The translations under genes were made by a program, and so were the position numbers. Of a stretch of DNA of 64,000 nucleotides, positions 1 through 64,000 are shown piece after piece. How positions within the stretch are numbered: position 1 is the first letter of the stretch; the number at the start of each line of letters is the position of its first letter. Below the pieces are notes generated by a model, which searched no databases, was not told where the DNA came from, and saw only the letters and a program-made list of their open reading frames with translations. Source of the stretch: Verrucomicrobiia bacterium (GTDB lineage: Bacteria; Verrucomicrobiota; Verrucomicrobiia; Verrucomicrobiales; DEV007); the NCBI GenBank assembly GCA_030425385.1, contig JAUIAH010000007.1, positions 62,001 through 126,000 on the forward strand. Reading direction: 5' to 3'.

Positions 1-633
1 TTGGATCCTCCCGCGTCTGTTGGGCTCGCCGAATGCTACTTTCGCCTGGGAAATAAAGCCAAGGCTACCCGAGCGCTGGACAAAGCACCGCTCTCCATTG
101 CCAAGATCAAGTTGTTAGGCGACATGGGCGATGCGCGTGAAGCGCTCAAACTCGCGGGTAGTGTCCGCATGTCTCAACCTCACGAACTGTATCTCACTGC
201 AGGAGATATCTGTCGTCTGGATGGGAAGTTCACCGATGCCATCCTCTGGTATGAGAAGGTGCTGACCGCACCGAAAGCTCGCAATGAGGATTACGAGAAG
301 CGGTATCATGCGAGGGCGCGCCAGAGCATCGAGTCAGTGAAGCAGTTTGAACTTCTCGATATCTCCAAACTGGCTGACGGCACCTACCGCGGTACGGCCA
401 TGGGATATGAAGGTCCTCTCGATGTGGAGGCCCGCGTGCGCGGGGGACGCATTCAAGCCGTCAATGTCACCCAGCACACGGAGAAGCAGTACTACTCTGC
501 CCTCACCGACGTCCCGGCTCAGATCATTCAGAAGCAAAGCCTGAAAGACGTCGAAGGCACTAGCCACGCGACCATCACCGCGGTTGCGATCATCAATGCT
601 ACTGCCAAGGCACTCTCTGGCGATCCAGAGTAG
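1..633 (+). CDS. TPR and FMN-binding domain protein (5' end outside window)
   Basis: The reading frame is open from the first base, so the true start lies upstream; the TTG at position 1 is probably not the start. Residues 1 to about 110 look like degenerate TPR helices (GLAECYFRLG, AGDICRLDGKFTDAILWYEKVL). Residues about 125-205 match the FMN_bind fold of RnfG/NqrC/NosR-type proteins: DGTYRG, then GGRIQAVNV, then the tail EGTSHATITAVAIINAT. In this family a Thr or Ser in the tail is covalently flavinylated by ApbE on the outer face of the membrane; here the Thr residues of SHATIT are the likely site. The stop is two bases before the start of the membrane polyferredoxin, so the two are probably co-transcribed and exchange electrons. 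Domain family is fairly sure; the actual redox partner is inference. Confidence 0.8.
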   Translation: MDPPASVGLAECYFRLGNKAKATRALDKAPLSIAKIKLLGDMGDAREALKLAGSVRMSQPHELYLTAGDICRLDGKFTDAILWYEKVLTAPKARNEDYEKRYHARARQSIESVKQFELLDISKLADGTYRGTAMGYEGPLDVEARVRGGRIQAVNVTQHTEKQYYSALTDVPAQIIQKQSLKDVEGTSHATITAVAIINATAKALSGDPE

Positions 634-635
634 TC

Positions 636-2903
636 ATGCAACTAGCGTTTATCCAGCCTGGAACGAGCCCCAGCGTCCTCTTTCTAACAGTGCTCGCAGT
701 GGCGGCGGCCTTTCTGATCGTTGCCATCCTCACCCGTCTGAGCAAGCGCACGCGGAGCCGCGCGATCGTCCGACTGGATCATTTCCTGCCATTTGTGCGC
801 AAACGCCGATTTCCACCGGGCGATCCATCCCTTCTCGTCCGTTGCGCGCAGCGGCTCTTGCCGAAGCATTGGTTCTTCAATCCCGTGACTGGCTCAGAGG
901 GAGCCCTCCGCCGCTGGTGTCGCCAATTGGGCCCCACCGTGTTGGCTGCGCCACTCCGCCGAGTCATCCAAGGGATCTGCTTTCTCACATTCTCTACGCT
1001 CTTCTTCTACGTGTGTTGGCCATACGATGCTCGCCCGGTTTCCGAAGGTGCCGCCAGTCCTGGATGGATCTTTCAGGGGTTGGACCAGGCGTCGGGAGAG
1101 ATTCGCTTTTCCAGGGACCCGGTGGCCACCGAGATCGCTAACATTGATCGGATCTACGCACAGTCTTCATCAGGCACCTCCTCCTGGCCCTTGGAGGTGA
1201 TCAGTCTTCAAGAAGGTGAGGCCACCTTCAGCGTTCCCCAAAGCGAGACCGCCGAGATTCTTCAAGTGTTGATGTTAGGAACGTCTCCCTGGACATTCTT
1301 TGAATCGGAGCCTGACAAATGGCCTTCCCACTACGCGGACAATCTCCGCGCGAAGGAACGTCTTCCTGCTGATCTCTTTCTGGTCCTTGATCCACTCGTC
1401 AGCATTTCCACGGCGATCGCCTCTCGGAGTTGGGTCTGGTCCCTTTCCGCTGCCGGCATCATCTTGGTCGTTTGTGTGCTCATCCCGCGCGGGTTTTGCG
1501 GCTATTTGTGTCCGTTAGGCACGTTGATCGATCTCTTTGATGGGACTATTGGCAAGCATGTCACACGTTTCCGAGTTGGGATCGATGGGTGGTGGGTTCA
1601 TCTCAAATACTACCTCCTTGCAGGGGTGCTCATCTCGGCAGTCATGGGAGTCCTCATCTCAGGATTCGTCGCTGCCATTCCCGTCATCACCCGAGGATTC
1701 CTCTTTCTCATCGAACCTCTGCAAACAGGATCGCTTCGGAGTTGGCACCTCATCCCTGGCATCAATGCTGGGCACTTCCTTTCTCTCTTTCTCTTTGTCA
1801 GTGTCCTAGCGCTTGGATTCTTGCGACCACGATTCTGGTGCAAGTATGTCTGTCCCAGCGGTGCTGTGTTCTCGTTAGGCAATCTGTTTCGAGCGACGGA
1901 AAGGAAAGTTGAGTCGTCATGCATCCATTGTGACAAATGTGTGAGGATCTGCCCATTTGACGCCATTAAACCTGATTTCACGACCCGCGGAACGGATTGT
2001 ACTTTGTGCCAGACATGTGCAGGCGTTTGCCCGACTCACGCCATCAAGTTTGTCGAACGGTGGAATACGGTGGACCTCAAGGAGCACAACGTTCCGCCCA
2101 CTGGTGAGACGGCTCTGGGGCGTCGAGGCTTTCTTTCGCTCACGGCGGGATCCACCGCAGCTGTCCTCGGTGGAGCAGGCGTGGCAACAGCCACCAAAGT
2201 CACCAATCCTGACGCTAATACTAGACCTCTCCCTGTGCGACCTCCCGGAAGTGTCCCAGAGGAATCATTTCTACAAATGTGCATTCGCTGTGGCGAATGC
2301 TTCAAGGCATGCCCTAACAATGTCTTGCAATCTCTCGGGTTTTCTCATGGGCTGGGTGGGCTGTGGACGCCAGCGGTAGCAGCTGATTGGGCCGGATGCG
2401 AGTCGAGCTGCAATGCCTGTGGGGAGGTCTGCCCCACTGGTGCTATTCGCGCGTTGCCTCTTTCGGAGAAGAAGGATGTGCGCATGGGCCTGGCCATGGT
2501 GAACACTGTCACTTGTTTGCCATTTGCACATCGAGAAGCATGCCAACTGTGCGTCGATGAATGCACGGCGGCTGGCTATCATGCGATCGAGTTCACGCGC
2601 GTTGGAACGCAAACCGATGCTGAAGGTCGGCCTATCGAAGGCTCTGGCTACCTTGCCCCTTTGGTGATCCCTGACAAATGCGTCGGCTGCGGTCTGTGTC
2701 AGACGCGTTGCTTTGGGATCAATGTGGAAGCCAAGGGCCTCCTTGAATCCTCAGCCATTGTCATCGAGGCAGGTAGTGGCAAGGAAGACCGCTTCACCGA
2801 TGCCGCTTACGAGGAATGGCAACGCGAGCGAGAACAGAAGGCCGACATCTCCACGCCTTCCCCTGCGGCACCGATACCTTTAGACGATCCTTTCGGCTTG
2901 TAG
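636..2903 (+). CDS. Membrane polyferredoxin, NapH-like and NapG-like halves fused
   Basis: A 755-residue integral membrane iron-sulfur protein that would move electrons between the membrane and extracytoplasmic flavin or iron-sulfur centres. The N-terminal half has several membrane helices and the NapH/NosR-type motifs CGYLCPLG (near residue 288) and CKYVCPSG (near 408), followed by two 4Fe-4S motifs, CIHCDKCVRICP (near 428) and CTLCQTCAGVCP (near 455). Near residue 495 lies a twin-arginine segment, GRRGFLSLTAG, with a hydrophobic Ala/Gly run. After it come more Cys clusters: CIRCGECFKACP (549), CESSCNACGEVCP (588) and CVGCGLCQTRC (682), as in NapG/MauM ferredoxins. The start is ATG 636, two bases after the FMN-binding gene. 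A NapH-NapG fusion is the simplest reading. No terminal reductase or donor dehydrogenase is seen here, so the physiological reaction is unknown. Confidence 0.85.
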   Translation: MQLAFIQPGTSPSVLFLTVLAVAAAFLIVAILTRLSKRTRSRAIVRLDHFLPFVRKRRFPPGDPSLLVRCAQRLLPKHWFFNPVTGSEGALRRWCRQLGPTVLAAPLRRVIQGICFLTFSTLFFYVCWPYDARPVSEGAASPGWIFQGLDQASGEIRFSRDPVATEIANIDRIYAQSSSGTSSWPLEVISLQEGEATFSVPQSETAEILQVLMLGTSPWTFFESEPDKWPSHYADNLRAKERLPADLFLVLDPLVSISTAIASRSWVWSLSAAGIILVVCVLIPRGFCGYLCPLGTLIDLFDGTIGKHVTRFRVGIDGWWVHLKYYLLAGVLISAVMGVLISGFVAAIPVITRGFLFLIEPLQTGSLRSWHLIPGINAGHFLSLFLFVSVLALGFLRPRFWCKYVCPSGAVFSLGNLFRATERKVESSCIHCDKCVRICPFDAIKPDFTTRGTDCTLCQTCAGVCPTHAIKFVERWNTVDLKEHNVPPTGETALGRRGFLSLTAGSTAAVLGGAGVATATKVTNPDANTRPLPVRPPGSVPEESFLQMCIRCGECFKACPNNVLQSLGFSHGLGGLWTPAVAADWAGCESSCNACGEVCPTGAIRALPLSEKKDVRMGLAMVNTVTCLPFAHREACQLCVDECTAAGYHAIEFTRVGTQTDAEGRPIEGSGYLAPLVIPDKCVGCGLCQTRCFGINVEAKGLLESSAIVIEAGSGKEDRFTDAAYEEWQREREQKADISTPSPAAPIPLDDPFGL

Positions 2904-2962
2904 ATAGATGGCCAATCGCATGAGTGTGTGAAGAAGGTTGCTCTTCTGGGAGGAGAAGGGTT

Positions 2963-4078
2963 ATGCAATGGAACATGAACGCACCCTCACATCCCTCCGA
3001 ACGCATCCTTCTCGGTCCTGGACCGAGCCCCGTGCCTGCTCGTGTGCTGCAGGCGATGGCGGCTCCGACTTTGGGCCACCTTGATCCTGAGTATCTCGCC
3101 ATCATGGACGAGACGCGCGAACGCTTGAGGCAGGTTTTCCAGACGAGCAACGACCTTACCATGGCGGTCAGCGGTACTGGCAGTGCGGGGATGGAAGCGT
3201 GTGTGGTCAATCTGATCGAGCCGGGCGATGAAGCGATTGTCTGTATCAATGGCGTCTTCGGCGGACGCATGAAGGACGTGATGGAGCGTAGTGGCGCCAC
3301 GGTGCATGCGATCGAAGTTCCCTGGGGAGAGACTTTTCCAGAAGAGATGATCTGCAAGGCCTTGGAACAACATCCCAAGGCGAAGGTGTTAGGCATCGTG
3401 CATGCGGAGACGTCAACCGGGGCGCATCAATCGTTGGAAGGCCTCTCGCAACACGTGCACGACGCGGGGGCGCTTCTGCTGGTTGATTGTGTGACTTCGC
3501 TAGGGGGCTTGCCGGTGGAGATCGATGCGTGGGGGATAGATGCGGCCTACAGCGGGACGCAGAAATGCCTGTCCTGTCCCCCTGGCTTGGCGCCGGTGAC
3601 CTTCTCGCCGCGCGCGGTGGAGAAGATGAATCAGCGGCAGTCGAAGGTGCAAAGTTGGTATCTGGATATGTCCATGCTGAGTTCCTATTGGGGCGAGGAG
3701 CGCGTTTATCATCACACGGCACCGATCAACATGACGTATGCCTTGCGCGAAGCGCTGAAGATCGTGATGGAAGAAGGGCTCGATCGGCGGGTGGCGAGGC
3801 ATCGTGCGAGTCATGAGCGCTTGCGGTCGGGCTTGGAGGCCATGGGGCTATCCTATATCCCCAATGATTCCCTCACGACCCTGAATGCGATCCGGGTTCC
3901 CGATGGCGTGGATGAAGCCAAGGTTCGCCGTGGCTTGCTCGAGGATTATGGGATCGAGATTGGGGCAGGGTTAGGGCCGTTCAAAGGCAAAGCGTGGCGC
4001 ATCGGTCTCATGGGCCATGGATCCACGACCCGGCATGTGGACCTCGTCCTCACCGCGCTTCAGCAGCACCTGTCCTGA
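2963..4078 (+). CDS. Class V aminotransferase (alanine-glyoxylate / serine-pyruvate type)
   Basis: A 371-residue PLP-dependent aminotransferase of the fold-type I, AGXT/serine-glyoxylate group. The N-terminal [10 protein letters not shown] is the usual phosphate-site opening of this family, GTGSAGMEA follows, DCVTSLGG carries the PLP-contacting Asp, and SGTQKCLS carries the Schiff-base Lys. The C-terminal part has the expected [19 protein letters not shown]. Members convert glyoxylate or pyruvate to glycine or alanine using Ala or Ser as donor; substrate preference cannot be read from sequence. The start is ATG 2963, because AGGAG at 2951-2955 sits seven bases before it; a longer frame from 2924 has no ribosome site. 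It runs in the same direction as the polyferredoxin 60 bases upstream and converges on the DUF1501 gene 18 bases downstream. Confidence 0.88.
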
Positions 4079-4096
4079 TGCTGCTGGGGAGTCACG

Positions 4097-5554
4097 CTAC
4101 GCGCGCAGGATGCCTTTGATAATCTTGCCGTGAACGTCAGTGAGGCGGAAACGGCGGCCTTGGTAACGAAACGTCAGCCGTTCGTGATCGATGCCTAGCA
4201 GATGCATGAGGGTGGCGTGGAAGTCGTGCACGTGGACGCCATTCTCCTCAATGTTGTAGCCGAAGGGGTCCGTCTTGCCGTAGGCGATTCCTGGGCGCAC
4301 GCCACCTCCAGCCATCCACAGGGAATAGCACTTGGGATGGTGGTCGCGTCCAAAGTCTTTGGCAGTCAATTTGCCCTGACAGTAGTTCGTGCGACCAAAC
4401 TCGCCGCCCCAGATGACGAGCGTGTCTTCGAGCATGCCACGATTCTTGAGATCACGCACCAGGGCGGCGGAGGCCTGATCCGTTTCTCGACACTGATTGG
4501 TGATGCCTCCGCGTAGGCCGCCATGCTGATCCCAGCCGGGATGGTAGAGCTGGATAAAGCGTACGCCCCTCTCGGCCAGACGGCGCGCCACGAGGCAATT
4601 GGCGGCGAAACTGCCGGGCTTCTTCACATCATCCCCATAGCTGTTGAGGACACTAGCGGATTCGTCAGAGAAATCCATGACGTCAGGAATGGAGCGCTGC
4701 ATGCGAAAGGCGAGTTCGTATTGTTCGATGCGGGCTTCGATCTCGCGATCGGCCTCTTCTTCGAGTTGAAGCGCGTGCAGTTCGTTCAGGCGGTCTAACA
4801 TCTTGCGACGAGAGGCGCGATCTATGCCATCAGGGTTGTTGAGATAGAGAACAGGATCTTTCCCAGAGCGGAAACGCACGCCTTGGTGACGAGAAGGAAG
4901 GAACCCGTTGCCCCAGTAGCGTCCGACCAAGGGTTGGCCACCTTTGCCTTTCGTCGTGAGGACGACGTAAGATGGCAGGTTATCATTCTCGATCCCCAAG
5001 CCGTATGATAGCCAGGCACCGATGGCGGGTCGTCCAGGAAACTGCGAACCGGTCTGCATCATGGTGACGGCAGGGCCATGATTGATGGCTTCGGTATACA
5101 TGGAGTGCACCATGCAGAGATCGTCGGCCACGGTGGCTGTGTGAGGGAGCCGTTCACTTAATGGATGACCACACTGACCATGGCGTTGGAAGGCGAAAGG
5201 CGAGCCTGCGAGAGGGAGGCTGGATTGATTTCCCGACATGCCGGTGAGCCGTTGACCCATGCGAACGGACGCGGGCAGCTCTTCCCCGTGCCGCTCGTTG
5301 AGGAGGGGCTTGGGGTCGAAGAGATCCATTTGTGAGGGGCCACCGCTCATGAAGAGATAGATCACGCGCTTGGCCTTGGCGCCTGCGTGCGGTGCCCCTA
5401 ACACTCCGCGATCCAGAGCTTTGGCATGGCTTTCGCGGGTGAGGAGGTCGGCGAGCGCGATGCCCCCGAGGCCCATGCCAAATTGGTGGAGGAAGGAGCG
5501 ACGTGTGAGAGCGTATGGGTCAGTGAACCCGGTGCAGAGAGGGAGAGGTTTCAT
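4097..5554 (-). CDS. DUF1501 family exported protein with Tat signal
   Basis: A 485-residue DUF1501 protein, a family of the alkaline-phosphatase/sulfatase-like superfamily abundant in Planctomycetes and Verrucomicrobia. A twin-arginine signal is plain at residues 17-25 (TRRSFLHQF) followed by GMGLGGIALADLL, so it should be exported folded. Core motifs include FMSGGPSQMDLFDPKP, MQTGSQFPGRPAIGAWLSYGLG, YHPGWDQHGG and WGGEFGRTNYCQG with DHHPKCYSLWMAGGG, where metal ligands are expected. It lies 29 bases downstream of the cytochrome/DUF1553 gene on the same strand; these two families are habitual neighbours. The biochemical function of the pair is not established; polysaccharide or sulfated-polymer metabolism is often suggested. 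Confidence 0.92.
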   Translation of the reverse strand: MKPLPLCTGFTDPYALTRRSFLHQFGMGLGGIALADLLTRESHAKALDRGVLGAPHAGAKAKRVIYLFMSGGPSQMDLFDPKPLLNERHGEELPASVRMGQRLTGMSGNQSSLPLAGSPFAFQRHGQCGHPLSERLPHTATVADDLCMVHSMYTEAINHGPAVTMMQTGSQFPGRPAIGAWLSYGLGIENDNLPSYVVLTTKGKGGQPLVGRYWGNGFLPSRHQGVRFRSGKDPVLYLNNPDGIDRASRRKMLDRLNELHALQLEEEADREIEARIEQYELAFRMQRSIPDVMDFSDESASVLNSYGDDVKKPGSFAANCLVARRLAERGVRFIQLYHPGWDQHGGLRGGITNQCRETDQASAALVRDLKNRGMLEDTLVIWGGEFGRTNYCQGKLTAKDFGRDHHPKCYSLWMAGGGVRPGIAYGKTDPFGYNIEENGVHVHDFHATLMHLLGIDHERLTFRYQGRRFRLTDVHGKIIKGILRA

Positions 5555-5583
5555 GAGCTTGTGGGTTGAGGGGCCTGTCAGGT

Positions 5584-8500
5584 TCAGCGTTTCATCACAC
5601 AGTCGTCAAAAGCCAAGAGACTGTTGGCCACGACTGTCACGGCGGCGAGTTGAGTGGGTTCAAGATGCTCGGGCAGGGGTGCTTCCCCGGTTTGAAGGTA
5701 TTGCTGGGCATCTTTCGGGCGATCTCGGAAATGCGAGAGTTGTTCTTCTAGCATTTGCTTCAAGATGCGTTGCTCTTCGGGGCGTGGGTGGCGGCTCGTC
5801 ATCCACCGGAAGAGATCATCCATGAGGGTGGCGTTGGAATCGCCGTGAGCGTCTAACAAGCGTGCGGCCAGGGTGCGAGCGGCTTCGATCGCCTGGGGAT
5901 CATTCATGTAGACAAAGGCCTGCAGCGGAGTGGCTGTCATGGCGCGTTCCACCTTGCAGACATCGCGCTTAGGCGCATTTAGGGCAATCATGACGGGGGC
6001 TGGGCTCGTGCGTTTCCAATAAGTGTAGAGACTGCGTCGGTAGAGGCCGTCGCCTTTCTCGTGGTCCACTGGTTTGAAGCTTGCGGCGACCTCGTAAGGC
6101 TTGACCGGCGGACCGCCGATGTGCTCGACGAGGAGGCCACTGGCGTAGAGCGCGTTGTCACGGATCATCTCCGCGGAGAGACGGTAACGCCGCGCCCGAG
6201 CCAGCCACACATTCTCAGGATCCTTGGCTTGATGCGCTTCCGTAGCCTGAGAACGCTGACGGTAGGTTTGTGAGAGGACCATGCGTTTGACGAGCGCCTT
6301 CAAATCCCAGCCATCTTGAATCAATTGATAGGCCAACCAGTCGAGCAATTCGGGATGGGTAGGAAGCGAGCCTTGGCTCCCGAAATCTTCGGGAGTGCCC
6401 ACGAGTCCCTTGCCGAAGAAGAGTTGCCAGTAGCGATTGACGGTGACACGCGCTGTGAGTGGGTGCGCGGGATCGGTGAGCCAACGGGCCAATCCGAGAC
6501 GGTTGCGAGGGGCGCTGGCGTCCATGGGAGGAAGAAAGGCTGGGGTGGTGGCGGTGACCGGCTCCGCACGGGCATCATAGGCTCCGCGGCTGAGAAGATA
6601 CGATTCCCGTGGAGTGGGTGTCTCTCGCATGATCATGATTTCCTCTGTCTGGTCTAACAAAGTGTCACGTTTCTCGCGCAAGTCACGCAGGGGAGCCTCG
6701 GCGAGAACGGGGATCGCCTTTGGTAAGGGTATGCCGCGACCCAGGTGTGCGATTTCGTCAGGATGAAGGGCGCGATCAAACACCCGCATGGTGTCGATGA
6801 GGCCACCCGTGAAGCCGCGATCTCGGAAACGTTCTCCAATGGCGATGGTATCGCCGCCGCCCCCCTTGATCTGGCGTGTGAGGTGATCACGGTAGATTTC
6901 CACTGGCGCTTCCCGTCCATTGAGGTAGATACGCAGTCCATCTGCGCGACTGGAACCATCATGACTGACACTGACATGCACCCATTCATTGACGGGAATC
7001 GCATGCACCGTTCTGACGGAAATCGCATTGCCTGGCCAGAAGTGGATCAAGGACCAGCGCAAGCGGCCCTGATCTAACAGGACCTCATAACCGCGACTGG
7101 CGGCGTCCGTCCAGGCGCGAGAGCGGTGCCAAACCACCGCGCGCTCTTTCACGTCAGGCGTCTGCATCCACCAACTCACGGTGAAGGGTTGCGAGCGTTT
7201 GAAATTGCCCACCTTGAGATTCACGGGGTCATCTCCCGAGAGGCGAATGGCTTGCCCTTCTTTCCCGGGAACCAGGGTGTTGGCGTTGTTAGAACTGGCG
7301 GGCGTTTGGTCGTCGACGGCATTGACAAACGTGCCACCCTCACGCTGATCAAAAGTGTGGCGAGCGACTTCGCCACTCAAGGGGGCGATCTGTTCGGGAG
7401 AAGACGAAGCGAGGCGCACTTCGGTAGCGCGGACGCGAGCGGTGAGATCGGAAAGGGCCTTCTCCTGCGCCGGCGTGGTGAGCTCCATCGTCGGGGTCGG
7501 GACGGAATCCGTGAAGTAGGAATAGAGCCCAGCTTCGTCGATATTGGCAAAGAAGGCGAATAATTGATAGTATTCCTTCTGTGAGATCGGATCGTATTTG
7601 TGGTCGTGACACCGGCTGCACTCTAACGTCAAGCCTAAGAATGCGGTGCCAAAGGTGTGAGTGCGGTCGGCGACATACTCGACGCGAAATTCCTCCGGCA
7701 CGCTGCCGCCTTCGACTTTCTGTGAGTGGAGCCGATTGAAGGTGGTGGCAAGGCGTTGCTCGCGCGAGGCATTTGGGAGGAGGTCGCCCGCCAATTGCCA
7801 GGTGATGAAGTCGTCGTAGGGGAGGTTGTCATTGAAGGCCTGGATCACCCAGTCCCGCCAGGGCCACACCCGACGGTCGCGATCCACTTGGTAGCCGTAA
7901 CTGTCCGAGTAGCGCGCCACATCCATCCACTCGGCCGCCATCCGTTCGCCATAGCGTTTGCTGCGCAAGAGGCGATCAACGAGATCTTCGTAGGCATCGG
8001 AAGAGGTATCAGCTAGAAAGGTATCGATCTCCTGGGGCGTGGGTGGCAACCCAGTGAGATCGAACGTCACGCGCCGAATGAGGCGTTCGCGTTCGGCCTC
8101 CGCGCTCAAGGTCCATTCGCGTTCCTCCAGACGTCGTTGGACAAAGGCATCGATGGGATTGCGCACCCGGCTCGCGTCGTCCACTTTTGGGATGGGGATT
8201 GCTTCCAGGGAGCGGTAGGCCCAGTGTTCATCATAGGGTGCTCCTTCGGCGATCCACTGGCGCAGAATGGCTTTCTGATCGGTGGTCAATTCCCGTTTCG
8301 TGGCCGGTGGCGGCATGAGATCCTCAGCGTCGGAGGTGTGGACACGCTCCAAGAGCATGCTTTCCTCTGGTTTTCCTGGCGATAGGACGTCGAGTGCGGC
8401 TTCGCGCTCATCGAGTCGGAGATCCGCTTTTCGGTCGGCAGCATCGGGGCCGTGGCAGAAGAAACACTGGTCCGATAGGATCGGGCGAACGTCCCGATTG

Positions 8501-8595
8501 AAATCGATCGGAGCGGCTTCCGCCCAGAGACATCCCAGGCAGAAGGAAGCCAAGAATACGCGGAAACATGGCAGGTATGGGTGGGAAGGCATCAT
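5584..8595 (-). CDS. Planctomycete-type cytochrome c with DUF1549, LamG and DUF1553 domains
   Basis: About 1003 residues. After a signal peptide ([15 protein letters not shown]) comes a PSCyt1 heme-binding segment, [17 protein letters not shown], whose CFFCH at residues 44-48 is a c-type heme site. DUF1549 follows (about 130-330; [34 protein letters not shown]). Next is a LamG/concanavalin-like domain at about 415-600 ([24 protein letters not shown]). DUF1553 closes the protein at about 690-950 ([52 protein letters not shown]). The GTG at 8601 and the ATGs at 8595 and 8592 are all possible starts; none has a strong ribosome site. It sits between a Ser/Thr kinase gene (22 bases upstream) and DUF1501 (29 bases downstream), all on the minus strand. 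Identity is certain; the enzymatic role is not known. Confidence 0.92.
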
Positions 8596-8617
8596 GGTCA
8601 CGAACTACCAATGTCGC

Positions 8618-9967
8618 TCAGGGTTGCGCGAAATCCAAGACGCGGATGTGGTCAGGATGGCGCAATTTGATCTGGAACTGGCGATTGTAAGCCTCCACGC
8701 GGCCAGTGATGGCAATGGTGGTGTCTGCGTAAAGGTCCAGGGGATCCTTCGGGAAATGGGAGCGATCACTGGGAAAGGAGACCACCGTAAACTGATCACC
8801 GGGGAAATGGAGGAAAGTGGTGCCCCTTCGAGAGCTTTCGGCTCGGGTGACCCGGCCGCGCACCGTGACCACATCACCGAGATGCGCTTCCAGGGCGTCG
8901 CGGTCAGAGGCATCAATGGTAATCGTGGATACCAGTGAGGGGACAGGAGACGGGTTGGCTCGGGAGGCGCCGGTTTCCTTGTTCGGATCAGCAAGGCCCC
9001 ACCAGATGAATCCGCCTAACAATCCGCCCACCAGGGCTGATGCTGCATGAAGCCAGCCGCGGTGCGGGCTCGGTTCTGGAGGAGAAACGTCGCCATTGGC
9101 GATGGGAAGCGATGGTGCTGGGAGGGAGGTGGTGGGGTGGGAACAGGCTTCGCGGAAAGTGAGCAGAGCCTCTTTGGCGGAGCTTGGGCGATCGTTAGGA
9201 TAGCGCTCGATGAGCTTCATGACCCAAGTGGTCACGGCCTCTGGCAAATCGGGACGGATCACCTCAAGCGGTGTCACCCGATGTTGCAAATGACTCTCCA
9301 TCACGTCCGCGGCGGTTTCCCCATCGAAAGGCAGCTCACCGGAGAGCGCAAAGTAATACACGCACCCCAGCTGGTAGAGATCTGTGCGCGCATCGAGGAG
9401 GCCATGCTCAAACTGTTCGGGTGCCATGTAAGCACTGGACCCCATGATGGTGTCTTCGTAGGCCATGGTCTGCTGGGACGGTTCAGGCGAATACTTGGCC
9501 AGCCCGAAGTCTAGCAGTTTCACTTGAAAGCTGTCGCTCGGCAACCAGCGGAGGATCAGATTGCGTGGCTTGATGTCGCGGTGCAGCAGGTCATGGTGAT
9601 GCGCTGAGACGAGGGCATCCAGTGTTTGCTCTACCACTCGGACGAAATCGTCCTGGATGAGAGGACCTCGATTCACCACCTCACGGAGCAAGTCGCCCTC
9701 GATGAACTCCATGACGACATAGGCGCCTTCTTCATCCACTCCAGCATCGAAGATGACAACGATGTTAGGATGCTGCATCGATGAGAGCAGGGCCGCCTCT
9801 CGGAGCAGGCCTTGGATGGCCGCGTCATCGGTCACCGGGAGGGCGGTGGCGGCAGGGAGCAGGCGTTTGATTGCCACCCGGCGAGAGAGTTGCCGATCCC
9901 AGGCTTCGTAGACCACCCCGACGCCGCCTTCGCCTAGTTTGTCGCGGATTTCGTAGCGGTGGTCCAT
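8618..9967 (-). CDS. Membrane Ser/Thr protein kinase with C-terminal OB-like domain
   Basis: A 449-residue Hanks-type kinase. The N-terminal 270 residues hold the full set of motifs: LGEGGVGVVYEAWD (glycine loop), VAIKRL (catalytic Lys near 34), HRDIKPRNLIL (catalytic loop near 130), DFGLAKY (metal-binding), and SAYMAPEQF (activation segment). A proline-rich linker leads to one membrane helix near residues 309-326 (ALVGGLLGGFIWWGLA). The last ~110 residues would be extracytoplasmic and look like a small beta-barrel: LGDVVTVRGRVTRAES, TTFLHFPGD, IAITGRVEAYNRQFQIKL, which recalls an OB fold. It precedes the cytochrome/DUF1553 gene by 22 bases and is probably the first gene of that operon. The kinase assignment is firm; the OB reading is by motif only. 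Confidence 0.9.
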   Translation of the reverse strand: MDHRYEIRDKLGEGGVGVVYEAWDRQLSRRVAIKRLLPAATALPVTDDAAIQGLLREAALLSSMQHPNIVVIFDAGVDEEGAYVVMEFIEGDLLREVVNRGPLIQDDFVRVVEQTLDALVSAHHHDLLHRDIKPRNLILRWLPSDSFQVKLLDFGLAKYSPEPSQQTMAYEDTIMGSSAYMAPEQFEHGLLDARTDLYQLGCVYYFALSGELPFDGETAADVMESHLQHRVTPLEVIRPDLPEAVTTWVMKLIERYPNDRPSSAKEALLTFREACSHPTTSLPAPSLPIANGDVSPPEPSPHRGWLHAASALVGGLLGGFIWWGLADPNKETGASRANPSPVPSLVSTITIDASDRDALEAHLGDVVTVRGRVTRAESSRRGTTFLHFPGDQFTVVSFPSDRSHFPKDPLDLYADTTIAITGRVEAYNRQFQIKLRHPDHIRVLDFAQP

Positions 9968-10089
9968 CGGGGAGGGAAGTCTCTCGTAGCTTTCCCCGAT
10001 TCACCCAATGGAACAACCACCAACGTTTGGGGAAGGCACGACGGATGTATCGAGAATGATAGAAATTCTATTGTCTTGAATTTGTGGTG

Positions 10090-10118
10090 TTGATCTTGAG
10101 AGAGTGTGAAATTATGAT
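10090..10118 (+). promoter_or_regulatory. Candidate sigma-70 promoter abutting the PEP-CTERM start
   Basis: TTGATC at 10090-10095 and TATGAT at 10113-10118 are separated by 17 bases, close to the sigma-70 consensus. The ATG at 10124 begins only five bases after the -10 hexamer, so a transcript from here would be leaderless or nearly so. It lies in the 156-base gap between the divergent kinase and PEP-CTERM genes. A match of this quality can arise by chance in such AT-rich spacers. Confidence 0.3.
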
Positions 10119-10123
10119 GGGTC

Positions 10124-10795
10124 ATGATCCACTCGCTTGGTATTCGCGCTCTCATTCTCTCTGGGCTCCTGATGGTTCCTGGCCATGCAGCCACCCAATT
10201 GGTTTTGTGGACCTTCGGTGCCAGTGCGGCTGAGTTCACCACGACGCCAACGAGCGGCGTTCAGAGTGGCACCGCCTCGCTTTCTCTTGGTGGAGGTGAA
10301 TTGGATGCCAATGGTAAGGATGGGACGCCCTATACCGACATCGTCGGCATGTCGCATGAGGAGGGTCAGGCCGCAGCCTGGGAAGATATCAAAGTGACAG
10401 GTCCCGATGCGGAGATCCTCATTCAATTCTCCACCTTGGGCTATCGGGACATTGCGATCCGATTCGACTATCGTTCAGAGGCGGCCGAGGCCTTCGACTT
10501 TGCCTACGAATCGACCCCCGATACCTGGGTGCAACTTCACGACAATGAGCCAATCACTGTCGGTTGGAGCGGCTCGGATTTCAGCAGCTTCTCCTCGAGC
10601 TTCAGTGGCACCACGGCAATTGAGAACAATCCTAGTGTGACTTTCCGGATCGACGATCTCGAAGAGGGCAATGGCAATGACCGCTTTGCTATCGACAATT
10701 TCGAAATCACAGGAACGGCGATCATTCCAGAGCCGAGCACAACCCTGCTCATGATGTTAGGGCTTGGAGCCTTTGGGACGCGCCGTCGTCGCTAA
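10124..10795 (+). CDS. PEP-CTERM sorting domain protein
   Basis: A 223-residue exported protein. An N-terminal signal sequence (IRALILSGLLMVPGHAATQ) is followed by a beta-rich domain of about 170 residues (QLVLWTFGAS, DIAIRFDYRSEAAEAFDFAY, TVTFR-like strands) without a recognised catalytic motif. The C-terminus is a textbook PEP-CTERM tail: IIPEPSTTLLMMLGLGAFG followed by four Arg. Such tails are recognised and cleaved by an exosortase at the inner membrane; no exosortase is present in this window. The stop codon overlaps the stop region of the minus-strand gene that follows (convergent, four-base overlap). Function of the mature domain is unknown; family members are often matrix or surface proteins. 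Confidence 0.88.
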   Translation: MIHSLGIRALILSGLLMVPGHAATQLVLWTFGASAAEFTTTPTSGVQSGTASLSLGGGELDANGKDGTPYTDIVGMSHEEGQAAAWEDIKVTGPDAEILIQFSTLGYRDIAIRFDYRSEAAEAFDFAYESTPDTWVQLHDNEPITVGWSGSDFSSFSSSFSGTTAIENNPSVTFRIDDLEEGNGNDRFAIDNFEITGTAIIPEPSTTLLMMLGLGAFGTRRRR

Positions 10796-12816
10796 CGTGG
10801 AATGATCACGCGCCGTCGACCGGTGGCACTGGCAGGCTGGGTGGGATAAGGATCCTTCGTGAAGAGCGCTTCGTAAGGTGGGAGGGCGTCGGGCTGGAGG
10901 CGTTGCACCAGGTAATGGAGTTCGCCTGATGAGATGAAGTCGCTCTCTGACCCGGAAAGGCCGGCCTTGGGTGAGCGACTGATCTGTGCGACTAGCAGTC
11001 CCACATAGCGCTCGCGGTGTAGTTGCGTGAAGAGGGAAGCGTTGAAATCCGCACTCACGCCTCGGCGAGTGCTGTCGTGGAAGCTTCCAGATCTCACCTC
11101 GTCTCGGAGATCATACGCGATGATGCCCAAACTGCTTCCCCGACCGAGCTTCTTGGAGGCCTTCCCTCCATCACGATTCAAGATGATCAACGTCGTGAGA
11201 GATCCAGTGAACGTCTGCGAATGCGCACGTACATACCCCCTAGAGAAAGCATCAACCTCTCGTCCATCGTTGCTGGCGATCACCACCTGAAGGGCCTGAA
11301 GTTCAAAGCTCTTGTTAGGATTATCCCACGCGATTTCAACGGTCGTGGCATCCGTCATACGCATGCGAAAGCTAAGCGGCCGGATCTCGGGCACCAAGGT
11401 CATGGCAATGGCAGATTCGCGGGTCCACGGCAAGAGAGGCAAATCCTTCACATGAGGTTGCCAATGCCAGAGGCTCTGCTGAGGAAACATGCAGAACCGT
11501 GCCATGGGATCATCCAAGGCCAGACGGTGTTCCCGTGCACCGGCAGACTCCGCATCCACCATGATGGTCTGGACGCCTCCTCCCGCACTCACTTCGGTGA
11601 CCGTGCTCATCCACACTTCGCCCTTCACATGATTCAATGAAAGTCCTAACAGGATCGCGAGAATGCAGAAAGTAGCCACCATGGATCCTAACAACCACAG
11701 GAACCGTCGCCGCGGCCATTTGCGAAAGAGCCAGGCAAAGGGGCCGGTAAAGAACGCGCAGCCCAGTGCAAAGAGCAGGCACCAGCGCTTCGTGGCCGCT
11801 GCGCGGTCTCCGATGGCTCGCAAATAGCGTCCACGTCCGTAGCGCGACGTTCCAAAGTCATTGGGAGTCGCGATCGGAGAGATACGAGGGCGCGCATCAT
11901 CCAAGAGCTCGTACAGCCAGGCGTTGGCCTCGCGTGCATCATGGCGCAACGCTTCCGGAGGATAGCGGACAAGTTTACCCAAGCCCACCGGAACCACGCG
12001 TGCGTCTCTTTCAGCGATCTCATAAGGGATCGCACTGGCCAAGCGCGTTTCAAAGGCGCGTGCATGCGCAGGCACCATGACTATGCCACCGAAAGCTAAG
12101 GATTCTGCTAGTGCCTGCTCCTGCCCCCGGGTGAGTTGATCCAGTGCTTCAGTGCCTAACAAGACGCCATCGACGAGCCGATAGGGAATGCTCTCACTCG
12201 GCAACGCCCAGGGCGGCAGGCGATCCTGATGAATGTCGCGTTTGCCCTTGCCAATCGTGCCGTTGAGGCGCCTCTTGGTCGTGGGATCGATCAGATTGGT
12301 GGGTTGAGTGGGGCCCGCCTCCAAGAGCGCCTCCTGAGTCACCGTCCACAAACGGATCCGCTCCTCACGGAGACGCCGCCCCCCAACCAGGTTCACGCCT
12401 TCGCAATAATGATAGCGTCGCCACAGCGGCTCTCCATTCTCATCTTGAATCTCCAGAACGAAGCCCCGTTCACCCAGATCATGAAAGCTCAGCAAGCGCG
12501 TTTGACGCGCCTGCTGCCCCAGTTCAAAGGGCTCCGAGGCGTGCACGGCATGACGATAGATCTGTGTCCCACCGACATGGAGAATGACAATGCGTCCCCG
12601 CAGAACCTGGTCCGTGCGATTCTCCAAACGTAGGGCGGCCACATTTGCTTGATCCGCAAAGAGCGTGTCGGCAAAGCCCGCGCGATAGGCGACCTCGAGC
12701 TGGCTGCTATCTAGTTGTAGCGTCTCTGAAGGATCCTCCTTCTCGCGGCGGTTCCGTTCTTGCGCTTTGGTCCAACTGCTCCAAAGGCAAAGCCATAACA
12801 TCAATAGAATCCTCAC
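10792..12816 (-). CDS. Large exported/membrane auxiliary protein of an ABC-2 transporter operon
   Basis: Not assigned to a named family. The start is taken as GTG 12816: AAAGGAGG lies just upstream and the GTG overlaps the permease stop as GTGA, while the longer frame from 12861 has no such support. This gives 674 residues. The N-terminus is a signal sequence (ILLMLWLCLWSSWTKAQE), then a beta-rich region (LRLENRTDQVLRGRIVILHVGG), then a central pair of membrane helices near residues 345-395 (CLLFALGCAFFTGPFAWLF; LLGSMVATFCILAILLG), then a second beta-rich extracytoplasmic part. The layout recalls auxiliary proteins of ABC-2 systems, with a partner domain held outside the membrane. Its place as third gene of the operon suggests it works with the exporter; this is inference. 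Confidence 0.65.
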   Translation of the reverse strand: MRILLMLWLCLWSSWTKAQERNRREKEDPSETLQLDSSQLEVAYRAGFADTLFADQANVAALRLENRTDQVLRGRIVILHVGGTQIYRHAVHASEPFELGQQARQTRLLSFHDLGERGFVLEIQDENGEPLWRRYHYCEGVNLVGGRRLREERIRLWTVTQEALLEAGPTQPTNLIDPTTKRRLNGTIGKGKRDIHQDRLPPWALPSESIPYRLVDGVLLGTEALDQLTRGQEQALAESLAFGGIVMVPAHARAFETRLASAIPYEIAERDARVVPVGLGKLVRYPPEALRHDAREANAWLYELLDDARPRISPIATPNDFGTSRYGRGRYLRAIGDRAAATKRWCLLFALGCAFFTGPFAWLFRKWPRRRFLWLLGSMVATFCILAILLGLSLNHVKGEVWMSTVTEVSAGGGVQTIMVDAESAGAREHRLALDDPMARFCMFPQQSLWHWQPHVKDLPLLPWTRESAIAMTLVPEIRPLSFRMRMTDATTVEIAWDNPNKSFELQALQVVIASNDGREVDAFSRGYVRAHSQTFTGSLTTLIILNRDGGKASKKLGRGSSLGIIAYDLRDEVRSGSFHDSTRRGVSADFNASLFTQLHRERYVGLLVAQISRSPKAGLSGSESDFISSGELHYLVQRLQPDALPPYEALFTKDPYPTQPASATGRRRVIIPR

Positions 12817-14564
12817 AAGGTCCTCCTTTCGAGGGAACGGCGGTGCTTGCTTGAGAGCCAAGTGAAAAGTCCTGCCGCTGTCAGGTAGTAGATACCTGAG
12901 AACCAGAAGCCGCGCTGTGCATCCCTATAGCTGAGTTGGTGCGCAGGTTCATCGATGGTGGTAAGGAACATTGTGATCGGATGGGCCACGGATAACCACG
13001 GCGCGCGGTAGGGTTCCACGTCCTTATCCACGCCGAGATTCACCAGCAACTCTACCCAAGTTGGAAGGTAGGCTAACAAGCACATCATGAAGAAACTCAG
13101 CAACACCGCAGTGGACTTGCCCCGCTTACCAAGAAGCATCCACCGCACACACGCGTAGAATGCCATCGCCATGGCGAGCACGAGCGACGTCAAGATGAAG
13201 CTTCGCTCCTGAAGAGGCATCTCCCGTAGGGGGCCGTCGTAGTAGTGATACATCCCGAAATCCAACCCCAACCAAACAGGCAACCTGGCAAAGGCAAACC
13301 AAAGCAGGAAGAAATTCACCAGAGCCCAAAAGGTATTCAACTGGCCCGCCTCCCAACGCCGATTCACCAAGCGTTCTGCCGTCCAGCCGTCGGCAAAGAG
13401 CGCCACATTCCATCCGATGAATCCAAGAAGGAGAAAGAACTGCATCACATAAAAGCCTTCTTCCGTGCGGGGAAACCACCAGTAGAGCCAGATCATCCCG
13501 AGGCCTAGGAGAGTCACAAAGATCATCTCACGAAGCTCCCATCGCCGCCAGAAATCGCGTGCTCGCCAGTGGTGCGAGCCGTTCTCGTAGAGGAAACTAA
13601 GCTCCCCTTGACGTCGCAATCCCCAGCGGCGCTTGAGCCAACTGGCGCGCTTCTTGTCCCCTGGCAGAATCACTTCGCCAAAAGTGTTCATTCCCGGTGC
13701 CAGGGCATTGATAGGACCTAACATCACGGCCATCAAGCCGCCGATGAGAATCAGGAGAGAGACCGCTACATAGACGATCAGGTGGGACGGAGTGAGCGAG
13801 AGCCCGGGGATGCCGCCAAGAAAGAAATCATCCATGGCCGGACCACGGATCCCGCGAGCTTCGAACAACTGATAGAAGAGGCTCATGATCGTTCCCGTAG
13901 GCGTGACTCCGAGAGGATGCGGGCTGAAAGGGAAGAGCCCAGCGAAAGCGCTGAATCCAAAGAGCAGGATGATCACGGGCAAAGCCGCCCATTCTGAGAA
14001 CAACGTCGAGGCAGCCAGTGTCGCGATCGCGAGCACATGCACGTAGAGAAAGAGTACCGTGAGACAGAGCACTACTTCCTCAAGCGAGACGCCGCCGAAG
14101 CTCAGGCAGAGAAGGAAGTAGGGCAGGCTTGCAATGAGCATGATGAGAAAGAAGACTTCTTGGCCCACCACCTTGCCTGCGACCAAGCGCCAGGGAGTGA
14201 TCCCGCTGAGGACGAGCTGATCAAAGTAACGCCCCATCCGTGGCCCCACAAAGATGCCAAAGATGCGAATCGGGATAAACACGGTTAGAAAGAATGTCAG
14301 GGCCAGGAAGATGCCGCCACAGAAGAGGCGTCCCATTCCCATGGAAGCCACGATCTGCGAAACCTCGTGACGGGGTGGCAAATTGGTCACCAGTTGGTAA
14401 ACGAGAACCAAGCTGCCCAGGATGAGCGCATTGAGAATGAGGAACCAAGTCCCTAGACGCCAGGGCGAGGTGATGGTGGCGGCGTCCCGTTCCCAGCTGG
14501 GGCTGAGTCGCATGTCGCGCCAGTTTCCCACAAGGTGCTCACCCATTCGGAGCACTGCATTCAT
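12813..14564 (-). CDS. ABC-2 type transporter permease
   Basis: A 583-residue polytopic membrane protein with roughly a dozen hydrophobic segments, for example FLILNALILGSLVLVYQLV, GGIFLALTFFLTVFIPI and EVFFLIMLIASLPYFLLCL. The first six-helix block has the ABC-2 look: a cytoplasmic segment, then GPRMGRYFDQLVLSGITPWRLVAGKVVGQ, which resembles the coupling region seen before the second helix in such permeases. The start ATG 14564 overlaps the ATPase stop as ATGA and is preceded by GGGGAGG. It presumably forms the channel for the ATPase encoded upstream. The substrate is not deducible; export of a lipid, polymer or surface component is typical for this class. Confidence 0.82.
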   Translation of the reverse strand: MNAVLRMGEHLVGNWRDMRLSPSWERDAATITSPWRLGTWFLILNALILGSLVLVYQLVTNLPPRHEVSQIVASMGMGRLFCGGIFLALTFFLTVFIPIRIFGIFVGPRMGRYFDQLVLSGITPWRLVAGKVVGQEVFFLIMLIASLPYFLLCLSFGGVSLEEVVLCLTVLFLYVHVLAIATLAASTLFSEWAALPVIILLFGFSAFAGLFPFSPHPLGVTPTGTIMSLFYQLFEARGIRGPAMDDFFLGGIPGLSLTPSHLIVYVAVSLLILIGGLMAVMLGPINALAPGMNTFGEVILPGDKKRASWLKRRWGLRRQGELSFLYENGSHHWRARDFWRRWELREMIFVTLLGLGMIWLYWWFPRTEEGFYVMQFFLLLGFIGWNVALFADGWTAERLVNRRWEAGQLNTFWALVNFFLLWFAFARLPVWLGLDFGMYHYYDGPLREMPLQERSFILTSLVLAMAMAFYACVRWMLLGKRGKSTAVLLSFFMMCLLAYLPTWVELLVNLGVDKDVEPYRAPWLSVAHPITMFLTTIDEPAHQLSYRDAQRGFWFSGIYYLTAAGLFTWLSSKHRRSLERRTL

Positions 14565-15499
14565 GTCACCTCCCCCTTGGTTGATTGAATAAAGAGAGTT
14601 TCTAGATCAGAAGTGGCGTCTGTAAGACCGAGTATCTCGATCTCGTTATCTAACAAATGTCTTAGAAGGGGATTGCCATTCGATTCCGAGTATTCTACCT
14701 CCAGGTGACCAGGCTTGTGGATCGTCGATCGCGTCACGGTCGCCAGCTCGGTGAGACAAGCATGAGCAGCCTCTGTCTGAGGCTCAGGCACACGCAAGCG
14801 AATGCGACGTCCGCTCGTGCGCATGTCATCCCGCAGCTGGGACACGTCGCCGGCCACCGCCACCTTGCCCGCCTCCATGATGAGAACGTGCGAACAGATG
14901 CTCTCCAAATCCTTGAGGATGTGCGAGCTGATGACAATCGTCTTTCCCAGGCCTGCCAGCTCTTGCAGAATCTCACGGACTTCCACCCTGGCCCGGGGAT
15001 CCAAACCACTGGACGGTTCGTCCAGAATCAACAGTTCGGGATCGTGAATCAAGGTCTTGGCCAGGAGCAGACGCTGTTTGTTTCCAGTGGAAAGGCCGCC
15101 TACTGCGACCTCATCGCGCCCTTGAAGATCTGTTAGTTCCAGCGCTTGATCGATGGCGTCATCCCAGCCATGTTTGGGCAATCCTGCCAAACAGGCGAAG
15201 TAGCGCATGTACTCCCTGATATTCAAATCGCGCGGCACGCCGAACTCGGCCGGCATGAAGCCCATCCGTCTGCGGATCTCACGCGGCTCCCGAATGGCAT
15301 CGTGACCCGCTATCTGGATCTCGCCAGTGTCGGGCTTCGCCAAGGTGGCCAGCATCCGCAGCAAAGTCGTCTTGCCAGCACCATTGGGCCCTATCAGCCC
15401 CAGCGTTTGGCCTCGATCCACTTCCAAACTGACCTCCCTCACGGCAGCGATGTCATCATAGACTTTGGTTAACGCGTGCGCCGTGATCATGAGGGACAT
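14561..15499 (-). CDS. ABC transporter ATP-binding protein
   Basis: A 312-residue ABC ATPase. Walker A is GPNGAGKTT, the Q-loop region is MGFMPAEFGV, the signature is a variant, LSTGNKQRL in place of LSGGQ, Walker B is LLILDEPSSGLD and the switch His is in VISSHIL. The C-terminal 80 residues (RIRLRVPEPQTEAAHACL) are the extension found in ABC-2 exporters such as the CcmA/NatA type. Upstream in-frame codons reach 15535, but MSLMITAHALTKVYDD from 15499 is the natural N-terminus; ATG 15490 is equally possible. It is the first gene of an ATPase-permease-auxiliary operon joined by stop/start overlaps. Confidence 0.88.
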   Translation of the reverse strand: MSLMITAHALTKVYDDIAAVREVSLEVDRGQTLGLIGPNGAGKTTLLRMLATLAKPDTGEIQIAGHDAIREPREIRRRMGFMPAEFGVPRDLNIREYMRYFACLAGLPKHGWDDAIDQALELTDLQGRDEVAVGGLSTGNKQRLLLAKTLIHDPELLILDEPSSGLDPRARVEVREILQELAGLGKTIVISSHILKDLESICSHVLIMEAGKVAVAGDVSQLRDDMRTSGRRIRLRVPEPQTEAAHACLTELATVTRSTIHKPGHLEVEYSESNGNPLLRHLLDNEIEILGLTDATSDLETLFIQSTKGEVT

Positions 15500-15600
15500 T
15501 CGGCGAGATGTTAGCGCGCTGCGAGAGGAGGGCAAGATCTAGTCGCCGTCGGTCGCAAGAAGATCATTGAATCTTGCGAATTCATCTCTTTCATAAACCC

Positions 15601-17913
15601 ATGCCTTCCCCTTGGTTCGGTTGGGGCGTTCCCCTCCTCAAACGTCATTGGTCCCTCCGTTGGGGACAATGCCCGCACTGTGGCGAGGCGACGTTTCGTC
15701 CCAGTCACGACGCCACGCGGATGGTTGTGTTTCTTGGCTTTCCAGTGTTTCCGCTAGGCAAGGTGCATGTGCATGAGTGTTGTCAGCACTGTGGGACTGC
15801 AGAAACACACGCCTTGGAGACTTGGGAGGAGCAGCGCGACGAGCATCTCATTCCCGCTCTCGAACGATTGTCAGAGCATCCAAGTGATGTAAAGGCGGTG
15901 GCAAGTGCTCTTGAGGCCATGAGCCGTTATGGAGAGGCGGATGAGTTTGCCGCCCTTGCCCCGCAGGTGGAGTCCGCTTTCCCCCATCAGCCTGAAACCT
16001 TGAGCCAACTCGCATGGTGCCATGGGCATTTCGCACGCTTCGGGGACGCCACGCGCCTTTACCAGCAAGCCGCGTTGCTGGATGATCAGCCCTCACGTCA
16101 TCACATTGCTAACGCCTATGAGGCTCTGCCAGAGGGCGATCCACCTAAAGAGCCTAACATGTTTTGGCAAGGATTGCAGTGTCTGCTCCTACCACTCCTA
16201 CTTCTCATCGGACTCACGGTCTATGCCTCGCAAACGTTCGCCACACGAGTGACCCAGGTCTACCTCGTGAACGGGACGCCGCGTGCCTATCCAATCAAGA
16301 TCAACGACGAGCCTCCCGTGGAGATCCCCGCGCACGGACTCGCGCAGGTAGCTCTGCAACCTGGCCTCATCCGAGTGGCGCCAGTGACGGGATCGGCGTT
16401 CACTTTCGATGCATTTCAGTTCGACCTGACCCCCGGACGGGGGGCGCGTCCGACGACGGCAGTGATCAATCCTGACAGAGTGGCGGTGATTTCTTGGGAA
16501 GAGCTCGTCTATCACTTGGAGGATCCTGGCAAAGCACACGAAGCGAACGAAGACCAGTTCGCCCTCCATGCCGGGGAGCCCTTCTACCTCTTCTATGGGA
16601 TCACGGATCACTTTGAAGATCCTCCTGAGGCCCTAGAGTTGCACTCCAATCATCGCGAGACCTACCGTTACGTGCTGCATCATCAGGGAAACGAGCCCCC
16701 CGTGAGCCTATGTTCGCTGTTGCTTGGTCAGGGTGAAATGGACTTGGCCCTCGATTTCTGCCTGCAGAGCTTGCGGCTTGATCCAGAGGAGACCAACCTG
16801 CTGCCCTTCCTTCTGGAACTCGCGCCTACGGAACTCTCTTTAGCGTTTCTGCAAGAGCGGCTGGAGGATCGTCCCGTGCGCTTGTCATGGCATCGTCATT
16901 TCATTGCTCTCTCCAAACTGCTCGGGAAAGGAGATTCTTTGCAACAACGGTATCAACCCATGGCCGAGGCGGATCCTGACAATGGCACGTTGCAGTTTCT
17001 GCTAGGATTGACGATCGACGACCCTGATGCGGCCTATGCGCATTTCTTGAAAGCGTCCCGCCTAGGATCGCCCGAGGCACTCTATCGCGTCAGTCAGCGG
17101 CAAGCCGCGGAAGGCGAGTTTGACAAAGCGCTCGCCTCCATTACGCAAGCGCTTGCGGTGATTCCGAATGAAGCCGCCTTTCGTCAGCTAGAGGAGGATT
17201 TGTTAGTAGCGACCAATCGAGCAGATGTGCTGATCAAGCGAGTACGCGCACGCTTGGATGAAGAGCCATTGGATCAATCAGCTGCCATGATGCTGGCAGG
17301 ACTTTACGAATGGCAGGGCGATCGTGAACGTGCACAGAAGACGACCGATCGATTCATCCAAGCCATAGCCATGGACGGAGCGCTCCTATCGGAGGAGACT
17401 GCGCTCTATCGGGAAGCGTTTCAGACGGTGCGGGCAGAGTGGGCCGGCGATGCTGAGCGCTTTCTCGCCGCAGATCCTGGAATGGATGAAGCAGCGACGA
17501 TCCAGGGGTATGTGCTCAAGGGCGATTTCGAAGGAGCCGCCAATGCCATCGACCGTGCCTCCACCGATCCCTTCGTGCACCTGCTTCTCTACGCGCTTGC
17601 CAGTCCCTTGGAAACGTGTCGGACGCTAGCGGAAGCACAATTGTTTCAAGCGATTCGGCTGCTGGAGGATGCTGAGGAGGGTGATGGACCGACCATGGCG
17701 GCTTGGTTTCGGTCCAAGGCGTCGCCTCCAGAGCGGGAGGCGCTCTCGCGGATCGCACTTCCCAATCATCAGCGCCGAATGGTTCTCTTCGCCTTGGCAC
17801 GACGGCATCCGGATTCGGCCGAGATCTACCTCGCGCTCGCGAAGAAACTCAACTACACGAGAATCTTTCCCTATCTTGTTCTGAAGAATGCGTTGAAGGG
17901 GGAAATGCCATGA
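15601..17913 (+). CDS. Zinc-ribbon, TPR and single-helix membrane protein
   Basis: A 770-residue protein not assigned to a named family. The first 70 residues carry two CxxC pairs (CPHCGEATF and CCQHCGTAE), typical of a small zinc ribbon. TPR-like helices follow (LERLSEHPSDVKAVASALEAM, LSQLAWCHGHFARFGDATRLYQQAALL). One membrane helix lies near 195-215 (LQCLLLPLLLLIGLTVYAS), then a beta-sandwich-like stretch (YLVNGTPRAYPIKINDEPPVEIPAHG) and a long second TPR array to the C-terminus. Start ATG 15601 is preferred to the TTG at 15574. The stop overlaps the dipeptide epimerase start (ATGA). TPR proteins of this type scaffold complexes; the partner is unknown. Confidence 0.75.
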   Translation: MPSPWFGWGVPLLKRHWSLRWGQCPHCGEATFRPSHDATRMVVFLGFPVFPLGKVHVHECCQHCGTAETHALETWEEQRDEHLIPALERLSEHPSDVKAVASALEAMSRYGEADEFAALAPQVESAFPHQPETLSQLAWCHGHFARFGDATRLYQQAALLDDQPSRHHIANAYEALPEGDPPKEPNMFWQGLQCLLLPLLLLIGLTVYASQTFATRVTQVYLVNGTPRAYPIKINDEPPVEIPAHGLAQVALQPGLIRVAPVTGSAFTFDAFQFDLTPGRGARPTTAVINPDRVAVISWEELVYHLEDPGKAHEANEDQFALHAGEPFYLFYGITDHFEDPPEALELHSNHRETYRYVLHHQGNEPPVSLCSLLLGQGEMDLALDFCLQSLRLDPEETNLLPFLLELAPTELSLAFLQERLEDRPVRLSWHRHFIALSKLLGKGDSLQQRYQPMAEADPDNGTLQFLLGLTIDDPDAAYAHFLKASRLGSPEALYRVSQRQAAEGEFDKALASITQALAVIPNEAAFRQLEEDLLVATNRADVLIKRVRARLDEEPLDQSAAMMLAGLYEWQGDRERAQKTTDRFIQAIAMDGALLSEETALYREAFQTVRAEWAGDAERFLAADPGMDEAATIQGYVLKGDFEGAANAIDRASTDPFVHLLLYALASPLETCRTLAEAQLFQAIRLLEDAEEGDGPTMAAWFRSKASPPEREALSRIALPNHQRRMVLFALARRHPDSAEIYLALAKKLNYTRIFPYLVLKNALKGEMP

Positions 17914-18932
17914 AGCTTCATTGGGAAACAAAGATACTGGAAACGCGCTGGGCCTGGCGCATCGCGCGTGGCGCGTTCTCCGAGATACGCTATCACTACA
18001 TCACGCTGGAGCACGAGGGCATCACCGGATATGGAGAAGCTGCGCACAATGGACGCTATGGCGAAACGTTAGAGACGATCGGTGAGTTCCTTGCCAAGGC
18101 AAAGCGTGTGCTCGAAGCCGCGAATCCCTGCTGCTACGAGCCTCTGATTGGCAAGATCCACGAGTTGGCCAAGGGGCAGCACGCCGCCAAGGCAGCGATT
18201 GACATGGCCTTGCACGACTGGGCTGCGCAGCGACTTGGATGCCCCTTACATGAGTTGTGGGGGCTCGATCCCGCCCGGATCCCCCTTACAAGTTACTCTC
18301 TCGGCATCGATGAAGAGTCCGTCCTCGTACAGAAGTTGGCTGAGGCAGAACCCTATCCGATACTCAAGATCAAGCTGGGAACGCCTGATGATGAGGCCAT
18401 TGTCAGGACAGTGCGTCGTCACACAGACAAGGTGTTGCGAGTAGATGCCAATGAAGGATGGACGGATCGGGAGTTAGCGCGCGATCGTGTGGCGATGTTA
18501 GAAGAGATGAATGTGGAATTTGTAGAGCAACCGTTGCCTGCAGACCGGCTCGATGACGTCGCGTGGTTGCGTTCCGAGAGTGCTTTGCCTTTGGTAGCAG
18601 ATGAAGATGTGACCGCCCCCGCCTCGTTGAAGGCTTTAGCGGCTGCCTATGATGGTGTGAATTTGAAAGTGATGAAAGTGGGTGGCTTGCTACGCACCTT
18701 GCAAATGATTCACACGGCGCGAAGCTTGGGACTCAAGGTGATGTTAGGATGCATGATCGAGTCCTCCCTCGGCATCACCGCTGCCGCTCACCTGGCACCC
18801 TTGGTTGATTGGGCGGACCTTGATGGGTATCTCCTCTTGAAGGATGATCCCTTTCAAGGGGTGCTCGCTACGGGTGGCCAATTGAGTTTGCCGGGGCGGC
18901 CAGGCATTGGCGTGCAAGCGGCGGCGGCATGA
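17910..18932 (+). CDS. Dipeptide epimerase (L-Ala-D/L-Glu epimerase type), enolase superfamily
   Basis: A 340-residue member of the muconate-lactonizing subgroup of the enolase superfamily. The first catalytic Lys pair is in LKIKLG (near residue 150), the metal ligands are in RVDANEGW, in FVEQPLP and in VADEDV, and the second catalytic Lys is in LKVMKVGG, the full set for a 1,1-proton-transfer epimerase. These enzymes invert L-Ala-D-Glu from recycled murein peptides to L-Ala-L-Glu so that ordinary peptidases can use it. The start is ATG 17910, overlapping the previous stop as ATGA; a frame extending back to 17703 runs inside the upstream gene and lacks family similarity. The next gene overlaps by ATGA as well. 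Substrate specificity in this group varies, so other dipeptides are possible. Confidence 0.87.
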   Translation: MKLHWETKILETRWAWRIARGAFSEIRYHYITLEHEGITGYGEAAHNGRYGETLETIGEFLAKAKRVLEAANPCCYEPLIGKIHELAKGQHAAKAAIDMALHDWAAQRLGCPLHELWGLDPARIPLTSYSLGIDEESVLVQKLAEAEPYPILKIKLGTPDDEAIVRTVRRHTDKVLRVDANEGWTDRELARDRVAMLEEMNVEFVEQPLPADRLDDVAWLRSESALPLVADEDVTAPASLKALAAAYDGVNLKVMKVGGLLRTLQMIHTARSLGLKVMLGCMIESSLGITAAAHLAPLVDWADLDGYLLLKDDPFQGVLATGGQLSLPGRPGIGVQAAAA

Positions 18933-19987
18933 GCGATCGCATTGAGAGAGTTTCGTACGCGGTTCTGCGAGAGCAGGCGTGCGACGAGATCATTGATGTG
19001 CGGGCCCCCGCGGAGTTCGCCATTGATCATCTCCCGGGTGCCATCAACCTACCCGTCTTGCAAGATGAGGAACGAGTCATGGTGGGCACGCTGCATAAAC
19101 AGCAGGGCCCGTTTGACGCTCGCCGCGTGGGTGCCGGTCTAGTCTCGGCAAACATCGCGGCGCACTTCCGCAGTCATTTCGCAGAGAAGCCGCGCACCTA
19201 TCGGCCCGCCGTGTATTGCTGGCGGGGCGGGCAACGATCTCGTAGCATCGCCACGGTCTTAGCCGAAGTCGGGTGGCGCACCTTCGTCTTGGACGGAGGC
19301 TACAAAGCCTATCGGCGACACATCATGGAGCACTTGCAGACAGCCGATCAGTTCGAGTGGCGAGTCATCAATGGGTTCACCGGCTCTGGCAAAACGCTCA
19401 TTCTCAAAGCGTTGGCGGAGCAAGGAGCGCAAGTCATCGATCTTGAAGGGATGGCCAATCACAAGGGCTCGCTCTTTGGCGGTGATCTCACAGAACCGCA
19501 GCCCTCACAGAAACGCTTTGAATCGCTCCTCAGCGATCAACTCAGCCGCTACGACCGGGGGCTACCCATCTTTATCGAAGCCGAAAGCCCCAAGATCGGA
19601 TTCATCAATATCTCAGCGCCGCTCTGGCATGCCATCCGGCAGGCGCCTGTGACCGAGATCCGCTCCCCCGTGGAGGCGCGCAGCGCCTATCTCCTCACGG
19701 ATTACCAAGACTGGATCGCCCAACCACAACGAATCCTCGACACGATCGAGCGTTTGCGCCCCTTTCATTCGAATAAACAGATCGAAGCTTGGCGCACAGA
19801 ATGCCGCCAAGGGCAGTGGCAAGCACTCATTGCCTCCCTGCTCACAGAGCACTACGATCGCCGATACGGCGTAGCAGGGAGTGGCCACTACGGTGCCCCC
19901 GAGAACCACTACGACCTCCCCAACCAAGAACCCCGCGCCATCCAAGCCTGCGCCGAATGGCTCAGAGAAACATCCAAGCACCCATAG
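18929..19987 (+). CDS. mnmH: tRNA 2-selenouridine synthase (selenophosphate-dependent)
   Basis: A 352-residue protein with the MnmH (SelU, YbbB) two-domain plan. An N-terminal rhodanese domain has DEIIDVRAPAEF and the active Cys in YCWRGGQRSRS, near residue 97. A C-terminal P-loop domain begins with GFTGSGKT near residue 149 and continues with IDLEGMANHKGSLFGG, a family signature. The enzyme geranylates 2-thiouridine and then replaces sulfur with selenium at the wobble U34 of tRNAs for Lys, Glu and Gln. Length matches the family. It overlaps the dipeptide epimerase gene by ATGA. The presence of mnmH predicts a selD selenophosphate synthetase elsewhere on the chromosome; none is in this window. 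Confidence 0.95.
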   Translation: MSDRIERVSYAVLREQACDEIIDVRAPAEFAIDHLPGAINLPVLQDEERVMVGTLHKQQGPFDARRVGAGLVSANIAAHFRSHFAEKPRTYRPAVYCWRGGQRSRSIATVLAEVGWRTFVLDGGYKAYRRHIMEHLQTADQFEWRVINGFTGSGKTLILKALAEQGAQVIDLEGMANHKGSLFGGDLTEPQPSQKRFESLLSDQLSRYDRGLPIFIEAESPKIGFINISAPLWHAIRQAPVTEIRSPVEARSAYLLTDYQDWIAQPQRILDTIERLRPFHSNKQIEAWRTECRQGQWQALIASLLTEHYDRRYGVAGSGHYGAPENHYDLPNQEPRAIQACAEWLRETSKHP

Positions 19988-20013
19988 CCGGCCCGACGCC
20001 ATGGAAGTGGCCG

Positions 20014-20049
20014 TCTCATATCTAAAAAGGGACAGGAGAAATAATGAGA
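20014..20049. repeat. Possible REP-like element upstream of the transposase
   Basis: TCTCAT at 20014-20019 and ATGAGA at 20044-20049 are perfect inverted arms; the loop holds GGGACAGG at 20029-20036. The element ends 43 bases before the transposase start. GGGACAGG and close variants recur in the spacer at 63.2-63.4 kb. Short inverted arms alone could be chance; the repeat of the core beside a REP-associated transposase is what makes it worth noting. Confidence 0.35.
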
Positions 20050-20092
20050 AAGCAGTTGTCAAGATCGAGAGGTGAGTGTATAGGTGGTAACC

Positions 20093-21130
20093 ATGAGGAA
20101 GCCGCGTCGCATGCTGTTAGTCGAAGGGTCGCAGTGTTTTCACGTCGTGGCACGTGTGAATGGGCGGCATTTCCTGTTGGGTGAGGAGGCGAAGGAGCGG
20201 TTTGCGAAGCTGCTGCGGAAGGTGGAGCGCTTTGCGAACGTGACTGTGGTGACGTGGACGATGCTGGACAATCACCTGCATTTGGTGCTGCAGGTGCCGG
20301 AGACGATTGGGGTGGATGATTTGCCGGAGGAGGAGTTCTGGGCGCGGTTGAGTGCGTTGTATTCTCGGGAGGAGATGGATGCGATTCGGGCACGGATCGC
20401 GTCGTTTTATAAGCTGAATGGGGGCGCGACGGCGGTGGTGCAGGAGAAGGCGTATCGGCAGGATTTCGTGAACCGGATGCATGATCTTTCGGAGTTCATG
20501 AAGACCCTGTTGCAGCGCTTTACGGTGTGGTTTAACAAGCGTCATGAACGGGTGGGGCGGCTTTGGGAACAGCGTTTTAAGAGCGTGGTGATTGAGGGTG
20601 GTTGGGACGCGTTGATGACGGTGGCGGGGTATGTGGATCTGAATGCGGTGCGTGCGGGGATGGTGGAGGATCCGAAGGATTATCGGTGGTGCGGGTATGC
20701 GGAGGCGGTGGCGGGCAAACAGGCGGCGCGGCGTGGGTTGGGCTTTCTGATGCAGGAGGAGGCGTTGCGCGAGGGTCGGGCGATTCCGAATTGGCGCGTG
20801 GTGGGTCGGGAGTATCGGCGGGTGTTGTTTGGGATGGGAGAGGCGCAGGTGACGGCTTCTGGAGAGGTGGTGCGGAAGGGGGCGTCTGCGGAAGCGGTGG
20901 CGGCGGTGCGTGAGGCAGGCGGAGAGCTGTCGTTGGCGGTGCTGTTGCGGTGTCGGGTGCGTTATTTCACGGATGGGGTGGTGATTGGATCGAAGGGGTT
21001 TGTGGATGGGTTCTTCGAGGCGAAGCGGGATTACTTTGGGCCGAAGCGTAAGGATGGAGGACGGAAGATGCGTGGTGGGGATTGGGGAGAGTTGCGGTCG
21101 CTGCGCGACTTGCAGGAACGGTTGGAGTGA
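20093..21130 (+). CDS. REP-associated tyrosine transposase (RAYT, Y1_Tnp family)
   Basis: A 345-residue single-strand DNA transposase-like protein. It opens with HVVARVNGRHFLL and has WTMLDNHLHLVLQVP, in which HLH is the HUH-type metal-binding pair near residue 60. The tyrosine block is YVDLNAVRAGMVEDPKDYRWCGYAEA, the RAYT form of Y-x-x-x-NP-x-RAG. RAYT proteins are domesticated relatives of IS200/IS605 TnpA that cut and join REP palindromes. The start is ATG 20093; a GTG at 20084 is less likely. The coding strand is strikingly G-rich (runs of ggtgg and gcggtgg), unlike its neighbours, which hints at separate ancestry. Palindromes flank the gene at 20014-20049 and 21322-21340. No terminal inverted repeats of a classic insertion sequence are visible. 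Confidence 0.87.
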   Translation: MRKPRRMLLVEGSQCFHVVARVNGRHFLLGEEAKERFAKLLRKVERFANVTVVTWTMLDNHLHLVLQVPETIGVDDLPEEEFWARLSALYSREEMDAIRARIASFYKLNGGATAVVQEKAYRQDFVNRMHDLSEFMKTLLQRFTVWFNKRHERVGRLWEQRFKSVVIEGGWDALMTVAGYVDLNAVRAGMVEDPKDYRWCGYAEAVAGKQAARRGLGFLMQEEALREGRAIPNWRVVGREYRRVLFGMGEAQVTASGEVVRKGASAEAVAAVREAGGELSLAVLLRCRVRYFTDGVVIGSKGFVDGFFEAKRDYFGPKRKDGGRKMRGGDWGELRSLRDLQERLE

Positions 21131-21321
21131 TAGGGACCTCGAATGAGGATACGCAGCCTCTTGTGAAATTGGGCTTGGTCAACCATCACTCCGGGAGTCG
21201 GTGGCTCTTCGGTAAGGCGTCAGATAACACATCAGTGTTCGGCAATCTTCTATCACTTGAGTACTCACACACCTCAAAATGCAAAGCAATGCCGCTATAC
21301 TTCCTTCGGACGGCAATTCGC

Positions 21322-21340
21322 AATCCCATACTATGGGATT
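21322..21340. repeat. Perfect 19-base palindrome between RAYT and SLOG-SLATT genes
   Basis: AATCCCATA, a central C, then TATGGGATT. It lies two bases beyond the stop of the minus-strand SLOG-SLATT gene and about 190 bases after the transposase. There is no T-run of terminator length on either side, so it is either a weak bidirectional terminator or a REP-like or protein-binding palindrome. The rest of the 212-base spacer shows nothing I recognise. Confidence 0.5.
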
Positions 21341-21342
21341 TG

Positions 21343-22869
21343 TTAGCGCTTCTTAGCGGCTTTGTGAGGCGTGGTGGAACGCCATTCGAGGAGCTCATTG
21401 AGGAGCAGGGTCTCGGCGTTCTTCACCGCATCGAGAATGGATGCGGGTGTGCGTAGCTCTTTGATCTCGTCGCGGATTCGTCCAAGGTGGTCGACGAGTT
21501 CAGGATAGCGCTTGGAGCGTCGGCGTGCGTCGAAGGCGGAATTGAGCGAGGCAGCGGTCCCGGCTACGAGTGGGAAGATGACTGGAATGAGCCCAAGAAA
21601 GAGAGCTCCTAGCATGGTGCGTTGCCAGACCCAATCGACATCCAAGTGGCGCACGATCTTGTTAAAGAAGACGAGGCCAACGCAGATGGGGCCTGCCAGA
21701 GCGGCCATTTCACTGATACGCGTCATGCGCCGCTCAAAGACCACGGCGCGGGAGCCAAAGGTCTCGAAGTGAGTCATCTGATTCTCTAGGCGGCGCTCGA
21801 CATAATGGTCACGGAACGCTTCGATCGTGTCTAACGCTAGCTGACGATGAGTTTCGAGGGAGACGGTGAGGGCAAAGCGCGCCCATTCCGGAGCGCGCTG
21901 GCGCACCATGGGATCGAGCGGATCGAAGGCAGGCTGTGTGGCGCGCACGCCTCGGAGGATTTCTGCTGCCATGCGTCCGCGTACCCAGCGGTTGTAGACC
22001 TGGCGTTTGCGAAGGTAACGGATGAGGTAAGCCGCCACGAGCACGAGCACGAAGTTCAACGTCGTCCACATGGCGGGGCCGAAGTTGAAGACGCCTTGAT
22101 TCATCTTGGAACTGACAATGGCCGTGGCCCCTAACAAGGCGGCGGCGGCATTGATCCAAATGATGCTGGTGACCATGCGGCGAAAGAAGGGCGCATTCTT
22201 TCGGTTCATGGCCGAAAGCGCTTTGGCAAGTGCCTCGGCCGAAGGGATGGTGTCGGCTTTGGAACCCGCCTCTTCCAAGGCGGCAGCCAGTTTGGTCATC
22301 TCCGGATCGGGTTCCGGCCAGGCATCGGGCCACTGTTCGCGAGTGAAGGCGTGCGTTTCGGAATGAATCCAGCCTAACGGGCGTCCCATATGACCTGCCA
22401 GTGCATAAATCTCAGCGGTGCCGCCGAGGCCGCGGGCTTCTTTCCCATTCCAAAAGACGAGGAGTGCGTCCGCATTGTGGACAATCTCACGGCTCATGTC
22501 GTAGTAGCAATCGGGGCGCACGCCATTGCTCTGACACACACGCAAGGTGCTACCACGTTCCCCTCTTGCGGCCTTGGCAATCTCTTCCTGACAAACATCC
22601 CGTTCATGGGATTCTTTGAAGTCCTTGAGGAATTCTTTCTCTGCTAGAGGTAGGATAAGATGAATCGGCAGTCCCAATTCGCGGGCGGATTCGATACAGA
22701 GCATGTCCGCTCCGATGGCGCAGCTGAGATGGATCTCGAGCTTGGCTCCCTGCGCCTCGGCCTCACTAGCGAGTTGGGCCAGCGTTTCGTGAATGGCATG
22801 ACGCGCTCCTTCTCGATCGGGCACCCGACGGTGACCGACGAAGCCCAGGATCCAGCGAGGAGTCATCAT
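21343..22869 (-). CDS. Predicted SLOG-SLATT membrane effector
   Basis: A 508-residue protein. Residues 1-185 read as a SLOG-type Rossmann domain: LGFVGHRRVPD at the first strand, LSCAIGADMLCIESARELGLPIHLILPL, then ADALLVFWNGKEARGLGGTAEIYALA. SLOG domains are predicted to make or bind nucleotide-derived signals. The C-terminal part has four hydrophobic helices in two pairs (IIWINAAAALLGATAIVSS, LNFVLVLVAAYLIRYL; MAALAGPICVGLVFF, MLGALFLGLIPVIFPLVAGT). They are separated by a helical cytoplasmic segment with RMAAEILRG and followed by a basic tail. This matches the SLATT (DUF4231-like) two-helix effector plan. In published comparative genomics SLOG and SLATT pair in nucleotide-based conflict systems, with SLATT as the presumed pore. 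The assignment is from motif reading; it starts 90 bases from divergent arsR. Confidence 0.65.
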   Translation of the reverse strand: MMTPRWILGFVGHRRVPDREGARHAIHETLAQLASEAEAQGAKLEIHLSCAIGADMLCIESARELGLPIHLILPLAEKEFLKDFKESHERDVCQEEIAKAARGERGSTLRVCQSNGVRPDCYYDMSREIVHNADALLVFWNGKEARGLGGTAEIYALAGHMGRPLGWIHSETHAFTREQWPDAWPEPDPEMTKLAAALEEAGSKADTIPSAEALAKALSAMNRKNAPFFRRMVTSIIWINAAAALLGATAIVSSKMNQGVFNFGPAMWTTLNFVLVLVAAYLIRYLRKRQVYNRWVRGRMAAEILRGVRATQPAFDPLDPMVRQRAPEWARFALTVSLETHRQLALDTIEAFRDHYVERRLENQMTHFETFGSRAVVFERRMTRISEMAALAGPICVGLVFFNKIVRHLDVDWVWQRTMLGALFLGLIPVIFPLVAGTAASLNSAFDARRRSKRYPELVDHLGRIRDEIKELRTPASILDAVKNAETLLLNELLEWRSTTPHKAAKKR

Positions 22870-22924
22870 CTTGCAGCCATACTCTTGCGCGCGTGGATGG
22901 GAAACAAGTCTTCGATTCTTTCTC

Positions 22925-22956
22925 TTGACTGAATATGCTGGAAGGGGAATATTCCC
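22925..22956 (+). promoter_or_regulatory. Candidate arsR promoter with overlapping palindromic operator
   Basis: TTGACT at 22925-22930 and AATATT at 22948-22953 are 17 bases apart. A perfect 12-base palindrome, GGGAATATTCCC at 22945-22956, covers the -10 region and ends three bases before the GTG start at 22960. ArsR repressors bind dyads overlapping the promoter, so this is a plausible autoregulatory site. The gap also separates arsR from the divergent SLOG-SLATT gene, which could share the control. Confidence 0.5.
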
Positions 22957-22959
22957 TGT

Positions 22960-23358
22960 GTGGAATTGATCACTCTCTACAAGTGCCTGGCAGATGAGGC
23001 GCGATTACGCATTCTCAATCTCTTGCGGTTGGGGCCGCTGTGCGGGTGTCATTTCGTTGAGGCTCTAGCCATGGATCAGGTGAAGATATCGAAGCAGCTT
23101 AACTACATGAAGCGTCATGGGGTGCTGGCCGCGGAAAGGGAGGCCAATTGGATGATCTATCGCCTGGCGGACCCGGAGCATCCGGTGCTGAAGGTGAATC
23201 TGCTAGCCATGCGAACACTTCCTTCGAGCGGTGTGCCTTTCGCGGCCGATGAGGGACGGCTTGCAGAGATCAAACAGCGGATCTCCGCTGCGATGGAAGA
23301 GGGTTGCCAACCCCTGGCTCCTTCTGCAGTGGCTGCTTCTTGTTGCGCGACTCATTGA
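22960..23358 (+). CDS. arsR: ArsR family arsenic-responsive repressor
   Basis: A 132-residue winged-helix repressor. It begins [17 protein letters not shown], continues with [13 protein letters not shown], where Cys28 and Cys30 (with Cys9) could form the As(III) site, and has the recognition helix in [19 protein letters not shown]. The C-terminus adds CCATH, further thiols that may bind metalloid. The start is the GTG at 22960; no ribosome site is evident and the spacer suggests a leaderless or weakly led message. It is followed 14 bases later by arsC, then arsD and arsA. Release from DNA on As(III) or Sb(III) binding would induce the operon. Confidence 0.9.
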
Positions 23359-23372
23359 CTGACATTATCCTT

Positions 23373-23825
23373 ATGAAGAAACCTACAGTACTTATTCTTT
23401 GCACAGGAAACTCCTGTCGCAGTCACATGGCAGAAGGGCTCTTGCGTCACCTTGCAGGGGATCTCTTCGAGGTGCGGAGCGCGGGGTCCAAGCCTGCAGG
23501 CTACGTGCATCCCAAGGCGATCGCAGTGATGGCAGAACTCGGGATTGACATTGGCGAGCACACCTCGAAATCGCTGGAACTATTTCTCAATGGTTCCGTC
23601 GATGTGGTCGTCACCGTCTGTGGAAATGCCAACGATGCCTGTCCCATCTTTCCTGGCGAGGTCACGCGGCATCATTGGGGATTCGAGGATCCTGCACATG
23701 CAGAGGGCAGTGATGAGGAAGTGCTAGAAGTCTTTCGCGCGATCCGTGATCAGATCAAGAACACCTTTCAAGCCTATGCGGACGGGTATCGCGATGCCGT
23801 GTCCTATCAGTCTAACAACCAGTAA
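23373..23825 (+). CDS. arsC: Arsenate reductase, low-molecular-weight phosphatase fold
   Basis: A 150-residue protein with the LMW-PTP-type P-loop CTGNSCRS at residues 10-17, AEGLLRHL, an internal [15 protein letters not shown] with two more Cys (near 80-90) for the thiol relay, and HHWGFEDPA carrying the catalytic Asp. This is the thioredoxin-coupled ArsC class (as in Staphylococcus pI258), which reduces As(V) to As(III). The start is ATG 23373; the frame extends further upstream but without family similarity. It sits between arsR (14-base gap) and arsD (five-base gap). The product As(III) would be handed to ArsD/ArsA. Confidence 0.93.
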
Positions 23826-23830
23826 ACACT

Positions 23831-24172
23831 ATGAAACAACTCGAAATCTTTGATCCCGCTCTTTGCTGCTCCACCGGTGTGTGCGGGCCTTCTCCCGATC
23901 AGCAACTCGTCGCCTTTGCCGGTGTCCTCAAAGGATTTGAAGGCCAGGCGGACATCCAACGCTACAATCTCGCCCAGCAGCCCACGGCCTTTTCTGAGAA
24001 CGCCACGATCAAGAAGATCTTGGAAGATGACGGCACGGACGCCCTGCCTGTGGTCCTCATCGATGGCAAGGTGGCGATGAGGGGTGTCTATCCTTCAAAG
24101 GAGCAATTGGAACAGTTGCTAGGAGTGACGGCTTCTTCGGAAGAATGTTGTGGCGGTTCGAGCTGTTGCTAG
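23831..24172 (+). CDS. arsD: ArsD arsenic metallochaperone
   Basis: A 113-residue ArsD. The N-terminus LEIFDPALCCSTGVCGPSPDQ carries the Cys12-Cys13 and Cys18 set that binds As(III) and passes it to ArsA. The thioredoxin-like core follows (RYNLAQQPTAFSENATIKKIL, LPVVLIDGKVAMRGVYPSKEQL). The C-terminal ECCGGSSCC adds vicinal Cys pairs like those of longer ArsD proteins. It is seven bases from arsA. Besides its chaperone role, ArsD can weakly repress its own operon. Confidence 0.93.
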   Translation: MKQLEIFDPALCCSTGVCGPSPDQQLVAFAGVLKGFEGQADIQRYNLAQQPTAFSENATIKKILEDDGTDALPVVLIDGKVAMRGVYPSKEQLEQLLGVTASSEECCGGSSCC

Positions 24173-24179
24173 TCTGACC

Positions 24180-25964
24180 ATGAACTCAATCGACTCCTTT
24201 CTCGAATCGCCTAGTCGATTCCTCTTCTTCACTGGAAAAGGAGGCGTGGGAAAGACGTCTCTTGCCTGTGCTGTCAGTGTGGCCTTGGCTGATGCCGGGA
24301 AGCAAGTTCTGCTGATCAGCACAGATCCTGCCTCCAATCTGGGAGAAGTGCTCGGGACCGCTATCGGCTCGGAGGCCGCGCCGATAGCCGAGGCGCCGAA
24401 TCTTCACGCGCTCAACATTGATCCTAACGAAGCTGCAAGAGCTTACCGTGAGCGGATCGTAGGGCCCATTCGAGGCGTACTTCCGGACGAAGCAGTCGCC
24501 AATATCGAGGAACAGCTTTCTGGTGCCTGCACGACGGAGATTGCCTCATTCAATGAGTTTTCTCGGTTGATTGGGGATGCGTCAGCGGTGGACGCCTATG
24601 ACCATGTGATCCTCGATACGGCTCCTACGGGTCACACTTTGCGTTTGTTGAATCTCCCCGCTGCTTGGAGTGACTTCATGGTGGCTAACAAGACTGGTGC
24701 TTCATGCCTCGGCCCGTTGTCTGGGCTGCAGGATCAGAAGGCGACCTACGATCAGGCCGTGCGTACCTTGCGGGATGAAGGTCGGACCACGCTTGTGCTC
24801 GTTGCGCGGGCGGATCAAGCATCGTTGAAAGAAGCGGCGCGGGCGTCTGAGGAATTGAGCAGCCAGGGAATGCGTAATCAGCATTTGGTCGTGAATGCCA
24901 TCTTCCGGGCGCAGGATCCTAACGATGCGCTTGCGTCTGCCTTGCAGCGGGAAGGAGAAGCAGCTCTCGCCACAATGCCAGGTGCGTTGTTAGGCATGTG
25001 GCGCGTAGACGTCCCTTTCCGACCAGTGGGAACCGTTGGCCTGCAGGGGCTTCGCGATCTCTTGGCGCCAGAGGTGCGGCCTTCCCATGATGATAGGGAA
25101 ACCGGGTCCACAGAAACGCTCGCGAGCGCAACGCCAGGGGACTTGGAAACCCTCGTCGCCGAGATCAAGTCGGCGGGCTCCGGCGTCGTCATGACCATGG
25201 GTAAGGGGGGAGTGGGAAAGACCTCCATCGCCATTCAAGTCGCGCAGATGTTAGCTGCTGATGGGGCGCCGGTGGTCCTGGCCACAACCGATCCTGCGGA
25301 TCACATCACGGGAAGCATTCTCAATCCGCCTGACAATCTCACCATTAGTGCCATCGATCCCAAATCAGTGACCGAAGCACACGTGGCGCGCACCCTAGCG
25401 GAGGCAGGTCCATCATTGGACGATGCCTCGCGCGCTTTGCTGGAAGAGGAACTGCGTTCGCCTTGCATCGAGGAGATTGCTGTCTTCACCGCATTCGCAG
25501 AGATCGTGGCACTGGGAAGCACGCAGTTTGTGGTTCTCGATACGGCTCCAACGGGGCATACATTGCTTCTGTTAGACACGACTGAGGCGTATCACCGGCA
25601 AGTGGCGCGCAACAGCAGCGAGTTGTCTGAAGAAGTGAAGCAACTCCTGCCCCGTTTGCGCGATCCAGAGTATTCCAAACTCCTCATCGTCACCCTAGCG
25701 GAAGCCACGCCTGTGCATGAAGCGGCCTTCCTTCAGGAAGATCTCCGGCGGGCAGGCATCGATCCCTACGCTTGGATCATCAATCGGAGCTTCCACGGGA
25801 TCGTTACACAAGACCCACTTCTGAAAGCCAAGCGCGCTCATGAGGTCCCCTACTTAAAAGAAGTGCAGGAGCAACATGCCCGACGCATGGCGCTGGTGCC
25901 GTATCATTTAGAGGAATCTCCAAAGCGGAGTGCTCGCTTTACGAGTCCCCTGGCCACGATTTAA
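24180..25964 (+). CDS. arsA: ArsA arsenical pump-driving ATPase
   Basis: A 594-residue protein with the two homologous halves of bacterial ArsA. The first P-loop is GKGGVGKTS near residue 20 and the second is MGKGGVGKTSIA near residue 342. The switch II-type motif DTAPTGHTLRLL recurs as DTAPTGHTLLLL. The three metalloid-site Cys residues are all present, in LSGACTTEIA, GASCLGPLSG and RSPCIEEIAVF. ArsA energises the ArsB As(III) channel. The start is ATG 24180; earlier in-frame codons overlap arsD. The 3' end overlaps the convergent DUF5722 gene by 26 bases. No arsB or acr3 follows, so the pump must be encoded elsewhere, if present. Confidence 0.95.
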   Translation: MNSIDSFLESPSRFLFFTGKGGVGKTSLACAVSVALADAGKQVLLISTDPASNLGEVLGTAIGSEAAPIAEAPNLHALNIDPNEAARAYRERIVGPIRGVLPDEAVANIEEQLSGACTTEIASFNEFSRLIGDASAVDAYDHVILDTAPTGHTLRLLNLPAAWSDFMVANKTGASCLGPLSGLQDQKATYDQAVRTLRDEGRTTLVLVARADQASLKEAARASEELSSQGMRNQHLVVNAIFRAQDPNDALASALQREGEAALATMPGALLGMWRVDVPFRPVGTVGLQGLRDLLAPEVRPSHDDRETGSTETLASATPGDLETLVAEIKSAGSGVVMTMGKGGVGKTSIAIQVAQMLAADGAPVVLATTDPADHITGSILNPPDNLTISAIDPKSVTEAHVARTLAEAGPSLDDASRALLEEELRSPCIEEIAVFTAFAEIVALGSTQFVVLDTAPTGHTLLLLDTTEAYHRQVARNSSELSEEVKQLLPRLRDPEYSKLLIVTLAEATPVHEAAFLQEDLRRAGIDPYAWIINRSFHGIVTQDPLLKAKRAHEVPYLKEVQEQHARRMALVPYHLEESPKRSARFTSPLATI

Positions 25965-27198
25965 GGCCAATGATAGGCAGGGCAAAGGCAAAGACCTCAC
26001 GCCAATCTGAGCGGTCTGCGTGCAGAAAGCACTCGTAAATCTGCTTCTTGGGGCGCGCGTCTCCTTCGCGTCTTCGGATGCCTAACTGAAGGCCGCCCTC
26101 ATGTGGGTGATCGACATGGCGGTGCAGAATAAAGGCATCGATTCCATCAAGGCTGGCGACTTGTCGGTAGGCGTAGCAATAGGCAGCAGCCTGGATCGCC
26201 TCGCCGTTGGGCCCATCCGGCGTGTGGAAGCCTTGTTCACTCAGAATGATGCGGCGAGGCTGGCCCTGGTAGCGTAAGGCATCACGTTCGAAGTAATCAG
26301 TGAGGACTTTCAAATTCTTGAAGGTGATGCGCGGCGTGTCGGCCGTCGTTGTCGCCGTTTGGTCCTTCCAGAATCGTGGCTCGAAGAGATTCTCTGGATA
26401 CGGATGAAACGCGAGGTGCCAGTCAAAGTCGCTGGCATCCCTCGCAAAGGTATCAATGAGCTGCTTGCCGGGGAAAGCTTGCTGCGCATCACCTGCTGCG
26501 TAGCGGATGGTCCAATGATGCTCCAAAGAAACGTAGACACGTGCGCAGGAAGATTGGCGGCGGATCGCCTGATGCGCAAGGCGCACGGTGTGCAGGTAGT
26601 CGGCAATGAATCGGTCGGCATCCAGTCGACCGCGATTGCTCCACCACCAGTGCGAGTTCACCTCATTCCCGATGATGTAGCCGACTGCTCGCCCATAGGC
26701 ACGATCAGGTCGGGACCAGCGTTGGGCAAGAAAGCCTAAGGTCGCGGTAAACCATTCACGGCCTTTCTCAGTTTCGGTGTTGAATGCCCCCAGTCGATTG
26801 GGAGCGTTCGCCTCCATGTCAGGATGCAAGAGGAGTCGATCGATCTCATCATTCCCAGAACGGTAAGCCAGGATCACGAGATTCACGAGGACGCCCTGGT
26901 CGGAGAGGGTCTTGATTTGCTGGTCCAGGCGCCTCAGAGCGGCTTCATTGAAATGATAGAGGCGATCGTCCGCTTCCCAGAAAGGTTCTCCAGACGTGCG
27001 AGTGGGGTCGATCAATTGGGTGAGGTTGACGTTCAAGGCGGCGTGTTGCACGCCAAGAGCCAAAGCGTCATCGACCAATTCCACCTGGAGCCCTTTCTTT
27101 GAGGAAGCCAGTGGATACGGTTCGACGTGCCGCGACGTTTGGGCAGTGACCTGGCTCAGCGCGCCCAGGAAGAGGAAGAATGTAAGGGACGGGTTCAC
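25939..27198 (-). CDS. DUF5722-like exported TIM-barrel protein (putative glycoside hydrolase)
   Basis: A 419-residue exported protein. A signal sequence (LTFFLFLGALSQVTAQ) is followed by a likely TIM barrel: GVQHAALNVNLTQLI, GVLVNLVILAYR, AVGYIIGNEVNSHWWWSN, ARVYVSLEHHW, DFDWHLAFHPYPENLF, RIILSEQGFHT and DAFILHRHVDHPHEGGL. The two Glu residues in GNEVN and SEQGF sit where retaining glycosidases keep the acid/base and nucleophile. The sequence agrees with the DUF5722 family. The start is GTG 27198, overlapping the esterase stop as GTGA. No substrate is established; pairing with a carbohydrate esterase supports polysaccharide work. Confidence 0.72.
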   Translation of the reverse strand: MNPSLTFFLFLGALSQVTAQTSRHVEPYPLASSKKGLQVELVDDALALGVQHAALNVNLTQLIDPTRTSGEPFWEADDRLYHFNEAALRRLDQQIKTLSDQGVLVNLVILAYRSGNDEIDRLLLHPDMEANAPNRLGAFNTETEKGREWFTATLGFLAQRWSRPDRAYGRAVGYIIGNEVNSHWWWSNRGRLDADRFIADYLHTVRLAHQAIRRQSSCARVYVSLEHHWTIRYAAGDAQQAFPGKQLIDTFARDASDFDWHLAFHPYPENLFEPRFWKDQTATTTADTPRITFKNLKVLTDYFERDALRYQGQPRRIILSEQGFHTPDGPNGEAIQAAAYCYAYRQVASLDGIDAFILHRHVDHPHEGGLQLGIRRREGDARPKKQIYECFLHADRSDWREVFAFALPIIGLKSWPGDS

Positions 27199-28250
27199 TT
27201 GGCTTGGAGGAGGCGGACCATGGCTTGTCCCATGGCTTCACCGACATTCATGTAGGTCTCTGCATGGCCGCCGTAGTGGCCGCCGGAGTCTCCACCCTTG
27301 CACAAGGGATGCGTGTAGACACTCGCTACATTGTTATGGAAAGCAGGGTATTTGTCAGAGTTGCCATCCACGGCCAGCATGGCATCGAGGATCTTCCCGC
27401 CGCCGTCTGTCGCGCCCTTCTCTGTCTGGCCGAGCGAGCCGCAGACAAACTTGGCCTCGGGTGCATTGAAGTCTTTGCGCAATTGCGTGATGAGATGGAC
27501 AAGATTCTGCTCGTAGCGGCTGGAGAGCGCCTCGCTCCGACGATCGCGATCGCCTTGCCACCAGAAGAATCCCGCAACCTCGTAGTGCGTGGCACCCGGA
27601 TAGTGTGCATCCAGTTCTTCTAGAACTTTCTTGGCCCTAGCGATGTCACCATCGTATTGCATGCCTGCATACCAGGTGATCTTCTCGGGAACGCTACCCT
27701 TTTCCCAACGTTCCGGGGAGCCCTTGTATCCGGGATGGACCCAGGTGGTGCCTTTGCTATCCGTGAACTCGAAGCCTTCGCTTCCAGGGGGCAACAAATC
27801 CCAACCGAGCGCACGATTGCCGATGCAACTCTTGAGCACTAACACTGGCGCGTCAAGGGCTTCGCCCAAATGATGACCGATGCCGATCTCGGGACCGATC
27901 TTGCCATTGATGGTCATCCACTCGTTATTGAAGCGCCGCATGCCACCCGTGCCACTTCCCATCACGCGCACGTTGCGAACATCTCGGCGCACCGTCCACT
28001 GACCCTCGTCGTCAATCAGGTAGGGATAGAGTCCTTTCTCCTTCACGGCGTGTTCGAGAGATCCCTCCTCTCCCTTGATCTTTCCGAAGCCAAGCATGTT
28101 AGACTGGCCTAAGAGAATGAAGACCTGCACGGGTTGAGAGAGATCAGCGGGCTTGCCATCGGGATCTGGCAACGGGTTCTCCGCGTGTGTCATTTGGCCG
28201 AGTGCCAATGCCATGGCTGCTAGGATCAAGAGGAGTCTGCTAGTGCTCAT
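27195..28250 (-). CDS. Exported SASA-domain carbohydrate esterase
   Basis: A 351-residue protein with signal peptide (LLLILAAMALALGQMTHA). The SGNH-like SASA domain (sialate O-acetylesterase/CE6-like) shows QVFILLGQSNMLG, with the nucleophilic Ser near residue 50, GPEIGIGHHLGEAL and GFFWWQGDRDR, with the catalytic-type Asp/His block. Such enzymes remove acetyl groups from sialic acid or from xylan-type polysaccharides. It is the first gene of a two-gene minus-strand unit with the DUF5722 protein, overlapping its start. Substrate cannot be decided from sequence. The spacer to the divergent 1595-residue gene is about 145 bases. Confidence 0.87.
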   Translation of the reverse strand: MSTSRLLLILAAMALALGQMTHAENPLPDPDGKPADLSQPVQVFILLGQSNMLGFGKIKGEEGSLEHAVKEKGLYPYLIDDEGQWTVRRDVRNVRVMGSGTGGMRRFNNEWMTINGKIGPEIGIGHHLGEALDAPVLVLKSCIGNRALGWDLLPPGSEGFEFTDSKGTTWVHPGYKGSPERWEKGSVPEKITWYAGMQYDGDIARAKKVLEELDAHYPGATHYEVAGFFWWQGDRDRRSEALSSRYEQNLVHLITQLRKDFNAPEAKFVCGSLGQTEKGATDGGGKILDAMLAVDGNSDKYPAFHNNVASVYTHPLCKGGDSGGHYGGHAETYMNVGEAMGQAMVRLLQAK

Positions 28251-28394
28251 GAAGAGAGTCTGAGGACGGTTGTGGGAAGAATCAAGGCTCCAATGGTGGC
28301 TTCAGTCCATCGCTGAGGATGTGGATGCCAATCCGAGCCGAGCCATTGCCAATCGATGCTCAGCGTCTCGGTCGTAGGGATAGGAGACTGCAAG

Positions 28395-31300
28395 ATGAAG
28401 GCGAATGCGATGTTTCCTCTAAAGAGGGAGGGGTGCTGTTGGATACGGAGAAGCCTTGGTTGGTTGGGGCTATGCCAGGGCATTCTAGGTGCCTCCGCGC
28501 AGGTCGATGCTCATTGGGAGTGTCTTGATGATCGTGTGGAGAGTCTGTTGCAAGACGTTGCCGTGCAAGTGGTCCAGACAAGTGCGGGCGAGGCGCAGGC
28601 ATGTCAGTTGGCTCGTTATCTGGCGCCGCGCTACAGTCAGGGCCTGGCGTGGGAATGGTATTGTAGCGAGTTTGAAGGCGGGATTCCCACGGGAGGTATC
28701 AAATCGCGAATCATCGGAGCGACCTTTGCGTCGGTAGCTGAAGCTGATGCCCACTGGAACGAGCGAGATTTGGAGCCCTACGATGCCTCAGATGAAGAAA
28801 TCGACTTCTACTCCTTCCTCAGGCCACCTACAGAAGAAGAAAGCCCATTGATCAATCGGTTTCCGCGGGCAGTGGTCACGGTGAACGGATTCCCTGACTT
28901 GTATGAGGGGACGCTCAGTTTGCAGGAAGGCCGATTCATCTATGAGGTCACTTGGCGATCGATGCCCACTTTGGATAGTCTTCTGTCCCGGCTCTTTCAG
29001 GTGGCGGCCTTTATCAATGAACGATTTGACGCGGCGACGTGTGATGAACGTCCGTTGCGAGTCACTTTCAGCACTGATGGCAAGGGCTGTCACTTCGCTG
29101 GCACAGGGATCGATGTGGTGATCCAAGCCGTGGACAGTGAAGGGAGCGTTGTGGAAGGGGAGGAAGGGGTCTTTGAAATCGATGCCATGGATGAGGAGGG
29201 GACCTCCATTCGCTTGGGAACATTGGCAAATGCCGTCTTGCGACTTGAGAAAGGGGAAGCTTGGCTCCCCGCGGTGACGTTGCTAGGCGTGGATCGCCCC
29301 CTGACAAATGTGCGTCTTCGCATTCGCTATCGATCACTGGAGGTATTCTCAGACCCCATGGTGGTGATTCCCTACCTAGATCTCAGCTTGGAGCCTTTGG
29401 ATGAAGGGCTTCCGCCGGGCCAAGAGACGACACTGTCACTTGGCGTGTGGCGGGATGGGTCCAATGAACCTGCTGCGGATGGAAACGTGTTTCAAATCGG
29501 CTTGACGAGCGACTCTAACGGCATCCTCGAGCCAAGTGATGGCGTGGTTGTTACCCAGGGAGGGCGTTTGCGTATTGGCGTGACACCGGGTCCCGAAAGT
29601 TCGGGTGTCTCGTTAGAAGTGACGCAGCTCGCCTCTGGGAAAGTCTGCGGTCTTCCCCACCGCATCTTTCTCCCGGTAGGAGATGGCTATGTGGAACCGT
29701 CTAGCAAGAGCATCACGATCGGTGATCACCGCATTGAGGGAATGACAATCCAGGCGGGAACGGGCCGTCTGCTGGCGGCTGGGAGCCTTCATGAGAAATT
29801 GGAGGCGCGCACGTTTGAAGGATTCGCGGGGATTGCAGGCTACGCGGGCGGCCCAGCCATCATCATCGAGGATGAAGAGGAAGAAGAGGAGGGGGTGTCC
29901 TACGCCATCGATGGAGAAGAAGACGAGCGGCGTGATATTCAGTTGTGGCTAGCCAGCTACGATGGGACCATGCGCGTGGGGAGCCAGACGCTGCAGACGA
30001 AGGACTCTAAATGGGTTTGCTTGCGAAGGGACAAGGGCAACCAATTGAAGCCTCTGGCTACAGGTTCCTCCACAATGGTGGGGTCTATCAATGTCCCACC
30101 CTCTGTGGCGTTGAGCGCTGGAATCCAGACCTACGTGTCTGGATCCCTCGTTGTGGATTCGCCTCCGGAACCTGCGGGGGTGGCCCGTGCCGCTGCGGGT
30201 GCGTTTCTGGCCACGCTCGATCTTGAAGGTATTCTCCTCTGGCAACGGGGAGGTGATCAAGGAGGAGAAGTTGGGGCATTTCAAGCGGTGCCTGTTCAAG
30301 ACGGCGTGTGTGTGGCAGGCGTCTTCAATGGCGCGGTCTCACTTTCCAATCAAGCGCTCTCCAGTCGAGGTGATGTCGACGGCTTTGTGGCCAGTTACGA
30401 AGCGGATGGTTCTCTGCGATGGGTACAAACGTTTGGAGGCTCTGGCCAGGACCTGGCTCGAGCCTTGGCCGTCGACCGCGAGGGGAATGTGTATGTTGCC
30501 GGCCATTTCACGGGAGAGGCAACGTTTGGAAATGGGGCAATGTTAGATCATCGTGGCGGGCGTGACGTCTTTGTGAGCAAATACACCGCCGGTGGAGAAC
30601 GACAATGGGTGCAGCGGATGGGAGGAGCGGGAAACGATGAAGCAATGGCCTTGGTGTTAGACCATCGCGGAGGCCTCTTTCTCTGTGGCTCTTTCGAGGA
30701 GACGATGGAATGGGGTGAGACCACGCTTTCCAGTCGTGGAGGGAAGGACATCTTCGCCGTTTGGCTGGATGCCGATGTGGGCATGATTCGCTGGGCCGAA
30801 GGCTACGGTGGTTCGGGCGAAGACGTGCCCAGCGCGATGGCCTTCGACCCGCGGCAAGGTCTCGCGCTCATGAGTGGCACGTTTCAGGGGGAAGCGCTCT
30901 TTGGAGAATCAACGCTAACAAGTGTGGGAATTGAAGCCGGATTCCTAACGGAAATACGTCTAGCGATAGCTTCACCGAGCGAGCACCCCGTCGAACCGCA
31001 GCCCCTGACGTGGGTGAAGAAGACTCCGATCGAGCGCGATCTCCGCGGGATAGCCTATGCCCACGGATCCTATGTGGCCGTGGGTGATGAAGGCGGGCTC
31101 TACGTTTCATCAAACGGTGAGGAGTGGGAACGCCAGCTGGTGACCGATGCGTTCCTTCATTTCAAGGATGTTGCTACTGATGGCAGTGAATGGGTCGTGG
31201 TGGGGGAAGGACCTTCAGGAGAACCCTATGCGTTTCATGCCTCGGATCCCTATGGGACTTGGCAGGCGTCGTCGATAGAGCCTGAGCCTGATCGAGGTGA

Positions 31301-33182
31301 ATCGATCCACTCCGTGCGTTGGCTCAATGGTGCTTTCTGGGGGACGGGGAGCTCATTTGCAATCTGGCGTCTGTCAGATGCCAACGTCTGGCAGCAAGAT
31401 TATGTGAGCGAGACGTGTGATCAGGAATTGGAAGCAATGGCCTATGGCAATGGAAGGCTGGTAGCCGTGGGACGAGGTGAAGCGACTCTCTCAGCGAGCG
31501 CGGATTCACGCGACTGGCAAGAGTACGCATGCCTCTCTTCTCCTCCCGCTAGTGCCGCGCATCTCCAAGACATCGCCTTTGGAAAAGGAGTCTTTGTGGC
31601 CGTTGGCTCCACGCGGTCGCTCATTGGAGCAGACAATGGGAAGATCCTCACGTCTACGGATGGGAGGGAGTGGGAAACAGCCTTCACGTTAGGCGGTGTT
31701 CCATTGTGGAGCGTGGCATTTGGTGAGGATCATTTCGTCGTGGGAGGTGGTAATGGGAGGGTACTCGTCTCCGACGATGGCGACACCTGGAGCCCTGTCG
31801 AAACGCCAACCTCTGAGACCATCCGGCGTGTGCGCTACGGGGACCATGGCCTAGGGAACACCTTTGCAGCGGTGGGGGAGGGCGGGATGGTCATGGCTTC
31901 ACCAACGGGAGAGGAATGGCAACTACTCGTGGGCTATGCGAGTCTCGATGGAGAGCAGCGAAGCATCAATGCGGTGGCGTTTCTGCCAGAGTCGTCAGCG
32001 TTTCTTGCGGTGGGAGGGGAAGGCCTGGTCTTGACCTCAACCGATGGTAGGGATTGGTGGCCTCGTGCCACTGGCGTTTCGAGCATTCTGTCAGGCGTGG
32101 CGCACGACCACGGTGTCACCGTAGCGGTAGGAGACTCAGGAATGATCCTCGTCTCACACGACCACGGAGTTTCCTGGGCAATTCAGGATCTTCCTGCGTC
32201 GGGTGCTGAAGTAATGCTGAACGACGTCATCTACGGAGCTGGGCACTGGATCGCTGTGGGTTCCCAGGGACTGGATGGCTACCTCTTCCGGGGCTCCGAG
32301 AATGGAGAAAGGTGGGAAGAAGTTGGTCGGTTCCCTGGCAAACGTCTGCGAGGAATCGCTTACGGAAATGGCGTGTTCATGGCCGGTGGAGGGCCCTGGA
32401 GAGAGACCGTCCTCCTCACGTCCTCGGATGGGGGCACGTGGGAACAGACAGACACTTCCAACTTGGAGACGGCGATCGAGAAGGTGATTCACACCTCAGA
32501 AGGCTTCGTGGCTCTGGGGGATCCTGATGTGTTGTTATCTGCCGATGGCATGAGCTGGACGAAACATCCGACGCCGTCTTCCTATCCACTTGAGGGCATT
32601 GATAGTGATGGAAGCCGCTACGTCCTTGCTGCGGGACAAAGCACGTTGATGACGTCACCTGATGCCCGCACCTGGACCACCGTTCCACTTGGAATCGAGA
32701 ACTACACGTTGCGTGATGTGGCCTTCGGCAATGGTGTCTTTGTGGTGGTCGGGAGCGAAGGGGTGATCCTGCGAGGGGAGTCAGGGACGACGACCATTGA
32801 TGTCGACGGCGACGGGCTTACCGGTGCAGAAGAAAGGGTCTATGGGACCGATCCCACCAATCCAGACAGTGACGGGGATGGTGTCAATGATGGTGTCGAG
32901 GTTGCAGAAGGAACGGATCCGTTGGATCCTGCCAGCAGACCAGGGGATCCAAGTGTCGTCGCTTTTGAGATATCTCAGGTGAGGTGGTCAGGCGATCAAT
33001 TGATAGTGCGCTTTCTTGCGGCGCGTGGTCAATTTTATCATCTTCAGACGAGCACGGATCTCCGCAATTGGACGGATCGCACGGCGGCGATGGAAGGAAC
33101 GGGAGCCTCCCTCATGATCACCCTTGATCGCGAGTTGGGCGATTCTTCGCGCTTTGTGAGAGCTGTGCGTGTCGCCCCGTGA
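28395..33182 (+). CDS. Large exported multi-propeller protein with calcium-type repeats
   Basis: Start ATG 28395 is chosen because AGGAG at 28382-28386 precedes it by eight bases; the frame opens at 28356 without a site. It gives 1595 residues. A signal-like segment ends near LGASAQ. Residues about 440-850 contain SBBP-type beta-propeller repeats (VQTFGGSGQDLARALAV, NVYVAGHFTGEATFG, DVFVSKYTAGGERQWV), preceded by an acidic run near 495. Residues about 870-1460 are BNR/sialidase-like repeats of the form GNGVFVAVG then ILTSTDGREW. A calcium-type segment, DVDGDGLTGAEE and DSDGDGVNDGVE, lies near 1470-1510. The final 75 residues are the verrucomicrobial module (FYHLQTSTDLRNWT). No catalytic domain is recognised; a surface or adhesive role is inference. 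Confidence 0.8.
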   Translation: MKANAMFPLKREGCCWIRRSLGWLGLCQGILGASAQVDAHWECLDDRVESLLQDVAVQVVQTSAGEAQACQLARYLAPRYSQGLAWEWYCSEFEGGIPTGGIKSRIIGATFASVAEADAHWNERDLEPYDASDEEIDFYSFLRPPTEEESPLINRFPRAVVTVNGFPDLYEGTLSLQEGRFIYEVTWRSMPTLDSLLSRLFQVAAFINERFDAATCDERPLRVTFSTDGKGCHFAGTGIDVVIQAVDSEGSVVEGEEGVFEIDAMDEEGTSIRLGTLANAVLRLEKGEAWLPAVTLLGVDRPLTNVRLRIRYRSLEVFSDPMVVIPYLDLSLEPLDEGLPPGQETTLSLGVWRDGSNEPAADGNVFQIGLTSDSNGILEPSDGVVVTQGGRLRIGVTPGPESSGVSLEVTQLASGKVCGLPHRIFLPVGDGYVEPSSKSITIGDHRIEGMTIQAGTGRLLAAGSLHEKLEARTFEGFAGIAGYAGGPAIIIEDEEEEEEGVSYAIDGEEDERRDIQLWLASYDGTMRVGSQTLQTKDSKWVCLRRDKGNQLKPLATGSSTMVGSINVPPSVALSAGIQTYVSGSLVVDSPPEPAGVARAAAGAFLATLDLEGILLWQRGGDQGGEVGAFQAVPVQDGVCVAGVFNGAVSLSNQALSSRGDVDGFVASYEADGSLRWVQTFGGSGQDLARALAVDREGNVYVAGHFTGEATFGNGAMLDHRGGRDVFVSKYTAGGERQWVQRMGGAGNDEAMALVLDHRGGLFLCGSFEETMEWGETTLSSRGGKDIFAVWLDADVGMIRWAEGYGGSGEDVPSAMAFDPRQGLALMSGTFQGEALFGESTLTSVGIEAGFLTEIRLAIASPSEHPVEPQPLTWVKKTPIERDLRGIAYAHGSYVAVGDEGGLYVSSNGEEWERQLVTDAFLHFKDVATDGSEWVVVGEGPSGEPYAFHASDPYGTWQASSIEPEPDRGESIHSVRWLNGAFWGTGSSFAIWRLSDANVWQQDYVSETCDQELEAMAYGNGRLVAVGRGEATLSASADSRDWQEYACLSSPPASAAHLQDIAFGKGVFVAVGSTRSLIGADNGKILTSTDGREWETAFTLGGVPLWSVAFGEDHFVVGGGNGRVLVSDDGDTWSPVETPTSETIRRVRYGDHGLGNTFAAVGEGGMVMASPTGEEWQLLVGYASLDGEQRSINAVAFLPESSAFLAVGGEGLVLTSTDGRDWWPRATGVSSILSGVAHDHGVTVAVGDSGMILVSHDHGVSWAIQDLPASGAEVMLNDVIYGAGHWIAVGSQGLDGYLFRGSENGERWEEVGRFPGKRLRGIAYGNGVFMAGGGPWRETVLLTSSDGGTWEQTDTSNLETAIEKVIHTSEGFVALGDPDVLLSADGMSWTKHPTPSSYPLEGIDSDGSRYVLAAGQSTLMTSPDARTWTTVPLGIENYTLRDVAFGNGVFVVVGSEGVILRGESGTTTIDVDGDGLTGAEERVYGTDPTNPDSDGDGVNDGVEVAEGTDPLDPASRPGDPSVVAFEISQVRWSGDQLIVRFLAARGQFYHLQTSTDLRNWTDRTAAMEGTGASLMITLDRELGDSSRFVRAVRVAP

Positions 33183-33247
33183 ATCAGTCCCTCCCTGATC
33201 ATGAGAATCTGCTTTCTTGAGGAGACCGCTTCGTAGAGGATCATCTC

Positions 33248-34285
33248 ATGAAATGGCTTTTCTTCCAAACGAGTCCCCGGTCGCTATGGACGTGTGTGTT
33301 GGTGAACACATGGATTCTGCTCGTGACTGGGTGCCGTACGCTCTCGTCTGATCCGGTCACGGGCGATGGCCTGAGATTACGGAATGGGAAGGCTAACATC
33401 ACCTATGCCTTGCCCAAGGGCTTGCTGAAAGTGGTGCTCGATCGCACTAGCAGTGCGCTTACTATCACCATCGAGGAAGCGTATATCGCCGATCCCGGGC
33501 ATCTTTACCGTCTAGATTTGCGGGATTCTCCGCTCGCAGACGACAACTTCGATGTGAAAGTGGATCCCAAAAGCCAATTGATCGACCTGATCACGAATTC
33601 CCATGTGGACCAATCAGGAGAGATCATTCTCAAGGCGATTGAACTCGGGGTGGACGGTCTTCGGTTGCAAAGCGGGCTCGGCATCAAGAGGCTGCATGAC
33701 GACCTTCCTGATTCCTTTCATGTGGAGCGTCACGTTGCTTTTGAAGAAGCGTTAGACAATGCCGTGCCGATTCATGGAAACTATGCGCTTCATTTGCGCA
33801 GGATCCCGGAGACCGCCTATCCCGCTAGTCGATTCCCAAATAGCCAACCCGAGGGAGAAGGTGTCCGGGTGGGGAAACAAGGGGTGATCTACTACCGGGT
33901 GGGTCTTCCCTATCTTGCGGAGGTGATGGATGGGGGGCAGGTCATCCATTCCAAGCTGGTTGTGCTTCCTAACGAATCGCCCATTCAGGAAATCGCGCTG
34001 AAGCGGGGTTCCTTCGTCACCGTGAGCTACACGCTCGACTTCTCTGATGGGATGCCTGTGCAGCTCACGGCGTCACGACCGAGTGAAATCTTGCAAATCG
34101 TGTCGCTTCCTGTCAAAGCGCTCAAGATGATCTCGGCGGCACTCCCCTATCAAGTACAACAAGATCGTGCGATGCAGGAGAAAGCCATCTTGGATGCTCA
34201 ACGGAGCGCCTTGGAAGCACGTATTCAGTATCTCCAAACGTTGGAACAAAGTCAGGGTGACGCGAACTCGGATACGGACGCGTGA
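33248..34285 (+). CDS. Putative lipoprotein, unknown function
   Basis: A 345-residue protein with a lipoprotein signal: hydrophobic WTCVLVNTWILLVTGC, with Cys29 after VTG as the lipidation site. The remainder is beta-rich (ANITYALPKGLLKVVLDRTSSALTITIE; FVTVSYTLDFSDGMPVQLTASRP) and closes with a helical tail (MQEKAILDAQRSALEARIQYLQTLEQ) that could form a short coiled coil. GAGGA before ATG 33248 supports the start. I do not recognise the family. It lies 65 bases after the 1595-residue surface protein in the same direction, so the two may be expressed together, and ends eight bases from the convergent GNAT gene. Confidence 0.7.
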   Translation: MKWLFFQTSPRSLWTCVLVNTWILLVTGCRTLSSDPVTGDGLRLRNGKANITYALPKGLLKVVLDRTSSALTITIEEAYIADPGHLYRLDLRDSPLADDNFDVKVDPKSQLIDLITNSHVDQSGEIILKAIELGVDGLRLQSGLGIKRLHDDLPDSFHVERHVAFEEALDNAVPIHGNYALHLRRIPETAYPASRFPNSQPEGEGVRVGKQGVIYYRVGLPYLAEVMDGGQVIHSKLVVLPNESPIQEIALKRGSFVTVSYTLDFSDGMPVQLTASRPSEILQIVSLPVKALKMISAALPYQVQQDRAMQEKAILDAQRSALEARIQYLQTLEQSQGDANSDTDA

Positions 34286-34293
34286 GGGGCAGA

Positions 34294-34875
34294 TCAATCG
34301 CCCACACCGAGATCTTCGTAGTCGGGGATCAGGTGGATTCCCATGAGGACGTAATCATGGGATTCTGCTTGCATATCTTGCACATAGTTTGGGAGCCTGA
34401 CAAGTTCCTCAAATCCAGCGGCAACCATGGATTCGATCGCTGATGCTCGTTCGCCGTTGAGCTCAGATTCCAGTTTGATGAGGCCACTGTGTCGCGCCGC
34501 CGTCACCATCTCGTCGAGGAGGGCATCAATGAGTCCCTTGCCATGGTAATCTGGATGGGTAAGAAAGGATACCCGTCCGATGTGGCGCTTCCATCCGCCA
34601 GGGCGCTGCCTGAGAATGGCCATGGCCGTCAACTGGCCATCCACCAACGCTAGGAGAGGCAAATTGCTCTCGAAAGAGGTATCTGCAGTCCATTGGCGAA
34701 AGAGGGAACCATCGCGAATCTGATTGTGCACAAAGAGCTGTTCCCGCTCAGGGAGCACCCGATGAAAGGCACAGAACATCGCTTCATCCGTTGCTTGCGG
34801 AAGTCGGATGGAACAAGGCGAGCCATCCTTCAGCTCTATCCGCTTGGGGTATTCTTCGAGGATTTCTTCGAGCAT
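34294..34875 (-). CDS. GNAT family N-acetyltransferase
   Basis: About 193 residues from ATG 34875; an upstream TTG at 34992 has a poorly spaced ribosome site and lacks family-like sequence. The acetyl-CoA loop is HPDYHGKGLIDALLDEMV (a Q/R-x-x-G-x-G/A variant), preceded by the strand IGRVSFLTH, and followed by LIKLESELNGERASAIESMVAAGFEE, typical of GNAT proteins. The N-terminal FCAFHRVLPEREQLFVHNQIRDG could form the substrate side. The acceptor substrate is unknown. It is convergent with the lipoprotein gene and is followed, 185 bases on, by an unrelated two-component operon on the same strand. Confidence 0.8.
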   Translation of the reverse strand: MLEEILEEYPKRIELKDGSPCSIRLPQATDEAMFCAFHRVLPEREQLFVHNQIRDGSLFRQWTADTSFESNLPLLALVDGQLTAMAILRQRPGGWKRHIGRVSFLTHPDYHGKGLIDALLDEMVTAARHSGLIKLESELNGERASAIESMVAAGFEELVRLPNYVQDMQAESHDYVLMGIHLIPDYEDLGVGD

Positions 34876-35060
34876 GCGAGTTTGGAAGCAAGAGTCATGC
34901 CATGCCGGTTGCGGGAGAAATCCGTTGTTCCTCAAGGACCGATTCTCACTCCCCTGTTTACCCGTCGCATCGTGCCGCGGCGCTACCTGCAAACTCCTGG
35001 GATTCCGCTAGTCGCCATTGCCACCTACAGCGTTGGCGTCCAGGCCCAGAGGGCACCGCA

Positions 35061-35753
35061 TCAGGATGGCACATTATCGTAGCGGTAGCCGACGCCATGC
35101 ACCGTCTTCACAATCTCAGGCGCGCTAGGATCGCGTTCAATGCGTTTGCGCAATTGAGAGATCTGCTGATCCAAGGAGCGACTGTTAGGAAGATAATGCG
35201 CACCCCAACAGACCTCGAACAGAGTGTCTCGAGAAACCGCCGCGCCGCGCTTTTGATAGAGTAATGTGAGAATGCTGATTTCCCGAAGACTGAGATCGCA
35301 GGCTTCCTGATCGCGATAGGCGCGCAGTTCGGCCGGAACGATGCGGAGGTCCCCCATGGTAAAGGCTTGGGTGTCGGCAGTGTCCTCCTGAGCGAGGCAA
35401 CGTCGGGTCACCGCGCGGATGCGCGCCAGTACGGCCTTCACACCGAAGGGTTTCACGATGAAATCATCCGCGCCGAGTTCTAACCCTAGCACGGTGTCGA
35501 TCTCTTCCGACTTGGCGCTGATGAAGAGGATGGGCGTCCGCCTATCGGTGGCTCGGATCTTCTTACAGACGTCGTAGCCACTCAATTCGGGCATCATCAC
35601 ATCGAGACAGACGAGGTGAGGTGATTCTGTTTGATAGCGATGCCACGCTTCCGCGCCGTCGCGCGCACCGATGGCCTCGTAGCCATCGTGCGTCAGGAGA
35701 TCGAGCAATCCCTGGCGGGTGTAATGATCATCTTCGGCAACGAGAATCTTCAT
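35061..35753 (-). CDS. OmpR/PhoB family response regulator
   Basis: A 230-residue regulator. The receiver has KILVAEDD at the acidic pocket, the phosphorylated Asp at 51 in LVCLDVMMPE, and FISAKSEE with the conserved Lys. The DNA-binding winged helix ends in RKRIERDPSAPEIVKTVHGVGYRYD. The start is ATG 35753, overlapping the kinase stop as ATGA; two earlier codons are unlikely. It is the last gene of a VWA protein-histidine kinase-regulator operon. It may act on the direct repeats at 38730-38746 upstream of the operon, which resemble PhoB-type sites. Confidence 0.93.
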   Translation of the reverse strand: MKILVAEDDHYTRQGLLDLLTHDGYEAIGARDGAEAWHRYQTESPHLVCLDVMMPELSGYDVCKKIRATDRRTPILFISAKSEEIDTVLGLELGADDFIVKPFGVKAVLARIRAVTRRCLAQEDTADTQAFTMGDLRIVPAELRAYRDQEACDLSLREISILTLLYQKRGAAVSRDTLFEVCWGAHYLPNSRSLDQQISQLRKRIERDPSAPEIVKTVHGVGYRYDNVPS

Positions 35754-37264
35754 GAACAAGCGGTCAATGTAAGGGTAAAGGTAGCCCCTTTGTCTGTTTC
35801 CTCCAGAACGAGGTCGCCCCCATGAGCCCGAGCTAGATCGCGGGCGATGGTGAGACCGATCCCGGTTCCAGCGGCTCCTTCCGTGATGCGATCACTCATC
35901 CTGACAAACGGGGCAAAGATTCGGGAGCGCCAACGAGAAGGGATGCCTGGCCCCTGATCGATCACCGTCACGGTGAGGCGATTGGCGGCCTGTGTGCTGG
36001 TGATGCGCAGAAAGGCGCCTTCACTCGCGTATTTCAAGACATTGCTAACCAAATTGCTGAGAATCTGCTCAAGGACATCGCGATCAATGCGCATGGTTGC
36101 CGTTGAGTCGCCTTGATGACTGGGAATCATGCTGGCTTGCTCAAGGGCTGGCCCGAAGGACTCCAGGACGCCTCGAATGACGTCATCGGGGCTGACAGAG
36201 GTGGGATGAAGTTTAGCGCCTCCACGCTGTTGGGTGGCAAATGTCAGGACATTCTGAATGAGGCGTGACAAGCGCCCGCTCTCGGCGACGACCACATCAA
36301 GGCATGCACGCGCGTCGTCGTCCTCGGGAGTGATCTTCGACTCGGCCAGCTCGGCGTACATGCGGATATTCGTGAGTGGCGTCTTGAGTTCATGTGAGAC
36401 TTGATTGACAAAACTCACGCGCTGGGATGCCTCCCGCAGTTCTCGCGCATTGGCCCAATAGAAGTATCCCCCTAACAGAAGGATGCACGCCGCCAATCCG
36501 TAGAGCATGGCAGTGAAGATGGTTGCCTGGTTGCTCCGAGAAGGACTCACCAAGTCGGGCGCGAGAAAGTAGGCCAGGCGCCAGGAGTCGAGCGGTGCCG
36601 GTGCTTGCCGTGTCACCACGGGAAGCATGGCAGGTGCTGGCTCGAAGGAGCCCCATTGGTAGATGGGTTGAGCGGATTCGTCTAACAAAGCGATGCGTCC
36701 ATTCTCGAGGGCATCCGTGGGCAGTGCCGCAATCAAGTGACTGAGGAAGGCCATCCGATTCACCTCGCACGCACGGATCTCCTGGCGGTTGCGCCACCAA
36801 TAGAGGAAATTTCGACCGTGACCATGATACCAAGTGTGCCACCCGCGATCTGAAGAGGCCTCACCTTGCTCTCCGGTGGATCGGCCTAACTGTTTGAGGG
36901 CGGCGGAAAGATCCAGACGCCGGTACAGCGCTTCTTCCGCATCGGTGGCCGCTTCGCGAAGCGGAAAGACCAGGTCGCCCGCGGTCGTTCCTTGGATCAT
37001 GTGTCGGATCATGGGCTCTATCCGGGCCTGCGCTCGCGGGGTCGAAAGGTTTGCTTGCAAGACCTTGGTCAGGTGGTTCTCCACCATGCGCACGCTTCCC
37101 GAGAGCGTTTCATAGACCTCTAACAAGCGATCTTCTAACAAGCCCTCTAGTGAAGCTCGCGCCCTCTCCTGTTCCCCGCGGGTCCGTTCCTCCCCGAGCC
37201 AGACCAGAAGGCCTAGCGGCAGACACACGAGAAACAGGAGAATGGCGGCGAGCTGAGGCTTCAC
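35750..37264 (-). CDS. Membrane sensor histidine kinase
   Basis: A 504-residue kinase starting at GTG 37264, which overlaps the VWA gene stop as GTGA. Helix one is LAAILLFLVCLPLGLLVWL; a periplasmic sensor domain of about 230 residues follows; helix two is near residue 255 (TAMLYGLAACILLLGGYFYW). The dimerisation helix has SHELKTPLTNIRMYAEL with the phosphorylated His near 290; the ATPase has NLVSNVLKYA (N box), DQGPGIP (G1) and GTGIGLTIARDLARAHGG (G2). The sensor domain is not one I recognise. With the adjacent VWA protein it may form a compound sensor of the envelope state. Confidence 0.92.
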   Translation of the reverse strand: MKPQLAAILLFLVCLPLGLLVWLGEERTRGEQERARASLEGLLEDRLLEVYETLSGSVRMVENHLTKVLQANLSTPRAQARIEPMIRHMIQGTTAGDLVFPLREAATDAEEALYRRLDLSAALKQLGRSTGEQGEASSDRGWHTWYHGHGRNFLYWWRNRQEIRACEVNRMAFLSHLIAALPTDALENGRIALLDESAQPIYQWGSFEPAPAMLPVVTRQAPAPLDSWRLAYFLAPDLVSPSRSNQATIFTAMLYGLAACILLLGGYFYWANARELREASQRVSFVNQVSHELKTPLTNIRMYAELAESKITPEDDDARACLDVVVAESGRLSRLIQNVLTFATQQRGGAKLHPTSVSPDDVIRGVLESFGPALEQASMIPSHQGDSTATMRIDRDVLEQILSNLVSNVLKYASEGAFLRITSTQAANRLTVTVIDQGPGIPSRWRSRIFAPFVRMSDRITEGAAGTGIGLTIARDLARAHGGDLVLEETDKGATFTLTLTACS

Positions 37265-38673
37265 TTCTTCGGTTGGGGCGACAGTGCCTTTGATTCAGAT
37301 GCCCGCGGCTGGAGGTCATCCAGGTTCCAGGTGTTCTGTGAAATGCTCGCGTTGTTCTGGTAGTCGCGCAGTGCCTTGCGGCCTTTCTTCCATTCAGCGC
37401 TTTGCTGATTGCTAGCATTGTCACTCATGAGATTGCGGCCGATCAGATTGATCCCGCTGATCTGGCCAAATCCAGCGAAATCTGAGAGGGACATCTCATT
37501 GCTCTGAATGTAGCCGAGATTGGCATTCTGGAGGTCGATCGCTTCTTTCGTCTTTCCTTGATCGAAGAGTGAGAGCGCTTGCCGATTGGTCTCGGTCGCG
37601 ATCTGCGTCACCGCGGCCAACAACGCCTCTTTATTCATGGCCAGATCGACTTCCTTCTGGTTCGCCACATAACGGCACTGGCTGCTGGATTCGCTCACGT
37701 CCTTGCTGTTCGTAGCCAAATTCTCGTAGGTGACGGTGACGTTGGCGAGGTCAAGTCGATGGCCGATGCTCTTGTTAGGGAGTTCCACTTCAAGGAGGGT
37801 GTACTTCTCTTCCTTGCTGTAGATTTGATTCAAACGAAGGCGTACCGTTTGTCCTACAATCTCGGCCTCACGTCCGACCACGCGCACGGGGCGCACCTCG
37901 GGGCCGCACTCGATCAGAATATCCACTTGTTGCGCCACCACATTCATCACATTGCCAAATTCCTCCTCAAAGAACGTGACCAATTGTTGAGGCTCCTGAA
38001 TGAAACGATGGATGCCATCGCTCTTGTCCGCGAGGGCCGTCATGAGATCTTCGTTGTAGTTCAACCCAAGTCCTAACGTCGTCACGGTGATCCCTTGCTT
38101 GATGAGGGAACGCCCCAGCTCGGCGAGCTCTTCGGAAGAGGATGGGCCCACGTTGGCGATGCCATCGGATAACAGAATCACTGAATTCACGCGTTCGGTA
38201 GAGAGAAACTTCTGCACTTCCGCCACTCCTTTCGAGACGCCCCCGAAGAGGGCAGTGTTCCCCCTCGCATCAATCTCGGCGATGGCGCGGAGGATTTCGT
38301 CGCTTTGCGAGACTTTGGTAGCAGGCACCACCACCTGCACGGTGGAATCATAGGTGACGAAGGAGAAGATATCATCGGGATGCAGCATGCGTACAGCCAT
38401 GCGCGCGGCTTCTTTCGCTTGTGTTAGTTTCGCGCCTGCCATGGATCCCGATCGGTCGAGCACAAGGGCAATATTGACAGGGCTGCGTTCCTTTTCCGAA
38501 GGTCGTTCGAATCCTGTGAGTCCCACCTTGAGATAGTTCGTGTGTTTCTCACCGGCCAAGACGGCCGGATAGGCGGCTTGGCAGGTAAGGGTGAGCTTCT
38601 TGGAGTCGGCCTGGGCACCGCTGAGCAGCAGAGTCACAGCGCCGGTGATGATTGCGATTAAGGGCATCTTCAT
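37261..38673 (-). CDS. Exported von Willebrand factor A domain protein
   Basis: A 470-residue exported protein with a signal sequence (IAIITGAVTLLLSGAQA). The VWA domain spans about residues 65-245: the metal-ion-dependent adhesion site has DRSGSM at 73-78, the Thr in RGNTALFGG and the Asp in LLSDGIANVG, all intact, so it should bind a divalent ion and a partner. A beta-rich middle (VDILIECGPEVRPVRVVG) and a C-terminal helical region follow. It is the promoter-proximal gene of an operon with a histidine kinase and its regulator. Without other domains the ligand is unknown; its location suggests it feeds the kinase a signal. Confidence 0.87.
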   Translation of the reverse strand: MKMPLIAIITGAVTLLLSGAQADSKKLTLTCQAAYPAVLAGEKHTNYLKVGLTGFERPSEKERSPVNIALVLDRSGSMAGAKLTQAKEAARMAVRMLHPDDIFSFVTYDSTVQVVVPATKVSQSDEILRAIAEIDARGNTALFGGVSKGVAEVQKFLSTERVNSVILLSDGIANVGPSSSEELAELGRSLIKQGITVTTLGLGLNYNEDLMTALADKSDGIHRFIQEPQQLVTFFEEEFGNVMNVVAQQVDILIECGPEVRPVRVVGREAEIVGQTVRLRLNQIYSKEEKYTLLEVELPNKSIGHRLDLANVTVTYENLATNSKDVSESSSQCRYVANQKEVDLAMNKEALLAAVTQIATETNRQALSLFDQGKTKEAIDLQNANLGYIQSNEMSLSDFAGFGQISGINLIGRNLMSDNASNQQSAEWKKGRKALRDYQNNASISQNTWNLDDLQPRASESKALSPQPKK

Positions 38674-38710
38674 AACAACACAAGCGTAGGTTGGCCTTGC
38701 CAGAGAAGCG

Positions 38711-38769
38711 TCAGGAGGACTTCAGATGTTTGTAAGAAAGTTGTCAGAGGCATGAGGATCTCCTCCTGA
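38711..38769. promoter_or_regulatory. Inverted repeat and PhoB-like direct repeats in the VWA/tricorn divergent spacer
   Basis: TCAGGAGGA at 38711-38719 and TCCTCCTGA at 38761-38769 are perfect nine-base inverted arms, 41 bases apart. Between them TTGTAA at 38730-38735 and TTGTCA at 38741-38746 repeat at an 11-base pitch, like the half-sites of PhoB-family regulators. The spacer lies between the divergent VWA operon and the tricorn-like protease gene, so the encoded PhoB-type regulator could control both. This is inference from pattern only. Confidence 0.4.
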
Positions 38770-38799
38770 GAGAGAATCGTCCTTAGAGCTAGAATTTCA

Positions 38800-41700
38800 A
38801 TGAAATTGAGGTTTACTGAGTGGATGAATGCCTGGCGATCGATCCTCTTCTTCCTGACGTTCCTTTCTCTCCTGGCTGGGGCCTCGGCAGTCGAGGGATA
38901 CTATCGTTATCCCACCATTCACCGCGATCAGATCGTCTTCACGGCGGAAGGGGATCTTTGGTCGGTGTCGATCGATGGCGGATTGGCACGGCGGTTGACC
39001 ACGCATCTGGGTGAGGAGACGCATCCGCGAATCTCACCGGACGGGATAACCCTCGCCTTCACAGCGTCGTATGAAGGGCCAAAGGAAGTCTATACCATGC
39101 CGATCGATGGCGGGCTCCCTCAACGATGGACATACGAGGAGGAACCATCGACCTGCACGGGCTGGACGCCGCAAGGGGAGATCGTCTATGCGACGACCCA
39201 TTTCGCCACGTTGCCAGACCTTCAGATGGTAGCCATTCATCCGGAGACCAAGGCAAGGCGTCGCTTGCCACTCGCGGAGGCGGCGGAAGGCAGTTTCGAT
39301 GCCACCGGCAAATCCGTCTATTTCGTGAGGCCCACGGACCATCGCAATGTCACCAAACGGTATACGGGTGGCACCGCCCGTCAGATCTGGCGCTACACAG
39401 CGGGCGATGCCGAAGCGGTGCGACTCACCCATGGCCATCGCGGGGAGGCGCATCATCCGATGTGGTGGGAAGGACGCGTCTATTTCCTAACAGATCGCGA
39501 TGGTACCATGAATCTGTGGTCCATGACGGAGGTTGGAGATGATCTCACCCAGCACACGCATCATCGTGATTTCGACGTCCGTCAGGCCTCCTTGTCTGAA
39601 GGCCGCATTGTCTATCATCGTGCCGGAGATCTGTATGTGTATACGGTTGAGCCTGCGGCAGACCGGAAACTTTCGATTCGACTCGTCAGTGACCTCGATC
39701 AGTTGCGGGAGAAATGGGTGAAGGATCCGATGGACTACCTCACACATCTGGATCTACATCCCAAGGGGGAGAAGATCGTCGCCACGAGCCGAGGACGGGT
39801 CTTTGTTCTCCCGGTCACGAGCGGTCGCACCGTGCGGGTGACTCGGGAGCCTGGCGTGCGTTTTCGAGATGCGGTGTTCAGTGCGGATGGAAAGGAGGTC
39901 ATCGCACTCTCCGATGCGTCATCTGAATTTGAGTTTGTCAGGATGACGACGGATGGATTGAGTCCTGCCACACCCATCACGCGAGATGGCGACGTCCTAC
40001 GGTATGACGGTCGCCCGTCTCCAGACGGCAAATGGCTAGTCTATCATGATCACCGTGAGGACATGTGGCTGTTGGAAATCGCCTCGGGCCTGCAGCGCAA
40101 GATTTCCACGAACAACAATGGCGTCGGCGGCGCTTCGTGGTCGCCCGATAGCCGGTGGCTGGCTTTCGAGCAGACGGCTCACAACACCTTCTCCCAGATC
40201 ATCCTCCATCGAGTGAGCGATGGGCACTCTATCGAACTCACCACAGACCGCGCCAACAGCACAGACCCCGTCTGGCATCCGAAGGGAGAATGGCTCTACT
40301 TCCTGTCAGACCGCCATTTCGAAACCTTGGTCGGTAGTCCGTGGGGAGCCCGTCAGCCAGACCCTTACTTTGATCGCAAGATGAGGCTCTATCAGGTGTC
40401 TCTCCAGAAAGGGCTGCGTTCGCTTTTCCGGCCAGATGATGAACTAAGCCGTGCCGAGAAAGACGAGAATGACGAGGACGAGAAGAAGAGTGATAGGGAT
40501 GGAGACGCCCATGAGAAAAGCGAATCGACAATCACCGTGGAGATCGATGCAGATGGCTTTCAGCGCCGTCTGCAGGTGGTGCCCATTCCCCCAGGAAACT
40601 ACGGAAGCCTACAGGGGAACGCCCAAGCGCTCTTCTTCACCGAGCGCGAAACCGGCTCGGGTGCGAAGACGCATCTCAAAGCCCTCGCCATCACTCACGA
40701 CGACCCCGAAGTGATCCAACTCACGGATGATGTGAGGAGCTTTCAAGTATCTGCCGATGGCAAGAAGATGCTCATTCGCAAAGGCTCTAACATCTATGTC
40801 ACGGAAGCCAAGGCTTCGACGGTCGGCGATCTGGGAGAGGCACGTGTGGCTCTCAATGACTGGCACTTTTCGATCGATGTCAGGGAGGATTGGCGTCAGA
40901 TCTACACGGATGCTTGGCGCATGGAGCGCGACTATTTCTATGATCCCGGCATGCACGGCATCGACTGGGAGGCCATGCACGCGAAATACTTGCCTCTGGT
41001 GGATCGCGTCACCACCCGAGAAGAACTTTCTGACGTGATCGGGCGCCTCATCGGCGAACTCTCCGCCCTACACACCAGCGTCCGCTATGGTGATCTTCGT
41101 GAAGGGCAGGACAATATTCGTGTGCCTTCGTTAGGAGCACGACTCGAGCGTGACGAAGCCTTGGGCGGGTATCGCATCGCCCATATCTATCTTGCGGATC
41201 CAGATTACCCGCAAGAGCGCTCGCCTCTCGACCATCCCGAGCTGGACGTCTCCATCGGGGATGTCATTCAGCGTATCAATGGCGTGGAGACCCTCACCGT
41301 ACCTCATATCGGTGCCCTGCTCCGCGGACAGGCGGGGAAACAAGTGCGCCTTGGCATTCATCAGCCTGCCTCCGAGAAATCGATCGAGGCTATCGTTGTT
41401 CCCATCACCCATGGGCGCGCCCTGCGCTATGATGATTGGGAGTACAGCCGTCGTCTCAAAGTCGAGGAGGCTTCGGACGGAAAGATCGGGTATGTGCATT
41501 TGCAAGCCATGGGACGTGGAGACCTGGAGCAATGGTACCGTGAGTTTTATCCTGTCTTTGATCGGCAAGGACTCATCATCGACGTGCGGCACAATCGTGG
41601 CGGCAACATCGAGAGCTTTGTGTTAGCCAAGCTCATGCGCAAAGCCTGGATGTACTGGCAGTCGCGCGAGCATCGCCCCGAATGGAACATGCAATACGCC

Positions 41701-42087
41701 TTCCGCGGCCACATGGTCGTTCTCTGTGATGCCCACACGGCTTCTGATGGCGAAGCCTTCGCCGAAGGTTTCCGTCGTTTGGGGCTTGGCAAGGTCATCG
41801 GCACACGCACCTGGGGCGGCGAGATCTGGCTCGGGTCCCGCAATCGCCTCAGCGATCACGGGCTCGCCCGTGCGCCGAGCGCAGGCGTCTACGGACCAGA
41901 GCGGCAATGGCTCATCGAGCAAGTCGGGGTCATCCCAGACATCGAAGTCGAGAATCTCCCACACGCCACCTACCACGGTGCGGATGCCCAACTCGACGCC
42001 GGGATCGCGTATCTGTTAGAAACCATCGAGCAGGATCCTCGCAAAGTCCCCAAGCCACCGCGCTTCCCAGACCTCTCCATCGAGTGA
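38800..42087 (+). CDS. Tricorn-like S41 family protease, exported
   Basis: A 1095-residue relative of the archaeal tricorn protease. An N-terminal signal (ILFFLTFLSLLAGASA) precedes a first propeller with PD40 repeats (GDLWSVSIDGGLARRLT, HPRISPDGITLAF), a second propeller near 320-540, and an acidic insert near 550-575. A PDZ-type domain lies near 790-870 (VIQRINGVETLTVPHIGALL) and the S41 core follows. The nucleophile is the Ser of TASDGEAF near residue 982, the acidic partner is probably the Glu of WGGEIW near 1008, and LHTSVRYG could provide the His. These proteases degrade peptides handed on by larger proteases. An alternative start at ATG 38824 cannot be excluded. Confidence 0.9.
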   Translation: MKLRFTEWMNAWRSILFFLTFLSLLAGASAVEGYYRYPTIHRDQIVFTAEGDLWSVSIDGGLARRLTTHLGEETHPRISPDGITLAFTASYEGPKEVYTMPIDGGLPQRWTYEEEPSTCTGWTPQGEIVYATTHFATLPDLQMVAIHPETKARRRLPLAEAAEGSFDATGKSVYFVRPTDHRNVTKRYTGGTARQIWRYTAGDAEAVRLTHGHRGEAHHPMWWEGRVYFLTDRDGTMNLWSMTEVGDDLTQHTHHRDFDVRQASLSEGRIVYHRAGDLYVYTVEPAADRKLSIRLVSDLDQLREKWVKDPMDYLTHLDLHPKGEKIVATSRGRVFVLPVTSGRTVRVTREPGVRFRDAVFSADGKEVIALSDASSEFEFVRMTTDGLSPATPITRDGDVLRYDGRPSPDGKWLVYHDHREDMWLLEIASGLQRKISTNNNGVGGASWSPDSRWLAFEQTAHNTFSQIILHRVSDGHSIELTTDRANSTDPVWHPKGEWLYFLSDRHFETLVGSPWGARQPDPYFDRKMRLYQVSLQKGLRSLFRPDDELSRAEKDENDEDEKKSDRDGDAHEKSESTITVEIDADGFQRRLQVVPIPPGNYGSLQGNAQALFFTERETGSGAKTHLKALAITHDDPEVIQLTDDVRSFQVSADGKKMLIRKGSNIYVTEAKASTVGDLGEARVALNDWHFSIDVREDWRQIYTDAWRMERDYFYDPGMHGIDWEAMHAKYLPLVDRVTTREELSDVIGRLIGELSALHTSVRYGDLREGQDNIRVPSLGARLERDEALGGYRIAHIYLADPDYPQERSPLDHPELDVSIGDVIQRINGVETLTVPHIGALLRGQAGKQVRLGIHQPASEKSIEAIVVPITHGRALRYDDWEYSRRLKVEEASDGKIGYVHLQAMGRGDLEQWYREFYPVFDRQGLIIDVRHNRGGNIESFVLAKLMRKAWMYWQSREHRPEWNMQYAFRGHMVVLCDAHTASDGEAFAEGFRRLGLGKVIGTRTWGGEIWLGSRNRLSDHGLARAPSAGVYGPERQWLIEQVGVIPDIEVENLPHATYHGADAQLDAGIAYLLETIEQDPRKVPKPPRFPDLSIE

Positions 42088-42104
42088 CGCGCACCGGTGG
42101 ATTT

Positions 42105-42136
42105 CCAGACGCGATGGTATTTCCCTGGTCGTCTGG
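42105..42136 (+). terminator. Hairpin after the tricorn-like gene
   Basis: CCAGACG at 42105-42111 pairs perfectly with CGTCTGG at 42130-42136 across an 18-base loop, starting 18 bases past the protease stop. No T-run follows, so it may stabilise the 3' end or act with Rho rather than terminate intrinsically. Confidence 0.35.
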
Positions 42137-42202
42137 AGCGGGGCCCAAATGATCGATCTTTAGGATTGCCATGGATTTCCATCTTCCGGTAGATATCCGG
42201 CA

Positions 42203-42964
42203 ATGGTCACGGATGGTGTCACACAAGAGGAAGAACGGGAGCCAGCGCGATTCCCGACCACGCAATGGAGTCTTATTGTCACCGTGCGAGAGGGGGACCC
42301 AGAGCAGAAGCGGGAGGCACTCTCACAGATTTGCCAGAAGTATTGGCGTCCACTCTATGTCTTTGTGCGCGCGCAGGGGAGCGGTCACGAGGATGCTGAG
42401 GATAGCGTTCAGGCCTTCTTTGGGATGCTTCTACGTCGGGAGGATTTCTGCAAGCCGGATGGTGACACGGGCAAGTTGCGAAACTTCCTCATGGTTTCGC
42501 TGAAGCACTTTCTCATCAACGAGGCGCGTCATCGCCAGGCGCAGCGGCGATTCGGTGGTGAGACGGATATCCAGATCGATGGCCTTCGTCTGCCTCCCGA
42601 GCAGCTCTATTCTGAGTTGCGCACGGAGGAGACACCAGAGAGCCGCTACTATCGGGAATGGGCCGTGGGATTGCTAGAGCATGCGACGGCTCGCTTGGCG
42701 GCGGACTACGAGAGCCAGGGCAAAGGCGCCCTCTTTCGGGCATTGACTCCCTTCCTGCAGGGAGATGCCGAGCGTGGCCAAGCGTATCGAGACGCGGCGG
42801 TGGCTCTCGGAATGAAAGAGGGTGCGGTGAGAGTCGCGGCGTTCCGGCTCCGACGACGGCAACGTGAGTTGATCAAGGAGGAGATCCTCGCCACGCTTGA
42901 TTCACCCGAGGCCTATGAAGAAGAGCGCCAGTTCATTCTCCGCGCACTTGCCACAGCGGTGTAA
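42203..42964 (+). CDS. ECF-type RNA polymerase sigma factor
   Basis: A 253-residue sigma factor of the planctomycete/verrucomicrobial ECF group, with the family's N-terminal FPTTQWSLI block. Region 2 shows EDAEDSVQAFFGMLL and TGKLRNFLMVSLKHFLINEARHRQAQRR; region 4 shows RDAAVALGMKEGAVRVAAFRLRRRQREL, a helix-turn-helix. Such sigma factors are encoded beside Ser/Thr kinases rather than anti-sigma factors, and phosphorylation is thought to control some of them. The kinase gene starts 36 bases downstream, consistent with that scheme. Start ATG 42203 is the first in frame. Confidence 0.9.
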   Translation: MVTDGVTQEEEREPARFPTTQWSLIVTVREGDPEQKREALSQICQKYWRPLYVFVRAQGSGHEDAEDSVQAFFGMLLRREDFCKPDGDTGKLRNFLMVSLKHFLINEARHRQAQRRFGGETDIQIDGLRLPPEQLYSELRTEETPESRYYREWAVGLLEHATARLAADYESQGKGALFRALTPFLQGDAERGQAYRDAAVALGMKEGAVRVAAFRLRRRQRELIKEEILATLDSPEAYEEERQFILRALATAV

Positions 42965-43000
42965 CAATCACGTCAGATTCGGGTATTGTTTGGTCAGGAA

Positions 43001-46000
43001 ATGGAGATTCAGAATGCTTCCGACGACTCGCGATGCCAGCGATGTGGTTTCCCACTGGCACAGGATCGCCTTGCTTCCTGTCCGCGATGTGTTTCCCAGC
43101 TCTCCTTGACCGAATTGTCAGGAGAGAATTGGAATGAGGTCCTCTGCGACAACTTTCCTCATTTGGAAATCATTCGCCCGGTGGACGACGCTGATTTCCG
43201 TTGGTTCGATATCCGGACCTGGGAGGGCCATGCCCCGGGATGCTTGCATGTGAATCCTGCTATCGAGGAGTCGGACGCGGTGCGTGCGCAATTGCGATGC
43301 CGGTCGTTGTTGGAGGACGCGTCTATCGCGTTGCTTGAGGATTACGGATGGATTGATGGGATCTTCTACGCCATCCTTCGCCTACCGGAGGGTGCCGACC
43401 TTAGTCTAGCAGAGGCACTGGCCGAAGGGAAATTGAGCCGAACGGAAGTCCTCGCCATTCAGGCGCAGTTGCGAGAGGCTGTGGAGGCGGGGAACGCCAA
43501 GGGCTTTTCCATCGATGCCCAGCCGACTCAGGTGCGTCTCGATGCTGGCGGCCGCCCGCACATCATCTCCATCTGGCCGACCGCCTCTCCGGCGTCTGAC
43601 GATTGGCTTCGGAAAGATCACCTGGTCGGTACGGAGATAGGGCGGTATCGCTTAGAGCGTTTGTTAGGCGAGGGAGGCTTTGCCGAGGTGTATCTGGCCA
43701 CGCAGCAGCGCCCTGTCCGTCGACCTGTGGCCTTGAAGATCCTCAAGTCGGGTATGGATACGCGTCAGGTCATCGGGCGCTTTGAAACGGAGCGCAATCT
43801 GCTCGCCCTCCTGGATCACCCAGGCATCGCCAAGGTCTATGACGCAGGCGCCACCCCGGCAGGACAGCCATTCTTTGCCATGGAGTACGTGGATGGCTTG
43901 CCACTCACGGAATTCGCGCGCGGCCATCGGCTTTCTATCGAGGCACGCCTCCATTTGTTTGTGAAACTTTGCCAGGCCATGCAGCACGCGCATGAGAATG
44001 GCGTCGTTCATCGGGACCTCAAGCCACCGAATGTGCTCGTGTCAGAAATCGATGATGCCCCACAACTGAAGATCATCGATTTCGGCATCGCCAAAGTGTT
44101 GGGTGGTCCGTTAGGGGAACACACCCTCTACACAGAACTCAACCAGTTTGTGGGTTCCCCGGGCTACATGAGCCCAGAGCAGGCCGAGCTCGGGGCGCAG
44201 GTGGATCATCGCGCAGACATCTACGCCATGGGGACGCTCCTCTTCGAACTGCTCACGGGGGAGACCCCCTTGGCCAAGGAGCGCTTCATCGGCCTCCCGC
44301 ACGAGGCCAAGGTCCAGCTCGTGCGTGAGACCGTGCCGGAGAGCCTGACCCAGCGCTTTCGCGCCCTCACCGATTTCGAATCCCACGCGGAGACCCTTCA
44401 GACATCCCCGCAGGCCTTGGAGCAGCATGCGAGGCATGGCCTGAACGAGATCGTTCGCAAAGCCACGCGGCGCGACCCAGCTGAGCGCTACCCGTCTGCC
44501 AAGGCTTTTGGCGATACTGTCCAGACCTTTCTTAAAGGCGAGTTTCGCCCCACTCCCTGGTGGCGCAAGATCCCGCGCCCTATCATTTGGTCCACGCCCA
44601 CCCTCTGCCTCGTGGTGGGGCTCGTTGCTCTCTTGAGCCACTCCCATCAGGCGCACCAAGAGCGCCAGCGAATCGCTTTCGCGCCGCCTCCCGTGGATCC
44701 GGCGCGTGTGTTAAGCGACCCGACGAATCCACCGCTCGTGTGGATCGAGCCCGGAACCATGGTGCTGGGAGAGGGGAAGAATCGGCGCACGGTGACGTTC
44801 AAGAAGCCCTTCGCGCTCGGGCAGTTCGAGGTCACGCAAGCCGAGTATCAGGCCATCATGAGCGGGCATCGGTTCTTCGAAGACGATGTTAGGGACGCCA
44901 CGCCAAGCGCGTTCTCCGAAGCGGGTCCCTACGCGCCGGTTGAGAATGTGTCCTGGCACGATGCCGTACGCTACTGCGCGTGGCTGAGCAGATTGGAGTA
45001 TTCGGACAGCAATAAAGACCTCCCCAGTGGCTTCATCTACTCCTTGCCCACGGAAGAGGAATGGGAATTCGCCGTTCGGCAAGGGCTCCTCACAGAGTCG
45101 CGGAAACGCATCGCTGCCCAGCACTACGAAGAGCCCCTCCTGTGGTCGCGGAACAACAGTCGGGTGCGTTATTCGGGTGGCGTGTCCTTGGAGGTCGATG
45201 GCATCCGCGCCTATCATGGCACGCAGTCCGTAGGCACCTCCTATCCCAATGCCATGGGGATCTATGATCTCTTGGGCAATGTCTCCGAATGGATGCATGA
45301 TTTCCCTTTGGAAGTTGGTGGGCCCTTTCTTTCTACCAATCTTGGAGGCCCCCCCACAGGCACTCGGGGAGTCGTGCGCGGAGGGTCATGGGCCTCACCC
45401 GCCGAGGAATGGGAGCCCCAGTGGAGAAGAGAGCTACCCATGGCGAGCATGGACCATCGCATTGGCTTTCGCGTGGCCGCAGTCCATTACGAGCGGCGCG
45501 CCTACAATCCGATACCCAAGTACAATGCCCTTGAGATCCGTGATCAACGCCAGGAACTCCAGATTGTGTCTGAGGATCATCTGAAGCATCCCGTGATCCT
45601 GGATTTCGAGACGCTTCCGCTGGGTCCCATCTCGGCAGAGCACCCGCTCTTCCAAGCCATAGGCATTGAGGGCATCTACCTGCGTTCGAGCGATTTCATC
45701 GTCGAGAAGGACCCCACCAGTCAATATGGCAGGATGTTATGGAGTCGGAAAGCAGATGAATTGGAGGTGATTGATGGCGATACACCAGGGCCCTTTGCCC
45801 ATAGCTTGGATTATACGATCACGTTCAAGGAACCGCAAACGGTGGTAGGATTTCGATTGAGTGAAAGGGCGGATCGTCTGCAAATCGAAGTTGGCAATGG
45901 GCATCTGATTGAAACCAAGCAGTATCTCCCTGAGACCAGTGGCGAGCTGATCGTGGTGCGCCGCAACCAACCCTTTGATCGCCTTCGATTGCTTCCCTGG

Positions 46001-47449
46001 ATAGACACGTTTAGATACCAAAGAACCATCCAAGGGAAGGGGTTTGGAATCGAGCAATTGGTGTTAGAAGGGCTTGCCGATGACGTTCCCACGAATCTAG
46101 GGCATCTCCTCACCACATCAAGACGAACGAGCGAAGCCAATATTGAGCGTGTGCGTGATCTCCAGGACTTGGAACTCACGGCAGAGAACCTTCGCTTGGC
46201 ATCGCTAGCCGAGACGGAATCAGAAGGTCAGGGTCTGGGAAGGGTGCTGCGGTTCTCTCGATCGCTTACCGGTCTGCCTACGGAATTTGAAGTGCAGGCG
46301 GAGGGCGGCGAGTGGTTCAATATATCGGATGCGCCTGGTGTGCAGCTTAGGGCGACGACTTCAGAAAAGGTCGTGATCCAGTTTGAATTCTTGGATCAGG
46401 AGTGTCGACGTCTTTCGATGAATGTGAATCTACCACAGCCCCCGGAGGATCACGAGGAGATTCGAGTATTGACGAATGGGAATGCCTGGGTGCGTTATCC
46501 GCTGCGAGAATTCTGGATCGAAGACGAGCAGATCCTGGAGATCACTCTTGAGGCAACGGCTTCTATTGATCGCATGGAAGTCGATTGTTCATTGACGAAG
46601 GGCGCCTCCGTTATTCTGCGAAGGATGGCCTTTGGAATGGGCAGCATTCACGAGGGGCGTGTCTTACACGCCCCCCACTTGTCTCCAGTAGTGATCCAGA
46701 ATGGGGGATGCGTTTGGATTGAATCGGAGACAATCAGGAAGCTAACGCATCCCAATGAACGCAAGGTCTCCGCCACCACTTATTTGAGGCATCCAGCAAC
46801 CGCGCGACTGCCCATTGGCGGTGGAGAAGTTATTGATTTCTCGCGAAGGAGAAGAGCGTTGTTACGCGGTTCGCTTTCAAATGGAACACCTGTCTATTTC
46901 CCCATGGATTCTGCGCATTTCCGGCTCTTGAATCAATCCAGAGTTCATTATACGAGTAATCTCAGTTACAGAACATTCTTTCCCCACATGGATATGCTTC
47001 GGTCGCAGGGGAACGTCCCACCTGGATTACCGCAAACCTTCATGTTCGATGGTATCGCGTTCACCCTAAAGCGTCTTCCTGATGGAGACATCCAATTGCG
47101 CGCCAGCGGCAATCGATCCGCTTTCGATGGAGGCGGCCAGCCCTTTCGCCTAGTGGCAGGCTTGTCTCCTGATGGCAAGACGCTCGCCTGGGATCTCTTT
47201 GAAGATCCATGGGTGATCGATGCTCAAGTGTCTGCCAATAGTGCCAATAACCCCGAAGGACACTGGGAGATCACGCGTCGCGAGGAGTGTCCGCTCGATC
47301 CGAACCGTGGGTATGCCTACTTCTTCACCATCGAACGCTTGGAGGAGGGACAAGATCCGCATCCGTCGCAAGACGAGTGTACGGACTGGTACACCTGGCG
47401 GGACACCCGCAAAGATCCGGAAAGCGTTTATATCTTAATGAGCCCCTGA
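43001..47449 (+). CDS. Zinc-ribbon Ser/Thr kinase fused to an FGE-like and C-terminal beta domain
   Basis: A 1482-residue chimera. Start ATG 43001 follows CAGGAA; the TTG at 42986 is less likely. Residues 12-30 form a zinc ribbon (CQRC, then CPRC). The kinase spans about 210-500: LGEGGFAEVYLA, VALKILK, HRDLKPPNVLV (336), DFGIAKVLGG, SPGYMSPEQAEL. One membrane helix near 527-546 (IIWSTPTLCLVVGLVALL) places the rest outside. Residues about 573-830 are a formylglycine-generating-enzyme (SUMF1) fold: WIEPGTMVLGE, PTEEEWEFAV, LGNVSEWMHDF, GVVRGGSWAS and GFRVAAV. The catalytic Cys pair of true FGE is missing, so it is probably a ligand-binding variant. The last 650 residues are beta-rich and unrecognised. 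It probably senses outside and signals to the sigma factor upstream. Confidence 0.88.
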   Translation: MEIQNASDDSRCQRCGFPLAQDRLASCPRCVSQLSLTELSGENWNEVLCDNFPHLEIIRPVDDADFRWFDIRTWEGHAPGCLHVNPAIEESDAVRAQLRCRSLLEDASIALLEDYGWIDGIFYAILRLPEGADLSLAEALAEGKLSRTEVLAIQAQLREAVEAGNAKGFSIDAQPTQVRLDAGGRPHIISIWPTASPASDDWLRKDHLVGTEIGRYRLERLLGEGGFAEVYLATQQRPVRRPVALKILKSGMDTRQVIGRFETERNLLALLDHPGIAKVYDAGATPAGQPFFAMEYVDGLPLTEFARGHRLSIEARLHLFVKLCQAMQHAHENGVVHRDLKPPNVLVSEIDDAPQLKIIDFGIAKVLGGPLGEHTLYTELNQFVGSPGYMSPEQAELGAQVDHRADIYAMGTLLFELLTGETPLAKERFIGLPHEAKVQLVRETVPESLTQRFRALTDFESHAETLQTSPQALEQHARHGLNEIVRKATRRDPAERYPSAKAFGDTVQTFLKGEFRPTPWWRKIPRPIIWSTPTLCLVVGLVALLSHSHQAHQERQRIAFAPPPVDPARVLSDPTNPPLVWIEPGTMVLGEGKNRRTVTFKKPFALGQFEVTQAEYQAIMSGHRFFEDDVRDATPSAFSEAGPYAPVENVSWHDAVRYCAWLSRLEYSDSNKDLPSGFIYSLPTEEEWEFAVRQGLLTESRKRIAAQHYEEPLLWSRNNSRVRYSGGVSLEVDGIRAYHGTQSVGTSYPNAMGIYDLLGNVSEWMHDFPLEVGGPFLSTNLGGPPTGTRGVVRGGSWASPAEEWEPQWRRELPMASMDHRIGFRVAAVHYERRAYNPIPKYNALEIRDQRQELQIVSEDHLKHPVILDFETLPLGPISAEHPLFQAIGIEGIYLRSSDFIVEKDPTSQYGRMLWSRKADELEVIDGDTPGPFAHSLDYTITFKEPQTVVGFRLSERADRLQIEVGNGHLIETKQYLPETSGELIVVRRNQPFDRLRLLPWIDTFRYQRTIQGKGFGIEQLVLEGLADDVPTNLGHLLTTSRRTSEANIERVRDLQDLELTAENLRLASLAETESEGQGLGRVLRFSRSLTGLPTEFEVQAEGGEWFNISDAPGVQLRATTSEKVVIQFEFLDQECRRLSMNVNLPQPPEDHEEIRVLTNGNAWVRYPLREFWIEDEQILEITLEATASIDRMEVDCSLTKGASVILRRMAFGMGSIHEGRVLHAPHLSPVVIQNGGCVWIESETIRKLTHPNERKVSATTYLRHPATARLPIGGGEVIDFSRRRRALLRGSLSNGTPVYFPMDSAHFRLLNQSRVHYTSNLSYRTFFPHMDMLRSQGNVPPGLPQTFMFDGIAFTLKRLPDGDIQLRASGNRSAFDGGGQPFRLVAGLSPDGKTLAWDLFEDPWVIDAQVSANSANNPEGHWEITRREECPLDPNRGYAYFFTIERLEEGQDPHPSQDECTDWYTWRDTRKDPESVYILMSP

Positions 47450-47457
47450 TTGGTCCC

Positions 47458-48456
47458 ATGCTTGTCAATGCAATGGCTCCACTTGCCACGAGTGCACTGC
47501 TTCTTTGCCTCTTCTTTGGGCATCGTGAGCCAGCCTCGCAATCGGGCTTTCTACCCAGGCAATTTCCATCCGTTCGGGAGGGTAGGGATTTCGTGCTCCC
47601 TGAATTGGGAATCAAGCTCATTTGGTGTCCACCGGGGGACTTTATCATGGGAGGAACGGATATTACTGAAGAACCACCTCATCCCGTGACCTTGTCGCAG
47701 GGCTTCTGGTTGGGCGAAACCGAGATCACCCAAGCACAATATGAGAAAGTCGTGGGAGAGAATCCCAGCGGCTTCCCTCATGCCGGGCCCAATGCCCCAG
47801 TCGAATGCGTGGATTGGTATGATGCGGTTGCCTATGGGAAGACCCTCACCAAGCTCTATCAACACATTCTCCCCGAAGGCTACGTGTTTGGACTGCCCAC
47901 CGAAGCCCAATGGGCCCACGCCTGCCGGGCGCAGCTTCCTTACGGAATTGAAATCTACGACCCACCCGGGCCTTTGAATCAAGAAGGCGATTACATGGCC
48001 CCTCTCCTCGATGAGTTGGGCTGGTATTCGGGCAATAGCGGTGTCACTTACCCGGGAGGCTGCCCGTCCTATTTCTGGGTGCCTAGCAATCATCCTAGCG
48101 AGACCGCGGGCACCCATCCCGTGGCCCAGAAGAAACCCAATCCTTGGGGCTTCTACGATATGCTCGGCAATGTGTCCGAATGGTGTTTTGACATTCATTG
48201 TTACCGTTACCTCAGCGGGCACCAGATCGATCCCGAGGGCCCCCTCGTCACCGGCGAAGGACGGGTCTACCGTGGAGGCGCTTGGTATGACAGTTGCGAC
48301 AGCTGCCGAGTCTTTGATCGGACCCACGACCATCCCGATTTCTGGAGCTTCGCGGTGGGATTCCGGCTCGCCCTCCGTCCGATCACCCGCACCGGCCATG
48401 ACGGGATTCCTAAGAAAGAGGGTCCTGCCGGCCACTCACCCCTGAACCGCGAATAA
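47458..48456 (+). CDS. Exported FGE-like (SUMF1 domain) protein
   Basis: A 332-residue protein, nine bases after the kinase stop. The start is ATG 47458; the frame is open further upstream inside the kinase gene. A signal-like segment (LATSALLLCLFFG) precedes a SUMF1 domain: IWCPPGDFIMGG, GFWLGETEITQAQYEKVV, APVECVDWYDAVAYG, LPTEAQWAHACR, LGNVSEWCFDIH, RVYRGGAWYDS and VGFRLAL. Two Cys residues follow RGGAW, in SCDSC; true bacterial FGE has a Cys-x4-Cys at this place, here the spacing is Cys-x2-Cys. Enzyme activity toward sulfatases is therefore doubtful, though not excluded. The pairing with an FGE-like domain in the preceding kinase suggests related ligands. Confidence 0.82.
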   Translation: MLVNAMAPLATSALLLCLFFGHREPASQSGFLPRQFPSVREGRDFVLPELGIKLIWCPPGDFIMGGTDITEEPPHPVTLSQGFWLGETEITQAQYEKVVGENPSGFPHAGPNAPVECVDWYDAVAYGKTLTKLYQHILPEGYVFGLPTEAQWAHACRAQLPYGIEIYDPPGPLNQEGDYMAPLLDELGWYSGNSGVTYPGGCPSYFWVPSNHPSETAGTHPVAQKKPNPWGFYDMLGNVSEWCFDIHCYRYLSGHQIDPEGPLVTGEGRVYRGGAWYDSCDSCRVFDRTHDHPDFWSFAVGFRLALRPITRTGHDGIPKKEGPAGHSPLNRE

Positions 48457-48460
48457 ACAA

Positions 48461-48529
48461 ACCTTTCAAGATTTCCTGTAACGTTTGCGCCAATCTTTCG
48501 CCCCTACAGGTATGCGTTTGTTGAAAGGT
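48461..48529. promoter_or_regulatory. Nested inverted repeats upstream of the histidine kinase
   Basis: ACCTTTCAA at 48461-48469 pairs with TTGAAAGGT at 48521-48529 (nine bases, perfect), and inside it CCTGTA at 48475-48480 pairs with TACAGG at 48505-48510. The block fills most of the 108-base gap between the FGE-like gene and the histidine kinase, ending 35 bases before its GTG. It could be a regulator-binding site, an RNA stem or a terminator without a T-run. Confidence 0.45.
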
Positions 48530-48564
48530 GAACGAGAACGAGATCGAGATCGAGAAATAGCACC

Positions 48565-50676
48565 GTGAACGAAGTTTCGAGGAAAGCCGCCTTCTGGCCC
48601 TACGACAAGATGCGGGCCATTGGGCTGACGGAGGAGGAGGCTCTGCGGGGCACAGGACTCGACCTTGCCACGCTGAGACGCTCGCGCCGCATCGGGTGGG
48701 ATGCCTACTGCGCCATGATGGACAATCTCTATGCCGTCGTCGGCCCCGAGGGCATGTGCGAGATGGGGAGTGAGTATGCCTTCAAGAAATCGTTTCGTTC
48801 CATTCACCGCATCGCAGGACTCGTGGCCACTCCTCGAGCACTCTATCACTTTCTCGTCCGTTGGGCGGGACCGGCGAACAACACCAATCTCCGCTTTGCC
48901 CTCAAAGACGAAGCCGATGGAACGCTCTTTCACACCGTGGCCATCGAGGAAGGCTACCGCGATTGTCATCCCTTCCTGATCGGTGTGCCAGGGTTGCTTG
49001 AGGTGATCCCGTGCATGTTGGGCTTGCCCAAAGCCAAGGTGGAGTTGGTAGAGGTGCGTGAACGCTTTGGGGCCTACCGGATTCATCTGCCGGAATCCCA
49101 GGCCATCGGCGCCCGCCTTCGTCGACGGATCCGTGGCCTCGTCGCTGTGCCCTCTGTCCTCATCGAGCAAACCCAGGAACTCAAAGATCGCAGTGATGCC
49201 CTCAACCGTCATCAAGCGGATTTCCGTCGCCTTGTCGACGACATGCACGATGGTGTCGTCATCGTCATCGGCGAACGGATCGTTTATGGCAACAATGCCA
49301 TTCGCCGCACACTCGATCTGCCGCTTCATGCCTCTCCCAGTGAGATTGACGACGCCATGAATCGTGCCTTGCCTGCCGCACGCTGGGACGATTGGCAACG
49401 TCTCCTCCGCGGGCAGCACGTGGGGGAACAGAACCTTGAGTTCCCTCTTGGTGAAATCCTAACGGAACCGCAAATCCTTTCATTTGGCAAACCACAACCC
49501 ATCCGCTACGGCGAGCAAGAAGGCTGGTTCTTGGCCGGCCGCAATGTCACCCTTGAGCGGCGATTGGAAGAACGCATGCGAGAAGTCGCCTTCAACGAAC
49601 GGCATCGCCTCGCGATGGAGCTGCACGACGGGCTCGGCCAACAGCTTGCAGGGATCTCCTGGCAATCATCCATCCTTCGGGACGAACTTGCAAAGACTGA
49701 CCACGCTCACCTGTCCCAGACTGCGGAGAATCTCAGTGTCACCGCCCGTTCCAGCGTCGAGATTGCCCGCAGCCTCTCCCACGGTCTCGCCTTTTCCGAT
49801 GCGTCTTGTGGCAATGTGAAACGAGCCCTGAGTCAATGGCAGGATCAAACGCAGACGCTCTTCGGCCTTCGGCCTTCCCTTGAACTCCCAGCAGCCTCGC
49901 TCACCGCGCAACCCTCACACCTGGGCGAAATCATGCGCATCGTCAGTGAAGCCGCCCACAATGCCGTGCGTCATGGGAACGCCCAACGCCTCGCTCTGCG
50001 ACTCGCGGAGGGAAAGGAGCAATGGATCCTCTCCCTCACAAACGACGGATCTCCCGTGGGCAGAGAAGCCATCGGCACGTCGCCTGGGCTCGGGCTCCAA
50101 TCCATGGCCTACCGCGCCCGCGTTCTCGGGGGCGAATGCCGACTCGAGGACGTCTCCCATGGCACACGCCTCACCGTCATCATGGGGCGCGCCATCATCA
50201 GCATTGGTGGCACCAGCACCCTGCCCACCCCTCTCCGCAACGCGCCCACGCACCTCAAGGCTCGCGAAACCACTGACACGAACCTTCGTGTCTTTCTAGC
50301 AGATGACCACGACCTCGTCCGGGTCGGGCTCATCCAGCTCCTGGAGAACCACCCCACCACAGCCTTCACCGTCGTCGGCCAGGCCAAGGAGCGTCGGGAG
50401 ATCCTCCCCCAAATCACCCAGCTCAGTCCCGATCTCCTCCTCCTTGACATGCTCATGGACGGCCAAGACAACCTCAGCCTCATTCGCGAGATCCGCCAAG
50501 CCTGCCCCTCCTGCACCATCGTCGTTCTTTCCATGGGGGACGCTCGCATTTACGAAGAAGAGGCCCGCGCCGCTGGTGCCCACGCCTACCTTATGAAAAG
50601 CATCAATCCTGAGGCCCTCATCCACCAACTCCTCCAAATCACCTCATCAACGAAAGACCAAGAGCCCATCACATAA
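48565..50676 (+). CDS. Soluble NarL-type histidine kinase with C-terminal receiver
   Basis: A 703-residue cytoplasmic kinase starting at GTG 48565. Residues 1-200 form a sensor resembling the ligand-binding N-terminal domain of some AraC-type regulators (LRGTGLDLATLRRSRRIGWDAY). A PAS-like segment is near 215-330. The HisKA_3 dimerisation helix has ERHRLAMELHDGLGQQLAGI with the phosphorylated His near 354; the ATPase follows (SEAAHNAVRHGNAQRLALRL, GLGLQSMAYRARVLGG). A receiver starts near 573 (RVFLADDHDLVRVGLIQLL) with its Asp near 628 in LLLLDMLMDGQD. There is no DNA-binding output in the protein. The NarL-type regulators at 52896 and 53955 are candidate partners. No membrane helix is evident. 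Confidence 0.88.
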   Translation: MNEVSRKAAFWPYDKMRAIGLTEEEALRGTGLDLATLRRSRRIGWDAYCAMMDNLYAVVGPEGMCEMGSEYAFKKSFRSIHRIAGLVATPRALYHFLVRWAGPANNTNLRFALKDEADGTLFHTVAIEEGYRDCHPFLIGVPGLLEVIPCMLGLPKAKVELVEVRERFGAYRIHLPESQAIGARLRRRIRGLVAVPSVLIEQTQELKDRSDALNRHQADFRRLVDDMHDGVVIVIGERIVYGNNAIRRTLDLPLHASPSEIDDAMNRALPAARWDDWQRLLRGQHVGEQNLEFPLGEILTEPQILSFGKPQPIRYGEQEGWFLAGRNVTLERRLEERMREVAFNERHRLAMELHDGLGQQLAGISWQSSILRDELAKTDHAHLSQTAENLSVTARSSVEIARSLSHGLAFSDASCGNVKRALSQWQDQTQTLFGLRPSLELPAASLTAQPSHLGEIMRIVSEAAHNAVRHGNAQRLALRLAEGKEQWILSLTNDGSPVGREAIGTSPGLGLQSMAYRARVLGGECRLEDVSHGTRLTVIMGRAIISIGGTSTLPTPLRNAPTHLKARETTDTNLRVFLADDHDLVRVGLIQLLENHPTTAFTVVGQAKERREILPQITQLSPDLLLLDMLMDGQDNLSLIREIRQACPSCTIVVLSMGDARIYEEEARAAGAHAYLMKSINPEALIHQLLQITSSTKDQEPIT

Positions 50677-50704
50677 GCCTGTATGATTTGCGAAAATTTG
50701 TAAA

Positions 50705-52735
50705 CTATTCCCGATAGATAAGAACACGGTAGTAGCCTTGTAATAAACTTGCGCGATTTGCCTCGTCATCCTTATACGAACTAGCACCGGCGACGACCGC
50801 GATTGGTACCCAATTTAGAAGATCAGTCGAGTGTTGAACTTCAGCTAGTTGATTCGAATTGATTGATTTCCATGTGATAGTGGTGCTATTAGATACGCGA
50901 GTGATCTCAGTTGGAGTCACTGAGTATAGACCGCCAGAAGCCGTTGTTGCTTGATCGTTGGAGAATCCTCGAAAATCCTCTAGATCGAGTGGTGCGTCTT
51001 CGATGAACAGATCGTGCTCAGAATTGATTCTCACTTCACGAATCACGTCCGTTCTACCATCACCATTAATATCTTCAAAGCGTAGTGCATTGTTCTTGTA
51101 TTTTGAGTGATTTAAAATTTGCCACCCTGATTTGGCCCCATATGAAATCTGCCACGTAGTGCCATTGCCAATAAAGACATCATCCCGTCCATCTCCATCA
51201 AAATCTCCAAATGCCAGGTCGCTTGTTCTGTACTGGGAGTTTCCTAGTTTTTCCCAACCTGACCGCCCACTCCACGAGACATGCCACGCAGAACCGTCGC
51301 CAATAAAAATATCGTCCTCACCATCCCCATTTAGATCTGCAAACGCTAGGTCGCTTGTTTTGTACTGGGAGTTTCCTAGTTTTTCCCAACCTGACCGCCC
51401 ACTCCATGAAACATGCCACGCAGAACCGTTGCCGATAAAAATATCGGTTTGGTTATCGCCATTGAAGTCAGCAAAAGCCAAGTCGCTCGTTCTGTAACCT
51501 GAGTTTCCCACCTTTTCCCAGCCAGAAGTGCCAGACCACGATATTTGCCAAGTTGAGCCGTTTGCTACAAAGACATCTGTTATTCCGTCACCATTGAAAT
51601 CTCCTAATCGAAGAGTCTCTCCTTGGTATTTCGATGTGCCCAGTCTTTTCCATGAGGTCTTACTATCATCAGAGATCCACCAATTGAAACCATCCGCGTA
51701 AAACATATCAACGACTCCGTCTCCATAAAAGTCTCCATATTGCAACTGGCTAGTTTGATACCAATTAAAAATAAATGATTTCCAGGAGCTTATTCCAGAA
51801 TAGGAAACTCTTTGCGAATAGGCACCTCCCTTAGGATAGATTAAGTTTACACCCAGTTTGTCACGAGATGAAAGTGTTTCATTTTGTGATAGTTCAAAGT
51901 CTCCAATTGTAAGCCTGTTCAGTACATCGTAGTGCATAATTGACAAAGGGTCGTATGTCGTAACACTTTGAGTGACTGGGGGAGATAATACGTTGCGATC
52001 GACTTTTTCTTTGCTCCAGCCATATTTTTCTTCATAATACTCGTATACCGAATCATGATCCCATGGGATATTGGCGTCTGGATGGAATTGCTCGTGCGTG
52101 AACCCTAATGCATGTCCAAACTCATGTAGCACTACATGCCTAGGGACTGGCCAAGCGATATGTGGTCGTTCAGGGTCGATCACACCTAGATTCATCGTGG
52201 GTTCTCCTTCAATATCCAACGCATCCGTCCCTATCCATGAAGAGTATCTACTATTTTGGAATGAGATTCGTATGTCGCTTTGTTCTACGGGCGCTATTCT
52301 AAACTGAATATTTGCGTAAGCGGACCACTCTTTTGCATCCTCAAGAACTTCTCTCTGTAACTGGTGCAGCCAATCATCAAAATCAGGATCGCGGGTGACG
52401 CCATCTACACTGTGATCCCAATCGTAGAATCCTACATTCAGAACTGCTCCATTCGGCCAATATCGATCATAGCCTCCGCCGCGATGTCCAGTGAGCTCGA
52501 AGAACTGATTTGAACTGTCGTTGCTTATAGGACGAGTGTTGGTAACAGCCGATAACGTTCTGGCACTACACGCCTTGTCTGTGCATTCGGCAGTTGAACA
52601 AGTCCAAACTTGTCCAAAGGTGTCGACTAAAGCTGATGGGAACATGGCAACTGTAAAAGCCACAAATGGAAGGGCTGGATGACAGGTGAAGCATGCCAAG
52701 CGGGAACGATATATTTTTACATTATACATTGCCAT
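50705..52735 (-). CDS. Astacin-like zinc metalloprotease with FG-GAP repeats
   Basis: A 676-residue exported protease in an AT-richer stretch than its neighbours. The zinc site is HEFGHALGFTHEQ, the HExxHxxGxxHE form of astacins (M12A), followed by the Met-turn in LSIMHYDV. A hydrophobic N-terminal segment (LPFVAFTVAMFPSALV) suggests export. The C-terminal half has at least five VCBS/FG-GAP repeats, each with a calcium-type GDFNGDGITDVFV motif, plus the verrucomicrobial WKSINSNQLAEVQHSTDLLNW module. Two of the repeats are nearly identical at DNA level (51216-51446). Start ATG 52735 is uncertain. The base composition suggests recent arrival by transfer. It converges on the histidine kinase gene. 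Confidence 0.85.
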   Translation of the reverse strand: MAMYNVKIYRSRLACFTCHPALPFVAFTVAMFPSALVDTFGQVWTCSTAECTDKACSARTLSAVTNTRPISNDSSNQFFELTGHRGGGYDRYWPNGAVLNVGFYDWDHSVDGVTRDPDFDDWLHQLQREVLEDAKEWSAYANIQFRIAPVEQSDIRISFQNSRYSSWIGTDALDIEGEPTMNLGVIDPERPHIAWPVPRHVVLHEFGHALGFTHEQFHPDANIPWDHDSVYEYYEEKYGWSKEKVDRNVLSPPVTQSVTTYDPLSIMHYDVLNRLTIGDFELSQNETLSSRDKLGVNLIYPKGGAYSQRVSYSGISSWKSFIFNWYQTSQLQYGDFYGDGVVDMFYADGFNWWISDDSKTSWKRLGTSKYQGETLRLGDFNGDGITDVFVANGSTWQISWSGTSGWEKVGNSGYRTSDLAFADFNGDNQTDIFIGNGSAWHVSWSGRSGWEKLGNSQYKTSDLAFADLNGDGEDDIFIGDGSAWHVSWSGRSGWEKLGNSQYRTSDLAFGDFDGDGRDDVFIGNGTTWQISYGAKSGWQILNHSKYKNNALRFEDINGDGRTDVIREVRINSEHDLFIEDAPLDLEDFRGFSNDQATTASGGLYSVTPTEITRVSNSTTITWKSINSNQLAEVQHSTDLLNWVPIAVVAGASSYKDDEANRASLLQGYYRVLIYRE
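51216..51446 (-). repeat. Near-identical tandem coding repeats, 132-base period
   Basis: The 99 bases at 51216-51314 recur at 51348-51446, offset 132 bases (44 codons), with five differences by hand alignment. They encode two FG-GAP units of the metalloprotease, so one unit was duplicated recently. The protein copies differ at two residues in this stretch (Lys/Arg and Asp/Asn). Confidence 0.8.
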
Positions 52736-52812
52736 ATCTATTCTCTCTTAGCCGCCCCCCATACTCTTGTCGATACGTGGTGCTACGCATTTTTGCAGGG
52801 ATCAATATTTGG

Positions 52813-52890
52813 CGAGGCTTCGCCTCGTTGCAGAATTCGACATGCCTGTCGTCTCTCCAAGTGCCTGGGCGCGCCGACGTCCTCGTCGGC
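52813..52890. repeat. Cluster of three short hairpins
   Basis: Three perfect stem-loops occur in 78 bases: CGAGGC-TTC-GCCTCG (52813-52827), CGACA-TGCC-TGTCG (52838-52851) and GCCGACG-TCCT-CGTCGGC (52873-52890). They lie in the 160-base gap between the metalloprotease start and the regulator stop on the minus strand. None has a T-run, so classic intrinsic termination is unlikely; REP-like elements or a structured 3' end are alternatives. Confidence 0.6.
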
Positions 52891-52895
52891 CCACC

Positions 52896-53540
52896 TCATA
52901 GCTGCCCCTGCAACCAAAGCGCCGCCTTCGTCGACAAAGCCGCTGCGGATTCCAGCATCATCTTCTCCTTAATGTGCTCTTTGTGAGATTCCACCGTTCG
53001 GGGCGTCACCCCCAAGGCATGAGCAATCTCCTTCGTCGTCATCCCCTCACCCACCAAGCGAAACACCTGCAACTCGCGATTCGACAGCCGCTGCACGCTA
53101 CCCGCTAACGAGGAAGGCTTCTTGGGCATCCCCAATAAGAAATCCCGCATCGCCTGACTCACCCACACGTGCCCGGCCGATGCCTGGGCCACCGCCTCAA
53201 GGAGATCCTCTCGCGGGGCACTCTTCGACACAAACGCCTGCGCACCCAGATCCAGGCACCGCTTCGCATAAGTCTGCTCATCGAGCATCGACACCACCAC
53301 GACGGGCATCCGAGGAAACCAAGCCTTCAATTGCTTCAGAAAAACCAACCCATCTTCCTGATGCAGACGCAAATCTGTTAGCACAAGATCTGGTCGCACC
53401 TGGGTGAGTCTTTCCTGCGCCTCCGACAGCGTCCCGGCCTCACCCAGAACGTCCCAACCACTCTGTGTCAGCACCGTCACCAAGCCCTGGCGCGTCATCG
53501 GATGGTCATCGATCACAAAAACCCGCTTCCTATCATGCAT
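52896..53540 (-). CDS. NarL/FixJ family response regulator
   Basis: A 214-residue regulator. The receiver has VFVIDDHP, the phosphorylated Asp at 56 in LVLTDLRLH and VVVVSMLDEQ. The LuxR-type helix-turn-helix is LSNRELQVFRLVGEGMTTKEIAHALGV then TPRTVESHKEHIKEKM. The start is ATG 53540; a longer frame to 53582 is possible. It is a likely partner of the receiver-bearing histidine kinase at 48565 or of another kinase of the HisKA_3 class. A perfect dyad at 53611-53627 lies 70 bases upstream of its start, a possible own-binding site. Confidence 0.92.
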   Translation of the reverse strand: MHDRKRVFVIDDHPMTRQGLVTVLTQSGWDVLGEAGTLSEAQERLTQVRPDLVLTDLRLHQEDGLVFLKQLKAWFPRMPVVVVSMLDEQTYAKRCLDLGAQAFVSKSAPREDLLEAVAQASAGHVWVSQAMRDFLLGMPKKPSSLAGSVQRLSNRELQVFRLVGEGMTTKEIAHALGVTPRTVESHKEHIKEKMMLESAAALSTKAALWLQGQL

Positions 53541-53954
53541 CGCTTTCAGAGTAGATGAAACCCCGCTCTCAGCAAGCGCCAAACACGTGCAGAACGGCCT
53601 GCTCGTCCATTACGAGAAACTCGTAAACACAAATCGAGACCAAGCACCATAGCAACTTCGTGAGACCACTCTAACGCTATGGTATGAAGGTCATGGCTAT
53701 GGGTGTGAGGCAAGCATGGGAAACGAGCCGCGTCTCAATTGGGGCGCGAGCGATCACGGCATTCTGGAACGCGGATCGCAGACGAATACGTGGAACTACG
53801 TATAGACCAGATCGGCATGATTCTCCAAAAGTCTACCCGTCGCCGCGCCTCACAGCCATCTAGGAAAACGTTGGAAAGAAATCATCAAAAAGAATGCACA
53901 ACGCCGGTAACAAAACCCCAAGAGTGACGCCCTAAACGGGTGAAGGAGATCCCC
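53541..53954. other. Intergenic spacer between divergent regulators
   Basis: About 410 bases without a convincing gene. It holds a perfect dyad at 53611-53627. An open frame at 53739-53927 encodes a basic peptide without family features, which I regard as non-coding. The spacer should carry the promoters of both regulator genes, but I see no hexamer pair good enough to call. Confidence 0.5.
53611..53627. promoter_or_regulatory. 17-base dyad upstream of the NarL-type regulator
   Basis: TTACGAG, AAA, CTCGTAA form a perfect inverted repeat with seven-base arms, the size of a LuxR/NarL-type operator. It lies 70 bases upstream of the minus-strand regulator start and about 330 bases upstream of the one-domain LuxR gene. 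The regulator that binds it is inference. Confidence 0.4.
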
Positions 53955-54215
53955 ATGGAAACCATCGCCGCCATCAGCCACCCGATGCATGAGCAGGAAA
54001 GCCCCCTTGAAGAGAAACGTCTATCACGGCGAGAAGAAGAAATCCTCCGCTGGGTAGGCGAAGGAAAAACCAATGACGAAATTGCCACCATCCTGGGCAT
54101 CAGCAACCGCACCGTGGAAAAGCATCTAGAGAATATCTTCGAAAAGCTAGGCGTCCACAACCGCCTCAGCGCCTTTCTCACCTATGCCCGCCAGCAATCA
54201 GATAAGTCTTCATGA
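53955..54215 (+). CDS. Single-domain LuxR-type transcription regulator
   Basis: An 86-residue protein consisting almost wholly of a LuxR helix-turn-helix: LSRREEEILRWVGEGKTNDEIATILG then ISNRTVEKHLENIFEKLGVHNRLSAFL. There is no receiver domain. Start ATG 53955 is chosen because AAGGAG at 53943-53948 precedes it; a GTG at 53940 lies inside that site. Its stop overlaps the start of the next gene as ATGA, so it is translated together with an exported protein gene. Lacking a receiver it may be regulated by level, by dimerisation or by another partner. Confidence 0.9.
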   Translation: METIAAISHPMHEQESPLEEKRLSRREEEILRWVGEGKTNDEIATILGISNRTVEKHLENIFEKLGVHNRLSAFLTYARQQSDKSS

Positions 54216-55147
54216 GAGGATGGCCAAATCATCTACGCATTGCGATATCGGTATTGGTCATAGCGATAGGTCTAGTAGAAGAGAGTTCTGCTCAAACAGT
54301 GGCATTGACCGGGACAGCCCTTCTTAATGCTCGCGGGAGAAGTGGAGGCGCTCTTACGAGTGGGCAACTCGCACTTTTCGTGATTGATCGATCAGGGAAT
54401 GGCTTTGCCTTGATTGCCAGCGGTGGCCTGCGCGGAGGTGAAGTGGTGCGGCGCTATCTGGTGGATTCGGATGACCTCGTGGTAGGTAAGGCGATTTCCG
54501 AAGTGGTCTTTGGGACTTCTTTGATTCCTGGAGGCGTCTCATTCACTTTAGGTGCGGGGGTAGATCCGGGAGATCCTTTCGGGATCTTGTTCTTTGATGG
54601 AATGTCGGGCGATCAAGTGGAAGTTCCTGATGGTGCCAGCTACACCTTTGTCACCCATCCGACATGGATCGTTCCCAGTCGTGGTTCGGTAGCGTTTCAA
54701 GAACCAGCGGAAGGTCAATTGCAGCAGCTTGAGGATAGGCAGGCTGCCTCTTCGCTATTAACGCCAGACCTTAGCTTCAGTTTCTGGGCGCTTCAATACG
54801 GGCTTGAAGGTGTCGATGTAGGCGCCTTGGATCCCGATCAGGATGGGCAAGCCAATCTGTTAGAATACGTTTTCGGAACGGATCCGCTCGCGCACAATAT
54901 ATGGAAACATGACTTCCGACGCGATCCGGTGACGGGGAGCTTTAGAATAGAGTTCACCCCCAGGGTCGGGCGCGTGGATGGTGTAGTGGTTGTAGAAGGG
55001 TCTTCCAATTTGAAAGATTGGAGTCCTTCCTTTCCTGGATTGGCTATAATAAACGCTAGTAGTGGGACGCAAGGAATCGCCTATCACGTTCCGGATACAA
55101 TCGATCGGGGATTCTTTAGGGTATCCGCTGAGAAGAGCAATCTCTGA
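54212..55147 (+). CDS. Exported beta-domain protein with verrucomicrobial C-terminal module
   Basis: A 311-residue exported protein with a signal sequence (IAISVLVIAIGLVEESSAQ). Residues about 28-190 form a domain shared with the PEP-CTERM protein encoded next (TGTALLN, GGALTSGQLALFVID, VFGTSLIPGG, THPTWIVPSRGSVAFQEP). Then come DPDQDGQANLLEYVFGTDPL, a calcium-type linker common in this phylum, and a closing EGSSNLKDWSPSF module. No enzyme motif is seen. It begins inside the LuxR gene stop (ATGA). Confidence 0.72.
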   Translation: MRGWPNHLRIAISVLVIAIGLVEESSAQTVALTGTALLNARGRSGGALTSGQLALFVIDRSGNGFALIASGGLRGGEVVRRYLVDSDDLVVGKAISEVVFGTSLIPGGVSFTLGAGVDPGDPFGILFFDGMSGDQVEVPDGASYTFVTHPTWIVPSRGSVAFQEPAEGQLQQLEDRQAASSLLTPDLSFSFWALQYGLEGVDVGALDPDQDGQANLLEYVFGTDPLAHNIWKHDFRRDPVTGSFRIEFTPRVGRVDGVVVVEGSSNLKDWSPSFPGLAIINASSGTQGIAYHVPDTIDRGFFRVSAEKSNL

Positions 55148-55196
55148 GTGAGGTCCGAGATCTAGATCACCATAATAGAAGTAAAAGATAAAAGAG

Positions 55197-55829
55197 ATGA
55201 TACAAATGAGACGATGGGCGTTGTCAATGGGATTGGCTACCTCGATGTTAGCGAACCAGGCATCGGCAGGGCTGATTACGATATCCGGGACTGCGATTCT
55301 AGATCCTGTAAGATCCGATGGTGCCACTCCGCTACCAGGTGGGATGTTGAGTTTCGTGGCAGTAGACACGTTGGGTGATGGATTTCGGACAACGCTATCG
55401 GACGGGGCCACGATCGCGGTGAATTCGTTTCTCGATGGATCCGATGATTATATAGTGGCGACCAATCCTACGGATTCGGTCTTTGGGCAGAGTCTTGTCC
55501 CCGGAGCCGCAGCGCTCGATAATGGAGCTCATGGGATCGGAATAGGCGACGCGATAGGAATCTATTTCTTTGAAGACGTGCCGTTGGCAAGTGAAGGAGG
55601 TATGGTCACGTTGAGTGAAGGGAGCGGATATGGATTTCAGACGGATCCGACGTGGGAGGTCTTCAGTTCCGGATCGAAGAATTTCCAGAGGCCTGCAGGC
55701 GATCAATTTCTACAGGCTTCATCGAGTGCGGTTAGTTTTAAGGTAGCAGGTGGCGCCAACGTGCCTGAGCCCTCTTCGCTAGTGCTAGCGGGAATGGTGG
55801 TTCTTTGTGCTTGCAGGCGAAAGCGTTAG
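55197..55829 (+). CDS. PEP-CTERM protein sharing a domain with its upstream neighbour
   Basis: A 210-residue exported protein with a signal (ALSMGLATSMLANQASAG) and a beta-rich domain clearly related to the one in the preceding gene: ISGTAILDP, GGMLSFVAVDTLGDGF, FLDGSDDYIVA, VFGQSLVPGA, DAIGIYFFEDVPL, FQTDPTWEVFSSGSKNFQRPAGDQ. The C-terminus is a PEP-CTERM tail, NVPEPSSLVLAGMVVLCACRRKR. The function of the shared domain is unknown. The order small LuxR, domain protein, PEP-CTERM paralog and giant protein suggests one transcription unit for surface assembly. Confidence 0.88.
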   Translation: MIQMRRWALSMGLATSMLANQASAGLITISGTAILDPVRSDGATPLPGGMLSFVAVDTLGDGFRTTLSDGATIAVNSFLDGSDDYIVATNPTDSVFGQSLVPGAAALDNGAHGIGIGDAIGIYFFEDVPLASEGGMVTLSEGSGYGFQTDPTWEVFSSGSKNFQRPAGDQFLQASSSAVSFKVAGGANVPEPSSLVLAGMVVLCACRRKR

Positions 55830-55876
55830 CTAACATTCCGCGTAATCTGCTCGATGTGCATCCATATTCTTAAACT

Positions 55877-58800
55877 ATGAAAGAGATTGTGAGTCATTAT
55901 AAGAAGCGTATAGGAGGAGGGATCCTGGTTGTCGTAATCGGTTTGTTAGGTGTTGGGTGGTGGTGCGTTAGTCAGGATGAGGAGTGGACGGTAGGGGTGG
56001 AGTCGTTTCCATCGATCTCGGCACCGAAAGCGCACCCATTGGTAGTTAACCAAGAGGGGGCCGAAGGGATTGTGGAGCAGAGCAGAAAGGTGTTATCTGC
56101 GCCATTGCCGATGAATGCGGCGCAAGTGGGATATGAGGATCTTGGGGCGGCGATCTCGGCGGCGCGGCATGCGATCACTGAGGTGGATAAGAAACTTGGC
56201 GCGCGACCAGAGAATCAGGGTGTGCGATACTTTGCTGCCAATCCAGGGCAAGATCTGACCGCGCGCTTCTTAGATGGTCTCGTGAGGATCCAATCTGGCG
56301 TGCCGGGACGTGATTGGAAGCTGGCGTTGGGTTTGGCTGGGGCCACGGCGGCTCCGCACCGGATGGACGATGATCGGATAACCTATGATCACGGGAGGGG
56401 GCTTGTTGAGTATTACGTGAACCGCCCTGAGGGCCTGGAGCATGGATTTGTCCTCAAGACGCCACTGAAACCACGTTCTGAAGGATTGGTCGTTGGGGTG
56501 AGTGGTGATCTGCACGTGATAGAGGACGAGGAATCTCCGGGAGATCTGGCCTTTGTGGACGTGGAGGGAACGAAGGTGCTTGGTTACCAGGATCTCAAAG
56601 TATGGGATGCCAAAGGCCAGGAGCTGGAAGCGACCATGAAGCCCTATGGAGAAGGAATACTTCTGGCGTTCGACGATCGTCATGCGACTTACCCGGTGAC
56701 GATTGATCCATTGGTGGTATCCTATGAGAGTCGGCTAGATGCTGGAGATGGGACCAGCGATGATTGGTTTGGATCGTCGGTGAGTGTAGATGGGGACACA
56801 GCGGTTGTAGGGGCTCATAGAGACGACACAGCGGCAGGGAACGATGCAGGAAGTGCCTATACGTATGTACGGAGTGGGACGCAATGGATACAACAAGACA
56901 AGTTGACGGCAGAAGACGGAGCTGCCGGAGACCACTTTGGGTATTCGGTGAGTTTGGATGGGGACACGGTGGTGGTGGGTGCGTTTGGCGATGGTGATAA
57001 CGTAGGAAGCGTGTATATTTATGTTCGCAATGGAGCAGACTGGACGTTGCAGGCGAAAAGCACTGCAGAAGACGGAGCTGCCGGAGACCACTTTGGGTAT
57101 TCGGTGAGTTTGGATGGGGACACGGTGGTGGTGGGTGCGTTTGGCGATGGTGATAACGTAGGAAGCGTGTATATTTATGTTCGCAATGGGGCAGACTGGA
57201 CTTTGCAGGCGAAGTGGACTGCTGATGACGGTAATGCCGGAGATTACTTTGGGTATTCCGTGAGTATAGATGGGGACACCGTTGTGGTGGGGGCACCTGG
57301 AGATGTAGGGAGTGCGTATGTGTATGTGCGTAACGGAGCTAATTGGATGCAACAAGCTAAGTTGACGGCGGTAGATGGTGCTAGCGGGGACAACTTTGGA
57401 CGTTCGGTGAGTGTGGCTGGGGACACTGTGGTGGTAGGGGCGAGTGGAGATGACCTGGTGCCAACGCTAATGGCTTGGGGACCGGCGGCTCCAGATGTGG
57501 GGAGTGCGTATGTGTATGTGCGCAATGGAGAAAATTGGATGCAACAAGCCAAGTTGAGAGCCAACGATGGTAATGCCTGGTACTTCTTTGGATCATCGGT
57601 AAGTGTGTATGGAGATACCGTGGTGGTGGGGGCGCCATCTAACAGAAGTGCATATGTTTACGTGCGCAGCGGCACTATTTGGAATCAGGAGGCACAACTT
57701 ATGGCGGCTGATGGACCTGATTACTTTGGGAATTCCGTGAGTGTGGATCGGGGCACGGTGGTGGTGGGGGCGTATGGAGATGACACGGCGGCAGGTATGA
57801 ATGCCGGGAGCGCGTATGTGTATCACCGAAGCGGCATGCAATGGATGCAACAGGCGCAGTTGACGGCGGGAGATGGTGCTAGCGGGGACAACTTTGGACG
57901 TTCGGTGAGTGTAGATGGGGACACGGTGGTGGTGGGGGCGTATGGAGATGACACGGAGGCGGGGGTGAATGCGGGGAGCGCCTATGTGTTCACGCGCAGC
58001 GGGAACCTGTTCTGGAATCTGCAGGGCAAGCTCCTCGCGAGCGATGGCGCGGCCAATGACAATTTTGGAATCTCGGTGAGTGTCGACGGTGACACAACGG
58101 CGGTAGGCGCCTATGTTGATGATACCTCGGCGGGGACGAATGCGGGAAGCGCCTATATTTATGTGCGTGATGAGTCAGGGTGGATTCAGCAAGCCAAGTT
58201 GACCGCTAACGATGGTGCGGCAGAGGACCGCTTTGGGAGATCTGTAAGTGTGGATGGGGATACGGTATTAGTGGGAGCGCGAGGCGATGAGATGTCGACA
58301 GGAAGCGCCTATGTCTATGTAAGGAGCGAGTCGAGTTGGAGTGAACAAGCCAAGTTGGCAGCAAGTGATGGGGATGTGAACGATCAATTCGGGATCTCAG
58401 TGAGCGTGGAAGCGGACACGGCAGTGGTCGGAGCTTTTCTTGATGATACGGGGCTGGGTGTGAATGCAGGAAGTGCGTATGTCTATGTGCGTAGTGGGAC
58501 GACCTGGATGATGCAAGCAAAGCTCATAGCGAGTGATGGCGAAGCCGATGATTTATTTGGGCGATCTGTCAGTTTGAGTGGAGATTCGCTATTAATTGGG
58601 GCGCGGAATGATGAAAGCGGGACCGGGAGCGCCTACTTCTTTGAGCGTAGCGGAACGACTTGGAACGAACAGACTAAGATCGTGGCGAGCGATGGAGCAG
58701 CAGGTGACAGATTTGGGGTCTCTGTCAGTCTAAGTGGTGACATGGCGGTAGTAGGGGCGTACTTTGATGATACCTCCGCAGGCACAGACTCCGGGAGCGC

Positions 58801-61800
58801 CTACCTTTATGCTCGGGCAGGCTCAGGATGGAGTGAGCAAGCGAAGATCACTGCTCCTGATGGCGCTGCTGGTGATGAGTTTGGCCTTTCTGTGGCCTTG
58901 AGTGATACGACGATCGTGATTTCAGCATCCGCGGGCGACACCCTCGCCGGGGCGGATGCAGGTAGCGCGTCTGTGTTCACCACTTCTCTCGCCTTGGAAG
59001 CCGCCCACGAGCGATTTGCCCAGATCACGGCCCCAGATGGGAGTGCGGGTGACCGGTTTGGCATTCGGGTGGCGGCATGGGGAGAGCTGGCTTTGGTAGG
59101 AGCCAGTTGGGATATGGTAGGAGCCAATGCCTACCAAGGTTCAGCGCATCTAGTCAATCTGACAGACGGAGCTAGCATGCACACGCTGCACGCCTCTGAT
59201 GGCGCGAGTGGTGATGAGTTCGGAACGGCCGTCGCACTTTCGCCCAAGTATGCTCTTGTGGGCGCCTTCCTGAGCACCGTGAATGGGAACGCTGGACAAG
59301 GGGCTGTCTACGTGTTTGATCCGTTAGCAGGGGTGCAACAACGAAAACTGGTGGCTGCAGATGGTGCTGCGGGTGATCTTTTCGGTGCGGCTGCGGCAAT
59401 CAGTGGTCATTGGGGGCTCGTGGGTGCTCCGCGAAAGAGCGTCTCGGGCGATGCCGAGCGTGGGGCTGCGTACGTCTATGATCTCCGAGACGGCAGCCAG
59501 GTGTTGCAGTTACTCGCTCCTGATGGTCTCGCTAATGATCGTTTTGGCGTCGCGGTGGCCATATCTGGAAATGTCGCTTTGGTTGGGGCCTATCAACGGA
59601 CGGAGAATGGCCAAACGGAACAGGGGGCGGCCTATGCATTTGACGTGACGACAGGAACGCTGCTGCGAAAATTGACGGCTCCTGATGGGGCTGCCGGTGA
59701 TTTCTTCGGTTTGCGAGTGGCTCTGGATGGCAACGCAGCCTTAGTGGGTGCGTCCGGGCATGATGGCGAGGAGGGAGTGAATCAAGGAGCAGCCTACTTG
59801 TTTGACTTGGCCACAGGGAGCCTGAGAAAGAAATTTCAGTCCCCCAATGGAGCCGCATCTGACTTCTTTGGGAGCAGTGTGAGTCTGTCAGAAACACATC
59901 TTCTCATTGGAGCGTATGCTGCTGGCGAGAGTGGAGGTTCGGCTCAGGGAGCCGCCTATTTATTTGATCGCCAAAGTGATAAGTTTCTCACTCAGTATTT
60001 GGCTTCTGAAGGGATGAACGGGGACCACTTTGGGATCTCGACGGCGTTGACGAAGAAATGCGCATTGGTGGGGGCCTACTCAGCTGATATCAATGGAGCG
60101 GAGGATCAAGGGGCAGCATATGCCTTTGATCTTACTGAATTTGAGGTATTCGCGGAGGATGGGGCTGCAGGAGATCAATTTGGCGTCAGTGTTGCGGTGG
60201 CTGGAGAGCACATTCTGGTGGGAGCTGACTATGATCGGGTGAATGACCAAGATTACCAGGGTTCGGTCTACGTTCTCAACCGCCTTGGGGAGGTCCAGCA
60301 CCGTTTGACAGCTTCAGACGGGATGGCTGGGGATCAATTCGGGCTCAGAACCGAATTAACCGCTGATTATGCTTTGATAGGCGCATTTCTAAGTGATCCA
60401 GAGGGGAGCCCAAACCAAGGCGCTGCCTATGTCTTTGATCCTGTAGATGGCAGCGAACTTAGAAAAGTGGTCGCGACCGACGGTGCGGCAGGTGATTTCT
60501 TTGGAAGTGCCGTGTCTGTAGAGGGCGCTCACGGATTGATCGGAGCAAACAGTGCGGCGGTGGGAGGTGCTGTGAAGCAAGGAGCTGCTTATTTAGTTGA
60601 TCTTAGTAATGGCACTCAATTGCACAAGTTCACTGCGGCAGACGGGAATGCTGGAGACCGTTTGGGTGTTTCTACGGCTCTGGTTGGGAATCTGGCTTTT
60701 GTAGGTGCTCATTTACACGATGTGAATGGGGAAACGGACCAAGGAGCGGTGTATGTTTACGATACTCAGACAGGGAACCAGCTTCGAAAGTTGACCGCGA
60801 GTGATGGTGCTGCGAATGATCAATTTGGCGTGAAAGTTGCCGTGGAAGGCAATCATGTTTTGGTAAGCGCCTGGGGGCATCAGAGTTTTCGCGGAGCTGC
60901 TTACCTATTTGATGTCTCAAATGGCATGGAGTTGCGGAAATTTGAGGCACCGGATGGGGTAACGAATGACTACTTTGGGTCAGCTGTGGCACTGTCGGGA
61001 GATCTCGCGCTGATAGGCGCCTTTGTAGCAGACGTAGACGGCGGAACCGATCAGGGAGCCGCCTATCTATTTAACGTTCATACGGGTGAGTTTCTTCAGA
61101 AACTGACTTCCTTTAACCGGGCGGATGCGGATCGTTTTGGGGTTGCGGTAGCACTCGATGGTGCGACGGCTGTGGTGGGTGCCTACTGGGATGATGCTCT
61201 TTCGTTGGTAGATCAGGGATCGATATCGATAGTCGACGTCAGTTCTGCGATTCGCGACTACGGCGATGCTTATGATCTCTTTCCTGTTCTGGCGTCTGAT
61301 GGAGGTGCATCTCATGGAAAGTCGTGCTTAACGTTGGGTTTAGCTTGGGATTCCGAAGCTGACGGGCGCCCCAGTGGCGCGGGGGTCGGGGATGATACCG
61401 CAGGGGTTGATGATGAAGATGGATTGATCTTTCCGGCCCCAATGAAGCTCGGAGCGAGTCAAACTATCGATGTAACCGTGAGTGGTGGCGATGGCTATTT
61501 GAATGGTTGGATGGATTACAATGAAGATCATGATTGGGATGATCCAGGAGAGCATATTTTTCAGGATCAGGTCGTGCGCGAGGGCGTGAGTCAGATTACC
61601 CTCACGATTCCGCCCAGTGTGACTCCGGGCTGGAAGATGCTGCGATTTCGCCTTAGCACTAGGGCGGGACTGAATCCAGGCGGGTACGCGCCCGATGGAG
61701 AAGTGGAAGACTATCAAGTGACTGTGTTTCACCCATACAGTATCTGGATGGGATTGCCTGGCCATTTTCCAGGAGTGTATGATAGTACGATCACGGGACC

Positions 61801-63193
61801 GACGGCTAATCCAGACGGCGATGTTCATAGCAATCTCGGCGAATTCTTTTTGGGTCTGACTCCGAACCTAGGGCAGGGGAATGCGGCGATTGAAATTGGG
61901 GAAGAGGAAGTGGGAGGCCTGGTTTATCAGACGTTGAGTTATCGTCGGCGCAAAGATGCAAAGCACGTGACTTCAGAGGAGGTGCTTCGCAGCATGGACC
62001 TGCAGAGTGGCTGGAATAGTGGAGAAACAACCATCGTTCGCGTTTCCGAATTGGATTCGGAAACGGATTGGGTGACAGTGCGTTCGATCGTCCCAAAGAT
62101 TGGGCACGTGCCCGAGCAAGATCAAGAGTATCTGAAGCTTCGAGTAGAAGAAACCGTAGGGGGATCGGGTGCGGTGTATACGAGTGAGCCCAGCGGTTTT
62201 CTCCGAACAGGCACGAGTGGCAATGCGGATACCCTCATTGGGTTGCCCTTGTGGCGTCCTGCCCTATTTACAGGTAGTATTGAGGCCGTCAGTGGCAATA
62301 CATTCACGGTATTAGCTGGACTTGCCGATGGGGAATTGAGCAGTGAAAGTAATCCATTTTATGTGCACATCGTATCGGGTATCCTTGATGGGTGGTGTTT
62401 TACAGTGACGAGTAATATGGGGGATACAATAACAGTGAATCCGACCGGAGCGAGCAGTTTAGAAGATCGCGGGTTGGCCATCGGTGATTCTATTCGTATC
62501 ACTCCTCACTGGACCTTAGGAACTTGTTTTCCGAATGGCGATGGTATCATTGGTTCAAGTAGTGTTTTCAACCCTGAGAGTACGCTCAAACTATACAGTC
62601 CAGAGACACCAGGGATTAACTTTGCACCAACCAAGACATATTTGTATCATGATGGTTCTCAAGGGCCGGAGGGTTGGTATAACAATGATAGCTTGAGTAG
62701 TGGTTTGCAGAATGATGTCGTGCTTTCACCTGGTATGTTTTTTATTCTTAGGAATTCAAGAGCTCTAGCGACCGATTTCATCCATTCGGGACAAGTTCCC
62801 ACTCAACGGATAGGTATAGTTGTAGGACGCTTCGCCGACGGCGTGAGTCAGGACAACATTCTAATCAATCCCTACCCTGCACCGATGATGCTTGGAGCAA
62901 GTGGTCTCCATCTGCTTGATGAGCAAGTTTTCGAAGCCTCAAGCAGTGTCTTCAATGCGACGGATACATTAAAACTATTTGTTAACCCATCGGGAATTAA
63001 TCCGCCTCCAGACAAGACGTATCTCTATCACGATGGCTCACAAGGTCCTGCGGGGTGGTATGACAATGATCAATTAGGGAGTGGGCGTCAGAATGGCGTC
63101 ATCATTCCTCCTGGCGGGGCCATGATTGTGCGTAAACGCGCAGGGAGCCTGGGATCCGCGATGTGGTTGCCAGGGCTGACATATCAACTCTAG
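55877..63193 (+). CDS. Giant FG-GAP repeat surface protein with GEVED domain
   Basis: A 2438-residue exported protein. The N-terminus has a membrane/signal helix (GGILVVVIGLLGVGWWCV) and a domain ending in YPVTIDPLV near 272-280. I count 28 repeats of the pattern DG-x3-D-x-FG-x-SVS/AVA with DGDTVVVGA-like second halves. Repeats 1-14 (to about 58.99 kb) carry GSAYVYVRSG-type text; repeats 15-28 (to about 61.2 kb) carry QGAAYVFD-type text. FG-GAP repeats fold as seven-bladed propellers, so 28 would be four. Near 1794-1950 is a GEVED-like domain (NGWMDYNEDHDWDDPGEH). Two similar C-terminal blocks share TYLYHDGSQGP. No catalytic motif is visible. A surface or matrix role is inference. Confidence 0.85.
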   Translation: MKEIVSHYKKRIGGGILVVVIGLLGVGWWCVSQDEEWTVGVESFPSISAPKAHPLVVNQEGAEGIVEQSRKVLSAPLPMNAAQVGYEDLGAAISAARHAITEVDKKLGARPENQGVRYFAANPGQDLTARFLDGLVRIQSGVPGRDWKLALGLAGATAAPHRMDDDRITYDHGRGLVEYYVNRPEGLEHGFVLKTPLKPRSEGLVVGVSGDLHVIEDEESPGDLAFVDVEGTKVLGYQDLKVWDAKGQELEATMKPYGEGILLAFDDRHATYPVTIDPLVVSYESRLDAGDGTSDDWFGSSVSVDGDTAVVGAHRDDTAAGNDAGSAYTYVRSGTQWIQQDKLTAEDGAAGDHFGYSVSLDGDTVVVGAFGDGDNVGSVYIYVRNGADWTLQAKSTAEDGAAGDHFGYSVSLDGDTVVVGAFGDGDNVGSVYIYVRNGADWTLQAKWTADDGNAGDYFGYSVSIDGDTVVVGAPGDVGSAYVYVRNGANWMQQAKLTAVDGASGDNFGRSVSVAGDTVVVGASGDDLVPTLMAWGPAAPDVGSAYVYVRNGENWMQQAKLRANDGNAWYFFGSSVSVYGDTVVVGAPSNRSAYVYVRSGTIWNQEAQLMAADGPDYFGNSVSVDRGTVVVGAYGDDTAAGMNAGSAYVYHRSGMQWMQQAQLTAGDGASGDNFGRSVSVDGDTVVVGAYGDDTEAGVNAGSAYVFTRSGNLFWNLQGKLLASDGAANDNFGISVSVDGDTTAVGAYVDDTSAGTNAGSAYIYVRDESGWIQQAKLTANDGAAEDRFGRSVSVDGDTVLVGARGDEMSTGSAYVYVRSESSWSEQAKLAASDGDVNDQFGISVSVEADTAVVGAFLDDTGLGVNAGSAYVYVRSGTTWMMQAKLIASDGEADDLFGRSVSLSGDSLLIGARNDESGTGSAYFFERSGTTWNEQTKIVASDGAAGDRFGVSVSLSGDMAVVGAYFDDTSAGTDSGSAYLYARAGSGWSEQAKITAPDGAAGDEFGLSVALSDTTIVISASAGDTLAGADAGSASVFTTSLALEAAHERFAQITAPDGSAGDRFGIRVAAWGELALVGASWDMVGANAYQGSAHLVNLTDGASMHTLHASDGASGDEFGTAVALSPKYALVGAFLSTVNGNAGQGAVYVFDPLAGVQQRKLVAADGAAGDLFGAAAAISGHWGLVGAPRKSVSGDAERGAAYVYDLRDGSQVLQLLAPDGLANDRFGVAVAISGNVALVGAYQRTENGQTEQGAAYAFDVTTGTLLRKLTAPDGAAGDFFGLRVALDGNAALVGASGHDGEEGVNQGAAYLFDLATGSLRKKFQSPNGAASDFFGSSVSLSETHLLIGAYAAGESGGSAQGAAYLFDRQSDKFLTQYLASEGMNGDHFGISTALTKKCALVGAYSADINGAEDQGAAYAFDLTEFEVFAEDGAAGDQFGVSVAVAGEHILVGADYDRVNDQDYQGSVYVLNRLGEVQHRLTASDGMAGDQFGLRTELTADYALIGAFLSDPEGSPNQGAAYVFDPVDGSELRKVVATDGAAGDFFGSAVSVEGAHGLIGANSAAVGGAVKQGAAYLVDLSNGTQLHKFTAADGNAGDRLGVSTALVGNLAFVGAHLHDVNGETDQGAVYVYDTQTGNQLRKLTASDGAANDQFGVKVAVEGNHVLVSAWGHQSFRGAAYLFDVSNGMELRKFEAPDGVTNDYFGSAVALSGDLALIGAFVADVDGGTDQGAAYLFNVHTGEFLQKLTSFNRADADRFGVAVALDGATAVVGAYWDDALSLVDQGSISIVDVSSAIRDYGDAYDLFPVLASDGGASHGKSCLTLGLAWDSEADGRPSGAGVGDDTAGVDDEDGLIFPAPMKLGASQTIDVTVSGGDGYLNGWMDYNEDHDWDDPGEHIFQDQVVREGVSQITLTIPPSVTPGWKMLRFRLSTRAGLNPGGYAPDGEVEDYQVTVFHPYSIWMGLPGHFPGVYDSTITGPTANPDGDVHSNLGEFFLGLTPNLGQGNAAIEIGEEEVGGLVYQTLSYRRRKDAKHVTSEEVLRSMDLQSGWNSGETTIVRVSELDSETDWVTVRSIVPKIGHVPEQDQEYLKLRVEETVGGSGAVYTSEPSGFLRTGTSGNADTLIGLPLWRPALFTGSIEAVSGNTFTVLAGLADGELSSESNPFYVHIVSGILDGWCFTVTSNMGDTITVNPTGASSLEDRGLAIGDSIRITPHWTLGTCFPNGDGIIGSSSVFNPESTLKLYSPETPGINFAPTKTYLYHDGSQGPEGWYNNDSLSSGLQNDVVLSPGMFFILRNSRALATDFIHSGQVPTQRIGIVVGRFADGVSQDNILINPYPAPMMLGASGLHLLDEQVFEASSSVFNATDTLKLFVNPSGINPPPDKTYLYHDGSQGPAGWYDNDQLGSGRQNGVIIPPGGAMIVRKRAGSLGSAMWLPGLTYQL
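56909..57189 (+). repeat. Exact 125-base tandem duplication in FG-GAP repeats 2 and 3
   Basis: Bases 56909-57033 recur without a mismatch at 57065-57189, a period of 156 bases (52 codons). The first difference is at 57034 versus 57190. The copies encode FG-GAP repeats 2 and 3 of the giant protein. Identity at third positions shows that the duplication is recent or maintained by conversion. Confidence 0.88.
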
Positions 63194-63209
63194 TTCGCTT
63201 CATTTTGCG

Positions 63210-63239
63210 GTCGATGCTCCAGTCAATTGATCGACTTTT
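63210..63239 (+). terminator. Candidate terminator of the giant gene
   Basis: GTCGAT at 63210-63215 pairs with ATCGAC at 63230-63235 and is followed at once by TTTT. It starts 16 bases after the stop of the 2438-residue gene. The loop of 14 bases and six-base stem are modest for an intrinsic terminator. Confidence 0.4.
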
Positions 63240-63249
63240 AATCCCCAAA

Positions 63250-63375
63250 GAAGGGAAAGGACCGTCATCATTGATACAAGGGACAGGCAGTAGTCACCCA
63301 TTCCCTTGATGAACTCGTGCGCCACGCCGCGATCAATTTAAGAGACAGGACCATCATCATTAATGAAGGGACAAA
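63250..63375 (+). repeat. Two imperfect repeats with GGGACAGG-type cores
   Basis: Two segments starting at about 63252 and 63342 share a pattern of roughly 27 bases: AGGACCGTCATCATTGAT then AAGGGACA, and AGGACCATCATCATTAAT then GAAGGGACA. GGGACAGG occurs at 63280-63287, as it does upstream of the transposase at 20029-20036. They may be remnants of a dispersed intergenic repeat. Confidence 0.4.
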
Positions 63376-63536
63376 GAACAATTGTGGTCAGGCCTATAAA
63401 GGTTGATGGAACATGATTCAAAGGGGCATCCCCGTAGTTGTAATGGCCATGACGTAAGGTTTCACAGATCACAGATCGGCAGCTTCAGAAGCCCCACGCA
63501 ACGCCGCAACGACTTGCCTATGCGGCCCCGGTGGAC

Positions 63537-63555
63537 CACGGGTTGCCAACCCGTG
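63537..63555. repeat. Perfect 8-base-stem hairpin, REP-like
   Basis: CACGGGTT, GCC, AACCCGTG form a perfect stem-loop with a three-base loop. It stands alone between small genes and has no T-run. Such GC-rich palindromes are typical REP elements mobilised by RAYT transposases, one of which is encoded at 20.1 kb. Confidence 0.45.
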
Positions 63556-63657
63556 AACAATATGGGCTTGTGAGCCAGCTTAGTGTGGAGGCGATGCATG
63601 CCATCCGTATTGTTTGAATCGAAGAGCTTCGGCGTGGGTGGTGTGATTATTGGTCGG

Positions 63658-63879
63658 CTAGGGTGAAGCGCTCTTCGAAGGGGGTGGGGAGAGGTTTGGG
63701 CCGTGGTGTTTGATCCAGTAGTGGGTTTGGGCGGCGGTTTCGCCCATGAAGGTGTCCCATGTGCAGGGTTCTCCTTGGCCGTGAAGGAGCGGCTCTTGGG
63801 GCTTCGGGAAGACGAGTTGGAGATCGGTGGCGGTGACCTTGATGGGTCGAGCGTGTGCTTTAGGCGCGTCGTCGTTCAT
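63658..63879 (-). CDS. Small hypothetical protein (73 residues)
   Basis: A 73-residue hydrophilic protein, not recognised. It begins MNDDAPKAHARPIKV and contains WDTFMGETAAQTHYWIKHH. Its ATG overlaps the stop of the partial upstream frame as ATGA, which supports both being real genes of one operon. No signal or membrane segment is present. Small paired genes of this kind are often toxin-antitoxin or other accessory pairs, but nothing in the sequence fixes that. Confidence 0.5.
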   Translation of the reverse strand: MNDDAPKAHARPIKVTATDLQLVFPKPQEPLLHGQGEPCTWDTFMGETAAQTHYWIKHHGPNLSPPPSKSASP

Positions 63880-64000
63880 TGAGTTCGGAAATGAGTTTCG
63901 TTGCCATGGCGGCGAACGATTTCGCGAAAGGTTGTCTCTTTCTCCGGGTCGAAATGAGGTAAGTGACAGAGTTCGACAATGTCTTGCCAGTCGACGGCGT
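63876..64000 (-). CDS. C-terminal end of a minus-strand gene (start outside window)
   Basis: The last 125 bases read on the minus strand without a stop until TGA at 63878-63876, giving 40 residues: AVDWQDIVELCHLPHFDPEK, then TTFREIVRRHGNETHFRTQ. The acidic and aromatic mix is protein-like and the stop overlaps the start of the 73-residue gene. A D-W-x-D-I-x-E-L ending followed by FRE-x-x-RR is seen at the end of some small nucleotidyltransferase-like proteins, but 40 residues are too few to assign a family. Confidence 0.5.
   Translation of the reverse strand, partial: AVDWQDIVELCHLPHFDPEKETTFREIVRRHGNETHFRTQ

Follow-up and report, generated by a model that had tools for sequence, protein, structure and literature searches.

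The window analysed here, a stretch of 64,000 nucleotides, contains a complete open reading frame of 2438 aa (55877..63193, + strand), whose product consists, in order, of a membrane or signal segment, an N-terminal domain, 28 FG-GAP_2 blades, a GEVED domain and a TIGR02597 domain. The hydrophobic N-terminal segment, as read off the translation, is a candidate signal peptide or membrane anchor (55877..55975, +; aa 1-33). The N-terminal domain that follows (56003..56716, +; aa about 43-280) ends in YPVTIDPL, has matches in relatives from as early as aa 43, and corresponds to no Pfam family. Downstream of the blades lie the GEVED domain PF20009 (61496..61723, +; aa 1874-1949; 58.4 bits, E 1.3e-15) and the C-terminal TIGR02597 domain (62180..63166, +; aa 2102-2430; 212.1 bits, NCBI cut-off 50), which has ten matches in the whole genome, five of them above the cut-off.

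Directly upstream of this gene are two adjacent, secreted-looking paralogues (54212-55147 and 55197-55829, +; 34% identity, E 3e-19), of which only the second has a terminal PEP-CTERM motif; Pfam and NCBIfam profiles find none in the 2438-aa protein itself. A nearby gene on the opposite strand (50705-52735, -) codes for an astacin-like metallopeptidase domain followed by five repeats of a different FG-GAP family, FG-GAP_3. The window also includes a fusion of a protein kinase domain with a sulfatase-modifying-factor (FGE) domain (42986-47449, +), and a Tricorn-like protease that combines PD40 propeller repeats with PDZ and S41 peptidase domains (38800-42087, +).

Twenty-eight FG-GAP_2 blades in two classes

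The protein gives 28 matches to PF14312 (FG-GAP_2), totalling 1260.7 bits against a cut-off of 23, and thus belongs to this family. The repeats span aa 291-1798 (nt 56747-61270); the interval 55877-63193, given for them in the first-pass annotation, is that of the whole gene. The same annotation had counted 28 repeats by the core DG-x3-D-x-FG: the count agrees with the profile matches, but the literal motif occurs only 22 times, rising to 24 in the relaxed form [DN]G-x3-[DN]-x-[FL]G (the two relaxed-only cores being NGAASDFFG and DGNAGDRLG), and the four remaining cores, at aa 564, 612, 1378 and 1747, are degenerate. Blade spacing measured by regular expression was unreliable and was set aside.

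Two classes of 14 repeats with a switch near 59.0 kb, as originally proposed, are indeed present. Class 1 comprises repeats R1-R14 (starting at aa 291, 347, 399, 451, 500, 564, 612, 666, 723, 779, 831, 887, 939 and 995) and class 2 repeats R15-R28 (starting at aa 1054, 1108, 1162, 1216, 1270, 1324, 1378, 1428, 1481, 1535, 1589, 1643, 1693 and 1747), so that the switch falls at R15, aa 1054 (nt 59036). Mean pairwise identity is 58% within R1-14, 41% within R15-28, and 36% between the classes. As R14 and R15 are atypical for their classes, the switch is clean by count and slightly blurred in its text. A tree of the 28 repeats does not mix the classes, which separate in 84% of bootstraps, on a weakly supported branch (UFBoot 79, SH-aLRT 32). 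The available text of Pereira and Lupas (2022, PMC9218822) puts highly repetitive propellers above about 60% blade identity; neighbouring blades of class 1 are 65% identical, and the means of both classes, 58% and 41%, are lower.

Predicted rings and blade numbers in relatives

We modelled the two halves of the array with AlphaFold2, as aa 268-1058 (rings A and B; alignment of 17 rows) and aa 1028-1806 (rings C and D; 16 rows). Both models are almost all-beta. The C/D model has a pLDDT of 88.8 and a pTM of 0.73, and the A/B model a pLDDT of 83.9 and a pTM of 0.55, with pLDDT varying from 69 to 84 among its five models; moreover, the A/B alignment is made of 7+7 homologues, which biases that model toward 7+7. 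Residues 16-387 and 400-771 of the A/B model (aa 283-654 and 667-1038) align with integrin-alpha propellers with Z scores of 36.9-40.2 (rmsd 2.5-3.0 over 334-349 residues), and so do residues 14-397 of the C/D model (aa 1041-1424) with Z 39.9-42.6. The integrin alignments cover A, B and C. For D, the reading as a seven-bladed ring comes from strand counting and from its being in register with C: by the strand list of the model, 27 strands belong to C and as many to D, and with the one that precedes each ring the total is 28 (7 x 4) per ring. The closing strand of each ring probably comes from the end of the segment ahead of it, in which case the rings would tile almost without linkers. The strand preceding C is at residues 19-23 of the C/D model, and its counterpart before A is of low confidence. 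The segment VSYESRLDA (56717..56743, +; aa 281-289) is by its sequence a candidate for completing the last blade of ring A; homologues have QQAYLKP-like text at this place, where model confidence is low.

Four predicted propellers can thus be delimited. Propeller A (blades R1-R7, class 1; 56747..57871, +; aa 291-665) is based on FG-GAP_2 matches, identity, model, integrin alignment and propeller tree; propeller B (R8-R14, class 1; 57872..59035, +; aa 666-1053) on identity, model, integrin alignment and propeller tree; propeller C (R15-R21, class 2; 59036..60157, +; aa 1054-1427) on FG-GAP_2 matches, identity, model, integrin alignment and propeller tree; and propeller D (R22-R28, class 2, in register with C; 60158..61270, +; aa 1428-1798) on lag, register, model and tree. 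The models and integrin alignments agree with the earlier prediction of four seven-bladed propellers in two tandem pairs, and the number of blades in the models is divisible by seven.

Seven is also the prevailing unit in relatives. We took a census of FG-GAP_2 arrays of at least 3 blades in reading frames closed at both ends, smaller arrays and open-ended frames being dropped beforehand. Set 1 consisted of the window gene and 60 chosen stretches from genomes of the same order, probably Verrucomicrobiales. Set 2 consisted of 79 independently fetched loci found with the class-1 alignment, assigned by their record titles to Planctomycetota, Myxococcota, Acidobacteria, Chloroflexi, Verrucomicrobiota, Proteobacteria, Archaea and others. 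Among the closed arrays of set 2, 52 have seven blades and 12 have 14 (64/74; 66/74 with a second HMM), and eight-blade arrays are rare (2/74 with one HMM, 1/74 with the other). In set 1, 37 arrays have seven blades, five have 14 and the window gene has 28 (43/60; 40/60 with the second HMM, which gives eight blades in ten cases). As the arrays are related to one another, no p-value is attached to this census; together with the likeness of both modelled halves to the integrin-alpha propeller, it bears out the seven-blade arithmetic from which the four rings had been proposed. Among the arrays collected, the window gene is the only one-piece array of 28 and the only one with a 14-blade block of each class.

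Many of the arrays that miss 7 or 14 are off by one, and some are genes interrupted by stops. Read by eye, three arrays from Acidobacteria and Phycisphaerales MAGs (L105, L112 and the open-ended L116) have 13 blades with normal-looking starts and ends, and look like either true exceptions to seven or the result of assembly collapse of a near-identical blade; another, L053, is an exception with six blades. A ten-blade array in a Sulfurovum MAG (L131, 7272-10280) is split 6 + 4 by a stop between two blades. In a genome of the same family (G042 C57, L180-L183), an open frame of 18,544 codons contains groups of 8, 4, 6 and 7 FG-GAP hits (25 in all).

Copying within the two ring pairs

In class 2, similarity among blades peaks at lag 7, with z 3.8 by identity and 5.0 by BLOSUM (corrected over lags, p 0.001 and 0/5000 permutations, respectively). 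The C-D register scores 25.3 at shift 0 and at most 4.7 at all other shifts, and the in-register C-D score of 121.9 exceeds that of C or D against every relative (best 77). On gap-free register scores from position profiles, whose leave-one-out success was 65/92 for class-1 singles and 14/17 for class 2, a shift of one fits C and D slightly better than register 0, and junction scoring prefers register 0 by a smaller margin still. The longest exact DNA tract shared within class 2 is 16 nt, next to a maximum of 15 in a codon-shuffle null in which synonymous codons are shuffled and the proteins kept. We suggest that C and D derive from the copying of one whole ring followed by divergence, and that this is why blade n of C still matches blade n of D.

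The pattern in class 1 is different, so that the first-pass idea of an entire propeller being copied and then diverging applies to C/D but not, in that form, to A/B. Similarity is here highest at lag 1, with z 4.1 by identity (corrected p 0.007) and z 2.7 by BLOSUM (corrected p 0.15), and there is no lag-7 signal (z -0.95 and -0.85, respectively). In six other 14-blade arrays of the same order, z reaches at least 2 for lag 1 in 3/6 and for lag 7 in 1/6. At the DNA level, R2 and R3 are identical at 149 of 156 nt: they share a tract of 125 nt (56909..57033, + in R2, the same as 57065-57189 in R3), and all seven differences are confined to the final 37 nt of that 156-nt unit, which by plain arithmetic would happen by chance in about 3 in 100,000 cases if seven differences fell at random. 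R8, the first blade of B, shares exact tracts with both R5 (41 nt) and R7 (35 nt). The codon-shuffle maximum over 60 runs is 26 nt, as compared with class-1 exact tracts of 119-125, 41 and 35 nt. In relatives, excess tracts, by a threshold of our own choosing (longer by more than 5 nt than the longest tract in 8 shuffles), are present in 8/30 class-1 and 1/17 class-2 arrays, a difference too small to lean on.

The absence of a lag-7 signal, the highest similarity between neighbours and the patchy tracts indicate that the A/B pair was rewritten blade by blade. A and B, too, probably arose from a common ring, whose ring-level register would then have been erased by short-tract recombination among blades, within and across rings. 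A blade count that stays constant while only parts of blades are shared is easier to explain by gene conversion than by the copying of whole blades, and on these sequences we infer gene conversion to be the likeliest form of this recombination. Ring closure would meanwhile hold the total at a multiple of seven, the count having stayed at 14. The class-1 tracts could instead stem from recent duplication, and blades could have been collapsed by short-read assembly.

A possible but less probable alternative is that unequal crossing-over built the class-1 array blade by blade and that 14 was then selected, making gene conversion unnecessary. The lag-1 similarity of A/B, with z of at least 2 in half of the other 14-blade arrays, would agree with this, and the available text of PMC9218822 provides a precedent in propellers amplified from single blades. 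However, the identity between R2 and R3 ends inside the blade, R8 has separate tracts with R5 and R7, and excess tracts also occur in 7/24 class-1 single rings of relatives, whose blade count is seven. It is also conceivable, though unlikely, that class 1 is arranged as 8+6 (R1-R8 with a duplicated R2/R3, then R9-R14) and that 14 is partly a coincidence. An irregular tail of the boundary type, of 57 residues, is found in R8, as in blade 7 of many 14-blade homologues, while the R7 tail is regular; R2 and R3 are nearly identical; R1 is among the best matches of R9; and the best A-B register is a shift of 1, not 0. Against this arrangement, AlphaFold2 confidence dips at the R7/R8 junction (aa 666-668), and an integrin ring can be fitted to the stretch on each side of it, both observations being subject to the alignment bias; eight-blade arrays are rare in set 2; and position profiles built on all columns place B in register 0 (-10.5, the next best being -26.7). 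Core columns alone do not place B there, and A is out of register, two results that count against our own reading. For 14-blade arrays, these profiles had a leave-one-out success of 11/22 and 13/22 for the two halves. Given the R8 tail and the register results, the exact A/B ring break is less certain than the total. Junction scores were dropped here, as they are dominated by truncated last blades; they placed the 7/8 junction first in 7/22 homologues.

Short-tract recombination at a fixed count may extend beyond this gene. We tentatively propose, at somewhat less than even odds, that ongoing inter-blade conversion in class 1, within rings and between them, shuffles the order of the blades, their number being fixed by selection for ring closure, and that class 2 is exempt and so retains its ring-level record, a split that is perhaps family-wide. 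Pereira and Lupas (2022, PMC9218822) described propellers built by amplification of blades, with blade numbers that form a continuum on which peaks stand out. The repetitive propellers in the available text of that study likewise have near-identical neighbouring blades, and their WD40 counts peak at 7 and 14; the two cases differ in that a continuum lies between those peaks, whereas the FG-GAP_2 arrays collected here are mostly on 7 and 14, and in that A/B have partial tracts rather than whole-blade copies. The arrays in our census are more sharply quantised at seven than that continuum. A blade number that stays fixed despite copying between repeats is an open point in propeller evolution, and this gene allows ring copying and blade copying to be compared within one protein.

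Proposed origin and likely role of the predicted four-ring protein

A tree of 57 propellers, made by a quick method with SH-aLRT as its only support, pairs A with B (96) and C with D (91), and joins C+D (98) to L050, a protein with seven blades from the same order. A and B fall within a starred clade of 36 class-1 rows, and the branch between the two classes has a support of 74. The tree supports the first-pass proposal of two pairs of distinct origin: A and B probably derive from one class-1 ancestor, and C and D from one class-2 ancestor. As class-1-only and class-2-only proteins both occur in relatives, we infer a fusion gene. Ahead of blade 1, a YPxxIDP-type motif is present in the window gene, in 31/43 class-1-type arrays of set-1 relatives, in 0/23 class-2 arrays, and in 22/88 cases in set 2; this distribution fits a class-1 gene that gained a class-2 pair. 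Base composition scarcely separates the halves (GC 0.557 vs 0.546, GC3 0.543 vs 0.493) and gives no pointer to a recent fusion. Of the matches listed for the other 94 genomes, none extends over the entire gene, so that no ancestral state is seen, and a whole-protein scan of the named genomes found no relative. Two class-2-only proteins (L047 and L052, of four scanned) carry a DUF7453 after the ring.

Our overall reading, to which we assign a probability of about 0.72, is a secreted or membrane-anchored fusion of four seven-bladed, integrin-type rings, with C/D copied as a ring and A/B shaped by short-tract recombination. The N-terminal hydrophobic segment, the propellers, GEVED and TIGR02597 suggest an extracellular binding or scaffold protein, which would likely display four binding faces outside the cell, serving adhesion or the capture of glycans or proteins; GEVED and TIGR02597 would be additional extracellular modules. 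Propellers serve many functions, and the domains found alongside FG-GAP_2 rings vary in relatives, both of which would leave room for an enzyme or a regulatory receptor; we consider this improbable, as no catalytic Pfam or NCBIfam domain lies above cut-off in the 2438 aa. Much less probable still is an origin of all four rings by successive doubling of one ring (7 to 14 to 28), with the classes resulting from fast divergence within the gene. One core is common to all blades, and the classes remain 36% identical, but each class exists alone in relatives, the two pairs fall among those relatives in the propeller tree (A/B in the class-1 clade, C/D with L050), and there is no lag-14 signal (z -2.5).

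Bacterial FG-GAP propellers of 7 and 14 repeats are already published: in the available text of Chouhan et al. (2011, PMC3192720), they have seven, sometimes 14 signatures, with seven repeats per ring, as in our models, and an N-terminal strand that completes blade seven, to which the strand before C may correspond. The examples in that text have a calcium motif in all seven blades, while the DxDxDG calcium loop, sought as D-x-[DN]-x-[DN]-G, is absent from aa 268-1806; the gene studied here also differs in its 28 blades, four rings and two classes. The predicted fold resembles the N-terminal propeller of integrin alpha (PDB 3v4v, 4irz, 4wk0 and others), with Z 36.9-42.6, 16-23% identity and an rmsd of 2.4-3.2 over 334-384 residues, and a phmmer search of PDB sequences gave no significant match (best E 0.072). 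Integrin alpha bears a single ring, as opposed to four here, and has calcium loops (PMC3192720). The Elp2 double propeller, chains of which are among the best Foldseek matches of A/B, also has two tandem rings, but belongs to the WD40 family, is eukaryotic and is 8-10% identical to A/B. Searches of an open-access library listed no 28-blade chimera, two-class case or comparable contrast of copying modes. Apart from this contrast, the gene product adds to the very large, secreted-looking repeat proteins of its order.
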